A stretch of DNA of 64,000 bases. It comes from Phycomyces blakesleeanus NRRL 1555(-). Taxonomy: Eukaryota > Mucoromycota > Mucoromycetes > Mucorales > Phycomycetaceae. The notes below the pieces were generated by a model. That model saw only the letters and a list, made by a program, of their open reading frames with translations, did not search any database and was not told the DNA's origin. The position numbers and the translations under genes are program-made. The stretch's first letter is position 1; the number at the start of each line of letters is the position of its first letter. The DNA lies in contig NW_017265139.1 of assembly GCF_001638985.1 (NCBI RefSeq), positions 682,001-746,000 of the forward strand, read 5' to 3'. Of the stretch, positions 1 through 64,000 are shown piece after piece.

Positions 1-1525
1 GAGTGATTGAACAATTATGTTAATGATTAAGCGAGCAAGTTGAGCAAGTACATGAGTGTGTAAATACATCTTTTAAATGATTGAGAAGATCGAAATATAT
101 ATTTTGAAAAAAATTGAGCTAGAAAACAACCTCTTTAGGTATATAGTAAGTAACAATTGTTTTATGAAACATATAAAGCTATAATTAGTAGACATTTTTT
201 TTAAAGTAAGAGAAACAGTCTAATAACTTTTTCAGAGTCTATGGCTTTTTCAAACACTGTTTTTTATTTTCCCATCTTTTTCTGTTTTTCTCTACTCTTT
301 AATAATATTAATAAAAATAACACTCTTTTAATCCTACTATGTTTCACTTTAGGCACCTTTAATATATACATATGATGCAGGTGTCTTTCATTATACAAGA
401 GGTACTTTACCATTAAATATATCATTATTTTACTAACTATAAATTACTTTAAATAGACATTACATATATTTCTCTGATATAACCAGTGCAGACAAAAAAA
501 CAAAAACATATTAGTGACATGTATGTATATATCTATATAAGCAGTTTTTTCCCAGTATTAAAAACAATATCTAACATCTACTTTAAATATAGCTCACCCT
601 TACTTTACATATGGTCAGTAAAAACAAGTCATTTAAAGAATATAAGGGTATGTGTTATTTATTTTATTATTGTGTTGTTTTTATTTTGTTTTGTTTTTTT
701 ATATCAGCATTCTCACTCTCTTTTTTTTATAGTTGAAATCGTTCTTCACATTCTTATATGACTGGTACTCAAGGATAAGACAAGTTCCTTTAGTAAATAT
801 GTATGTATATGTTTTATATTCCTTTCTTTGTAATATATACTTGAATGACATATTGGCTCATAGCTTTTGATAATGTAAATCTGTGTTTTATTCCATTATT
901 AACAAATTACTCTAACAGTATATAAGTATTTTTCTACTCCCTTTAATCAAATAGCTTCAGTAAGCATATATACTCACTACCCAAGTTTATTAATTCAAAA
1001 AATTCTAAAACAAAATTTATAAGAAGTACAATATAACAGATTAGTGTATTAAATAGTAATACTATATAGACTTTTTATTATTGCCAAAAAAAAGCTTTTT
1101 TTATTCAAAATAAAAACAAATAAAAAAACCATTTTTCAAAACAAAACAATATCCAATTGAGAGACTCGTGCTTAGCATTTGCACCTATGAGAATTTTTTC
1201 TTTGATTCATTTAGCCAATAAACATTAAAGAAGTGCTCTGTTATTATGCCTGTTATTACAAAAACAAGGTCTACATCAAATTACAGGTGTTATCAGTGGT
1301 AGATAATACATTGTTCTGCATTTGAAATAGTCTATATAATTGATCCCCGAGAACAGTTGATACACAGACATTACACTTAAACTCCCGGTTTTTATTTTTG
1401 GAATAATATAATATTCAATTATTTTTGACACTTTATTCAATAACTTGTCAACTACGATTTCCTTAATATTTACAAGTAATTCATTTTTATGTGACAAAAT
1501 ATCCCAATAATCAAGACCTATTATT
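1..1525. other. AT-rich intergenic sequence
   Basis: No gene, RNA or repeat could be supported here. The sequence is dominated by A/T runs. Short open frames (for example around 486-761 plus and 1276-1497 minus) are hydrophobic, low in complexity and have no recognisable motif, so they look like chance ORFs. Confidence 0.6.
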
Positions 1526-1578
1526 AGAGTGTTTCAGCAGTTTTAGATGTTTAGATTTTACTTTTGCGGTGATTTAAT
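1526..1578 (+). repeat. Left terminal inverted repeat of Harbinger element
   Basis: Begins AGAGTGTTTCAGCAG and runs through a TTTTGCGGTGATTTAAT stretch. It matches the reverse complement of 4547-4599 over about 50 bp with only a couple of mismatches (A/G near the tip and GATG versus AATG). Confidence 0.9.
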
Positions 1579-1915
1579 ACAATGACCAATGACATCTAAT
1601 ATCTAAAAAATCAATTGAGTGCCCTTAACAGTTACATATAATATAGACTTACTATATTAGAATATTTTAGATGAAGATATCTATAGATGAAAGCATCTAC
1701 AGATGTAGAAATCGAGATTTAACATTACTTTCAGATGCTATATTATTAAATAAATATATTCTATATGAAATCTTAATTTAAATAAATTAATAAACGTAAC
1801 TGTAAAATACATCTTTCTTACCCTTACATTTCTAATTTAAAATATGAGCACCAAGAACTGTATGTCTATATATATAAAGTATATGTCTTTACAAATACAT
1901 AATGTACTCATATAA

Positions 1916-2965
1916 GATTATGTAGTCATTTCCAGAAGAAGAACATTCAAACGCTGGGATAATGATAATGGTGATAAGCCATCATCCATCCAGATTCTCA
2001 TTAATTGGCTTACTGATGTAAGCAACTACTCTCGCTGGAAAGGTGGTGATTCTAGTGGGAAAACAAAAGAGGTTCTTTGCTCGGAAATCAGAGAAATCAT
2101 GGTCGAGAATGATATTACCAACTGGAGTAATGGTGATATTTGCAGCAAGATTCAGTACTTGCATGATAAGTTTAAGGATGTCACCGACTTTCTAAATGGA
2201 ACTGGGCAAGGCATTCTGAATGATATTAATGAGAGTTGCAAAACTCCAGAGGAAGCTGCAAAGACACTTGAAGGTATACTTGTATGCTCAATTTATATAT
2301 CAATAAAAGAATGGCTCCTAATAAATAATAAATCTTTATTATGGTTGTTAGAGAAAGTAAAGCAAAAATGCACTTACTACTATGACCTTAAGTGTGTAAT
2401 GCTTCACAGACCATCAGTTAACCCACCATTTCCAATGACAAGTGGTGACCCAATTGATGTCTCTGGGGTGTACAAAGAGGCTCGTAGTCATGAAGAAGTT
2501 GAAGCTGAAGATAAAGTAGAATTTGACGCAGAAGTTCAAGATGATAAACAATTGGACAAAACACTTCCAGTTTATCATCTGTCTGCCACGTCTTCCGGTT
2601 CCCAAAAACCTTCCAAGTGGGCCAGACAAACGATTGATGCAAGCATCTCAGAGATTGTAGAAGAGTCTGTCAAGCTGAATCATATTCACGTCGAGCTGAT
2701 ACAGAAGAAGTTTGAATCTGAAGCCAAAGTTAATGAAAGACAGCTTCGCCACCAGGAGATTGCGCATGAAGACAGAATGATAATGGAGAAGAGGCGGCTG
2801 AACATTGAAGCAAAGCGGGTAGAGAATGAAGCAAAGCAGGTAGAGAATGAAGCAAAGCAGTTAAAGAATGATTGTATTCAAAGCAAGCTTCAATACATTG
2901 CTAAGTTGGAGAGTTTAGGACTTTTCAAAGAGTATATATTGAAAAAGTTGGATATAAAACTTTAA
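1916..2965 (+). CDS. Harbinger ORF1: Myb/SANT-like DNA-binding protein
   Basis: The open frame runs from just after a stop at 1913-1915 to a TAA at 2965. The first ATG in frame (2099) cuts the DNA-binding domain in half. Upstream codons without a start encode the typical first half (RWDNDNGDKPSSIQIL, then NYSRWKGGDSSGKTKEVLC), so a short upstream exon, possibly joined near 1930, is likely. A probable intron at 2274-2351 (GTATAC...TTAG, 78 nt, a multiple of 3) keeps the frame; removing it joins the domain to a KQKCTYYYDLKCVM segment typical of these proteins. The C-terminal ~110 residues are charged and coiled-coil-like, with three near repeats of KRVENEA. It is expected to bind the TIRs and import the transposase into the nucleus. 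No internal stop is seen, so this may be the intact partner of a dead transposase. Confidence 0.75.
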   Translation, partial: DYVVISRRRTFKRWDNDNGDKPSSIQILINWLTDVSNYSRWKGGDSSGKTKEVLCSEIREIMVENDITNWSNGDICSKIQYLHDKFKDVTDFLNGTGQGILNDINESCKTPEEAAKTLEGILVCSIYISIKEWLLINNKSLLWLLEKVKQKCTYYYDLKCVMLHRPSVNPPFPMTSGDPIDVSGVYKEARSHEEVEAEDKVEFDAEVQDDKQLDKTLPVYHLSATSSGSQKPSKWARQTIDASISEIVEESVKLNHIHVELIQKKFESEAKVNERQLRHQEIAHEDRMIMEKRRLNIEAKRVENEAKQVENEAKQLKNDCIQSKLQYIAKLESLGLFKEYILKKLDIKL

Positions 2966-3023
2966 TAAAACATATTATATACTAGGCAATCAAGATATAT
3001 AAGAGTAAAAATGCATTTGAGGT

Positions 3024-4333
3024 TTATTGTTCCAAGATAATGTGCTTTATTCTTTCCCTCTTATCTTTATCCAATTCTACTTGATATAAGTTTTCTCTAT
3101 ACTCATTATCATTCTCATCCTCATTCTCACTATCATTCTCATTAGTATCATCATAGGAAAGTCCCCGGAGGTTGGTATCACTACGTTTCAATAAAAGGTT
3201 GTGTAGGATACAGCAACATCTAATCCATATCCCAATCTTAGCCACATTGTATTTGTTTTTCAAAGATCTGTAAGCTTTTCAAGGATTGGAATCTCCCTTT
3301 CAGAATACCAATGCAATGTTCAATCTTGACCCGTGCATTGGCATGCTTGTAGTTAAATTGCTTGTTTTCTGCTGATATCAATCCATTTTGTGGCCTCTTG
3401 TAGGTAGGTATAATGATACGACTTGGTGCATATGCTGAATCCTCCAACAGGTATTGATCCCCATAAAAATATTGGCCAGGATTTCTTGCCATATGTGTAT
3501 TTGCAAATACACAAGCATCATGAGAGCACCCTGGCCATTCAGTAGGACAATATCTTATAACCTTTTTGTCATCACATATAATGGTTGCTGAAATACAGTA
3601 ACAAGACTTTTGACTGTAAAAGTCCTCTCCTTTCCAGATTGGCTTATATTCTAGGCCAATCAAGATTCCATCTACAAAGCCCAGGCAAGAAGGGAAGCAT
3701 GTTGTCTCTTCAATTCTTCTACTGATACTGCTACGGTCTAACTGATCAGGCCAAACCACAGTGCTAGTCTCTAATGACATTATGGCGGTGAGAAATCTTT
3801 CTGTATAGTGGCAAACTGATCCTTCTATGCAATGAGATATATATAAGTATCAAGGTATGTACACTGCATATAATAGTTGAAAAACAGTAAAAGTTACTAC
3901 TGATACACATTGATTGTGCAGTGCAACCCACAGAAGCGTCATTTCCATGTGTACCTAGCCGCTCTAAGGCCACCATCAACTGAATCATTGGTTCTGCCTG
4001 CTTCTTGTGGGGATCACTTTTGAAAACCCAATGGTTCTTTATCATTCTAAGTATTATATGGAAGGAGTCTTTATTCATGTGGAATTCCTATCTGAATTGG
4101 TCATCATCTAATTGATATAGAAGCCAGTCTATTCTGCTTGGAGCATGTGGAATATGGAGTTTTGGGGAAAGGTATATGTTTTCAAGCACAATCTGATACA
4201 TTAAAAGTTCAGGGATGTCCTTAACAATATTTAATATGGATATATTCAGAGAAAGCTGTCTTTTGATAAGCTTTTTGAGAATGTTCTCTTTCAGATCTCT
4301 GAGAATAATCTGTCTATCATTTAATGTAGGCAT
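3024..4333 (-). pseudogene. Harbinger DDE transposase (disrupted)
   Basis: DDE_Tnp_4-type transposase reading from ATG at 4333. Motifs in order: QFR, a TAG stop at 4088-4090 followed in frame by EFHMNKDSFH (probably an ancestral CAG Gln), then ERLGTHGNDASVGCTAQ. A likely intron lies at 3825-3897 (GTAACT...CATAG, 73 nt), followed by GSVCHYTERFLTAIMSLE. The catalytic triad is visible: Asp in CLGFVDG, Asp in LLEDSAYAP and Glu in RVKIEHCIGILKGRF. Near 3255-3270 the frame shifts by one base between SLKSLQIFEK and VAKIGIWIRCCCILHNLLL, the conserved C-terminal helix. One nonsense codon plus one frameshift make it non-functional as written, although all three catalytic acids survive. Confidence 0.85.
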
Positions 4334-4546
4334 TCTGAATAAGAGGTCAAGTTGTTAAAAGAAAACATAGAGAAGAAACGGAGAAAACATAAAGAATATA
4401 ATCAATTACACTTAAATTTGTTTGTTAAAAAAATTAAATTCCGCAATCTCTAAACCTCAATCTATAAACAACTAACAGTAGTGCCTAGTTGTTTATAGAT
4501 TGAATATATCTCAAATTTAGATTATTGATATCCAATTGTTTAATAA

Positions 4547-4599
4547 ATTAAATCACCGCAAAAGTAAAATCTAAACATTTAAAACTGCTGAAACACCCT
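4547..4599 (-). repeat. Right terminal inverted repeat of Harbinger element
   Basis: Reverse complement begins AGGGTGTTTCAGCAG and pairs with the left end at 1526-1578. Both TIRs are still intact although the coding part has decayed. Confidence 0.9.
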
Positions 4600-4620
4600 A
4601 TTATAATAATTCTCAATGAT

Positions 4621-4825
4621 TTTTGCAGTATAAGATATATTATTCTAGCTATTCTTTTAGCTAGAAATCAATTATTATTTTGTATAAATAGTCAAAAAAT
4701 ATATTTAATAAAAAGCATCTTTAATTCTATCTAAAAACTATTCATCAGCTTGATGATCCTCAGTGGTATTGATTCTGCGACTAAGTTACAAATGCCAGAA
4801 AAAAATATTAAATTGAGACAAGACA
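4621..4825 (+). repeat. LTR fragment (family II), inverted
   Basis: This stretch is the reverse complement of the first ~200 bp of 5131-5330, with scattered mismatches. Shared blocks include GCGACTTAGTTACAA-like sequence, CCACTGRGGATC, the AAAGATGCTTTTTATT block and the GACTATTTATACAAAAT block. It is a truncated LTR-like fragment in opposite orientation to its partner. Confidence 0.6.
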
Positions 4826-4839
4826 ATACAACATACAAT

Positions 4840-5136
4840 TGTTGTTCCCGATCTGGGTTGGTCTTCCTTTTACTATAACAAAGTCAAAAGGTCAAACCCA
4901 CTGGGGATCAAGGAGTATATGTAAAATCAAAGAGAGGATAAAAGATACCTTTTATTAATATGAATTGAATTGTCTTATATAGTTTTCTAAACTAATACTG
5001 CGCATTATCCACAGTAGTTATTATTTATATTTAATTAAAGAAATAGTCATTATACTGTAGTTAATGCTCAGGAAGATATTACTGCGCATAAAGAAGTACT
5101 GTGGTTAACTATCTTCAGATTTTATGGATTTGTCAA
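4840..5136 (-). repeat. Decayed LTR of the gypsy family (solo/truncated)
   Basis: Clearly the same LTR as 5522-5832 (starts TGTTGTTCCCGATCTGGG versus TGTCGTTCCCGATCTGGG) but it loses homology after TTTTATGGATTTGTCAA. Most differences from the young LTR are CpG-to-TpG or CpG-to-CpA changes, so this is an older, methylation-aged copy. Confidence 0.85.
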
Positions 5137-5515
5137 GTCTCAATCTAGTATTTCTTTTCTGGCACTTGTAACTAAGTCGCAGAATCAATACCACTGGGGA
5201 TCGTCATGTTTATGAATAGTTTTTAGATAAGAATAAAGATGCTTTTTATTAAATATATCTCTTGACTATTTATACAAAATGATAATTGATTTCTGGCTAA
5301 AAGAATAGCTACAATAATATGTCTTAGATGCCTGTTGTCCAGTAATATCTTCTATAAGTATATTCACCATCTTAAACATCTAAAACATATATAAAAGACC
5401 AATTGGCAAAGTCAAGATCTTTTATCCTAAAAAGTCAACTCTTACTGGTTGCTATAACTACCAATTTTGTTCACCGATGTCAACTCTGACAGATTCTTCA
5501 AAATAATGTCCGACA
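5131..5515 (-). repeat. LTR-like segment of a related family (family II)
   Basis: Begins around TGTCAAGTCTC and ends AAATAATGTCCGACA, the same terminal sequence as the gypsy LTR at 10523-10789. The interior differs but keeps CCACTGGGGATC and the CTTTTTATT block in similar positions, so it appears to be a sister LTR family. An inverted partial copy lies at 4621-4825. Confidence 0.6.
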
Positions 5516-5521
5516 CAATAT

Positions 5522-5832
5522 TGTCGTTCCCGATCTGGGTTGGTCTTCCTTTTACTATAACAAAGTCAAAAGGTCAAACCCACTGGGGATCAAGGAGTAT
5601 ACGTAAAATCAAAGAGAGGATAAAAGATACTTTTTATTGATATGAATTGAATTGTCTTATATAGTTTTCTAAACTAATACTGCGCATTATCCGCAGTAGT
5701 TATTATTTATATTTAATTAAAGAAATAGTCATTATACTGCGGTTAATGCTCAGGAAGATATTACTGCGCATAAAGAAGTACTGCGGTTAACTATCTTCAG
5801 ATTTTACGGATTCATCAAAATAATGTCCAACA
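5522..5832 (-). repeat. 3' LTR of gypsy element
   Basis: 311 bp, TG...CA bounded. It contains two copies of CTGCGGTTAA about 44 bp apart (near 5738 and 5782). The right LTR has only one, so that LTR probably lost 44 bp by recombination between these repeats. The pol frame reads into this LTR and stops at 5787. Confidence 0.93.
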
Positions 5833-8800
5833 TCACCCCCTCCCAAAACTGTTGATAGTCCTCGATCAACCCCAGAAGAATCCACAAGGGAAAACGGTAG
5901 GGCAGAAGAAGAGTCCAAGGCTAAATCGCGGCACATTTGGGCACGGGCAGGGGTTGGGTGATACCAGGTACGGTCAAAATCATCGGATTTTGCAATTTTT
6001 AAACGATCGGCGTGAACCCAGGAAGTATAAGGGACACCTTCCATAGTTGTGAGCTTGTATATATTTTTATCTACATTCTTGTCTATAACTATGTATGGTC
6101 CCATCCAGTTATATTCTAAGCCAAATTTGTTTTCATGTCGGAGCAATAAATGTTCACCGATTGCAAATTGGTGCGGTTTCATAATAGAATCCCATCGTTC
6201 CTTGTCTTGTTGGCTATTGGTGGCTACTCGAGCATCAGCATTAATGCGGGCTTGTTGCAGATTGCGGAGAAAAGGGATAGCACCATCAGAGACAAGAGAA
6301 GGATCATCAGGAATAGCGGTATCCATGAATGGGCATAGAGGATCACCCGGAATACGAGGTTCACGGCCATAGGTCAGGAAGAACGGACTGAAACCAGTTG
6401 TTCGGTGTTTCCTAATTCGGCAGGCCCAGAGTGCAGTTTCCAAATATTCGTCCCAGCGATGAATAGCGCCATGTACATATTTTCGTAGCATCTGTTTTAA
6501 AATACCATTTAAACGTTCACATTTTCCGTTGGTTCGAGGGTGAAATGCTGATGTTAACTTGTGGTGTAATTTAATCTTTTTAATGTAAAAGCTGAGGATG
6601 TGTGACATGAAATTGGCGCCGCGGTCAGTGAGGATCTCGTTGGGACAACCAAAACCCATTACAATTTCTTCATACATGAAATTGGCTATTGCTTCACCCA
6701 TAGCAGCAGGTACAGCACGTGCAATTGGCCAATTGGTGGCGTAATCTACTGCAATGAGAATCCATCGGTTACCATTTACAGTTGTTGGGAGCTCTCCAAT
6801 GAAACCTAGATGCCAGCGGGAAAATGGAGGGGGAATATCTAGGGGTTCCATGGGTGCATGGTGGATATTTCGCTTGGCATTGGACACTAATTGACACTGG
6901 GGGCACTTTGCAAGCCATTCTTGGATCTGTGTTCGCATTTCTGGCCACCACCAACGTTTCTTCATCAAGTCATAAACTGTTGTCTCACCAGCATGTCCAA
7001 ACCCATTGTGGAAATTGTTTACCAGATCGGCACGCTTGGTAAACAGAGCAAAACAGATTTCTTGAAATGTGTCACCAATCTTAACCAAGCAGAAAACCTT
7101 CTGATCATGAACCACGAATTTCTTGCGTTGTCTGTGTAGCAACTCTTTTATGTCGTCTGGCCACTCATCTTCTGTGCGAGCATAATATTTGGGCCAATCT
7201 GAAGTCTGTGATTTGGGCATGGTGTACAGATACTCTGGCTCCATAGACTCAATTGTAGATGCATCAAATTCGGGACCGTCCATTCGAGAAAGTACATCCG
7301 GGACACCGTTGTCTTTGCCAGGTTTGTATTGAATAATGGGGTCGTACAACTCGAATTCGGAAATCCATCTTATTAATCGAGGGGTTGGTTTAACTTGGCT
7401 ACGAAAGTACTTGAGAGGCAGGTGGTCAGTAAAAACAGTAAATGGTTTCCCTTCAATCATACAGCACCAGGTATGTAGTGCGTGCAGTATTCCTAAAAGT
7501 TCACGTTCTTGGGCTGGGTAGGAACGTTCAGCACTGGAAAGTTTCTTGGATTCAAATGCCAGTGGTTTCCAGACTCCTTCTTCATCTTCTTGCATCAATA
7601 CAGCACCGACACCAAAATCAGAAGCATCTGTCTCAATTCGGAAAGGTTTGTCCATATCTGGTGCAAGTAGTACAGGTGCAGTGCTGAGTTTTTCCTTAAG
7701 GATGTCGAAGCTGTCTTGGCAAGTGTCAGTCCATACAATTGGTCGTCGTTTAGGTCCTGTTCCTTTGGTAAGATCAGTTAATGGAGCAGCAATTCCAGTG
7801 AAACCTGGGATAAAACAGCGATAATGCTGTGCCAAACCAATAAATTGGCGCACTTCTTGAACATTAGAGGGTGGAACCCATTCTTGTATGGTCTTGACTT
7901 TATCTGGAGACGGGAGGATACCTTGAGCAGACACATTGAAACCAAGAAATGTCAGTTCCTTTTTGTTAAATTCACATTTTTTAAAGTTGGCAATCAGCTT
8001 GGCTTCGCAGAGACGGTTCAAGACATGTCGTACATGTTCTTCGTGTTCTGCTGAGGTTTTACTGAATATGAGAATATTGTCCAAGTAGACCAAAGCGAAG
8101 TTGTCTAAACATTCTCCCAGAACTTTGTTCATCAAATGTTGGAAAGTTGGCGGGGCGTTGGTAAGACCAAAAGGAAGGACCAGGAACTCGTATTGACCAT
8201 AGCGGGTGTTAAACGCTGTTTTTGGCACATCTGAATCTTGAATGCGTACTTGATGGTAGCCACTCTTGAGATCTAGGCTGGTGAAATGGTTGGCTCCACG
8301 CAATCGTTCTAGGCATTCGTCAATTCTTGGTAAAGGATGGTTATTGCGGATTGTGACTTTGTTGAGAGCACGATAGTCTACACACATGCGCATTTCGCCA
8401 TTCTTTTTCTTTACAAATAATATAGGAGCACCCCATGGAGATGAGCTAGGGCGAATGAGACCAAGGTCAAGGAGTTCTTTGAGTTGCTTTTTGAGTTCGT
8501 CAAGTTCTCGGGGGCTCATCTTAAAAGGCGGTTTGTTTACAGGGTGTGCATCTTCAGTGTTTATTACATGTTGTACATCTCAACTCGGTGGTAACCCTGG
8601 CAAACCGTCTTGGAACACATTGTCAAACTCTTTCACTAGTTTCATCCATTGTTCATTATTGGTTACTTCTTTCTCAGTCTTGATGTGCAGCAAAAAACAC
8701 TCTACCTCCTCCCTCCGAGAGAGTTTCTGGACTTGCTTTGCAGAAATGAGGTAATTAAGTTGAGGTTTCATGGGGCGGTTGCCATGGGGACGCAGGACAA

Positions 8801-9353
8801 ACTCTTGGCCATCACAATATAAAGACCAGTTATCTCGATGCCAATCAGGAACAGGTTTAGCAGTCTGTAACCATGTGCGACCGAGAATCAAATCGAATTT
8901 AGTGGGGAAGATAAAAGCATCAACACTATCAGTATAACCATTAAGAGAAAGTGTAAGTGTGGCTTTCTGGTTAATTTTGATGCTATGCCCTCCAGCGGTT
9001 TCAACTGATCGCCCAGGAATATTCGAGACTTTTGTGGCAAGGTGTTTGATCTGGGGTGACACATAGTTTGCACTGGCTCCACTGTCGATGAGAATCAAGA
9101 TTTGTTGTCCGTGAAGTGTTGCCGCATATAATGGTAAATCTGTGTCCACAGCAGAGTGAAGGTCTTCCAAAAAATGTTGATCGGTGGTGAGACAAGGGTC
9201 ACAATTTTCTTCGGAAATGGCTTTTTTCTCTTCATTGGTAACAATTTTGTACTGGTCAAAAGTTTCTTTATTACTTAAATGTTCTGTAGGCTCATTACTA
9301 ATACTGGCCTGTGGAGAGGATTTTTCTTCCATTGTACACAACCGACCTCCCAT
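5787..9353 (-). pseudogene. pol: Protease-RT-RNase H-integrase polyprotein (disrupted)
   Basis: One frame from ATG 9353 to 5787, broken by a single in-frame TGA at 8580-8582. Aspartic protease: LIDSGASANY, catalytic Asp at residue ~90. [47 protein letters not shown]; the active-site box reads YLDN instead of YLDD (codon 8076-8078). RNase [15 protein letters not shown], a Glu in [22 protein letters not shown]. Integrase: His2-Cys2 zinc region ([19 protein letters not shown]...CPQCQL), then a DDE core in which the usual first Asp is Gly (WHLGFIGEL, codon 6804-6806), ILTDRGANF and [15 protein letters not shown] motif (WMGPYIV) follows, and the tail reads into the LTR. The nonsense codon and both catalytic changes argue that this copy cannot copy itself. 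Confidence 0.93.
5833..5844 (-). other. Polypurine tract
   Basis: The minus strand reads GGGAGGGGGTGA directly before the 3' LTR. This is the expected position and composition for plus-strand DNA priming. Confidence 0.8.
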
Positions 9354-9355
9354 TA
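9351..9355 (-). promoter_or_regulatory. TAATG stop-start overlap between gag and pro-pol
   Basis: The gag stop TAA and the pro-pol ATG share one base on the minus strand. Such overlaps are known in some retroelements and cellular mRNAs to allow termination-reinitiation. A -1 frameshift upstream is the alternative. The protease frame opens in a different phase from gag, so one of the two is needed. Confidence 0.55.
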
Positions 9356-10483
9356 TGGTTGTGCTTCGCGAAAACCCTGCTTCTTAAGACGCTCCTCGTC
9401 CAACTTCTTGATTGCGGCCAGACGGTCTCTACAATTTCTCTTGAAATGACCGGAGTCACCACACCAATGGCAAGTAGCATTAGTGCGTCTTGGAGGCGGG
9501 CGAGACTGGTAGTTGCTGCGACGGTTGTTGATTGCGTCCAGGTCCATGGGCTCGGGTCCACTGTACTGATATTGCTGTTGTTGGTACTGTGGCTGGTACT
9601 GCTGCTGGTATTGTTGCGGAGGTGGTACAGACACATAATTGTTCTGGTATCCGAGTTGGAGACCACTGGCATATGCCAAGGCGATGTTACAAGCATCGTC
9701 AACATCAACAGGGCGGGCAGCAAGGACATTTCCACGGATGGACGGGTGTAGTCCACGGACAAATTTATCGAGTGCCTCTTCATTGTTCATTCCAGGCAAT
9801 TCCAATTGAATGTCTTGGAAGGCATCGATATATTCAGCAACAGTCCCAGTCTGGTGTAATCGTGCTAGTCGATCTCTAGAGGTCTGGAGGGAATAAACTG
9901 GGCGGAATTCTCTGGTGAGGGCTGCTTTAAATTCGACCCAAGTAGTGGGATGGTCTGTTTTGAGTTCCGTGCGTCTCCACCATGTGTCAGCTCTATCGCG
10001 CAAAAGATTTACTGCAAAGTCGCAGGCTTTGGTCGGGGCGAAATTGTAGTACTTGGTGTAACGCTCGACTGCGCGCAGCCAGCCATCTACTACTGCGGCG
10101 GAGCGTTCACCTTGGAAACAATCAGGCTGCTTGATTCGTTCGGCACGGGACTCCTGTTGTGCTGTGATTGTTTTCATTGCTTCTGCAACAGTGGCTGCGA
10201 TTGCTTCAGCGGTTACGGTGGCAGTTTGTGGGGCCATCTCTTCTAGTTCTTTATTTTTTCCTGTTAATGTTGCGGCAAGTTTTTTTGCAAGTTCGGACCA
10301 CTTTTGTTCTCGTGCAGGAGTGTTCTTGAGTCTCTGTTCTTCAGGTATATGTGGTACACGCCGGTTCTTCTTGTAGTCGTTTACTAGTTCTTTGGGTAAC
10401 AAGCCCTGGACTCGTTCTTCAATCTCGAACTGGCTAAGTGTCTTTTTGTCAAAATTTTCTTGGTGTCTTTCACCAGGATTCAT
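9353..10483 (-). CDS. gag: Gag polyprotein of gypsy element
   Basis: 376 aa, starting at the ATG at 10483 (MNPGERHQ). It forms the virus-like particle that packages element RNA. Residues ~130-270 hold the retrotransposon gag fold, with landmarks WLRAVERYTKYYNF, DRADTWWRRTE and TWVEFKAALTREFRP. A Gln/Tyr/Pro-rich linker follows. A CCHC zinc knuckle (CHWCGDSGHFKRNC, C-x2-C-x4-H-x4-C) sits near the C-terminus and should bind RNA. The frame is fully open. It ends in TAA whose last A is the first base of the ATG of the next ORF (TAATG at 9355-9351). Confidence 0.92.
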   Translation of the reverse strand: MNPGERHQENFDKKTLSQFEIEERVQGLLPKELVNDYKKNRRVPHIPEEQRLKNTPAREQKWSELAKKLAATLTGKNKELEEMAPQTATVTAEAIAATVAEAMKTITAQQESRAERIKQPDCFQGERSAAVVDGWLRAVERYTKYYNFAPTKACDFAVNLLRDRADTWWRRTELKTDHPTTWVEFKAALTREFRPVYSLQTSRDRLARLHQTGTVAEYIDAFQDIQLELPGMNNEEALDKFVRGLHPSIRGNVLAARPVDVDDACNIALAYASGLQLGYQNNYVSVPPPQQYQQQYQPQYQQQQYQYSGPEPMDLDAINNRRSNYQSRPPPRRTNATCHWCGDSGHFKRNCRDRLAAIKKLDEERLKKQGFREAQP

Positions 10484-10505
10484 CAAAGGTCTTTAGGAGG
10501 AAAAA

Positions 10506-10520
10506 TAGCTTCAGCTACCA
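10506..10520 (-). other. Candidate primer-binding site
   Basis: Two bases inside the 5' LTR the minus strand reads TGGTAGCTGAAGCTA. TGG complements the CCA tail of a tRNA, and the position is right for a PBS. The matching tRNA was not identified; it is not the neighbouring tRNA-His, whose 3' end would give TGGTGCCATG. Confidence 0.6.
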
Positions 10521-10522
10521 AT

Positions 10523-10789
10523 TGTCGTTCCCGATCTGGGTTGGTCTTCCTTTTACTATAACAAAGTCAAAAGGTCAAACCCACTGGGGATCAAGGAGTA
10601 TACGTAAAATCAAAGAGAGGATAAAAGATACTTTTTATTGATATGAATTGAATTGTCTTATATAGTTTTCTAAACTAATACTGCGCATTATCCGCAGTAG
10701 TTATTATTTATATTTAATTAAAGAAATAGTCATTATACTGCGGTTAACTATCTTCAGATTTTACGGATTCATCAAAATAATGTCCGACA
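10523..10789 (-). repeat. 5' LTR of gypsy element (44-bp deletion)
   Basis: 267 bp, otherwise the same as 5522-5832 by eye. It ends TGTCCGACA where the other LTR has TGTCCAACA, a CpG-to-CpA difference. Confidence 0.93.
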
Positions 10790-10807
10790 ATATACAGCTG
10801 TTGAAAC

Positions 10808-10813
10808 AAAAAA
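10808..10813 (-). terminator. Pol III terminator of tRNA-His
   Basis: A run of six T on the minus strand begins two bases after the mature tRNA 3' end, as expected for RNA polymerase III. The gypsy element ends 18 bp beyond it. Confidence 0.85.
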
Positions 10814-10815
10814 GA

Positions 10816-10886
10816 TGCCATGACCTGGAATCGAACCAGGGTCAGCGCGGCCACAACGCGACGTACTGCCACTATACTATCATGGC
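10816..10886 (-). tRNA. tRNA-His (GTG)
   Basis: 71-nt cloverleaf on the minus strand. The acceptor GCCATGA pairs perfectly with TCATGGC, followed by discriminator A. The D arm is GTAT...GTAC around AGTGGCA. The anticodon loop TTGTGGC carries GTG, on a CGCG/CGCG stem with one T.C mismatch at its base. The T arm is CCTGG-TTCGATT-CCAGG. There is no encoded CCA and no intron. It is the only cellular gene in the window that I can name with confidence. Confidence 0.95.
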
Positions 10887-12705
10887 AATGATATATTTGA
10901 CACGAAATGTTATAATTATAAGCAGCAATAACCAAAATTTCGGTTGTCCGGCAGTGTGGTGACTGCAGAATTCTTTGTAATTCTAGAAAAATTATATTCT
11001 CTTTTTTTTTTGATTTTCCGACGGCAGCCAAGGCTGAATAGAAAGCAATTTTTTTAATTGTAGAGTAAAGCACCAATAAGTACAACAAAAAGGCATCATC
11101 CTGTCAATAATAACTTCATGGAACCACACATCAAATCTTATTTTTTCACTATATTTAACTGAACAAATCAACTTGGAATTAATATTATTTTTATTATATA
11201 TTCTTACAAGCATAACTATCTTCATGATTATAACTTAATAATTATTTTATTTTATTTGTACTTAATGATAGTAAAGAACAAATCACATTTAATAGATTGT
11301 CAGTTATACAACTTTTATTATATTTTTTCAATAATTTTATTTATTTAATTATTCAACAAGTCAATTGCAAAACTATAAATATCGCAATACTTATATTTAA
11401 TAAACATTGATTTTTTATCTTATTTTCTGATAACAAGTTCTCTTAATATTTAATGCTGTTGATATTTTACTTGTTTTGATTATCTGAGTATATTGAGACA
11501 AATCTATTGAGATTGATCAATAATACTGTTTTTCTCTTATTTTTCTCTTATTGATATTATTATTTTTACTTTTACATTCTCTTTTGAGTTTGTGTTTTTC
11601 TCTCTTATAAAAAAGAGATGTTATCTCACATTTATAAATCTATACAAACCCTCAAAAACAGTGATAATATACCACTTGTCAATATTTTAGTGCCAACTAC
11701 AAGCATATATTTGTTTGATCTAATGTCAACTTATTAACAAAATATTAAGCTATAAATAGTGCAAAGTCATGACTCCATCTCTAGACATAACAGAATCCGA
11801 TTTCTTGGATTTATTTTTTTATCTCTCTCTTTTTTCTTTTTTCTTACTATCAACATTTAAATTTCTGCCAGACTTTAAATATCTTTCCATTTTTCTCTAT
11901 TTTTTCTTTGATTTTTTTTTAGATTACTTCCCTTTGCATTGTACTTATTTCTTTATAATTCTTGATATTACTCTTTTAGTATGCTTCACAAGAGTGTATG
12001 TTTTTTAGTAATTTGATATTTATTTTTTATTTTTTATTATTTTTTATTATTTTCTTTTGTGATTATGCTCAAAGACCTGTACACTCTTCTGGATAATTAT
12101 CACTTAGTATAAGATATATCTATATTGTCACTTTGTACATAGCTGTCAATTAGTATATAAGAAAAACATTTTTATCCCAATCGAATTCGTTCAGTTTTTT
12201 CTCTATATTTCTTTTGAATGTCATCACTGAGCTTGAGCTATTGTCCTGTGAAAAATACTAAGTTGCACAATGTTAAGATCTACAAGTACTGTCTCATCAT
12301 TTGTCTATTTGTCTGCCTGTCTGTTTATTCATTTGTCTATTTGTCTATTATCTATATATCTGCTTCTATCTATTTCAAGTCCTGTCTGTTATCTAATTTC
12401 CTTCTTGTTGAATTGTCCTGAGTAAAATGACAAGAATATACACTACAAAAATTATATGATTTCACTCTCAGAAACATCAGTTGCAATAGGGGAAATAAGA
12501 GACTAAAATCATATTTTTGACTGATATTATACTCTAAACGGTGATGTAATTTTTCTGTTATTCTATTGAATGAATGCTAAAACCTGTTCTTTTTTGGATT
12601 GAAATAATAAATTGCAACATTTTCACAAGCTTTTGTAAGGTATGAAATCAAAATAATTGATCTTTTTTAGAAAACAAATAATTCATAGACAAAATATAGA
12701 ATTTA
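10887..12705. other. AT-rich intergenic sequence with a TGTC-rich stretch
   Basis: No supportable gene. Long T-rich tracts occur, and about 12300-12380 there is a degenerate TGTCTATT/TGTCTGCC microsatellite. Open frames here (for example 11769-12008) are Phe/Leu-rich translations of T runs. Confidence 0.6.
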
Positions 12706-12725
12706 CTAGGGGAGCGGTGCTCCCC
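12706..12725 (-). other. Helitron 3' terminal hairpin and CTAG
   Basis: The minus strand reads GGGGAGC-ACC-GCTCCCC, a 7-bp stem with a 3-nt loop, with CTAG overlapping the last stem base and a T in the flank. This is the expected transposition-termination signal. Upstream of it, to about 12774, lie runs of 7-9 G or C that stand out sharply from the AT-rich surroundings. Confidence 0.8.
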
Positions 12726-12958
12726 CCCCCTTTGGGGGGTCCCCCCCCCTCTTCCCTCCCTTTGGGGGGGCCCTGGAGTCTACCGGAAGTAAATATAAAA
12801 CCCTTCCCTATTGGAAGTCTAAGTACCGTATAGCACAATTAATAGGAACATTTTATTTGAGTGAATTATATGAAAAGAAAGGATATGTATAGATGTTTTA
12901 TTATTCAAAAAAAAATTGGTTAGATGAGTTTATAATGTATGTTATATATAATTTTTTA

Positions 12959-15900
12959 CTAAATGTCAAAGACTTCCTTAAATACAACATTGTCTGTAAA
13001 TACAGTATTTGCCGTTTCATTGGAATTTGCTGGTATATCAAGCATTATCTTGATTGTAGAAGGTTTTCTGACCTGGGATAGAGCAACATACAGCTGGCCA
13101 TTGGAGAATACTGGGGCAGAGAGATATAATCCAATGCTCTCAGAAGTTTAACCTTGTGACTTGTTTATTGTCATTGCGAATGCAAGACAAACTGGAAATT
13201 GGAACCGCTGGAATTCAATTTCACCATTTGATCCAGATGGATTAAGCTTTATTCTTGGAATAAGAGATACTTGCCTGGCATTGGATCCAGTCACAATCGT
13301 TGCTCTGATGACAGATGTTCCAAAAGAGTTGAAAATCAGGCATATACTATTACAGAGGCCATTTTTTGGGTCAAGATTGTGAAGAAGCATGATAGGACAT
13401 CCTTTTTTTAAGGACAGTGAGTGAGGTGGTAGGGATCCAGGATCAATGATATTTAGTAGCTCAACTGGATATGTCAACTGACCATCTTCATCAATTCCCT
13501 GGTCAACGCTCTTAAACTCTCGTGCCTCTCCAAGAAACTGGCTCAGAAGAATATCATTGAGTTTCTTGACATCTTTATTCTTAGGAGTAAGCAAAGCACG
13601 GCCCATGAGAAAATGAGGGTTGGCTGCATTAGAGGAGAGATCATGGAAAACTGCTTTGGCCGGATCAGCAGGATTACATCCAGAAAGTAACATATGAGAC
13701 GGAATTGGGATGGTGTCATCACTGCCTGTTGTGTGGGCAGAACCACTACCAACTTGCAAGAGAAATGCTCCAAATTCCCTAAGCTCTAATGTTTCTTGTT
13801 CATTATTTGCTTAGGCAATTCGCATGTTTGTTGTATGCTGCAAGGTTTTTACATTTCTCTATGCAGATGCTTTCTTGATACATTGGCTTACAGCCTGAGC
13901 TCTTGTTGCCTTGGGTATAACAGGAAGAATCTGCTGAAAATCGCCCCCAAAGACAAACAACTTCCCTCCAAATGGAATATTTTCAAGCAATGGATCAACA
14001 GCCTCCATTATATCTTGCATGGATCTGCTTACAGTATTAAAAACATCTTTACTAATCATAGAAGCTTCGTCCCAGATAACCAATTCTGTTCTTCTAATAA
14101 GTTTTCCCATTTGCAAGTTTGTGTTGATGGAGCATAAGAAGTTAAGATCAACTTGTACTGGAATCTTAAACCTGGAATGTGCTGTACGCCCACCGTCTAA
14201 CAGCAATGCAGCAATTCCACTTGTTGCTACTGCAAGAGCAATTTTTCCTTGTTGGCGAGTTTTTTGAAGCAAGGCATTAAAGACAAATGTCTTTCCCATC
14301 CCACCTGGATCATTGACAAAGTACAATTTTGGGGCTCCCACGTTTTCTTCAATTGCGCTTAATACTGTTGTATAGACATGTCTTTGTGAATTATTGAATG
14401 TCAATGTATCTGGATCTGGCAAAAGCTGGGCTTGATCGAATAAATCTTCTTGTTCTTGTATGATAGCTTGAACATCTTGCCCATTTGGGCTAAAGTGCTG
14501 GATGTCAGGCATTGATAGAAGAACAAATCCAGTGAATAACATGAGAGACATAGAGTTGGCAGATAGATGACTTTCGATACCCCATAAACATCTGTCAAAC
14601 ATATCTTGCGTGGGGGCTAACGCAGGAATTCTACTACTTTCTCTTGCCAAATGAAGATAATCTTCAATCATAGAATCGCGATGAGCAAGCCACAAAGAGA
14701 AAGGATATGATACTGCACAGAAAATCAAAAGAATAGCAAAGAGTCTTCGTAAAGAAAATGAGATCTGATGAGCTGCTGCCTCTTCCATACAGTTACTCCA
14801 CTTATCATTATTCAAAAATAATCCCAGAGCATGACATACAGCTTGGTTTGTTTCATACACACATTCTTCTACTGTACATATGTCTTCAAAGCTTTTGGCC
14901 CCTTTAACATTATGCAGCAGTAATTGTAACAAATATTTTTCAATATCTCTTGGAGACACTGTGTAAACTCTGCCAATCGTTCCTTTATCAAAACTCTTAC
15001 GTGCTGTCCATTTTCGTTCTTTTGTATTCTATACATAAAGAGAAGGAAAGTCGACGTAAAGAAGTTTTTCAGATGATGGGTGTGTAGCATTATAGTCAAA
15101 ATATCCTATTAAAGTAGTGTTTTTTCTGGAATTTGCAACATCCTCTGAGTTAGAAGATGGATTATAATATACGGGTTGGGCATTTTCCAGATGGATTGAA
15201 AGTCGTTGATGGCTGGGATACTCTTGATGAAGCTTGAAAGAAAATATTCTCCAGCATGCTTCAGAAGCGGAGACATACTGAGCATCAAGAAACTTATTAA
15301 CTTCATTTACATGCTCTTGTTGTTGTTGTGGAGCAGAATTGGTGGGTGTAGGCTGCACACGGGTTATTGCGCGATCATGTCCTTTATATACATATTTGTA
15401 GAGGTATTTTATGACAGAAACAGAGATGCTAATCTCAACATTTATATGAGCATTGTATTTTGCACATATGTATCTATTGTGTGGAACAACCCATCCATTA
15501 TCCATGATCTTTGGCCCTCTTCTAATAACTCTTCCATTTCGACTGCGTTGATAAATAGGATATCCGTTTCCACCATTGCTAGTCTCATTGCAAAGCTTTT
15601 TAGGATAATTCTTTGAACAGATCCCATTCTTCATGCATGGTGCTTTTGGATATTTCTTTCCACATGGGCCATGCATCAAGTATTTTTTTACTGTTTCATA
15701 TGCCAATGGCTCAGTTTCAGAATCTGGGATTTCAGCCGAAACTATTCTGTCAAAATCTTTTATTGTTTTTGGTTTATCTTGTGGTCGCAAAATCAAATGA
15801 ATGTGGGCATGAGGAAGTCCGCGCTTTTGAAATTCAATGACATATATAAAGGCCAAAACTTTCCCCAGAATATTTTTTTTGTAAGGTCAATCATGAGCTC

Positions 15901-17797
15901 TTTGAGCTTCATATTGAAAGCCCGAGAACAAAGATCTGGTCTGTCATTAGCTTTTTGCCCAGCCAACAGAGAATTTGTGATTTCTGGCCACTTTGAATTG
16001 CAAGTGAAAGTTATGAACAAATCAGACTTGCCAAAACGACGCACAATACTCATTGAATCTTGATAAAGTTGAGCCATATACCGGGGGCTACCAATAAAAG
16101 AAGATGGAAGAATAACTCTCTTTCCAAGATTTGCAAGATTACAATCGTTATGGATAACAGCATCCTGAATTCCACTATAAAGATCTACACGGAGACGATT
16201 TTGATTGCTGGTGATGAAGTGCAGCCGATCATGCTCAACTTTGGCATACATATCAACAATATATTGTTGAAAGAGACGGCCAAAAAGATGGAGGAGGTGC
16301 TGTGTGTTGCGTCAATACATCAAACAGTTTGAGTACCATTGCATTACTGTGACATGCTCTTCTGACAATGAGCTGGCATCAATGGTCCAACCATCTTCAC
16401 TATGTGGAAAGAGTAGCACATAGTGTAAAGCATCATAAGATCAGTGGTACTCATTGATGCTCTGTTGGAAGTTGGCTCTGGTGTGCAGCACAATGTCTCT
16501 TGAAGTACTCTCTTCATTATTCATAATAAGAACTGCTATTTCACTTGCAGTTGGAGCATTGTACCGTCTTTGATCTCGAGGCCCCTCAGCTACTAAACAC
16601 AAAGTGAGATCTATAGATTGTCCCTTTTCCCAAGAAATTTGATCCATTGTTCTGAAGAGATGTACGAATGGATTTGTTTCCATAAGAATGGACTGAATCT
16701 TCTCCAAAACACTTCTCTCCAATTGTGGGGAATGGTACTGTCTTTGATCTATCTGAGCAGCACTATCATAAATATAGATCTGAGCGAATTTTAGGTAAGC
16801 GACATCAGATTCTGTCACTGGCAAAATAGATCCAATTCTATGACAAATTGTTCCGTGAATCCAGAAGTTGTATGCCCCATTGATATTGTTGCCAACAGAG
16901 GTATCAATTTTAGCTCCCAAAGAAGTAAAGCTCATTGTACTATTATAGCTTCGAATGTTTTCAAGAAACTTCTTTCCATCACGTGTTCTATAGTTCAAAA
17001 GCTCAGCAATTCCTGTAGGTGTTGGCTCAATTTGGGGGAGAACATGCTTTTCTTTGTTACAACACATAGAGAACGTGCGGCTTCTTAAAGAAGAACGACT
17101 GTTTTTTTTCATGTGCCCACATCATTGCCCCACAAAATTGACACTCGATATCCATATCTCCACTGTTATCAACTGCTGGTTCTGAAATAGCTGGAAGTCG
17201 GGCAATATTATTCAAGTCTCTGCCTCGATTTCTAGATCCTCTTGCTCTGCTACTGTTATTGTTTGAACAAAATCTGCTTGTAATTTGGCAATGATCAGTT
17301 CCATTACAGTGAGGACAATGGGGTAAAATTGATCCTCTATTCACAGTTGAAATCTCCTTGACTTCTTCTTCTCTTCCAGTCATTTCTTCATCGGATGAAG
17401 TCTCCTCAATCTCTTCTTCCATGACTGCTTCAAGAACTTCAGTAATAGTCTCATTTGCGAGTGGAAATTCAGTCAACTCAGAAACTGAAATAGAAGTCGA
17501 TGTTTCTATGTCCAAATTTTGGTCTTGAACAGGCTCACTTCTTATTCTTAAGGCAGCAGCTATTTTTTTATAAACACATTTATTATTAAAAAATATATAT
17601 AATACTTGCAGTAATATGCATAAGTGTATAAATAAATAGTTACTTCGGCTACTTTCTGCAGGATATTCATCTACATTAGCTCTCTTTTGAGGAATGTGGA
17701 GAGAAATGTTCTTTGGGTTAATGAGACATTGTTTATGAGTACTTCTGCTATGTCTAAGCATATGGCAAGCAGCACAACAACGTTGAGTAGATGACAT
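12959..17797 (-). pseudogene. Helitron Rep-Pif1 helicase (multiply disrupted)
   Basis: Likely start at ATG 17797 (MSSTQRCCAACHMLRHSRS), with an in-frame 84-nt intron at 17560-17643. Cys-rich N-terminal segments follow (CPHCNGTDHCQ, CQFCGAMMW). Then comes a Helitron-like N domain (FGRLFQQYIVDMYAKVE, FGKSDLFITFTCN). The Rep HUH motif is GLPHAHIHLIL, with two Tyr in IKYLYKYVYKGHDR. The helicase has Walker A DPGGMGKT, Walker B VIWDEASM and the late motif INKSQG, ending with QLYVALSQVRKP. Stops interrupt conserved context at 16441-16443, 16312-16314, 15029-15031, 13859-13861, 13811-13813 and 13148-13150. Frameshifts fall in A8 runs at 17102-17109 and 15873-15880. Catalytic motifs are preserved but the copy is dead as written. 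Confidence 0.92.
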
Positions 17798-18209
17798 TTT
17801 ATTTTTCGGTTTTTTTTTCAAAGTTAGAGTTTGGTTTGATAGTTGTATAAGTTTTTTGACAATAGTTTGTAAAATAAATTCAAGGGGTTAATATCTCGGT
17901 ATATCATGTGACATAGTAATGTCAGGAGTGGATTGGAATTGGCACTCAGTTCCAATCCTACCCAATCAGAAACAACTACTCCAACCACAGTAGTTGGGTG
18001 AGCAAGGCCAAGAAGAAGAAGACAACCATTGCTCAGCAAGATACCACAGCAAAAGGACTTAGCTAGAATCTAGGATACTGCAACATCTTATAAATTAATA
18101 TAAATATCACAAATATTATCACAAATAAACATTATCTTTATCTTCATATTTCATTCTATCTTATTATCTTATTGTGTGACTTCTCGCACATTACAGTAAA
18201 AGTGCTAGA

Positions 18210-18939
18210 TTTTAGATGTGAATAGATGTTTTACAGGCAAATTTGTATATCACGTGATGCTGCTAATTTTGATTGATTTTAGATATATAGATATTACATA
18301 AACTTTATTTTAAGTTTTTTTAACAATATTGTATATTAAAGATATGCTCTATGGTTATTTACTATGAAAAATGACACTTATTTAAGATATACAATAAAAA
18401 TACACAAATCTTTCTTTGAATGTATTTTCAAAACATCTCCAAGAATTTTTAAGAATTGCCAAGACATTCTTAAGGTATGCCCAAGAGAATTCTAAGGCAT
18501 TTCCAAGAATAAATAGGCAAATAAACACTTGGCTATTATAAAAAGCCAAGAATTTTTATTTATAGAGAGCAAAATTGATTATAGACACATGCCATGAAAT
18601 AGTAGAAATTAAAGAGATAGAAATATCACATTAAAAAGTATGTTTATAGAATATTTATACTTCTTTTATTATATAAAGTTCCAAAGCTCCAACTATGCTC
18701 AGAAACAACAGCTATCTCATTGAATGCAAGTATTCTGTCTGCTCTCACCCTGTCTGAGACTATATATATGTGTCTGTTCAGACATATCAAAGACATGCAG
18801 AAAAAGATTGTCAGAATTACATCCAGAGAAGATTATCTTGTATGTAAAAAATACTTCTCTTCATTTTCAATTTTAATCTAATACACATTATATTATAGAA
18901 ATTTCTACAGAAGTATCTCATACAAAAAATGATATATAC
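18210..18939. other. AT-rich spacer
   Basis: No gene seen. A short CAAGAATT/CCAAGAAT-like repetition occurs around 18435-18510. The segment probably contains the 5' flank of the tnp2 remnant that follows. Confidence 0.5.
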
Positions 18940-21570
18940 ATGAATATTGAAATTGAAATCAATGATGTTGAAGAATATTCTGAAGAGAATTCTGAAGAGT
19001 GTGTTGAAAGTAAACCTATAAATTGATTAAGACTATGCAATTAAATAGCATATCTAACCTTTTATATGACAATTCTTTCATAGAATCTATGACTCACCTC
19101 TTTCTGCTGACAATAACATCTTTACTGACTAAAGCAATGATAACAACAATAGCATTGATTTGGACCTCTTTAAAAAACTTAAAGAGTCTCAAGAATTTGA
19201 TGGTCAGTAATAAAAAAATAAGTAAAATTTACTGTATATTAATAGATTATCAAATAGATCACTACTATTTATTAAATATGCTAGAAGATTCAAATCTTGC
19301 CTTCATTGCTTCTTTTGTTACCACATTTATATCAAAATATGTGGTAAATTCTGGTGGTGTCATACTGCTAAAGTTCATCAATGAGGTTCTGGCACATTTT
19401 GAACAGTCCTTCCATCTTCCCTTGAGCTTGAGTGGTTTCAATTCCATTACAGGAATCAATTTGTTAACTAGAGACTTGTATTGTTATGTTGCATGTAGTG
19501 AATGCAACAGCATTTATTTTGAGTCTGCATCTGTCCCTTAGTGTTGTGATGCTTGAAAGCTTTCTGGACCAGTTTGTGAAAACAATCTTTTCTTGAGAAC
19601 CACTGCTGGTTTTCAACACCCAAGAAAATTGTACATATACAGCTCAGTTACAAACATTTTGCATACTTTTTTCTGCCGTTCTGGATTTGAGGAATTGCTT
19701 AACCTTTGAAGATCTAGACAGCAAGTTTCAGGAACTCTATTTGGCATCTATGATGGTGCAAAATGGAATACTCTGAAAGATAGCATGAATCAGCAGTTTG
19801 TATGCAATGAATGATCCATAATGCTTACTTTCAACATTGACTGGTTCTAATCTTTCGATGGGGTTACTTACTCTTGTGGCGCAATTTACCTCTCAATCAA
19901 CAATCTTCCAAGAAAAGAGAGGTATAAGAAGAAGAATGTAATTCTTGCTGGCCTCATGCCAGGGCCTAAAGACGCCAAGATAAGTAAAATAAATCACTAC
20001 CTCTGCCCCCTTGTTGCCGAACTTAAGACTTTGTATGACAGTGTAATGATACCTACAGCTCAGTGTCCCCAAGAAACTCATGTTTGCACTGCTCTGTTTC
20101 TTGCTGCCCACAAGACATGTGGGTTTACATCACACACCAGTGTCAATACATGCCATATATACAACTGTAAGTTCACTTGCCTTCCTGACAACAGAGATAT
20201 GAACTATTTAGCATTTGTCTTCTCTGACTGGGTGGCTCAAACTGAGCAAGAGAACTGACAATTTGCTATTGCATAAAAAAACGTAAGGAATGAGAACCAG
20301 CAAAGAATTATAGAAAGAGAGAATGATGTCTGCTGATCGGAACTCCATGAGCTTGTATATTTCAATGCAGTAGAGTGCACTATAATAAATCTGATGTACA
20401 ACCCCTTCGTCGGAACCACCAAATGCATCATGGAAAAGTGGATATCAACTGGTCTGATCTCTAATGCACATCTCATAGCTATGCAAGACAATGCCAATAA
20501 GCTTCATGTTCCTATAGGCTACACATCTCTCAGAAAAAAGATAATTAAGACATTTCCTTTCATAAAGGCTGATAAATGGAAGTCATGGTGCCTTGTCTAC
20601 TCTCCCACTGTTCTGTCTGATCACCTTCTGCAAAAACATTTTGACAACTGGATGTGCTTTGTCAATGCCTGTCAGTATCTAGCCATGCCAAGCTTGACGT
20701 ACAGCAACCTTGCTGAGACACATTTTTGCTTGGAGCTATTTGGAAGAAATTCACAGACTCTGTATGGAGAGCAATTCATCACTCCAAATATGTACCTACA
20801 CCTACATATCAAAGAAACGGTTCTTAACTTTGGGCCAGCATATGGTTATTGGCTGTTCTGCTTTGAGCATTTTAACAGCATAGTTAAATCATATAAAACC
20901 AACAAAAAAACGGCTTTGAGGGCACACTCTTAAAGAAATATCTCGAGGATATATCCAAAGCCAACTTAATCTGAGCAACTTTACCTATGATACAAAATGA
21001 GAAGCACAAGTTGTTACTACATGAACTCATCCATTCTGCCATCATCATCAATATGCCACCTACAAACACTAGTCACAATTTTAATCTAAGCAACTTCCTT
21101 AATTCTATGAACAATACAGATCAAATTAAATGAAATGAGCCATTATCTGAAGATTGTTATCTGCTCAAAATTGGCAACTATGAACCTATGAAAGAATAAG
21201 AATATGTCCATCTTCTTGAGTTTTACCATCTAAGATATGACAACATATATCTATGAGGCTATCGGGAGGCAGCCATTAATTTACCATTTATAAACAATAT
21301 GATTCAAAATATGCTGTCTATAAATCTTCTCAGCCAGGTCTATAAAGCTGGACCTTTCATCCAGGCATCATTCCAAAAAACTAGAACAAACGCAATTAAG
21401 ATGTATACTGATCAAATACAATACATCTTCATAAATAACGTCGTCAACTGTAGACCATATGAGCCACTCCACCACACTTTTGTCTATGTCAAGTTGTACA
21501 TCTCTGCAGTCGAAAATGCAGCAAGAGTTGAGGATGTCATAATTGATGACTTTCGTTTTTTTTACAGATG
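18940..21570 (+). pseudogene. tnp2-type transposase, heavily decayed (EnSpm/CACTA superfamily)
   Basis: Begins near ATG 18940 with an acidic leader (EEYSEENSEECVE). Two early Cys pairs follow (LYCYVACSEC). The catalytic region is recognisable though broken: NIDWF-stop-SFDGVTYSCGAI, then INNLPREERYKKKNVI, LAGLMPGPKDAKISKIN and CGFTSHTSVNTCHIYNCKF (zinc-binding-like). After two further stops come ELHELVYFNAVECTII and KRIMEKW-like sequence (here KCIMEKWISTGL), then GPAYGYWLFCFEHFNSI. At least seven stops or frame breaks occur. The family normally cuts and pastes CACTA-ended elements. A better preserved C-terminal part of the same type lies at 63103-64000. Element termini were not found. Confidence 0.75.
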
Positions 21571-22040
21571 ACTTTCATTGTATATTGCCCATTCATTGCA
21601 TATTATCTGTTGTCATTGGTAAATGTGTAAATGCAGAAGGATAACAAGTGTTGAGTTGGTGTGATGCAACGTTGTCAGAAATATAATAAATGAGAATAGG
21701 GTTGCCAACAAGTACAGAAGGCAAATATATAGAGATATAGAGATGAATTACTGTGATAATGCTCGGGTCTATCCAACAGTAAGGAGATGTAATAAAATGT
21801 GTATAAAAAAGAATAAATATAACAAGAAGTATGCTTATAACTATCGCGAAGAGTTGTTATAAGTCAGTGACAATGAAATAAATGTATAAACAAAAGTAAA
21901 ATAAAGGATTTGATCAATAAAATAAAGATAGATAAGGATTCTGTTTTATTATTGTTTCATCTGAAGACTTTTATATGTGAACAATCTATACTACTTTGTT
22001 ATAAAGCTCTATTAAAGCAGTACCAATGATGAAATACAAT

Positions 22041-22109
22041 GCACAAGAGTACGCCTTGTGCAAGAGGATTGAAGGAAATCCTGCAAAGAGCGTCATACTT
22101 CTTTGCAGG
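22041..22109. other. Two adjacent perfect hairpins
   Basis: GCACAAG (22041-22047) pairs with CTTGTGC (22055-22061), loop 7. CCTGCAAAGA (22080-22089) pairs with TCTTTGCAGG (22100-22109), a perfect 10-bp stem with loop 10. The surrounding 21571-22534 region is otherwise AT-rich with no recognised gene. Confidence 0.6.
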
Positions 22110-22534
22110 ATATTCGTGGTCTGAGTGGAACCAAAAGAACACACTGTGTCAAGGAGTTGTCAGGATGGTTATTGTACCATTTCTTAGAAAAGTATATGCT
22201 TAATTCGAAAATAAATAATCTCATTAGCTATTGTAAATTTATGAAAAATCATTAAAAGAATGTTTATAATTTAAAAATACCAAAAATTTTTTTTTAATTT
22301 TTTTGATTGCCCACTCAGCCAGAGGGATTGTCAACATGGATGGCAGATCTATTTTTATGTCAACTTGGGTTTGTTTTGTAACCAACTTGGACTTATCCCC
22401 AAAGTTGTTACCACTCAATAAATCTACAGTTTTGAAGAGCTTTTGAAGCTATATAATTGTTATAAATTATATAAGTAAATGAAGTGCGCTTTTAAAATAA
22501 AATCTCTTTTATATTTTGTTACTTCATCACTTCT

Positions 22535-23512
22535 CTAGCTCGGCTGGAACATAGTCAAGCTATCTTCATTGTCTGAATGCCTCTCAGAAAATACATCTTT
22601 CTGAAAGGCAAAGCTACAATTGACGTTTCCAAACTTTCTGTTGATAGCAGCTTTGTGTCTCCCATATGTTGCATTCTAGCAAGCAACAAGCTATATATAT
22701 GTGTGTGTGAGAATGCTATACAAAACCATATTGTATGTACAAAACAAACACTTACAACAGCTGTTCTCTGATATCTTCTGCTTTTCTGTCTCTTCTTATT
22801 GCCTTCCTCCTCTGACTTTCTGGACTCTTTCTGCTGGTTGCTAAAGTGGTTCATCACTATATCTGCCATTTTCGACATTAATACATCACTGGTAAGTATG
22901 TTCCCTTGTCCTTGCAAGTAAGTCAGCAGAGACTTTGCCAACACATAGTTATAACTACTATGGAAATTGGAAGTCAAATCCCATCCAGGTCTGCTGTTAT
23001 TCTCTGCTATTTTTTTAGGATCTGTGCCTTTGAACTTTGGATAGCAAATGTACCCTTTTATCATTCTCTATAAATTATCTTTAAATAAATTTTGACATCT
23101 TTTTATTTTCATAGCTTACTGATACATCTGAAGATCTCATTCTATGTGCAAATTGACCATTGGAAGAGCTATGCACATTATTGGCTGGCATAGATCCTGC
23201 CGGCAAAGTTCTATCTGCAATAGTCTTTTTAATGATCTCCATGGAAGTTAAAATATCAGACACTGTATTTTCAATCCGCCTGATGGATTCCTTAGTTGGA
23301 CCCTCTAACACAATCTTTGATGAGCTGTCCATTTTGTTTTGCAGTGCAACCAGATGTTCACTGGCTGCCACTAGAGTCTGTTGGTCTCCTTGAACCTCCT
23401 GAGCATTGCTTGGTCTTGAAGCAATTGGGGTTGGTAGGGCTGCAACACTTTGACTGATTGAAGTGAAGAGAAAGTTGCTTGAAGAAATGTTTGATAAGTC
23501 AAAGTTAGACAT
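22535..23512 (-). CDS. Coiled-coil 'PGW' protein, probable tnp2-element partner (3 exons)
   Basis: Three exons join in phase: 23512-23120, 23067-22756 and 22675-22535, ending in TAG. Introns are 23068-23119 (52 nt, GTAAGC...TATAG) and 22676-22755 (80 nt, GTAAGT...GCTAG). The product is ~281 aa. The N-terminal half is Ser/Gln-rich with a helical, coiled-coil-like stretch (TKESIRRIENTVSDILTSME). The middle carries SRPGWDL. A very basic segment (KKRQKSRRYQR) spans the second splice. No named family was recognised. A protein with the same plan, the same intron position after the coiled coil and an NPGWSLL motif lies beside the tnp2 gene at 35803-36462. I infer a DNA-binding accessory protein of tnp2 elements. 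No stop or frameshift is present, unlike almost everything else here. A host gene remains possible. Confidence 0.7.
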
Positions 23513-23866
23513 GTGTGTAAAGAGGCAAAAAAATGAAGATAAATCTCTGGTGTATATATATATCTACAGTTTATATATTATTTTCATTACTTTCCTAAAG
23601 TTGAAGAGCTGAGAAACTGAATATAGTTTAATAAAAAAGTCTTTGTTCTTAATAATAATAATATTTATTAACTTTATTTTTTAATCCTGAAAATATCAAA
23701 AAGTATGGCTTTTTTTTGATTTTTTTACAAGTGTATTTTTCTTACATTGAGTGACTTGTATTGCTAATTATTTGAATCTTCTTCTACCCACATTTTTTCT
23801 TATGAGAATTCTCTAGAAAAAAATTCCTTTTTTTTCTTTTTTCTCTTTTTATATATTTTCTCACAC
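23513..23866. other. AT-rich spacer
   Basis: No gene seen. It would contain the promoter of the minus-strand gene starting at 23512; no clear TATA element was singled out. Confidence 0.45.
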
Positions 23867-23868
23867 TA

Positions 23869-24060
23869 CTGGTTTTATCTATTCAATTGGCGCCCATTTC
23901 CATCTAATTAGCATCTGTTTCCATCTAATTAGAACCCATTGACATCTGATTGGCTTCCATAGAAATTGAATTTGCGTCCATTGCCAACTGAATTTGCTCC
24001 CATTGCTATCTGAATTTGCTCCCCCCCTTTTACTATTGGCAGAAGGGTACATGGCACTCA
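23869..24060. repeat. TIR composed of 21-22-bp tandem units (copy 1, left)
   Basis: After CTGGTTTTATC there are about seven degenerate units of the type GAATTTGCTCCCATTGCCAT, 20-22 bp each. The TIR then ends in CCCCCCTTTTACTATTGG and GGGTACATGGCACTCAA. The mirror image lies at 28945-29136. Confidence 0.85.
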
Positions 24061-24084
24061 ATTTTTTTATCCTTACGCCTTACA

Positions 24085-24300
24085 ATTTTTTTTATATAAC
24101 CATAGTATTTTTTTTTGTAAACGTCGTATTTTTTTTTTGTAAACGTCATATTTTTTTTGTAAACGTCGAATTTTTTTTATATAACCATAGTATTTTTTTT
24201 TGTAAACGTCGTATTTTTTTATATAACTGTAGTATTTTTTTTTGTAAACGTCATATTTTTTTTATATAACTGCCATATTTTTATATAAGTGCCAAACGCC
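24085..24300. repeat. Subterminal iterated motifs (copy 1, left)
   Basis: Alternating units of two types, TTGTAAACGTCGTATTTTTT and ATATAACCATAGTATTTTTT, about 18-24 bp each. The same motifs occur inverted at the other end (28828-28922) and in the other two copies, with different copy numbers. Confidence 0.85.
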
Positions 24301-24496
24301 TAATGTAATAGCACTTCAATATATGTAGATCTTTCTACAAAGATATGTCATAGAAAATATCTATAGAGAGAACTAACAGAATATGCAAACTTTTCTCCAG
24401 ATTACTTTGTTAAAGTTAAATACCTTACTGCAGTTATAAGATAATAAAGCGAGTATCTCATTATAATAATTATGTTAAAATTGAAAATGCAATGAT

Positions 24497-24881
24497 ATTA
24501 TTTGTATTCTTTCTTTATTGCAGAGTAAGTTTCGAATAAAAGATTCATTTTTTCGTCACTTGTAGCCTCCTTGTTGTTTTTAATAAAAAAACAACTGGAG
24601 ACTTTCTCCACTTCAAAATATAGCCACCAGCAGTTGTTTGTTTCATATTTACTATCTTGCTGGCTTTTTCGATAGTTAATCCCCTTATGAAGTAGAGATA
24701 AAGAAGCTTTTTTATATCTTTATCCGTAGGCTTTTGATATTGCCCTCTACTTTTTTTTGGGGGTTTTGTCTGTTGTTGATGGGACAAAACTTTTTGGATC
24801 TTCTGGCATTTCAGGCTCTTCAAGCTCTTCCATGATTTTTTCAAAGGCACTGTTATATTCTTCAAGTTTTTCGTGTAACAT
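24497..24881 (-). pseudogene. HTH accessory ORF of mariner-like element, copy 1 (frameshifted)
   Basis: Same protein as at 43775-44158, start ATG 24881 (MLHEKLEEYNSAFE). An extra A in an A8 run (A7 in the intact copies, near 24751-24758) and loss of one base near the KSPVVF segment each shift the frame. The HTH segment LTIEKASKIVNMKQTTAG is still readable. Confidence 0.85.
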
Positions 24882-26039
24882 TGTAGGGTTTTCTGATAAT
24901 AAAAGGTGAAAAAATAAAGAAATAGGAAGATATGTTAAAGTGACATATTTTATATAAATATAGTTATATCTAGCACATAGCAGTTATAATTAAATAGTAA
25001 TTACTTAAGATGCAAGATAAAAATCAGAACACAAGTTGAAGCAGCAAGAATAGATGTAAAGAAGATTGAGTTGTTGTTAAATAGTATTAGTCATTATATT
25101 TTCAGCTTTTTATATCAAAAAATAATATTCCAAGGTCCACTAAATAAAGTAGTACAAATTGAACTCAAGGAGATAAAAAATAAATAGGACAATATATTAC
25201 CCGCAGCCATAAATTTATTATAAACATTCTTTTTTAAAAGAGATATCATAATTCTCTCTCTTTCCATTTGGTGTTTATATACCAAAACTGTTTATTTCTC
25301 TTCTTAAATCAGCAATAAATCTCATTCTCATGCTCACTTCAACAACTAAATATTACTCTGACAATGAAAACACTGCCTAAAGCTCTACACCTCATGGATT
25401 TTTTTATTATTTCCAGATCACATTATGTTTCTGTATGTAAATAAAGCCTATACCTCGGAGTCATTGATATTAATCTCTAAATAATCTATAGTATTTTGAA
25501 CAAAAGCTATAAATCTGAAAAGAAAACGTGACGATTCAACCCTCCACCTACAAAGAAACTACAAGATCAAACATCTACCTGTACAATAGGAACCAGTCTA
25601 CACATATTCATAATGCTTTTAAGTGCATTTCACCGACTATACTTTTTCGAAATCCAACAGTAGAATTCACTCTACCGACCACACAAAAACTTGCCAATTT
25701 TTATCCCAAACATCCAGTCATCTGATTGACTACCACAGCAATTGTATTTCTTATGAATCTGGTCCTACACAAGCATCTAATACTATTACAAAAAAGAATC
25801 CAAAAATGCTATATTTATTCAGCACCTGCTCCAACCATTTTACAATGTCAGAATCCTGATCTTCTTAATATCAAACTCAACAACTCTTTGTAATCTGTAC
25901 TTGAAACAAGTAAATGTCCAACAATCTGTTAAACAACTGAAAGCAGTCCAAGAATTATGCTTTGCTCACAATACTACCCAATCTCAATTTTGGAAACCCT
26001 CATGATACAAAATACCAAAAAAAAACCAAATATTACACA

Positions 26040-26128
26040 CACAAAAACAGTAACAAAAAATAGCACAAGCTCATGACAAAAAAAAGAAATAAAAAAAGAG
26101 ATGAAAAAAAAAAGAGATGAAAAAATAA

Positions 26129-26159
<31 letters not shown>

Positions 26160-26330
26160 TAAAAAATAAAAAAAAAAGAAATAAAAAAAAAAATAAAAAA
26201 AAATAAAAAAAAGAAATAAAAAAAAAGAAAAAAAAGAAATAAAAAAAAAGAAATAAAAAAAATAGAAATAAAAAAAAGAAAAAAAAAGAGAAATAAAAAA
26301 AAGAAAAATGTAATAGTAATTTTAAAAATA
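26040..26330. repeat. A-rich low-complexity tract (copy 1)
   Basis: Runs of AAAAAATAAAAAAGAAAT on the plus strand. The Phe-rich reading frames opposite are artefacts. The tract is conserved in position in copies 2 (42278-42580) and 3 (53045-53352) but differs in length. Confidence 0.85.
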
Positions 26331-26404
26331 ATTCTCCAAATAGTATAACTAGCATTTTTATTCATAAATTTTTATAATATACATAACCATTTTTTCGCAA
26401 ATAA

Positions 26405-26645
26405 TTTCTGAAAAACTGAAAGTCTCAATAACTGAAAATAAAATGATATCTTACTGCAAGAAATTTCTGAAAAACTGAAAAACTGAAAAACTGAAAAACT
26501 GAAAAACTGAAAGTCTCAATAACTGAAAAAATGAAAGTCTCAATAACTGAAAAACTGAAAATCTTAATAACTGAAAATAAAATGGTATCTAACTGCAGAA
26601 ATTTCTGAAAAACTGAAAATCTCAATAACTGAATTTCGAGCTTTT
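26405..26645. repeat. CTGAAAAA minisatellite upstream of transposase (copy 1)
   Basis: Short repeats of CTGAAAAA and of a longer unit containing AAAGTCTCAATAACTG. The pattern is shared with copies 2 and 3 between the A-rich tract and the transposase, so it may be part of the promoter region. Confidence 0.75.
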
Positions 26646-27039
26646 CCTTGGCTCTATACAAAAAAAAACTTTCTTTTTTTTTATTTTTTTTTATTTTTTT
26701 TTTTTATTTTTTTTTTGTTGGGCAAACCCATGAGGAGAAATCCCGCCCCTTCCTTCAAGACAGAGGACAGGACACCATAAAGGCTCTGGTAGCACTGTAA
26801 ATTGGCTAATAAATAAATGTTCTTAAAAGTGTGAAGAAGCTTAATATGTAAACATTCATTATTCTTCAACACATTCTTTATCCAAATATATTAAGACAAC
26901 AGGACAAGACTATATTTTGGTAGAAACGTTTAAGTTATTAAATTTTTTTTTTTTGGTATATATACCCCAGTGTCTTAATAAAAGTTTCTCAGTTATCTTT
27001 CTTCCTCGATTTTAACACCCTTTTTATTTTCAAAAAAAA

Positions 27040-28572
27040 ATGCCTACTTCCAACAACTCCCTCGAATTTGTTATGGACAAGCACTGTGAAATGGTCAGTC
27101 ACAGCGGTTCTGCAGACCAAACCCAGTTTTCTGGAATTGCTTTCAACCCCTTGTGCGATTTCAACCAAGAGATTGTTGACGAAATGCATGGAGAAGTTGT
27201 ACTCCGATCTGTGACAGATGTCTTTGTCAACCATGCCGATATGGAATGGACTCGTACCTCGGCCGGAAACCCAGCAGTCACAAACCTCCTCAGTCTCAAA
27301 AGTTTCCTGCCAACCGAAGTCAACAAGGCCACAACCAAGACAATTGTTGCACAGAAGCTGAAGACGAATCTGTTGGAGAAGGTCGATCCTGATTCTGTTC
27401 CCACTGCAGAAAGCATAGGTCGAGGTTCATACCGAAAGTACAACCAAAACCAGGTGAACAAGCTCTTCTCCTTGGTTTTCTCAGAAAACCAGACTGCTGC
27501 TGCCGCTGCCAGGGAAACGGGGATCAATGTCCGGACTGCCCAGAACTATGTCAGGCTGGCCAGAGAGAAGATCCAGGCTGATTTTGATGCTGCCACAGTG
27601 GAGACTGATGAGTCCAATGGGCTGGAGACGATGGAGGTTGAGGAGGTTTCTGCGCCTAAAGAACGAAAACATGGCAACCAAAAGTTGTTCCAGGCGCACT
27701 CTGCTTTTTTTTTGAAGTTTTTCGAAAATAAACCAGATGCTACCTTGGAACAAGCAAGGATAGCTGTCATGGAAGAGTTCTCTGGGCTGCAGATTACCAA
27801 ATCAGCAATCCAGAAGCACTTGGTGAAGAAGTGTGCCCTGACGATGAAGAAGTTGGAGAAGCTGCCTGAGAAGAGAGACAACGTCAACACAATTGAGATG
27901 AGATGAGACCGCATTTTGGAGTGGCAACAACTTGCAGATTTCAACTATCTGTCGAACTGTGTGTTCATCAATGAAGCAGGCTTCAACATGCACATCAAGA
28001 GAACTTTTGGCTGTTCCGTCAGTGGCACCCCGGCTAAGACAACTGTCCCGATGCAGAGAGGTGTGTCCATCACCATCCTTGGTGCAATGTGCGAGAGAGG
28101 GATTGTCAACCTCTCGTTGAAGAAACCCACTGCAGTTGCAACCAAGAAGAAGAGAAAGTTGGACATCTACACCAACATTGAGGTGAACGGCCGAATTGGC
28201 ACCAGAACCCAGCACTACCTCGACTTTCTTAGTCATACAATGGACGTTCTGGACAGCCAGGGTATGCAAGGACGTTATCTCATCATGGATAATGCTCCTA
28301 TCCATAAGGCTGATGAGGTGAAAGACTTTATTTCTTCCCGTGGGTACAAGTGTGCATATCTTCCTGTGTATTCACCTTTCCTGAATCCAATTGAGAAAAT
28401 GTGGTCCAAGATCAAGTTTGGTGTCCGCAGAGAAGAGATTACAGAGTCAGACAGGCTCATCTTAAGGATTACAGAATCAGCTAAGACTGTCACCCTTTCG
28501 GACTGTTTGGGTTGGATTAACCATGCCATTTCATTCTTTCCTCGCTGTTTGAACAGAGAGCAAAAGCTTTAA
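27040..28572 (+). pseudogene. DD34E transposase, copy 1 (stop and lost catalytic Asp)
   Basis: Start ATG 27040 after an A-rich leader; 511 codons in one frame. The N-terminal ~130 residues are of unknown type. An HTH follows (QVNKLFSLVFSENQTAA, ARETGINVRTAQNYVRLA), then a second helical segment (EFSGLQITKSAIQKHLVKKC). The DDE core has MDNAPIHKADE (Asp ~417) and LNPIEKMWSKIKFG (Glu ~452), 34 residues apart. The first catalytic Asp, present in copies 2 and 3 (FIDEA), is Asn here (FINEA, codon 27970-27972). A TGA at 27904-27906 replaces CGA of the other copies. Both changes are transitions at CpG. This copy is catalytically dead. Confidence 0.93.
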
Positions 28573-30234
28573 GTATGTCTTTTATGTCTATTTAAGCTCT
28601 TTACACTCTATGTCTTTTTTTATTTTATTTTTATTTTTTACTACTTTATGTCCCTCTTTTTCTTATTTTTTTTTACCACTTTATGTCCCTCTTTTTTTTA
28701 TTTGTTTTACTGCTTTATGCTTTTCTTTTTTTATTACATTGTATTTCATTATATCTTACTTCTTATTATGTGTTCTATTTCTCTATCAACTAATTATGCC
28801 TAATAAAAATATCTATGTTTTATGCCAAAAAAATACAACGTTTACAAAAAAAAAGTATGACGTTTACAAAAAAAAGTACGACGTTTACAAAAAAAAATAC
28901 TATGGTTATATAAAAAAAATTGTAAGGCGTAAGGATAAAAAAATTGAGTGCCATGTACCCTTCCGCCAATAGTAAAAGGGGGGGAGCAAATTCAGATAGC
29001 AATGGGAGCAAATTCAGTTGGCAATGGACGCAAATTCAATTTCTATGGAAGCCAATCAGATGTCAATGGGTTCTAATTAGATGGAAACAGATGCTAATTA
29101 GATGGAAATGGGCGCCAATTGAATGGATAAAACCAGTATTTTATAGGTGATAAATAGAACACTTACACGTCTTTTCATACATAGTATTAAATACCAAGAT
29201 AAGAATTATATTCCCTCAAAGCTCTTCACTGACTATCATTTTCCTTTATTTTCTTTTGTCATTTTCACTCTTTCTCATTAGCTCTATTCATTTCTAAATT
29301 GAGTATGATGATAAGTTTTTTTATTGATTCAATCTATCTTTTTTCCATTACTAATCTGTAGAAATACTTCTTTAAATATATTTTTTAGTCACACTCTTTA
29401 TTTTAGTCAGCTAGCTATACAATTTGTAAGTTACATAATGCTTTTTTTTGATATCTGTACTGATAAGAAAAGATATTTTAGAATCTTGACTATCTCAAAG
29501 TATTTATTGATATTACTTTGATTGAGTATATCACACTATAAGCAATATTATATATCATATTCTATGCATTCATTAATTATTGTTGATGCTGCTCTTAAAC
29601 AGTGCTTTTCTTCTTTCAATTTAGTATTCAATGTCTGGTTCAGGTATTAAATAGAGCAATGATATTAAGCAAGATATATCCAATGGGTTCAAAATGCGTA
29701 AAAGGAGAGGATACTGTGAAATCAAAATATTTATCTAGAAATCATTTTTTTTCTATCAAATAAACCAAAAATTAAAAAATTATATAATAAAATTAATTGT
29801 ATAAAATACTAAATAAAAAGCCGGATTATAATTGTGAACCTGTTTCTCCACCTGTTTCCCCAAATTTCGAGATATATAGCTAATAGAAATTGAGTAAAGT
29901 TTGGAGAACCTTTGATATAATTAGCTCACGCAGATTGGTTTTATTTAAACTGACCACCCCATTTAAGAAATGATGACCAAACTTTAATGAGAATATATGC
30001 TAGATCTCTTTTTTATTTAAAAGCTGAATAAAAAATACCAGCTAATTTAGGCGGCATGTAAATCTAAGTATTTCACCATGATATAAGTCTTCTTTCCAAA
30101 GATATAACTTATGTTTCCATTCGGGGGGAACATCTCTTTAAACTGAGTGAAATTATCTTTTTCCCTCAATTCAACATATATTTCAATCCAGTACAATTAT
30201 ACAATTTTTGCAGTAATAACTATACATATAATAT

Positions 30235-30345
30235 ATATTATATAAGATAGACTGGTTGTTTCCATTGGGACAGTTTAAGAAGCAATAATCATACTATGAA
30301 AAGAAAGAAAACCCCGTTTGTCTAAGCTTATTTCAATATTTTATT
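30235..30345 (+). repeat. Dispersed ~100-bp repeat (copy at 56250-56345, inverted)
   Basis: Shared blocks include GGGACAGTTTAAGAAGCAAT, CATACTATGAAAAGAA and GTCTAAGYTTATTTCAATA. Origin unknown; it could be an end of an unrecognised element. Confidence 0.7.
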
Positions 30346-30764
30346 CTTGTAAAGATTTTGTATTAAAGGAAAAATTGAAAATGATCCATGCAAAAATTGA
30401 AAACCTTGATTAAAGCAAAGTGGCAATAATATCACTCTTGTAATTTAGTTTCTTTTGTTTTATAATTTGTATATACTCATCTTCTAATATTTATCCTAAC
30501 ACTTCTTCCTAAATTCTCTTATGTGCTATTTATACTGTTATCAATTTTAGATATTTACTACCCATTCATACTACCTGTTTATTCTGCCCATTTATACTAC
30601 CCGTTTATGTTACCTGTTTATTTTATCTGTTTATTCTACCCATTTATTCTACCTGTTTGTCTAAATTTTTGAAAGCCTTTCAAATTTTTATAGTTGTCTT
30701 GATAGCCAGAAGTTTTCTTGTATAAATTCAAATGCTATATAGTGTGTCATTTAATTCCTAAATT

Positions 30765-31020
30765 TACCTACTTGTCCCTATTGTTCATCTTAATTGAGCA
30801 CACAATTACGATCGTGAATTATATGTGCGAGATTCAGATATTCCCTTCACAATTAAATGTTTACTTGTCCCTATTATTAATTTCAATTAGGCACACAATT
30901 ACGATCGTGGATTATATGTGCTAGATTCATATATTCTCTTCACATTTAAATGATTACTTGTCTCTATTATTAATTTCAATTGGGCACACAATTACAATTG
31001 TGGATTACATGTGTGAGAGT
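30765..31020 (+). repeat. Three tandem ~92-bp units
   Basis: Each unit has CTTGTCCCTATTATTAATTT, then GGCACACAATTACGATCGTG and ATTATATGTGYGAGA. The first two units keep the palindrome ACGATCGT; the third has lost it. Confidence 0.75.
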
Positions 31021-32053
31021 AATTCATGTACTTGTTTTAAAATATAGAAGAACCAAATGTAAGTCATGTGATTTAGTAACTTCCTATGTTCTTAGTGATT
31101 TAAAAGTGCAAACGTAAGTTATGTGCAGAGACATCTCTCTAGAATATTATATAATTTGATTTCTGACCAGTTGCACCACACACTATAACTCAACACAAGT
31201 GTAGCAAAAAACTTTAAAACACAAGAAGTTAATTTTATTTATTATTTATTTCAAAGTAAAGAAAAAATCAAACTCTGCCAAAATTATTTTCTTGTTCATT
31301 AAATAACAAATTTAATACCAATGTGATGACTAATAATTATTCTACTAAGTCTCTTATAAGGTGGATAAATAATGGTTATGATTAGTTGTTACTTGATATT
31401 ATCTATATGGTAGTATTTTATCACAACAAGTTATATTCTGACACAGTGCAGTGTGGTTTTTATTGGCCACAAAACCAATATCTTTTTCAATCAATTTCAA
31501 TCTTTTTAATCAGTTCCAAATTCTCAAACCCCCAATACTAGTTTTATATTTTAATTTTAACTTTAATTTTATTTATACTATTTCTATTTCTTATTCTAAA
31601 AATTTGACTTCTCATTATTTTTATTTTTATTCCTTTCCCAATTTTCTAAAAACCAATTTCTCTTCCCTTTATTCTTTTCTGAAATTATTTTCTCTCTCCT
31701 TTTATTTCTCTTACTTTTCTTACACCATGAGAAAAAATTGGTCATTTTCGAATTTGAGACTTCATTTTTGGTCTATAATAATCAAAATATTACCAAAAAT
31801 CCAAGTTGAAACAAGAAAATCATTGTTCTTTGAAATGATTAATAAAAAGCAAATAAATCACTTAAAATTAAGTCTCAGAAGGGACAAATGTCCATTTTAA
31901 TTAAATACCTTACATTTTTGATAAATATAGATTGGAATTGAGAAATATTAGATGTCAGAAATAAAAAAAATGAAAATATCTAAACTTTCTGCTGCTTGAA
32001 TAAAATTTGTTAAAACAATTAGAAAAAAAAAATTTATTACAGAAAAAAACAAA

Positions 32054-35000
32054 TTATATATCACTTAAGACATCAAGTGTCAATTTTAGACCACATTTAA
32101 GGCTAGGCCAAATGATATAATGGCACCAAGTCAACCAACTCTACAATGTCACTGGTATGATTCCCTATAGTCTTTGACTTTACTACAGATTTAATATGCA
32201 ATCCATTTTTCAAATGCACACTATATATGGTTATGAGAGCTAGTGGCCATCTCTTCTAGTTGTGTACATGTTAGAAGAATATAATCACCTTTCCAAAGAA
32301 ATGCTTATATCCTGGACAGTAAGAGAGATCTTCTGCAGTTCATGTCTACTTGTAGCTGCACATAAACATGACATGCCTCTTTTGTAGAACTTTGGTTGAA
32401 TGCAGCATCAATAACACAGCTATTAAAATAGGCTTTACGGCTTGTCTTTATAGAAGGCTCAAGCATACTACATTCTTCTCTCTTTAAATCATAAAACGTT
32501 TTAAGAAGCAATGAAAGATGAGATCTATCTTCAAAGCTATAAAAAATTATTAAATTCTTCAAAGGCTCCCAGAACTCAATGTCATGCTCAGCATTGGCAG
32601 GATCACCTTCTTCTGTAACAGGCCACCCATTGGTATATGCACTGTTGTAAATGAGTATTGACTACTGCTGTAATTGAGAATAAGTCTAAAGGAAATAATA
32701 TAAGGCCTCAGCTATTCCAGTCAAAGGTGTCTACCGATTACTTTATTATTTAACACACAAGTTTAGCATGCATGATAGTGATTATATTTCATATGATGAT
32801 ATCACCATAATATAGGATACATCAGTGGATTATTATAAGCATAATTATAACTCATAAACACATTTACTTTCGATGTTAATACTTCATTGGGACTACACAC
32901 ATTTATATAATTAATCATACATTAATTATTCCAAGATCACGTTGCTCTGATTAAGGCTCAGATAGGATCGATTACCTGACCCCAGTCATATAATTTTCCC
33001 AATTCAAAACAATATAAATAGCAGTAGTAGTTCAGTGTAGGAACCTGGTCAAACTTTGATATAAAATCCTTTCTCAATAAACAAAACCTACACAAGTTCT
33101 CACGAATCTTCGTCTCTAATCTCAAATCTTCAATTCTTCCTCTTAAAAACTTCTTCAACTTCAACCAACACAACATGCACTGTAAGCTAAAAGATTGGCT
33201 GGTAAAGTTTTTGTGCTTGCAACTGTTGTCAGTTCTGCTACACTCTGAAATTGCGCCAGTCTGATCATGATGTTTTCAGTATTGACACTGGCTTAGGAGT
33301 TACTATTGATGGATCTGGAGTACTTACCAATGACTCTTTTCATGGATCATATGCTATATGCTCTTGGTAGACCATATAGGTCAACCATCTTGAGATAATG
33401 CTGAATAATGTGCTGGTTAATTGTGAACACGCCAATGTCAATATCTGCTGTAGAAAGAAGACTCTCTAGAAATAAGTTCCATTTTACAAGATTACTAAGA
33501 AAAAAGAAAAAAGTAAATTACTATGAAAAATGAAATAAAATATGGCATTAAACATACTTTCTTATTGAGGTTTGATCTACTGCTGATAACTAACAGCTCA
33601 TGAGTAAATTGCATGTTTGAATCAGGCCAAGTAATGACTTTTGGGCAACCAAGTTCTGGACACACTCTGCAACTAACGTGGGGACAACAAAGAGTAAAAA
33701 GTTTGCCCAATTCACAGCTTTAAAAAAACTGGCATTCTTTGTCATGTCTCTTGAGGCACCATGCAACAATTTAGAGATCGCAAATTTTATAGCTACAATT
33801 ACAGTACCAATCTCCCTTTGAGTGGCAAGAGAAAGACATATATGATGCTTGAGTTCATACTCTTCACGTACAAGTTCCCATACCTGTTTACCAATTCCAT
33901 GGCACAGACCATGCATCTCATCTAATGCAAAAAAAAACAGACCAGATAATGTTTCCATTGAGACTAATGGTGGCTGACCATTGAGCCCCATTCTGTCTTC
34001 ACTGCTTGTCAGATTGTAATTCCTGAAACTCACTAGTGAGCGCGTCTGGGTTTCAGACAACATGTGGAAGTACTGACCATGTTTAGAAGTTTGGCCCACT
34101 ATGTGAGAAATACGACAGCCATTCTTACTTATGTGGCCAACATGGCATGCCTACTTTGCCAAAGCCGGAATATTGCCAGTGACCATGAGGACATACACCT
34201 TTGCCCTAATCATCATTGCTGGTGTCTTTACTTCCATGCCTTCTGTCTGGAGCAAACAGAGATCTCTCAGCATTGGCTCAAGGAAGGACCAGATGTCACT
34301 GGGACCAGTGCAGCTAGGAAACATTGCTATTTGGATCATCCTGTTTTTCTCATAATGGATCATCGGATTCAAGTTCAAGACAGTTGCATGAACAATGGTT
34401 ACTGATCCAGGTACATTGTATGGGTTGAACCCATCCGTGGACAACAAAATCGCAATATCATTTTCACCAGAAAACAGATGCTTCATGAATTGGTATGCAT
34501 GACCATCGAAAACATCTGCTTTCTGCCCATCTTTGCTGGGCTGGTAGTTGTGATGATAGAGTACTTCAGTCCTGATCTTGTTGTCAGTCAAACACAAAGC
34601 AAGCTGTCTGGCCAAAGGAAGCTGTACGATCGATCTCACAGGAACCCTGGTGTCACTTTCGCTAGTTTGGTCATTTTTGTATCTTGCTTCCCTGCATTTT
34701 ACGCATGTGGTATCATTCTCATTGTTGAATTGTGTACAACCCCTTATGCAAATATCGTATCTGTCAGCTTTGATATGCGAGAAGTACTCAAGAAGCTTGT
34801 TTCCAAGGTGTGGGCTGCATGCTTGGTATATAATATTGATAGAACAATCAAAGATCTGGTTGAAGTGTTCTACAATCTTTTTGTGGGCTCGACAAGAAAT
34901 TCTGAACTCTTAGATCAACTGCATGAACGCGAGATTCTTTTTATCATTGTTGCTGGGAACAGGAAGAGGCTGGCTAAAATCAAAGACTAGCGAGGGTGTG

Positions 35001-35459
35001 GTGCCTTCAATTTTGTCAATGACATTCTTGCATTCTTCTCCAAAATTGTATTATAGTAAGATAAACAACAATAAGTATGATTATCATAATATATGTATTT
35101 ATGTATCTCACCATGGACTCATCATCTTCAGTACTGTCAATGATATCCATATCCTCACTACTGCTTGTGTTGATGTTTTCTCTGTTTGTTTATCAAAGTA
35201 TACAGCTAATTAATATACTGTCTATCGTTTTGTGTTTTTGCTTTTGATAAGCTTACCCAAAAGCCAAGTTAGGAATCATTGCTGATGTAAACTGGCTTTG
35301 ATCAGGAAGAGAGACAGTTTGGGAAACTTCGCCATTGACAAGTAATTCTGCCCTATTTGTCATGCATCATTTGAGACATCTTTTATGTGTTCGACTGTTA
35401 TTAAAGGTCAACTTGCAAGTACGGCATTGGTAACGAGGGGCTTTTGTAATTTTGGACAT
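32054..35459 (-). pseudogene. tnp2-type transposase, CACTA copy A (interrupted)
   Basis: Start ATG 35459 (MSKITKAPRYQCRTC), with a zinc-finger-like CRTCKLTFNNSRTHKRC segment. A TGA follows CLK where CGA is likely ancestral, and an intron donor lies at GTAAGC near 35260. Downstream: CVKCREARYKN, then QLPLARQLALCL. The tnp2 core is LLSTDGFNPYNVPGSVTIVH, IHYEKNRMIQIAMFP, GPSDIWSFLEPMLRDL. A TAG at 34151-34153 is followed in frame by ACHVGHISKNGC; then come FFFALDEMHGLCHGIGKQV and VVPTLVAECVQNL. The C-terminal part is split by the solo LTR at 32643-33175. It matches the copy at 47292-50190 closely. Confidence 0.8.
32643..33175 (+). repeat. Solo LTR 1 with TGCAC target duplication
   Basis: 533 bp, begins TGTTGTAAATGAG and ends CACAACA. 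It is flanked by 5-bp TGCAC on both sides (32638-32642, 33176-33180). The homologous position in CACTA copy B (about 47900) has a single TGCAC and no insert, which proves the insertion. Relatives lie at 45221-45851 and 58289-58799. Confidence 0.95.
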
Positions 35460-35802
35460 GTTTGAGATAGGTAAAAAAAAACTTTGTTATATAAGTAAGA
35501 ATAGAATTAATTACTTTCTGAATGTATAGCTTTATACTTAATTATATAAAGACAATGATATTATATGCATTCTGAATATATGCTCGGGATCTTAAAGAAG
35601 TATCTGTATGTCATCAGTGAAGTTACTAGATCAATATTTCTTCAGGAGTAACCAATAGATTTGTACAAATAATTTGAAACTAATAATTTGAAGCTAAAAA
35701 ATTGAAGCTAAAGATTTGAAACTAATAATAGTTTCTGGTAAAACATTTTCTCTTTCTTTCTTTTTCTATAGCAAACACGTAACTGATTTTTTTTTACAAT
35801 TA

Positions 35803-36462
35803 TGAACAGTACAGACAATACAGTGATTCAGTTGCTTCAAGGAATACAAGCTGCACTTATTTCCCTAAAGAGTGGTCAAGAAGCATTGCTAGGCCGTCAA
35901 GAAGCATTAGAAAAAAAAACAAGATGCGATGCAACTTCAAATGACAAGTTTTTACAATGAATTTAAAGATCGGGAATTTCCAGATAGAACTATTGTAACC
36001 TCTACCAGTGTAAGCAAATACTATAACAACTAAAGTCCTTTCAATTAATGTCAAACATAATAGACTCTTACTGGCATCATTCCAAGACCCGTATCAAAAA
36101 TCAACAATATAACTTTAAAGCATATATACAAGATGATAACAGACGATCTTAGAATAGAATTGACCGAGGAAACCAAGAGAATTGTTAACACATGTACCAA
36201 GGTCATATGTGATCAACTGGCAGCTCTTCCATCTGTTCAGGATCTTGGAACAAACCCTGGCTGGTCATTGCTTCCTCAAGAGGATAAAAACAGGCTGTGT
36301 ATCAATCATTCCATCATACTCAGAGACAATGGAATCGATTTTACCAGATGCCACAGAAACTGGGCATCAATTGCAAGGGTTAGCCAGCTCTGGAGAGGGC
36401 GTAAGAAGCGAGAATACTCTGGTAAGTTCATATCTGGTAGGTACAATAAATTGTGTAATTAA
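35803..36462 (+). pseudogene. Coiled-coil 'PGW' accessory protein of CACTA element
   Basis: ATG 35803 starts MNSTDNTVIQLLQGIQ, then a heptad-like helix (LLGRQEALEKKQ). An extra A in an A9 run (35911-35919) shifts the frame; ignoring it the frame continues DAMQLQMTSFYNEFKD to a GTAAGC donor. The intron is 36010-36063 (54 nt). Exon 2 encodes LTEETKRIVNTCTKVICDQL, NPGWSLLPQED and the basic LWRGRKKREYSG. Layout, intron position and the PGW motif match the gene at 22535-23512. Its place inside the CACTA ends, divergent from tnp2, suggests a TnpA-like role in binding the ends. A single homopolymer indel is the only defect. Confidence 0.65.
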
Positions 36463-37371
36463 TGTGAGAATATGTAATAATCTAAAGGAATTTTAGCCAG
36501 TACGATTCATGAATAAAATATTATTTCTATTATAACAACCAATAAAAACATTTTTAAATAATGATCTGTGGTGATCCAGACACTTGGTTGTTGGATTTAT
36601 TACATCTAAGAACATATTTCTATTATTATAGTAAAACAGCTATCATTACAAGAACAAATGAATAATTTATTTATTTTACTTATGGTAAATCAATAAGACC
36701 AATAATTAATTACAGTAAGTACTGTAATTATGACAGCTCAGTAAGCACTGAGTTAATATGAGGACACTGCAATTAGATTAAATTATAAACATAGCAGTAC
36801 CAGCTCTCTAATATCTAAATGAACTCAGACTTAAGAAATTAAGATGTGACTGACAAAGCAGATCGTGTTTTGATATAAAAAGGATAACTTTGTATTCTTT
36901 AATAAAGAAAACCTATATACAGTCTCAAAGTATTCTTATATACGTCTCAATCTTTTTTACTGTTGATTTTATTCTATAAAACTTCACATAATCTTCTATG
37001 AAATAAAACTTTTTTGCTCAATTAAAACTGTGAATGAATCAGAATATATATATGAGAACCAATTGAAAGAATGCTTTTGTTTAAATGAGCAATACTATCA
37101 ATGTGCATACTGCAATAAAGTTTATATTATCCAATTAAAAGTAATAGTATAACGAAAGTATTTTATGAGTGACAATACAAAGATTCTTTTTTTCTATCTA
37201 TACCAATAAGAAAGCTCTTTTTTATTTTCTTTCTACCAATAGAACGAGAAGAATAATATATAAATTTAAATATTGGGATATGAATAAAACCCAACATCCA
37301 TCAGTCAATGGAGATTTAATTATATTTCCAAAAATAGGGATGGTCTTTTTGCTGGTTTTACCAAAACTGCC
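36463..37371. other. AT-rich right arm of CACTA element A
   Basis: Nothing coding seen between the accessory ORF and the subterminal repeats. Confidence 0.5.
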
Positions 37372-37436
37372 ACCCAAAAGACCACCTAAAATACCACCTA
37401 AAAGACCACCAAAAAGACCACTTTTTTCCCATAGTG
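37372..37436 (-). repeat. CACTA terminus and subterminal GGTGGTCTTTT repeats
   Basis: From 37436 inward on the minus strand there are five consecutive 11-12-bp units related to GGTGGTCTTTT. Subterminal arrays of this kind are the binding sites for the accessory protein in plant CACTA elements. Confidence 0.8.
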
Positions 37437-37439
37437 TAT

Positions 37440-38020
37440 GTCACTTATATAAGACATTAATAGTTGATATCATATTTATATTAGTCAATGATAGTCAATA
37501 TACTACTTATATAGATAGATAACAGATAATTTTCTGCTTATATAGACTGATGACTACTAATTTGCTGCTTATATAAATAGATAACAGATAATCTAATACT
37601 TATATAAGCTAATAAAAGCTAATCTATTTTATATATAAACTAATTATATTTAATATAATATTTATATTAACTAATAGTATTTAATCTCTCATCAATATTA
37701 GCCAATAGTATTTAATCTCTCATTAATATTAGCCAATAAAATTTGATCCCTCACTAATATTAGCCAATAGTCTTTGATCTCTCACTAATATTAGCCAATA
37801 ATATTTGATCCCTCACTCATATTAGCCAATAGTATTTGATCTCTCACCAATATTAGTCAATAATATTTAATTTATAACTTATATATATTAATAACATTTA
37901 ATATTCTCTAACTTATATATATTATTATCATAGCATATTAATCCACACTTATCTATATCAAATTCATACAATAATATACTACTTATATCTAATAATATCA
38001 AGAAATATAACTTAAATACT
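37440..38020. repeat. Degenerate AT-rich minisatellite, left part of satellite region
   Basis: Units of ~30 bp such as TCACTAATATTAGCCAATAG (37670-37870) and CTTATATAAGCTGATRACAG-type units. It starts right after the CACTA terminus. Confidence 0.75.
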
Positions 38021-38819
38021 CTAATCATACTTAATCTTAAAAGTATTTATATATTCTCATCTCTTTTATAATTGTTTATATATCATTATATATAATACAT
38101 AAATATATAAAAAATATAATAAGTATTATTTAGTTGACTTGTTACAATATTTTTTTATGAATATATAATAATATTTTGATTTTTATATGAGAAATTGATA
38201 AAAAAATATGAAAGTTAATTTTTATTTATTCTGTACCTGCTCTTTACATCTTTTGATACTTTTATATAATATGACTAAATTTTTTTTATATGACAAATTT
38301 TTTTAAAAATTATTACTTAGTAAGAATTTGAACTTTTATTACGAGAGACATATTTTACTTATTGTCTGAACGGCTTTTTGCTAGTTTAAGGTTAAATATT
38401 TTTCCATGCCAAGCTTTTTATATCGCTGCTATTTATATAACATGTCTTCTCACACTAAAAATGCCAAGACTTCTCATGCTAAGTGCATTCAGACTGACTA
38501 AAAAAGGAATTTTTTTATGAAAAAAGCTATTCTTTAGCATTTTTTCCCACGAATTCAACCATATTGTTTACATAAATCATTTATGCAAGATTATGCATGA
38601 TTATGCACGTTATATAACAAGTATAGCCAAATTTTACCAAATTTTTTCAGTAATGTATTTGTATTGTTTATGTTACGCTAATATACATAATGACATATGT
38701 TACATAAATTTTATTTTTTTATATTTTTACATATGTTTAAATTCTCTTATATGTGTCAATATATAATTATGTAAAATTATGCAAGATTATGCAAGATTAT
38801 ACAATATTATGCAATATTA

Positions 38820-39335
38820 TATAAGCTGATAACAACCAATTAACACTATATATAAACTAATTATAGCTGATCTCATATATATATAAGCTGTTGACTGCCA
38901 ATCTGGTATATATATAAGTATTTGACAGCTAATCTAATATAAATATAAGCTGATAACCACTAATTTGATATATATATATAAGCTGTTGACCACTGATTTA
39001 GCATATATATAAGCTGTTGACAGTTGATCTAGTAAAAATATACGCAAATAACTACTAATTTGATATATATATAATCTGTTGACTGCTGATCTGGCATATA
39101 TATAAGCTGTTGACTGGCAATCTAGCATATATATAAGCTGTTGACAGCTGATCTAGTATATATATAAGTTGATAACCACCAATTTGATATATATATGTAA
39201 GCTATTGACTGCCAATCTACTATATATATAAGCTGATAACCACCAATTTGATATATATATATAAGCTATTGACCACTAATCTACTATATATATAAGTGGA
39301 TGACAGTCAGTCTGCTATATATATAAGCTTATAAC
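38820..39335. repeat. ~31-bp satellite array, segment 1
   Basis: Units like AAGCTGTTGACTGCCAATCT followed by a TATATATATAT run. The array is interrupted at 39338 by mariner copy 2 and resumes at 44815. Confidence 0.88.
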
Positions 39336-40023
39336 TACTGGTTTTATCCATTCAATTGGCGCCCATTTCCATCTAATTAGCATCCGTTTCCATCTAATTA
39401 GAACCCATTGACATCTGATTGGCTTCCATAGAAATTGAATTTGCGTCCATTGCCAACTGAATTTGCTCCCATTGCCATCTGAATTTGCTCCCCCCCTTTT
39501 ACTATTGGCGGAAGGGTACATGGCACTCAATTTTTTTATCCTTACGCCTTACAATTTTTTTTATATAACCGTAGTATTTTTTTTTGTAAATGTTGTATTT
39601 TTTTTATATAACCGTAGTATTTTTTTTTGTAAACATCGTACTTTTTTTTTGTAAACGTCGTATTTTTTTTTGTAAACGTCGAATTTTTTTTATATAACCG
39701 TAGTATTTTTTTTTGTAAACGTCGTATTTTTTTGGCATAAAACATGGATATTTTTATTAGGCATAATTAGTTGATAGAGAAATAGAACACATAATAAGAA
39801 GTAAGATATAATGAAATACAAAGTAATAAAAAAAGAAAAGCATAAAGCAGTAAAATAAATAAAAAAAGAGGGACATAAAGTGGTAAAAAAAAAATAAGAA
39901 AAAGAGGGATATAAAGTAGTAAAAAAAAAATAAGAAAAAAAGGGACATAAAGTAGTAAAAAATAAAAATAAAATAAAAAAAGACATAGAGTGTAAAGAGC
40001 TTAAATAGACATAAAAGACATAC

Positions 40024-41556
40024 TTAAAGCTTTCGCTCTCTGTTCAAACAGCGAGGAAAGAATGAAATGGCATGGTTAATCCAACCCAAACAGTCCGAAA
40101 GGGTGACAGTCTTAGCTGATTCTGTAATCCTTAAGATGAGCCCATCTGACTCTGTAATCTCTTCTCTGCGGACACCAAACTTGATCTTGGACCACATTTT
40201 CTCAATTGGATTCAGGAAAGGTGAATACACAGGAAGATATGCACACTTGTACCCACGGGAAGAAATAAAGTTTTTCACCTCATCAGCCTTATGGATAGGA
40301 GCATTATCCATGATGAGATAACGTCCTTGCATACCCTGGCTGTCCAGAACGTCCATTGTATGACTAAGAAAGTCGAGGTAGTGCTGGGTTCTGGTGCCAA
40401 TTTGACCGTTCATCTCAACGTTGGTGTAGATGTCCAACTTTCTCTTCTTCTTGGTTGCGACTGCAGTGGGTTTCTTCAACGAGAGGCTGACGATCCCTCT
40501 CTCGCACATTGCACCAAGGATGGTGATGGACACACCTCTCTGCGTCGGGACAGTTGTCTTTGCTGGGGTGCCACTGACGGAACGGCCAAAAGTTCTCTTG
40601 ATGTGCATGTTGAAGTCTGCTTCATCGATGAACACACAGTTCGACAGATAGTTGAAATCCGCAAGTTGTTGCCACTCCAAAATGCGGTCTCGTCTCATCT
40701 CAATTGTGTTGGTGTCGTCTCTCTTCTCAGGCAGCTTCTCCAACTTCTTTATCGTCAGGGCACACTTCTTCACCAAGTGCTTCTGGATTGCTGATTTGGT
40801 AATCTGCAGCCCAGAGAACTCTTCCAAGACAGCTATCCTTGCTTGTTCCAAGGTAGCATATGGTTTATTTTCGAAAAACTTCAAAAAAAAAGCAGAGTGC
40901 ACCTGGAACAACTTTTGGTTGCCATATTTTCATTCTTTAGGCGCAGAAACCTCCTCAACCTCCATCGTCTCCAGCCCATTGGACTCATCAGTCTCCACTG
41001 TGGCAGCATCAAAATCGGCCTGGATCTTCTCTCTGGCCAGCCTGACATAGTTCTGGGCAGTCCGGACATTGATCCCCGTTTCCCTGGCAGCGGCAGCAGC
41101 AGTCTGGTTTTCCGAGAAAACCAAGGAGAAGAGCTTGTTCACCTGGTTTTGGTTGTACTTTCGGTACGAACCTCGACCTATGCTTTCTGCAGTGGGAACA
41201 GAATCAGGATCGACCTTCTCCGGCAGATTCGTCTTCGGCTTCTGTGCAACAATTGTCTTGGTTGTGGCCTTGTTGACTTCGGTTGGCAGGAAACTTTTGA
41301 GACTGAGGAGGTTTGTGACTGCTGGGTTTCTGGCCGAGGTACGGGTCCATTCCATATCGGCATGGTTGACAAAGACATCTGTCACAGATCGGAGTACAAC
41401 TTCTCCATGCATTTTGTCGACAATCTCTTGGTTGAAATCGCACAAGGGGTCGAAAGCAATTCCAGAAAACTGGGTTTGGTCTGCAGAACCGCTGTGACTG
41501 ACCATTTCACAGTGCTTGTCCATAACAAATTCGAGGGAGTTGTTGGAAGTAGACAT
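40024..41556 (-). pseudogene. DD34E transposase, copy 2 (one nonsense codon)
   Basis: ATG 41556 (MSTSNNSLEF). Same layout as the other copies; catalytic residues present: FIDEADFNMH, MDNAPIHKADE, LNPIEKMWS. The only break is TGA at 40930-40932 (APKE then stop), where copy 1 has CGA. Copy 3 shares this stop, so the defect predates their spread. The upstream part (208 aa, HTH) and the downstream part (catalytic) could only be separate proteins if a new start were used; no suitable in-frame ATG is close after the stop. Confidence 0.93.
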
Positions 41557-42277
41557 TTTTTTTTTGAAAATAAAAAGGGTGTTAAAATCGAGGAAGAAAG
41601 ATAACTGAGAAACTTTTATTAAGACACTGGGGTATATATACCAAAAAAAAATATATTTTAATAACTTAAACGTTTCTACCAAGGTATAGTCTTGTCCTGT
41701 TGTCTTAATATATTTGGATAAAGAACGTGTTGAAGAATAATGAATGTTTACATATTAAGCTTCTTCACACTTTTAAGAACATTTATTTTATTAGCCAATT
41801 TACAGTGCTACCAGAGCCTTTATGGTGTCCTGTCCTCTGTCTCGAAGGAAGGGGTGGGATTTCTCCTCATGGGTTTGCCCAACCAAAAAAAAAATAAAAA
41901 AAAAATAAAAAAAAAAGAAAGTTTTTTTTTGTATAGAGCCAAGGAAAAGCTCGAAATTCAGTTATTGAGATTTTCAGTTTTTCAGAAATTTCTGCGGTTA
42001 GATACCATTTTATTTTCAGTTATTAAGATTTTCAGTTTTTCAGTTATTGAGACTTTCATTTTTTCAGTTATTGAGACTTTCAGTTTTTCAGTTTTTCAGT
42101 TTTTCAGTTTTTCAGAAATTTCTTGCAGTAAGATATCATTTTATTTTCAGTTATTGAGACTTTCAGTTTTTCAGAAATTATTTGCGAAAAAATGGTTATG
42201 TATATTATAAAAATTTATGAATAAAAATGCTAGTTATACTATTTGGAGAATTATTTTTAAAATTGCTATTACATTTT

Positions 42278-42580
42278 TCTTTTTTTTATTTCTCTTTTTT
42301 TTTCTTTTTTTTATTTCTATTTTTTTTATTTCTTTTTTTTTATTTCTTTTTTTTTTTATTTCTATTTTTTTTATTTCTTTTTTTTTATTTCTTTTTTTTT
42401 TTATTTCTTTTTTTTTTATTTCTTTTTTTTTCTTTTTTTTTATTTCTTTTTTTTATTTTTTTTTATTTTTTTTTTTATTTTTTTTTTTTTTATTTTTTAT
42501 TTTTTTTTATTTTTTTTTTTTATTTTTTTTATTTTTTCATCTCTTTTTTTTTCATCTCTTTTTTTATTTCTTTTTTTTGT
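42278..42580. repeat. T-rich low-complexity tract (copy 2)
   Basis: Runs of TTTTTTATTTCTTTTT, longer than in copy 1. The Phe-rich frames here are not genes. Confidence 0.85.
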
Positions 42581-43774
42581 CATGAGCTTGTGCTATTTTT
42601 TGTTACTGTTTTTGTGTGTGTAATATTTGGGTTTTTTTTGGTATTTTGTATCATGAGGGTTTCCAAAATTGAGATCGGGTAGTATTGTGAGCAAAGCATA
42701 ATTCTTGGACCGCTTTCAGTTGTTTAACAGATTGTTGGACATTTACTTGTTTCGAGTGCAGATTACAAAGAGTTGTTGAGTTTGATATTAAGAAGATCAG
42801 GATTCTGACATTGTAAAATGGTTGGAGCAGGTGCTGAATAAATATAGCATTTTTGGATTCTTTTTTGTAATGGTATTAGATGCTTGTGTAGGACCAGGTT
42901 CATAAGAAATACAATTGCTGTGGTAGTCAATCAGATTACTGGATATTTGAGATAAAAATTGGCAAGTTTTTGTGTGGTCGGTAGAGTGAATTCTACTGTT
43001 GGATTTCGAAAAAGTATAGTCGGTGAAATGCACTTAAAAGCATTATGAATATGTGTAGACTGGTTCCTATCGTACAGGTAGATGTTTGATCTTGTAGTTT
43101 CTTTGTAGGTGGAGGGTTGAATCGTCACGTTTTCTTTTCAGATTTATAGCTTTTGTTCAAAATACTATAGATTATTTAGAGATTAATATCAATGACTCCG
43201 AGGTATAGGCTTTATTTACATACAGAAACATAATGTGATCTGGAAATAATAAAAAAATCCATGAGGTGTAGAGCTTTAGGCAGTGTTTTCATTGTCAGAG
43301 TAATATTTAGTTGTTGAAGTGAGCATGAGAATGAGATTTATTGCTGATTTAAGAAGAGAAATAAACAGTTTTGGTATATAAACACCAAATGGAAAGAGAG
43401 AGAATTAGGATATCTCTTTTAAAAAAGAATGTTTATAATAAATTTATGGCTGCGGGTAATATATTGTCCTATTTATTTTTTATCTCCTTGAGTTCAATTT
43501 GTACTACTTTATTTAGTGGACCTTGGAATATTATTTTTTGATATAAAAAGCTGAAAATATAATGACTAATACTATTTAACAACAACTCAATCTTCTTTAC
43601 ATCTATTCTTGCTGCTTCAACTTGTGTTCTGATTTTTATCTTGCATCTTAAGTAATTACTATTTAATTATAACTGCTATGTGCTAGATATAACTATATTT
43701 ATATAAAATATGTCACTTTAACATATCTTCCTATTTCTTTATTTTTTCACCTTTTATTATCAGAAAACCCTACA

Positions 43775-44158
43775 ATGTTACATGAAAAACTTGAAGAATA
43801 TAACAGTGCCTTTGAAAAAAGCATGGAAGAGCTTGAAGAGCCTGAAATGCCAGAAGATCCAAAAAGTTCTGCCCCATCAACAACAGACGAAACCCCCAAA
43901 AAAAGTAGAGGGCAATATCAAAAGCCTACGGATAAAGATATAAAAAATCTTCTTTATCTCTACTTCATAAGGGGATTAACTATCGAAAAAGCCAGCAAGA
44001 TAGTAAATATGAAACAAACAACTGCTGGTAGCTATATTTTGAAGTGGAGAAAGTCTCCAGTTGTTTTTTTCATTAAAAACAACAAGGAGGCTACAAGTGA
44101 CAAAAAAATGAATCTTTTATTTGAAACTTACTCTGCAATAAAGAAAGAATACAAATAA
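43775..44158 (+). CDS. HTH accessory protein of mariner-like element, copy 2 (intact)
   Basis: 127 aa from ATG 43775. Residues 1-40 are acidic (EKSMEELEEPEMPEDP), followed by a basic patch (PKKSRGQYQKP). A helix-turn-helix-like segment lies at ~55-95 (IKNLLYLYFIRGLTIEKASK, IVNMKQTTAGSYILKWRKSP), resembling the homeodomain-like DNA-binding part of transposases. It lies at the opposite end of the element from the transposase and is divergent from it. Copy 3 encodes the same protein (51468-51851). I infer binding to the subterminal repeats or repression of the element; a role is not proven. No catalytic domain. Confidence 0.85.
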   Translation: MLHEKLEEYNSAFEKSMEELEEPEMPEDPKSSAPSTTDETPKKSRGQYQKPTDKDIKNLLYLYFIRGLTIEKASKIVNMKQTTAGSYILKWRKSPVVFFIKNNKEATSDKKMNLLFETYSAIKKEYK

Positions 44159-44359
44159 TATCATTGCATTTTCAATTTTAACATAATTATTATAATGAGA
44201 TACTTGCTTTATTATCTTATAACTGCAGTAAGGTATTTAACTTCAACAAAGTAATCTGGAGAAAAGTTTGCATATTCTGTTAGTTCTCTCTATAGATATT
44301 TTCTATGACGTATCTTTGTAGAAAGATCTACATATATTGAAGTGCTATTACATTAGGCG

Positions 44360-44600
44360 TTTGGCACTTATATAAAAAAATATGGCAGTTATATAAAAAA
44401 AATATGACGTTTACAAAAAAAAATACTACGGTTATATAAAAAAAATACAACGTTTACAAAAAAAAATACTACGGTTGTATAAAAAAAATTCGACGTTTAC
44501 AAAAAAAAATACGACGTTTACAAAAAAAAAGTACGACGTTTACAAAAAAAAGTACGACGTTTACAAAAAAAAAGACTACGGTTATATAAAAAAAATTGTA
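44360..44600. repeat. Subterminal iterated motifs (copy 2, right)
   Basis: About ten units alternating ACGACGTTTACAAAAAAAAA and ACTACGGTTATATAAAAAAA. This is the highest count among the six ends. Confidence 0.85.
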
Positions 44601-44814
44601 AGGCGCAAGGATAAAAAAATTGAGTGCCATGTACCCTTCCGCCAATAGTAAAAGGGGGGGAGCAAATTCAGATGGCAATGGGAGCAAATTCAGTTGGCAA
44701 TGGACGCAAATTCAATTTCTATGGAAGCCAATCAGATGTCAATGGGTTCTAATTAGATGGAAACGGATGCTAATTAGATGGAAATGGGCGCCAATTGAAT
44801 GGATAAAACCAGTA

Positions 44815-45220
44815 CTAATTTAATATATATATGTAAGCTATTGACCACCAATCTACTATATATATATATAAGTAGACAACAGCTGGTCTGCTATATATAT
44901 AAGTAGATGATAGCCGGTCTGCTATATATATATAAGTGGATGATAGCCTGTCTGCTATATATATAAGTAGATGATAGCCAGTATGATATATATATAAGCC
45001 AATAATTGGTGATCTGGTATATATAAGCCAATGATTGCCAATCTGGTATATATATAAGTAGATGATAGCTGTTCTGCTATATATATATAAGTGGATGATA
45101 GCCAGTCTGCTATATATATAAGTAGATGATAGCCAGTCTGATATATATATAAGCCAATAATTGGTGATCTGGTATATATATAAGTCAATGATTGCCAATC
45201 TGGTATATATATAAGCAAAT
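44815..45220. repeat. ~31-bp satellite array, segment 2
   Basis: Same unit as 38820-39335, with longer-range repetition of a block of several units (45000-45060 resembles 45140-45200). Interrupted at 45221 by solo LTR 2. Confidence 0.88.
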
Positions 45221-45851
45221 TGTTGTGAATGAGTATTGATTACTGCTGAATCTGAGAGTAAGACTGAAGGATAAAATAATATCCTCAGCTATTCCAGTCA
45301 AACGGATCTCCCTTTATGATATTATCTAATACACAGATCATCATACACATAATTGATTATTTTTTATTATCACCATGACATGGGATATACAAATACATAT
45401 ACATTATATATATGGCATCATTATATTTCATCTACATATTTCTTTTATTATACAAATACTTAATTGAGAGACTACAACTACAACTATCTAATATTATGAA
45501 ACATTACCCGAGTATCTGGGTCGGAATACTAAAATATTACCAATAGCATAAATGCTCTTCTTTACCAAAACTCTTGGACTGATCTGACTGGAGAAGTATC
45601 ATATCAATTGGTCTTTCCGGATCTTTCCAGAAGAACAATACTCCTGGAATATGACTCATCGTGATAAAGATTACTTAAGCACACACTGAATTACAAATTA
45701 GAAAAACATATAAATATCAGTAGATAGTTCCGTGTAGAAAGACAATCGAATTTTATCATTCTTTACTTTTCTTTTGAAATAAACAACCTACACAAGTTCT
45801 CACGAATTCTTTCGTCTATATTATATTTTGCTTTATTTTCTCCCCACAACA
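45221..45851 (+). repeat. Solo LTR 2 with CAAAT target duplication
   Basis: 631 bp, begins TGTTGTGAATGAG and ends CACAACA. Flanked by CAAAT (45216-45220, 45852-45856). Same family as 32643-33175. It contains an ACACAAGTTCTCACGAAT block shared with the other members near the 3' side. Confidence 0.93.
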
Positions 45852-45856
45852 CAAAT

Positions 45857-46940
45857 AATTACCAATCTAGTATATATATAAGTCAATGATCACTAATCTG
45901 TTATATATATAAGCGAATGATTGCTGATCTGGTATATATATAAGTCAATGATCGCCAATCTGGTATATATATAAGCCAATAATTGCCAATCTAGTATATA
46001 TAAGCCAATAATTGTCAATCTGGTATATATATAAGCTGATAACAGTCAATCTCATATATATAAGCCAATAACAATCAATCTCATATATATATAAGCCGAT
46101 AACAGCCAATCTAGTATATATATCAGCTAATAATTGCTAATCTGGTATATATATAAGCTGATGACAGCCAATCTAGTATATATATCAGCTAATGATTGCC
46201 AATCTCATATATATATATAAGTCAATGATCATCAATCTAGTATATATATAAGCTGATGACAGCCAATCTGATATATATATCAGCTAATGATTGCCAGTCT
46301 CATATATATATAAGTCAATGATCATCAATCTAGTATATATATAAGCTGATGACAGCCGATCTGATATATATATAAGTTAATGATTGCCAATCTGATATAT
46401 ATATAAGCTATTGACAGCCGATCTGCTATATATATAAAGTATTGACAGCTGATCTGCTATATATATAAGCTGATGACAGTCTATCTCAAATATATATAAG
46501 CTGATAATAGCTAATCTGATATATATATAAACTATTGATAGCCAATCTCATACATATATAAGTGGATGACAGCTGATCTTGTATATATATAAGCTGATGA
46601 CTGCCAATCTGGTATATATATAAACTAATTATTAACAATCAGATCCATATGTAAATCAATGATTGTGTATCTGATATGTATATAAACTGATAATAACTGA
46701 TCTAGTCTACATATAAAACAATAGTGGCTAATCTGCTACTTATATAAGCTAATAATAGTCAATTTTCAATTTATATAGATAAATGACAGTCAATTTATTA
46801 CTTATATAAGCTGATGACTGCATATTTGCTGCTTATATAGATAGATTACAGCTGATGCGCTACTTATATAAGTGGATAACAGACAATCTTCTATTTATAT
46901 AAGGTGACAATATCTAATTTACTACTTAGATAGACAGACA
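45857..46940. repeat. ~31-bp satellite array, segment 3
   Basis: About 33 units such as AAGCTGATGACAGCCAATCT plus a TATATATA run. Units become degenerate after 46620. The array ends directly at a CACTA terminus (46952). Confidence 0.88.
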
Positions 46941-46951
46941 ATAATCACTAT

Positions 46952-49900
46952 CACTATGGGAAAAAGGTGGTCTTTTTTGAATTTGTGACTTCATTTTTGG
47001 CCTATAATAATCAAAAAATCACTAAAAATCCAAGTTGAAACAAGAAAATCTTTGTTCTTTGAAATAGTTGATAAAAAGCAAATGAATCACTTAAAATTAA
47101 ATCTCAGAAGGGACAAATGTCCATTCTAATTAAATATCTTACATTTTTAGTAAATATATATTGGAAATGAGAAATATTGGATGTGAGAAATAAAAAAAAG
47201 AAAATATCTAAACTTTCTGCTGCTTGGATAAAATTTGTTAGGACAATTTGAAAAAAAAGAAGAATTTATTACAAAAAGAAAAAGAAACAAATTATATATC
47301 ACTTAAGGCATCAAGTGTCAATTTTGGGCCATGTTTAAGGCTAGGCCAAATGATATAATGGCTACCATTGACATTTGATGGCACCAAGCCAACCAACTCT
47401 ACAATGTCACTGGCATGAATCACTATAGTCTTTGGCTTTACTACAGATGTAATATGCAATCCATTTTTCAAATGCACACTATATATGGTTATGAGAGCTA
47501 GTGGCCATCTCTTCGAGTTGTGTACATGTTGGAAGAATATAACCATCTTTCCGAAGAAATGCTTATATCCTGGATGGTAAGAGCAGGATCTTCTGGAGTT
47601 CATGTCCACTTGTAGCTGCACATGAACATAACATGCCTCTCTTGTAAAACTTTGGTTGAATGCAGCATCAATAACACAACCATTAAGATAGGCCTTGTGG
47701 CTTGTCTTTATGGAAGGCTCAAGCATACTACATTCTTCCCCCTTCAAATCATAAAACGTTTTAAGAAGCAATGAAAGATGAGATCTATTTTCAAAGCTAT
47801 CAAAAATTGTTAAATTCTTCAAAGGCCCCCAGAACTCAATCTCACACTCAGCATTGACAGGATCACCTCCTTCTGTAACAGGCCACCCATCAGTATATGC
47901 ACTATAAACTAGAAGGTTAGCTGGTGGAGTTTTTGTGTTTGCAACGGTTGTCAGTTCTGCTACATGCCGGGATTGCACCAGTCTGATCATGATGTTTCCA
48001 GCATTGACACTGACTTGGGAGTTACTCTTGATGGACCTGGAGTACTCACCAATGGCTCTTTCCACGGATCGTGTGCTATATGCTCTTGGCGGGCCATATA
48101 GATCAATCATCTGAGGATAATGCTGAATAATGTACTGGTTAATTGTGCACACGCCAATGTCAATATCTGCTGTAGAAAGAAGACTCTCTAGGAATAAGTT
48201 CCATTCTACAAGATTACTAAGAAAAAAGATAAATGTAAATTACTATGAAAAATGAAATAAAATATGGCATTAAACATACCTTCTTATCGAGGTTTGATCC
48301 TCTGCTGATAACTCCCAGCTCATGAGTAAATTGCATATTTGAACCAGGCCAAGTAATGCCTTTTGGGCAACTGAGTCTTGAACACGCTCTGCAACCAACG
48401 TGGGGACAACAAAGAGTAAAATGTCTGCCCAATCCACAGCTCTAAAGAAACCGGCATTCTTTGTCATGTCTCTCCAGGCACCATGCAACAATGTAGGGAT
48501 TGTGGATTTTGCAGCTACCATTGCAGCCCCAATCTCCCTTTGAGTGGCAAGAGAAAGACATAGAGGATGCTTGATTCCATACTTTCCGCGTACAAGTCCC
48601 CATACCTGTTTACTGATTCCATGGCACAGACCATGCATCTCGTCTAATGCAAAAAAAAATGGGGCAGAGAATGTTTCCATTGAGGCTAATGATGACTGAC
48701 CATTGAGCCCCTTTCTGTCTTCACTGCTTGCCAGATTGTAGTTTCTGAAACTCTCCAGTGAGCACGTCTGGGTTCCAGGCAACATGCGGAAGTACTGGCC
48801 ATGTTTAGGAGTTTGGCCCACTACGCGACAAATATGACAGCCATTCTTACTCATGTGGCCAACATGGCATGCCAGCTTTGCCAGAGCCAGAATATTGCTA
48901 GTGGTCATGAGGACATACACCTTTGCCCTAATCATCATTGCTGGTGTCTTTACTTCCATGCCTTCTGTCTGGAGCAAACAGAGATCTCTCAGGATTGGCT
49001 CAAGAAAAGACCAGATGTCACTGGGACCAGTGCAACCAGGAAGCATTGCTATTTGGATCATCCTGTTTTTCTCATAATGGATCATCAGATTCAAGTTCAA
49101 GACAGTTGCATGAACAATGGTTACTGATCCAGGTACATTGTATGGGTTGAACCCATCCATGGACAACGAAATCGCAATATTGTTTTCACCAGAAAACAGA
49201 TGCTTCATGGATTGGTATACATGACCATTGAAAACATCTGCTTTCTGCCCGTCTTAGTTGGATTGGTGGTTATGACAATAGAGCATTTCAGTTCTGGTCT
49301 TGTTATCAGCCAAACACAAAGCAAGCTGTCTGGCCAAAGGAAGCTGTACGATCAATCTCACAGGAACCCTGGTGTCACTTTCACTAGTTTGGCCATTTTT
49401 GTATCTTGCTTCACTGCATGTTACGCATGCAATATCCTTCTTGTTGTTGAACTGCATACAATCTCTGATGCAAATGTCGTATCCGTCTGCTTTGATATCC
49501 AAGAAGTGCTCAAGAAGCTTGTTTCCAAGGTGTGGACTGCATGCTTGGTACATAATATGGATAGAACAAACAAGGATTTGGTTGAAGTGTTCTACAATCT
49601 TTTTGTGGGCTCGACAAGAAATTCCGAACTCTTAGATCAACTGCATTAACACAAGATTTTTTTTATCATTGTTTCTGGGAACAGGAAAAGGCTGGCTAAA
49701 ATCAAAAAACTAGCAAGTGTGTGATGTCTTCAATTTTGTTCATGACATTCTCGCATTTGTCTCCAACAACATACTATAGTAAGATAAATAATAATAAGTA
49801 TGATTATCATGATATGTGTATTGATGTATCTCATCATGGACTCATCATCTTCAGTACTGTCAATGATATTCATATCCTCATTACTGCTTATGTTAATGTT

Positions 49901-50345
49901 TTTTCTGTTGGTTTATCAAAGTATACAGCTAATTAACATACTGTTTATCATTTTGTGATTTGTTTTTTATAAGATTACTCAAAAGCCAAGCTAGAAATCA
50001 TTGCTGATATAGACTGACTTTGCTCAGGAAGAGAGACAGTTTAGGAAACTTTGACATTGGCAAATAATTCTGTTCTATTTGTTATATATTATTCAGAACA
50101 GCGTTTATATATTTGACTGTTATTAAAAGTTGACTTGCAAGTATGGCATTGATAATGAGAGGCTTTTATAATTTTGGATATTTTTGAGGTAGATAAAAAA
50201 ACTTTGCTATATAAGTAAGAATAGAATTAATTACTTTCTGAATGTATATCTTTATACTTAAGTATATCAAGACAATGATGTTGTATGTATTCTGAATATA
50301 TGCTTGAGATCTTAAATAAGTATCTTTATGTCATTAGTGAAGTTA
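46952..50345. mobile_element. CACTA-type element B, truncated
   Basis: The left end CACTATGGGAAAAAGGTGG is at 46952. Homology to element A runs through the left arm, the tnp2 gene and its upstream region to about 50345 (35630 in A), then stops. The accessory ORF and right terminus are missing. Confidence 0.78.
47292..50190 (-). pseudogene. tnp2-type transposase, CACTA copy B
   Basis: The longest continuous parts are 49208-48270 (312 aa, LSMDGFNPYNVPGSVTIVH to LLMSWELSAEDQTSIRR) and, after a 63-nt intron at 48217-48279 (GTATGT...CTTAG, phase 2), 48216-47292 (SNLVEWNLFLESLL to LTLDALSDI). Motifs: HVGHMSKNGCHICRVVGQTP (Cys/His cluster), FFALDEMHGLCHGISKQ, GYKHFFGKMVIFFQHVH. Upstream a TAA (49254-49256) interrupts HNHQSN/DGQKADVF where copy A is open. 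The first codon of the finger exon is ATA instead of ATG near 50190, and stops lie in the 5' part. The C-terminal half is intact. Confidence 0.8.
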
Positions 50346-50791
50346 CTGAATTTTTCATATTTGATTGCAGTTTATAAAAATAAGTTTACAGTTTTTTAAA
50401 AAAAGTTGCGGTTTATAAAAAAAAGTTTGCTTTTTTTTTGAATCAGTTTGCTGCCACACAGAAAACTAATTTGCATTCTATCCTACTAAATTTGCATATT
50501 TCTTTTTTAATTTGCATTTTTAATTTGCACTTTTAATTTTTACTTTGGCCTCAATTTGCAAAACTTGTTCACACAAAATGTAGATATAAATTGTGATAAA
50601 AAACCTAAATTGCTTATTACTTTTTATTTTCTACATTTCTGTGTTTTGCCTGCTGATATACACTTTTTCAGATATTATTTGTACAAAAATAAAAATTGAT
50701 TTGTTGAAAAAATAGAATTTACCAAATGCATCAAAAAAGATGAATTAAGAAAAGAAATGACAGAAAATTGTACCAAGTTTTATATTTATTC

Positions 50792-50957
50792 CACTACGGG
50801 AAAAAAGGGGCGTTTTTTGTAATTGTGACTTCGTTTTTGGCCTATCATAATTAAAAAATCATCAAAAAATCAAAATGAAACAAAAAACTCTCTATTTTTT
50901 GAAATAGCTGACAAAAAGTAAATTGACTACCTAGAATAAAATCTCAGAAGAGATAAA
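50792..50957 (+). mobile_element. CACTA terminal fragment
   Basis: CACTACGGGAAAAAAGGGG followed by the arm sequence GTGACTTCGTTTTTGGCC seen in elements A and B. It is cut off at mariner copy 3 (TA at 50958-50959) and does not resume beyond 56244. Confidence 0.8.
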
Positions 50958-51467
50958 TACTGGTTTTATCCATTCAATTGGTGCCCATTTCCATCTAATT
51001 AGCATCTGTTTTCATCTAATTAGAACCCATTGATATCTGATTGGCTTCCATAGAAATTGAATTTGTATCCATTGCCAACTGAATTTGCTCCCCCCCTTTT
51101 ACTATTGGCGGAAGGATACATGGCACTCAAATTTTTTATCCTTACGCCTTACAATTTTTTTTATATAACCGTAGTATTTTTTTTATATAACCATAATACT
51201 TTTTTTTTTGTAAACGCCATATTTTTTTTTATATAACTGCCATATTTCTTTTATATAAGTGCCAAACGCCTAATGTAATAGCACTTCAATATATGTAGAT
51301 CTTTCTACAAAGATATGTCATAGAAAATATCTATAGAGAGAACTAACAGAATATGCAAACTTTTCTCCAGATTACTTTGTTGAAGTTAAATACCTTACTG
51401 CAGTTATAAGATAATAAAGCAAGTATCTCATTATAATAATTATGTTAAAATTGAAAATGCAATGATA

Positions 51468-51851
51468 TTATTTGTATTCTTTCTTTATTGCAGAGTAAGT
51501 TTCAAATAAAAGATTCATTTTTTTGTCACTTGTAGCCTCCTTGTTGTTTTTAATGAAAAAAACAACTGGAGACTTTCTCCACTTCAAAATATAGCTACCA
51601 GCAGTTGTTTGTTTCATATTTACTATCTTGCTGGCTTTTTCGATAGTTAATCCCCTTATGAAGTAGAGATAAAGAAGATTTTTTATATCTTTATCCGTAG
51701 GCTTTTGATATTGCCCTCTACTTTTTTTGGGGGTTTCGTCTGTTGTTGATGGGGCAGAACTTTTTGGATCTTCTGGCATTTCAGGCTCTTCAAGCTCTTC
51801 CATGCTTTTTTCAAAGGCACTGTTATATTCTTCAAGTTTTTCATGTAACAT
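51468..51851 (-). CDS. HTH accessory protein of mariner-like element, copy 3 (intact)
   Basis: 127 aa, the same protein as at 43775-44158: acidic N-terminus, basic PKKSRGQYQKP patch, HTH-like LTIEKASKIVNMKQTTAG. It is divergent from the transposase at 54069. The ORF is preserved in both young copies while the transposase carries a stop. Confidence 0.85.
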   Translation of the reverse strand: MLHEKLEEYNSAFEKSMEELEEPEMPEDPKSSAPSTTDETPKKSRGQYQKPTDKDIKNLLYLYFIRGLTIEKASKIVNMKQTTAGSYILKWRKSPVVFFIKNNKEATSDKKMNLLFETYSAIKKEYK

Positions 51852-53044
51852 TGTAGGGTTTTCTGATAATAAAAGGTGAAAAAATAAAGAAATAGGAAGA
51901 TATGTTAAAGTGACATATTTTATATAAATATAGTTATATCTAGCACATAGCAGTTATAATTAAATAGTAATTACTTAAGATGCAAGATAAAAATCAGAAC
52001 ACAAGTTGAAGCAGCAAGAATAGATGTAAAGAAGATTGAGTTGTTGTTAAATAGTATTAGTCATTATATTTTCAGCTTTTTATATCAAAAAATAATATTC
52101 CAAGGTCCACTAAATAAAGTAGTACAAATTGAACTCAAGGAGATAAAAAATAAATAGGACAATATATTACCCGCAGCCATAAATTTATTATAAACATTCT
52201 TTTTTAAAAGAGATATCCTAATTCTCTCTCTTTCCATTTGGTGTTTATATACCAAAACTGTTTATTTCTCTTCTTAAATCAGCAATAAATCTCATTCTCA
52301 TGCTCACTTCAACAACTAAATATTACTCTGACAATGAAAACACTGCCTAAAGCTCTACACCTCATGGATTTTTTTATTATTTCCAGATCACATTATGTTT
52401 CTGTATGTAAATAAAGCCTATACCTCGGAGTCATTGATATTAATCTCTAAATAATCTATAGTATTTTGAACAAAAGCTATAAATCTGAAAAGAAAACGTG
52501 ACGATTCAACCCTCCACCTACAAAGAAACTACAAGATCAAACATCTACCTGTACGATAGGAACCAGTCTACACATATTCATAATGCTTTTAAGTGCATTT
52601 CACCGACTATACTTTTTCGAAATCCAACAGTAGAATTCACTCTACCGACCACACAAAAACTTGCCAATTTTTATCTCAAATATCCAGTAATCTGATTGAC
52701 TACCACAGCAATTGTATTTCTTATGAACCTGGTCCTACACAAGCATCTAATACCATTACAAAAAAGAATCCAAAAATGCTATATTTATTCAGCACCTGCT
52801 CCAACCATTTTACAATGTCAGAATCCTGATCTTCTTAATATCAAACTCAACAACTCTTTGTAATCTGCACTCGAAACAAGTAAATGTCCAACAATCTGTT
52901 AAACAACTGAAAGCGGTCCAAGAATTATGCTTTGCTCACAATACTACCCGATCTCAATTTTGGAAACCCTCATGATACAAAATACCAAAAAAAACCCAAA
53001 TATTACACACACAAAAACAGTAACAAAAAATAGCACAAGCTCAT

Positions 53045-53352
53045 GACAAAAAAAAGAAATAAAAAAAGAGATGAAAAAAAAAGAGATGAAAAAATAAAAA
53101 AAATAAAAAAAAAAAATAAAAAAAAATAAAAAATAAAAAAAAAAAAAATAAAAAAAAAAATAAAAAAAAATAAAAAAAAGAAATAAAAAAAAAGAAAAAA
53201 AAAGAAATAAAAAAAAAAGAAATAAAAAAAAAAAGAAATAAAAAAAAAGAAATAAAAAAAATAGAAATAAAAAAAAAAAGAAATAAAAAAAAAGAAATAA
53301 AAAAAATAGAAATAAAAAAAAGAAAAAAAAAGAGAAATAAAAAAAAGAAAAA
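53045..53352. repeat. A-rich low-complexity tract (copy 3)
   Basis: Same as in copy 2, inverted. No coding value. Confidence 0.85.
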
Positions 53353-54068
53353 TGTAATAGCAATTTTAAAAATAATTCTCCAAATAGTATAACTAGCATT
53401 TTTATTCATAAATTTTTATAATATACATAACCATTTTTTCGCAAATAATTTCTGAAAAACTGAAAGTCTCAATAACTGAAAATAAAATGATATCTTACTG
53501 CAAGAAATTTCTGAAAAACTGAAAAACTGAAAAACTGAAAAACTGAAAGTCTCAATAACTGAAAAAATGAAAGTCTCAATAACTGAAAAACTGAAAATCT
53601 TAATAACTGAAAATAAAATGGTATCTAACCGCAGAAATTTCTGAAAAACTGAAAATCTCAATAACTGAATTTCGAGCTTTTCCTTGGCTCTATACAAAAA
53701 AAAACTTTCTTTTTTTTTTATTTTTTTTTTATTTTTTTTTTGGTTGGGCAAACCCATGAGGAGAAATCCCACCCCTTCCTTCGAGACAGAGGACAGGACA
53801 CCATAAAGGCTCTGGTAGCACTGTAAATTGGCTAATAAAATAAATGTTCTTAAAAGTGTGAAGAAGCTTAATATGTAAACATTCATTATTCTTCAACACG
53901 TTCTTTATCCAAATATATTAAGACAACAGGACAAGACTATACCTTGGTAGAAACGTTTAAGTTATTAAAATATATTTTTTTTTGGTATATATACCCCAGT
54001 GTCTTAATAAAAGTTTCTCAGTTATCTTTCTTCCTCGATTTTAACACCCTTTTTATTTTCAAAAAAAA

Positions 54069-55601
54069 ATGTCTACTTCCAACAACTCCCTCGAATTTGT
54101 TATGGACAAGCACTGTGAAATGGTCAGTCACAGCGGTTCTGCAGACCAAACCCAGTTTTCTGGAATTGCTTTCGACCCCTTGTGCGATTTCAACCAAGAG
54201 ATTGTCGACAAAATGCATGGAGAAGTTGTACTCCGATCTGTGACAGATGTCTTTGTCAACCATGCCGATATGGAATGGACCCGTACCTCGGCCAGAAACC
54301 CAGCAGTCACAAACCTCCTCAGTCTCAAAAGTTTCCTGCCAACCGAAGTCAACAAGGCCACAACCAAGACAATTGTTGCACAGAAGCCGAAGACGAATCT
54401 GCCGGAGAAGGTCGATCCTGATTCTGTTCCCACTGCAGAAAGCATAGGTCGAGGTTCGTACCGAAAGTACAACCAAAACCAGGTGAACAAGCTCTTCTCC
54501 TTGGTTTTCTCGGAAAACCAGACTGCTGCTGCCACTGCCAGGGAAACGGGGATCAATGTCCGGACTGCCCAGAACTATGTCAGGCTGGCCAGAGAGAAGA
54601 TCCAGGCCGATTTTGATGCTGCCACAGTGGAGACTGATGAGTCCAATGGGCTGGAGACGATGGAGGTTGAGGAGGTTTCTGCGCCTAAAGAATGAAAATA
54701 TGGCAACCAAAAGTTGTTCCAGGTGCACTCTGCTTTTTTTTTGAAGTTTTTCGAAAATAAACCATATGCTACCTTGGAACAAGCAAGGATAGCTGTCTTG
54801 GAAGAGTTCTCTGGGCTGCAGATTACCAAATCAGCAATCCAGAAGCACTTGGTGAAGAAGTGTGCCCTGACGATAAAGAAGTTGGAGAAGCTGCCTGAGA
54901 AGAGAGACGACACCAACACAATTGAGATGAGACGAGACCGCATTTTGGAGTGGCAACAACTTGCGGATTTCAACTATCTGTCGAACTGTGTGTTCATCGA
55001 TGAAGCAGACTTCAACATGCACATCAAGAGAACTTTTGGCCGTTCCGTCAGTGGCACCCCAGCAAAGACAACTGTCCCGACGCAGAGAGGTGTGTCCATC
55101 ACCATCCTTGGTGCAATGTGCGAGAGAGGGATCGTCAGCCTCTCGTTGAAGAAACCCACTGCAGTCGCAACCAAGAAGAAGAGAAAGTTGGACATCTACA
55201 CCAACGTTGAGATGAACGGTCAAATTGGCACCAGAACCCAGCACTACCTCGACTTTCTTAGTCATACAATGGACGTTCTGGACAGCCAGGGTATGCAAGG
55301 ACGTTATCTCATCATGGATAATGCTCCTATCCATAAGGCTGATGAGGTGAAAAACTTTATTTCTTCCCGTGGGTACAAGTGTGCATATCTTCCTGTGTAT
55401 TCACCTTTCCTGAATCCAATTGAGAAAATGTGGTCCAAGATCAAGTTTGGTGTCCGCAGAGAAGAGATTACAGAGTCAGATGGGCTCATCTTAAGGATTA
55501 CAGAATCAGCTAAGACTGTCACCCTTTCGGACTGTTTGGGTTGGATTAACCATGCCATTTCATTCTTTCCTCGCTGTTTGAACAGAGAGCGAAAGCTTTA
55601 A
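54069..55601 (+). pseudogene. DD34E transposase, copy 3 (one nonsense codon)
   Basis: 510 amino-acid codons from ATG 54069 (MSTSNNSLEF). Asp ~311 in FIDEADFN (54999-55001), Asp ~417 in MDNAPIHK (55317-55319) and Glu ~452 in NPIEKMWS (55422-55424). TGA at 54693-54695 is the sole break, identical to copy 2. The pieces before and after the stop are 208 and ~302 codons. Confidence 0.93.
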
Positions 55602-56249
55602 GTATGTCTTTTATGTCTATTTAAGCTCTTTACACTCTATGTCTTTTTTTATTTTATTTTTATTTTTTACTACTTTATGTCCCTTTTTTTCTTATTTTTT
55701 TTTTACTACTTTATATCCCTCTTTTTCTTATTTTTTTTTACCACTTTATGTCCCTCTTTTTTTATTTATTTTACTGCTTTATGCTTTTCTTTTTTTATTA
55801 CTTTGTATTTCATTATATCTTACTTCTTATTATGTGTTCTATTTCTCTATCAACTAATTATGCCTAATAAAAATATCCATGTTTTATGCCAAAAAAATAC
55901 GACGTTTACAAAAAAAAATACTACGGTTATATAAAAAAAATTCGACGTTTACAAAAAAAAATACGACGTTTACAAAAAAAAAGTACGACGTTTACAAAAA
56001 AAATACTACAGTTATATACAAAAAATTGTAAGGCGTAAGAATAAAAAATTTGAGTGCCATGTACCCTTCCGCCAATAGTAAAAGGGAGGGGGCAAATTCA
56101 GATGGCAATAGGAGCAAATTCAGTTGGTAATGAATGCAAATTCAATTTCTATGGAAGCCAATCAGATGTCAATGGGTTCTAATTAGATGGAAACAGATGC
56201 TAATTAGATGGAAATGGGCGCCAATTAAATAGATAAAACCAGTATTGAA

Positions 56250-56345
56250 ATAAACTTAGACGAACAGGGTTTTCCTTCTTTTCATAGTATGGTTATTGCT
56301 TCTTAAACTGTCCCAATGAGGACAACCAGTCTACCTCGTATATAT
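56250..56345 (-). repeat. Dispersed ~100-bp repeat (partner of 30235-30345)
   Basis: Starts within a few bases of mariner copy 3 and is the reverse complement of the earlier stretch with ~10% mismatches. Confidence 0.7.
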
Positions 56346-56806
56346 ATAAATTCTCAGAACTAATATTATTTCATTTAAAAAATGTAAAGACATGTAGACT
56401 ATATAAAAATACTATCATTAAAGCAGACAAAATTGATCTTCTAATTACTTCTTTAAAATAGTTCGATAATAAAATATTAAAGAAAGAAAAGAACAAAAAT
56501 AATACTGAAATATCTGTTTAATAACAGATGTCAAATGCCAAAAAGTGGGATCTATCTAATAGATATAAAAGCTAATACTTCTGTTTTTTTAATGCATTTA
56601 AAATGATTAAATTTTATTTTCTTTATTCATGAAGATATATTATTTTCTTTTGACATAACAGCATGTTGTGTCTAGATCCACCTTGAATTTCTGTCTATAT
56701 TCTGGGATCTATCTACTATATCAGACTCTTCTAAATATTCTGTCTTCTTCAGGCATTCAACTTCAGCTTTCTCTCTATCTTTCCATTAACACTTGGCTTC
56801 CTGAGA
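56346..56806. other. AT-rich spacer
   Basis: No supportable feature. Confidence 0.4.
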
Positions 56807-57977
56807 TCACTTGTTGGCATCTTGACACATCAGAAAATTGTTCAGAACAATACAAACCCAAATACATGCATTAATCTTTACAACATCTTTCTTTTTTTTT
56901 AACCTTACAGGGATTGATTTGAGGGAGTAGAATCTCTTTTTCAAGATTCCAAATGCATGCTCAATTTTTACTTGCATACTCGAGATCTTTGTATTGAACC
57001 CTTTATTTGCTAACAAGAGTTCACTGTTCCCTGGCTTCTTTTTTATTGGAACAATATAGTTTGTAGTCTTGTATTCCGCATATGCCAACACGTACTTGTC
57101 ACCAGAAAAGAATCACTTCAGGAATTTTCTAAACTCACACTTAGACAAAGTATGCATATCATGCAAACTTTCAAAGAAACATGTTGACATGTATCGATTA
57201 TGTGTCTATGATCATACACTGTGACACTGTTTACACAGTAAGTGGATCTGCGACCAAAAGACTGCTCTGGTTTTCACAATGATACTTTTGCCAGCTTAAA
57301 TAAGCATTCATCAAAAAATTCAACAATGTTTTGAAATTCTAATGGATATTCATTTGCTTGTTTTATCTCTGCTTTCTCAGATTTGGTTGATCAGTAAACA
57401 AACTTGTGCTCCAAAGAGAGAATTACTTTGAAGAACCTGATTGTTATATTCTTGATAGAGTCCTCTATTTGTTTTTATTGTAGAAAACAGATAAATAAAT
57501 TTGCTTTTGTATATGTAGATAAACATTTGTAAACTATTATTTTGAATCACCTACTTTCTATTCCAGAACGTCATACAAAATGGCCACTTGACAAAGAATT
57601 ACTATTTTATTCTAATTGGTCAAGAACAATAGAAATCTGAGTCTAATATCAATTGAGTAAAATCCTGACAATTGTTAGTAAAGCTCATAGTTTTTTACAA
57701 AATCATACAGCTTATAAAAAGAGCTCTTGCTCATTCAAAACTCTTCCAGAAAGCCCCTTTCATCCAAGGCAAGCAGAAAATCTAATCTTTCTTTTTGAGT
57801 CACAAGTTTCTTTGTCTTGTTTTGCCCTTTGAAAAAATAGCATCCTTTGCTGATTTTGTCTTGGGCCTTTCTAATCATCAATTTTTTCTGTTGTAGCTTT
57901 AATTTCCATATGCTTGCAAAATATTTGTATATGTCATAATTTTTCTCAAAAGCAAATAATTTAGAGTTGGACAACAT
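56807..57977 (-). pseudogene. Second Harbinger DDE transposase remnant
   Basis: From ATG 57977 (MLSNSKLFAFEKN) the frame encodes RLDFLLALDERGFLEEF, a stop, then MSKSSFYKLYDFVKNYELY, the same order as in the 3024-4333 copy. After a badly decayed middle comes SGDKYVLAYAEYKTTNYIVP, where the usual second catalytic Asp (LAD) is Tyr, then VKIEHAFGILKKRFYSLKSI with the Glu and the C-terminal helix VVKINACIWVCIVLNNFL. Its sequence is distant from the first copy, so it belongs to another family. Confidence 0.75.
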
Positions 57978-58288
57978 CTTGATTATCTTCTTCAATGTGT
58001 GTTGAGTGATAGCTGCAGATGCATTCTAAGTTAATTTTGCAAGTATATTTATTAGAGTATGCAGCATTTTTTAAGATAATAAGTAAAAGAGTAATGTACT
58101 TCTCACTTTTATATATGCCAGTAATTAATTTTAACAAGTATATATACTTTTAATCATTATTTGCTATCTAAGTGTAATGCAACTACAAGAGATGCATGAT
58201 ATTATCATGCAAGTAGTATTGGACAAAAACTAGTTACTCATAGCAGTTAATTAATTTTTCCCTTTTTGTAAACCTTCAAAAAAAAGGC

Positions 58289-58799
58289 TGTTGTAAATAA
58301 GAAAAAGTTGAAAGGAAATAATATAAGATCTCAGCTATTCCAGTCAAAGACGTCTACCAATTACTTTATTATTTAACACACAGGTTTATCATGCACAATA
58401 GTAATTATATTATATATAATGATATCATTATAATATGGGATATATCAATGAATTACTGTAAGCATAATTATAACTCATAAACACTTTTACTTTCTATATT
58501 AATACTTTATTGGGACTACACACATTTATATAATTAATCATACATTAATCATTCTAATAGCATGTTGCTTTGATTAAGGCTCAGATAAGATTGATTATCT
58601 GAATCCAGTCATATGATTTTTCTGATCCAAAATAATATAAATATCAGTAGTAGTTTAGTGTAGGAACCTAGTTAAATTTGGATATCAAATCTTTTTGTAA
58701 TAAACAAGCCTTACACAAGTTCTTACCAATTTTTGTTCCTTACCTTCAAATCTTCAGTTCTTTTTAACAGCTTCTTTTAAACTTTCAAGCACCACAACA
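58289..58799 (+). repeat. Solo LTR 3
   Basis: 511 bp, begins TGTTGTAAATAAG and ends CACAACA. Flanks AAGGC and AGGGC differ by one base. Clearly homologous to solo LTR 1 (shared CTCAGCTATTCCAGTCAAAG and ACACAAGTTCT blocks). Confidence 0.88.
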
Positions 58800-59903
58800 A
58801 GGGCAAAAAAAGAGCAAAATTAATTAAAACTATTATCTACTAAAATGGTCTAAAGTTTTGCCCTTTTTTTGCTCTTTTTTGAACTTTTAATCTGTTCAGA
58901 CCAGATATACATTTCAGTGATTTCTGCAAATCAATATATACTTAATTTATACTTGCATTGAAAATACTAGAAACAAATGGATTGAGCAAAAAGACAATGA
59001 AAATGTTAAATGTAGCATTTATTCTGATTTTCTTTTACTGTGAAAAGGATCAGAGAAATTAATTCAAGTAAATTAGACAATAAAATAATTAATTTACATA
59101 CCCAAAGCAAAACAATTTATATGTAAACATCGATAATACTTGTCAAGAGTTGATATAGTCTCTAGTAGAGTATTGTATTACATTAGTATACAGTATAAAT
59201 AATCTTGCAGTACATATAAAAAGAATAAAAGAAAAAGAAGACTTACCATGTCAATAACGGTAGCATGAGATGATAGTTTATGATGTAGAGCATGTTTGAG
59301 AGAGGGTTGTTCATCTATAATAAAAGTCATTTTTTTTAGATAAATATAAAAAAGAAATAAAAATAAAGTAAAATAAAATAAAATATTACCATTTTGATAG
59401 TCATGTTTAATTGTATAGAGTATTTTTTTGCAATACAGCCTATAAGAAAGAAAGAAAAAAGTTAGAATAATTTTATAGGATGATGACATAAAGTATATTT
59501 ACTAACCTTGACTAATCCAGATAGCCATTGTAAAGAGAATGTATCAGAAGAAGTTAAAACATCAGTGTCTATGACAACAGAAACAATTCTTATTTTTTAG
59601 TTATATGTATATATATAGTATTTTAAAGAGATTGTCTTATCAAAGAAAAATGGAGAGATATAAAAGTGCAAAAGAGACAGAGTAAGTGTGTGCTTGTCTA
59701 TAGCAGTGAAATAAATTAATTATTTTTTTGTTTGTAAGGAAGTATTTCATTTTGCAAAGAAAATATGTCTTACCAGAAAAATACATAAATATAATGAAAG
59801 TTAAAAAGAGAGAGAGAAAAGGAAAACAAGAAAAATGAAACAAAAGAAAAATCAGAAAAAAAAAGAATAAAAACAACAAAAGAATAAAACAGGAAATAGA
59901 AAG
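58800..59903. other. AT-rich intergenic sequence
   Basis: No gene supported. Reading frames on the minus strand here are Phe/Leu-rich and low in complexity. Confidence 0.5.
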
Positions 59904-60209
59904 TGTTGTGACCAAAGATAAAGTAGCACTTAGACTTATATAATCACAAGGTCTCTAACATTGCTATTGTTTGTATCTATTCTATTGTTTGTATCTGAAT
60001 TCTTATTTCAATCCTTTTCCCTGGTTTCCATTACGTCTCTGTTGATGATACATGTTTGAGTGTGTTCTCTCTATCTAGTCAAAGAGTATAAATACTCGTT
60101 GTGTCTTCTATCAATAAAAAGCATCTTTCTTAAGCTCAAACTTCTGTCTCATTGTCTAGTTGCCTAAACTAGTCTCCGAATTCAAACCCAATTACCCATA
60201 GTCATTACA
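59904..60209 (+). repeat. Candidate solo LTR of another family
   Basis: 306 bp, TGTTGTGACC...TCATTACA, with flanks GAAAG and GAAGG (one mismatch). Internal TATAAATA (60087-60094) and AATAAA (60113-60118) are spaced as in an LTR promoter and poly(A) signal. No second copy in the window confirms it. Confidence 0.6.
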
Positions 60210-60355
60210 GAAGGACAAGATAAAAAAAGAAGTGTGTGTTTGAAAAAAAAGGATTAAAAACCAATTGAGTCCAAAAAGATAATATAATGATGGATTGTCA
60301 TCTCAAAGTTACAAGAGGATATTCTGGATATATTTACAGTTCCATTTAGTATACT

Positions 60356-60363
60356 TATATAAA
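60356..60363 (+). promoter_or_regulatory. TATA box for the gene at 60556
   Basis: TATATAAA lies 193 bp before the ATG, leaving room for a 5' UTR that may contain an intron ending at the TATTATAG just before the ATG. Confidence 0.5.
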
Positions 60364-60555
60364 GAAGTTGTTTGGAATATCACAACACTTCTTGCTTACA
60401 AAAACACACTTTCTCTCTCCCTTTTACTTATTCACTTTCTCACATACATATCTGCTTGTACATAAGAAATAAATCATTAATTTGAAATCAAATATTATGA
60501 ATTAAAAGTTAAAGATTAAATAACAGAAAATATACTTTATTTAATATTATAGATT

Positions 60556-60952
60556 ATGACTGAAATATGCCAAATTGCTTCTAATTCATCTGATAAATAC
60601 AAAAAGCTTTTAGCTAAGATAAAAGAAATGGAAAAATTCATGATTAATGTACGTGGTAAACTCATTACGATGCAAAAAGTCATTTGTGCTGGCTTTGGAC
60701 AAGGAAATGAATATCTAACATACGCTTCTGTTTCTCTTGATAATTTCTCTGTTGCTGTCAGTTCTATTATCAGAATTCCTCCTGGCATCGCTTCTGAAAT
60801 CAGCTGTAAAAACAAGAACAAAGTCCTTGTAAGTATTACTATATCCAATATTCCAACTATTAACTATTTTTGTTAAATAGAAGTTGATTCTGATGCGTGT
60901 TGAGTTTGTTGCGTGTGCAACTTCATCAGAAAATAAGAGAAAAATATATTGA
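60556..60952 (+). CDS. Small two-exon protein of unknown function
   Basis: Exon 1 60556-60828 (91 codons), intron 60829-60880 (GTAAGT...AATAG, 52 nt), exon 2 60881-60952 ending TGA; phase 0 at the junction, product ~114 aa. The N-terminal ~40 residues are helical and Lys-rich (DKYKKLLAKIKEMEKFM). A mixed beta-like region follows (VICAGFGQGNEYLTYASVSL, then SIIRIPPGIASEIS). The end is basic. No family recognised. The clean splice, TATA box and lack of disruption suggest an expressed gene. It lies in a block with the gene at 62375, next to a tnp2 C-terminus, so it could be an accessory ORF of that element. Confidence 0.55.
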
Positions 60953-61049
60953 ACATGAATTACAAATGTAATTCTGGAGTACGAGTTCTGGTAGGAAAAA
61001 GAATAATAAAAAGAAAGATGAATATGGAAGGGATACAGAGTATTTAGAA

Positions 61050-61345
61050 GGGCGATTGAATATTCAACTTTACTTGGGACAGTTGAGGATAAAAAAGAAA
61101 TAAAAGTGTTAAGATATAAGGTGAAAGGAGGTATAGAAACACTGTTGATTTTGCTTGGGACAATCCAAAGAGGTAAAACAGCAAGGTACAAGAAGATAAG
61201 GTAGAAGAAGAAAATAAAAATACTGCTGATTTCACATGGGACAATCAAGACAGATAGACAGCAAGATACAAGAAGATAAGTTTAGAAGAGAATTTAAGAG
61301 AACACTGTTGATTTCACTTAGGACAATCACACAGATACAAAGGAG
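61050..61345. repeat. Four degenerate ~85-bp tandem units
   Basis: Each unit contains a version of CTTGGGACAATC, then AAGATACAAGAAGATAAG and ACACTGTTGATTT. Units begin near 61055, 61140, 61228 and 61305. Confidence 0.65.
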
Positions 61346-62295
61346 CAGAAAGAGAAAAAAGAGGAAGAGAATTTTGAACAAAGATATAAGACTTTTAATG
61401 TGATATATGACTGCTTTCCTATGAGTCAGGCAGAAAACAATTTAGAGACAGTGATTTTAAGAGAGAGATAACTGATGATGTTTATTGTTGTAGAAATAGG
61501 TCTCTTATATACCTTTAAAAGATGAAAATAAAATGAAATAAAAATATGAAAAATGAGATGTTTTTTAGAGATTACAGATGTGACTTATAGCACAAGAAGA
61601 TATAATATGTAAAGACAGATAGATGTTAATGTCATAATAGAAAGAGTGGGATAATATTTGTGCTTTTGGTAAAATGTAGGGGTAAGATATTAGAATATAA
61701 TAGTAATAGTAATAAAAAGATAATAAAAATGGGATATAAGATGAGAAATGAATAGCAGTAATAGAAGAAAATAAATAGTGTAAGAAAAAGAGAACTGAGA
61801 GTATAAGCAAATAAAATAATGCAAGAGATATAAGTATATTCAAAAGATATGAGATGTCTATATACAAGAATGTGGGGAAAAACTAGAAAAGGAAAAGGAA
61901 AGATGTATATATAAAAAATGCTAAAAGAAGAATAAATGCAGGAAAGTAGAAGTGATAATAAAAGTAAAAATATATATGTATATGAAAATGTGACATTGAA
62001 GGGATGTGTTAATATTTAGAGTGGTAATGTAGATGATGATGAGAAAAAATGAAAGAGGAAATGATTGGAGAAAAAGAGAGATGAATTAGAGTGGGCAAAG
62101 CTGAAGAACACACAACACCGTGTCAATTCGAGGTTATATGCGGAGGGACAAATTTACTTTCAATGATCCTGCTCTTGTCAGCACCAACGAGGCAAAGCCA
62201 AGGTGGGAAACAGATGTCTTTTTTAATAGTAGCCCCAACAAGAAAATTGTTGCCAATCTTCTTGGTTAACTGCTTTCAAAGTTTGTTAGACAGGG

Positions 62296-62303
62296 TATAA
62301 AAA
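62296..62303 (+). promoter_or_regulatory. TATA box for the gene at 62375
   Basis: TATAAAAA, 79 bp before the ATG, preceded by GACAGGG and followed by AC-rich sequence. Good spacing for a fungal core promoter. Confidence 0.65.
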
Positions 62304-62374
62304 CAAGCAAACTCTGTACTATAGTGCACACAAACTTTCAGAGCACAACTTGTAAAGACAGAGAAAATTCTAGG

Positions 62375-63059
62375 ATGCAAGCTGTCACTAACGCTCCTAG
62401 AAGACAAGCTGCAAGAGAAACTGAAGTGAGTGTTACTTTATATTTCATCCCAAATTCAACCATATAATTAATATTAATATATAAAAAAAATTACAGCACT
62501 TCGACCACTGCATAATAGCATATGTGCTAAACAAAGATGTCATTGATGCTTTAATAAAGAGAAACTGTTCTAGACTGATGATAAAATCAGCAATTTCTGA
62601 AGGCGAGTCAGAGGATGAGTTTCCTGAAAGACCTTGCAAGCGCATTCTAAAGGTTACCTGTTCTTTTTAGAGAAGTGATGAAATAAATAATTTTGCAAGA
62701 AATAATTTTTTATATTTGAATAATATTTAACGTGATATATATAAATATGTTTTTAGTTTAACAACATCATCTTTAACATTGATGAGATTGTGAGAGCAAA
62801 CTTGGGTAACAGCATTTGCCAGTTGTTAGACAGAAATCTCATCAGCCTATCTGAGAAACCAGTTCCTGATGACGTTTGTTATGTTTCCCTCCATGGACCC
62901 TTAGAGATGGGCCACAATAAAAATAATAAAAATTATTGTTTATCTCATCTTATTTATTCTCATCTTCACAAACTCAATGCTGATGATTTATATAGAGATA
63001 TTAATTATTTTTCTCTGTCTTTTTTTGTTATCGCCATTTACTTTTCTTTTTATTTTTAA
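62375..63059 (+). CDS. Three-exon protein of unknown function
   Basis: ATG 62375 (MQAVTNAPRRQAARETE). Exons 62375-62425, 62497-62652 and 62757-63059, all phase 0; introns 71 nt (GTGAGT...TTACAG) and 104 nt (GTTACC...TTTTAG). Product ~169 aa. Exon 2 encodes HFDHCIIAYVLNKDVIDALI and an acidic stretch (SEGESEDEFPERPCKR). Exon 3 continues FNNIIFNIDEIVRANLGNSI and ends in a hydrophobic tail. If the weak second donor is not used, the protein ends at KVTCSF. No family recognised. Its stop lies 43 bp from the convergent tnp2 C-terminus, the same tail-to-tail layout as tnp2 and the PGW gene at 18.9-23.5 kb, which hints at an element-borne gene. Confidence 0.6.
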
Positions 63060-63102
63060 AAAAAGAAAGAAAGAAAAGAAAGAATAATTATTATTGTTTT
63101 TT

Positions 63103-64000
63103 TTAAGTATAAAGTTTTTTTGGTAAGGCAATTACCAGTTTTTTTTTGACAAGTCCTGTTGTATGATTAGCAATTGCTACTTCTAAAAAAATTCTATATA
63201 TAGATAAAATTAAATGATAGTTTGATGGCAAAGGTGTTGAACCACAAATTTCAACTCCATCTTTCTCTTGTGATTTATCTCCAAGTAAAGGAAGCCAGTT
63301 GACAAATGCAAATACATGTTGATTATGATGAGTGGAATCGGCTTCATAGTAGGGCAACATTGGAGGAGGAGTAAATTAATGAATAAAGATATACTTGATT
63401 TGATAAGTGAAGATTGGTTCTATACTTCTATCACTGCCAAGAAACAATGATTGGACATATGATCTGCGGCCAGTGGTGCCATTATTGCCATAGTACACTT
63501 GGCCAAGAATATTGATTGATTTCAACTTTATAATCTGATTGTTAACAAAGAATGGAGAGGTAGCAGCATTTTTATAATGGACAACATTAGGAGTGAGATA
63601 TGCGAGTTTGTAGTATTCCAACGAATGGGGATAATCAATATCACCCATTGAAAAAGATTTACTAACTGAAAGTGAGAAGAATGTAGGTGAGAGAGATTCA
63701 TTGTCTAAGATAGAAATTCTGATAGTTTCAGAAGAATCCACATATGCTTGCAAAATGAATGGTGACTGAATAATTGTGAAGGAGGCAGATAGTAAGGTAA
63801 AGACAGATGTAGATAAACAGATAAGTTTGGAAAGGACAGAAAGAAAGAGAGCTTGAGTAAGACATGTAAGAACAGAATTAACAAAATTACTTTTGTATAT
63901 ATCTTCAACAAAGCATCTCATAAACGTGGCTTCAAAACCGTTCTTGCCATTTATGCTGATATTTTTGAGTTGGTCATTGTATCTCTCAAATGCAAAGAAC
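63103..64000 (-). pseudogene. C-terminal part of a tnp2-family protein (cut by window edge)
   Basis: Open from the window edge (FAFERYNDQLKNI, then GFEATFMRCFVEDIYKSNFV) to a TAA at 63376-63378. It continues in frame as FTPPPMLPYYEADSTHHNQH to KKLVIALPKKLYT, stop at 63103. The opening matches the last readable part of the 18940-21570 pseudogene (GYWLFCFEHFNSI), so it supplies the C-terminus of that family. IHQ-like context suggests CAA became TAA. A single stop in ~300 codons means it is younger than the first copy. Confidence 0.7.

Follow-up and report, generated by a model that had tools for sequence, protein, structure and literature searches.

Transposons of the Tc1/mariner superfamily serve as the textbook example of transposition by a single protein, and common genetic tools have been derived from them; a typical, though not a defining, member has one open reading frame in 1.3–2.5 kb. 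We have studied a stretch of 64,000 nucleotides of Phycomyces blakesleeanus DNA (the window) containing three related elements, A, B and C, each of which carries two divergent frames within 5.3–5.5 kb. One frame encodes a transposase, and the other a small protein with a predicted helix-turn-helix (HTH). Does the second gene belong to the transposon, and if so, what might its product do there?

Copy A lies at 23869–29136 on the forward strand (5268 bp; TA at 23867–23868 and 29137–29138), B at 39338–44812 on the reverse strand (5475 bp) and C at 50960–56242 on the forward strand (5283 bp; TA on both sides). Both ends of all three are CTGGTTTTATC, bounded by TA dinucleotides. The terminal inverted repeats of A (23869–24137 and 28868–29136) and B (39338–39605 and 44545–44812) are about 270 bp long and are 99% and 97% complementary, respectively. 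B sits at a TA within a 31-bp tandem array, and because it interrupts that array its empty site is visible; the flanks joined with a single TA match the neighbouring array at 88% over 82 nt, gap-free. Three TA-duplicated copies of this size, described in an earlier sequence-only reading, are thereby borne out. The range 39338–56242 that it singled out comprises two inverted copies with about 6 kb between them, and the word giant was misplaced, since 5.3 kb is unremarkable beside the 6.7-kb Sardine or plant elements of 2–6 kb. Inner stretches of 2824 and 1693 nt were reported as 100% alike in B and C. There are about 40 copies in the genome.

The transposase frame has 510 codons, at 27040–28572 in A (forward), 40024–41556 in B (reverse) and 54069–55601 in C (forward). 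The catalytic triad consists of D311, D417 and E452, and 34 residues separate D417 from E452. The length, the DD34E signature and the divergent placement at the opposite end had all been read correctly, but every window copy contains a premature stop, at codon 289 in A and codon 209 in B and C, and A has Asn in place of the catalytic D at position 311. In an alignment of 22 of 45 transposase places, window copies included, nine of the 22 frames are open. The open copy L026 matches the Pfam family PF13358 (DDE_3) with E 2e-23, and Sleeping Beauty (E 7.9e-6) is the sole match among PDB sequences at a cut-off of E 0.01. In the N-terminal HTH region Pfam gave only a sub-cutoff match to Sigma70_r4_2 for this family (family 1), and matches to HTH_32 and HTH_29, again below cut-off, for a relative, L039. 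With a TA target, a DD34E transposase of the IS630-Tc1 class and terminal inverted repeats, the elements are members of the Tc1/mariner superfamily.

The partner frame encodes 127 amino acids. It is open and identical in B (43775–44158, forward) and C (51468–51851, reverse), as had been noted, whereas the corresponding frame of A (24498–24881, reverse) is frameshifted and has premature stops. Among the 30 of 39 HTH places that were aligned, window copies included, 21 frames are open and nine are broken. For the partner, Pfam matches stayed below the cut-off (HTH_SB, E 0.054) and included no catalytic domain, and fold comparison gave generic HTH folds only. A Pfam scan of eight frames of at least 100 amino acids from the three elements, read without introns and with antisense frames of the transposase omitted, found no tyrosine recombinase or zinc-finger/kinase domain.

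The partner resembles a part of the transposase itself. Comparison of profiles by hhalign placed partner residues 42–94 against transposase residues 125–177 in one ungapped block of 53 columns (E 2.5e-4, probability 43%), while a plain BLASTP search with the partner against the full-length transposase was uninformative (E 5.7 among the matches listed). In its core the partner is predicted to form an HTH of three helices, whose sequence is related to that of the transposase's first HTH. A FastTree tree built from these 53 columns separates the three transposases, as a single clade, from all the partners (support 0.992).

We examined the linkage between partner and element across the genome. The HTH sequence gives 48 match rows, nine of which are second rows of the same place, leaving 39 places, some of them fragmentary. 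The terminal pattern has 80 genome matches, compared with none for a reversed control. Of the 39 places, 38 are accompanied by an element terminus, a divergent transposase or both (33 by a terminus, 36 by a divergent transposase and 31 by the two together), and therefore the HTH partner belongs to the element. The exception, a family-1 place at C4:2888438, showed neither in these searches. HTH homologues are thus not found mainly outside such elements, the outcome that would have counted against the earlier proposal; one lone homologue was found, on C13. In the opposite direction, eight of 45 transposase places have no divergent HTH place. This count draws in part on a search in which 150 of 425 candidates were scored, and the 45 places entered exclude C17:972580, a partial place, as well as distant families and second rows.

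The same arrangement recurs in a diverged sister family. The family-2 transposase is 45–48% identical to that of family 1, and an HTH-protein homologue of 147 codons lies opposite it, divergently, in L042, L043 and L044. In the partner gene the DNA of family 2 no longer aligns with that of family 1, yet position and orientation are kept. Models of the partners from both families predict HTH helices of 13, 7 and 12–14 residues, together with a C-terminal helix. A third lineage, on C7, has DNA about 75% identical to family 2 and retains the partner and an N-terminal remnant of the transposase, again divergent. This recurrence upholds the suggestion that the HTH gene is part of a two-gene element, and because the layout is shared with a distantly related family of the same fungus, the transposase and HTH protein probably constitute a working two-protein system. 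Two small Tc1 relatives in the same genome, L039 on C14 and L041 on C17, have a transposase 47% identical. A partner was looked for in both and none was found; L039 measures about 1.7 kb, has terminal inverted repeats of 84 bp and, unlike family 1, lacks a 21-bp period.

That period is a property of the element ends. Six 21-bp units are present at each end of A (23890–24016 and 28989–29115) and of B (39359–39485 and 44665–44791), with five at the left (50981–51085) and six at the right (56095–56221) of C. At four family-1 ends tested the periodicity was 0.46–0.52, compared with shuffle 95% levels of 0.37–0.39. The five or six units per end have no counterpart above shuffle level in the interior, and in family 2 the period exceeds shuffle level at one of two ends tested. 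With the array motif located at the ends and missing from the region that separates the genes, the partner is more likely to act on the ends than to repress promoters.

The role of the partner is likely to be that of an end-binding companion of the transposase, either as a helper or as a competitor. There are precedents in other superfamilies, where Harbinger ORF1 and CACTA TnpA are second DNA-binding proteins beside the transposase, the latter binding to arrays of subterminal repeats; neither has a DNA-binding domain of the Tc1 HTH type. We suggest that the partner arose long ago from the N-terminus of a Tc1 transposase, or shares a common ancestor with it, that it would bind the 21-bp arrays at both element ends, and that once there it would, as CACTA TnpA does, help to assemble or control the transposase-DNA complex. 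As a whole, this account of two divergent genes, for a 510-residue transposase and a 127-residue DNA-binding partner of Tc1 N-terminal descent or common ancestry acting on the end arrays, seems to us on balance probable. A wider version, in which a Tc1/mariner lineage has split DNA recognition between its transposase and a single-HTH protein descended from the Tc1 N-terminus, the two jointly reading the arrays, with the lone C13 copy kept by the host, is put forward more tentatively, and we hold it to be somewhat short of an even chance.

If the partner is a competitor, it could be a repressor, damping transposition as an HTH-only derivative that occupies the sites of the transposase at the ends, by analogy with the KP-type repressors of P elements. 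The resemblance to just the first HTH of the transposase, the lack of a catalytic domain in Pfam and the array sites at the ends would all fit, as would the open partner beside a broken transposase in some copies, including B and C. However, a simple decoy would be expected to lie close to its parent HTH, while the partners group apart from the transposase of each family. We therefore regard competitive repression as unlikely, though it is the alternative to which we give most weight.

The partner frame might instead be a passenger, a functionless remnant carried along by transposition, and here the pattern of substitution is relevant. The dN/dS of the frame varies from about 0.3 to about 1 according to the method, so that a value near 1, proposed as the mark of neutral decay, is neither what was obtained throughout nor clearly excluded. 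By class of change the estimates were 0.51 for shared changes (P 0.057) and 0.98 for singletons; with frameshifted copies excluded they became 0.65 (P 0.24) and 0.67 (P 0.15). Family-2 copies gave 0.66–0.89, with no pair below P 0.07. The pairwise estimates are from chosen, non-independent pairs, nine HTH and six transposase pairs in family 1 and all six pairs in family 2. Change per site is close to that of the flanks (shared, 0.084 compared with 44 of 525 sites; single, 0.131 compared with 79 of 525), which together with the nine broken frames and the several estimates near 1 is as expected of a passenger. On internal branches the estimate was 0.87 (P 0.375). On terminal branches, however, the nonsynonymous share of changes lies below neutral (P 0.001) in the correct frame and in neither of the two wrong frames. 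The branch analysis covered 29 of 30 HTH frames (all except L027), 21 of 22 transposases (all except L038) and 27 of 30 flank controls (all except L013, L016 and L027). Selection on the HTH frame is thus suggested but not decisively. A homologue survives, identically placed and oriented, in family 2, where the DNA of the gene can no longer be aligned with that of family 1; this and the matching helices predicted for both partners also argue against a passenger, which we consider improbable.

Alternatively, the element may have captured a host regulator, the partner then stemming from the C13 gene. This gene is a lone, open frame of 159 codons in a 10-kb stretch that includes an F-box gene, and neither a transposase match nor long inverted ends were found in that stretch. 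Used as a query, it finds the partners of family 2 (E 7e-14 to 1e-11) ahead of those of family 1 (E 2e-4 and weaker); of its 48 match rows, the top 41 are the C13 gene itself and partner frames. It could equally be a domesticated partner. Three database searches for homologues gave P. blakesleeanus proteins only (17, 22 and 1 among the matches listed), a weak negative because the search requires shared five-residue words, but one that also counts against capture, and we think this origin more doubtful still. Finally, the VANC protein of VANDAL elements and TnpA of En/Spm are models of anti-silencing. A partner that countered host silencing at the ends would accord with the 21-bp arrays there, with the high 5mC of Phycomyces repeats, which is greatest where transposons begin and end, and with the correlation of Tc/mariner expression with insertion number, for a family left unstated in the passages drawn upon (PMC11258239), but it is the least probable of these readings.

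The earlier reading knew of no accessory system of this kind in the superfamily. That extra proteins are unheard of there is not supported: ORFs besides the transposase are carried by TBE, Tec, Sardine and Anchois in ciliates and by the Fanzor1-bearing mariners, and multi-gene Tc1/mariner elements are already known from ciliates and algal viruses. TBE of Oxytricha combines, as here, a Tc1/mariner transposase with extra ORFs, a 22-kD one being reversed to the other two, and has an inner stretch of short tandem repeats; purifying selection is reported on all three ORFs (PMC4724952). Unlike our elements, it has three ORFs, including a 57-kD zinc-finger/kinase, with no HTH partner stated in the relevant part of that paper, and small terminal inverted repeats of about 80 bp (PMC7325037). 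Tec of Euplotes likewise has a DD34E transposase, long terminal inverted repeats and an ORF in the complement, but differs in its site-specific recombinase and repeats of about 700 bp (PMC7325037). Sardine, Thon and Anchois of Paramecium are Tc1/mariner elements of up to 6.7 kb with two or three extra ORFs; Sardine and Thon share long terminal inverted repeats with our elements, but theirs are palindromic and accompanied by a tyrosine recombinase, and the remaining extra ORFs of all three are described as hypothetical in the text cited (PMC3464196). Fanzor1-bearing mariners are TA-flanked, with accessory proteins beside the transposase, but these are given in the source passages as Fanzor1, an endonuclease or a methyltransferase, and not a small HTH protein (PMC3627910). 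With the terms used, we found no paper in the open-licence literature that reports a fungal Tc1/mariner element with an HTH partner. If our proposal is correct, this fungal lineage, with its end arrays and a second, conserved DNA-binding protein, would illustrate how regulation or a helper can arise in a simple transposon. This is testable in Phycomyces, which is safe to handle in the laboratory and in which Tc/mariner insertion is reported to be ongoing, with a Tc/mariner family responsible for 85% of new insertions (PMC11258239). In the sporangiophores of strain NRRL 1555, upregulation of a Tc/mariner element is reported.

Some individual loci deserve comment. Two copies on C17, L030 and L031, have a common frameshifted C-terminus of the partner, and their adjacent transposases lack a premature stop, which suggests that an intact partner is not needed in cis. 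Cargo was suspected in the 11-kb copies, but the one examined, C3:936143–947704, holds a nested tnp2-type element (PF02992) at the expected HTH position. Inverted transposase pairs were also considered in other families; the one case examined, on C29, is a direct pair.

The large elements in the window belong to a real two-gene Tc1/mariner family (family 1) that is well anchored and has a partner protein conserved in a sister family. The three copies are A (23869-29136, 5268 bp), B (39338-44812, 5475 bp) and C (50960-56242, 5283 bp), each lying between TA dinucleotides, with B in the opposite orientation to A and C. Both ends of all three start with CTGGTTTTATC, and A and B have inverted repeats of ~270 bp. 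B is located within an array of 31-bp repeats. Its flanks, joined with a single TA, match this array in a gap-free alignment (88% over 82 nt), which shows that B inserted with TA duplication. The sequence-only reading of three copies of 5.3-5.5 kb bounded by TA is thus borne out.

The family-1 transposase frame has 510 codons and matches DDE_3 (E 2e-23 for the open copy L026), with catalytic positions D311, D417 and E452; Sleeping Beauty was its only sequence relative of solved structure at E 0.01. The same reading had paired this frame with a 127-codon helix-turn-helix (HTH) frame, the divergent partner. B and C carry the same open partner frame, and that of A is broken; the transposase is broken in all three, with premature stops at codon 289 in A (which also has Asn at position 311) and at codon 209 in both B and C. 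Among aligned family-1 copies, 9 of 22 have no premature transposase stop and 21 of 30 no premature HTH stop, one of these 21 (L026) being without an ATG. The stop common to B and C suggests that at least one of them was probably mobilised by transposase supplied from elsewhere, local duplication being the less likely alternative. In five further copies (L027, L028, L034, L036, L037) the transposase frame is broken at a common position near codon 228, so elements of one lineage have probably spread despite this frameshift, using transposase from elsewhere.

Across the 53.5-Mb genome, in which the window is G000:C6:682001-746000, the HTH matches, fragments counted, comprise 48 rows or 39 places. 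At 33 of the 39 an inward-facing terminus lies no more than 1.3 kb from the 3′ end of the HTH frame, and at 36 a divergent transposase lies within 12 kb; both are present at 31. At least one is present at 38, so that the HTH protein does sit inside such elements, as had been proposed, the sole place with neither being C4:2888438. Among the matches listed, which give at least 45 transposase places in the tally, a divergent HTH place stands beside 37 of 45; nested insertions can let one transposase count for two HTH places. An 11.6-kb family-1 copy at C3:936143-947704 (L049, L050) has a nested tnp2-type element (847-codon frame, PF02992) at the position expected for the HTH gene.

Five loci with transposases about half identical to that of family 1 form two groups. 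L039 (~1.7 kb, 84-bp inverted repeats) and L041 are small elements, in which no partner was found. L042, L043 and L044 form a second large family, whose ends start with CTGGATTTTT after TA (left end of L044, right end of L043) and each of which carries a transposase and a 147-codon HTH homologue, divergent and at opposite ends. This partner is open in L043 and has stops or a frameshift in L042 and L044; a further open one lies on contig C15. DNA alignment of A with L042 matched the transposase gene and low-complexity A/T tracts, and the HTH gene did not align. A copy on contig C7, ~75% identical to family 2, retains a partner with two stops, divergent as in family 2 from what remains of a transposase. 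At G000:C13:92733-93209 (L046:434-910) an open 159-codon partner homologue stands alone near an F-box gene, with no transposase match and no long inverted ends in the surrounding 10 kb. Searched against the genome it gives 48 rows, of which the top 41 are itself and partner frames, and its protein cluster occurs in three contigs; it is possibly a domesticated partner.

The partner core aligns gap-free with the first HTH of the transposase over 53 columns (hhalign E 2.5e-4, probability 43%). An unrooted tree built on a short alignment of 53 columns, with six partner and three transposase sequences, groups the three transposases together (support 0.992), and thus the partner was probably not remade separately out of each family's transposase. 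Predicted models of both partners have a modest mean pLDDT of 60 (~80 in the HTH) and a common helix plan; fold searches gave no specific match.

The outer ends consist of tandem 21-bp units, with a lag-21 self-match of 0.46-0.52 at four family-1 ends versus 0.37-0.39 after shuffling. A matrix built from the very units it then counted counts six per end in A and B, and in C five at one end and six at the other; its best score in element interiors was 9.1 bits, within the shuffle range. Of two family-2 ends tested, one had a lag-21 self-match above the shuffle level; neither end of L039 did. Since the arrays lie at the ends and not inside, and the partner-less L039 is without the period, the partner may bind the arrays at element ends. 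This proposed function is a good hypothesis, not yet a result.

Selection was assessed from nonsynonymous (N) and synonymous (S) counts, the neutral mutation spectrum being taken from the flanks. The dN/dS check suggested for the HTH frame gave a mixed answer, below neutral by some methods and near it by others. Shared changes in this frame were 19 N : 12 S (ratio to neutral 0.51, P 0.057) and singletons 36 N : 12 S (0.98); leaving out frameshifted copies gave 0.65 (P 0.24) and 0.67 (P 0.15), respectively. For the transposase, shared changes and singletons gave 0.61 (P 0.0006) and 1.31 in 22 copies including one badly aligned, and 0.67 (P 0.12) and 0.80 (P 0.15) in 13 in-frame copies. Tree-based ratios on internal and terminal branches were 0.87 (P 0.375) and 0.49 (P 0.001) for the HTH frame, and 0.42 (P < 0.0005) and 0.80 (P 0.016) for the transposase; control ratios were 0.61 to 4.42 in wrong frames of the HTH region (lowest P 0.086) and 0.71 to 4.61 in flanks (lowest P 0.20). 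Chosen pairs, with mutation bias not applied, gave 0.27-0.58 for the HTH frame (P 0.0009 to 0.26), 0.25-0.35 in five pairs of transposases, 1.5 in the transposase pair C versus L026, and 0.66-0.89 for family 2. Because the methods disagree on the branches carrying the signal, these comparisons are only suggestive of selection on the HTH frame. C-to-T and G-to-A changes make up 60 of the 123 variants in the flanks of the family-1 HTH, which fits deamination in a 5mC-rich genome.

The sequence-only reading knew of no accessory protein in this superfamily. This does not stand, as published work reports extra ORFs in Tc1/mariner elements of ciliates (PMC4724952, PMC7325037, PMC3464196) and in Fanzor1-bearing mariners (PMC3627910). 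Searches of open-licence literature found no fungal Tc1/mariner family with a small, conserved HTH partner, and no partner related to the transposase's own HTH. In Phycomyces, Tc/mariner elements as a group are reported to account for 85% of new insertions, and insertions to correlate with expression (PMC11258239).

Other mobile elements are present. Two copies of tnp2 type (CACTA-like) occupy 33590-34909 and 47292-49253, the second lying between B and C, and are 86-92% alike where they match; PF02992 is above cut-off in the latter and slightly under it in the former. A PIF/Harbinger-type DDE_Tnp_4 frame with a convergent 349-codon frame (no Pfam match) lies at 1916-3849, and Helitron remains (Pif1 2B domain, Helitron_like_N) at 13148-15886. 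Ty3-like retrotransposon frames (gag, RT, RNase H, integrase) are found on the minus strand at 5787-10886, with a tRNA gene (10816-10886) ~320 bp upstream of the gag frame. In several other Tc1-like families the matches listed include paired transposase frames that score identically and are separated by a few kb. Many of these pairs are in opposite orientation; the single pair looked at (L051) is in direct orientation.
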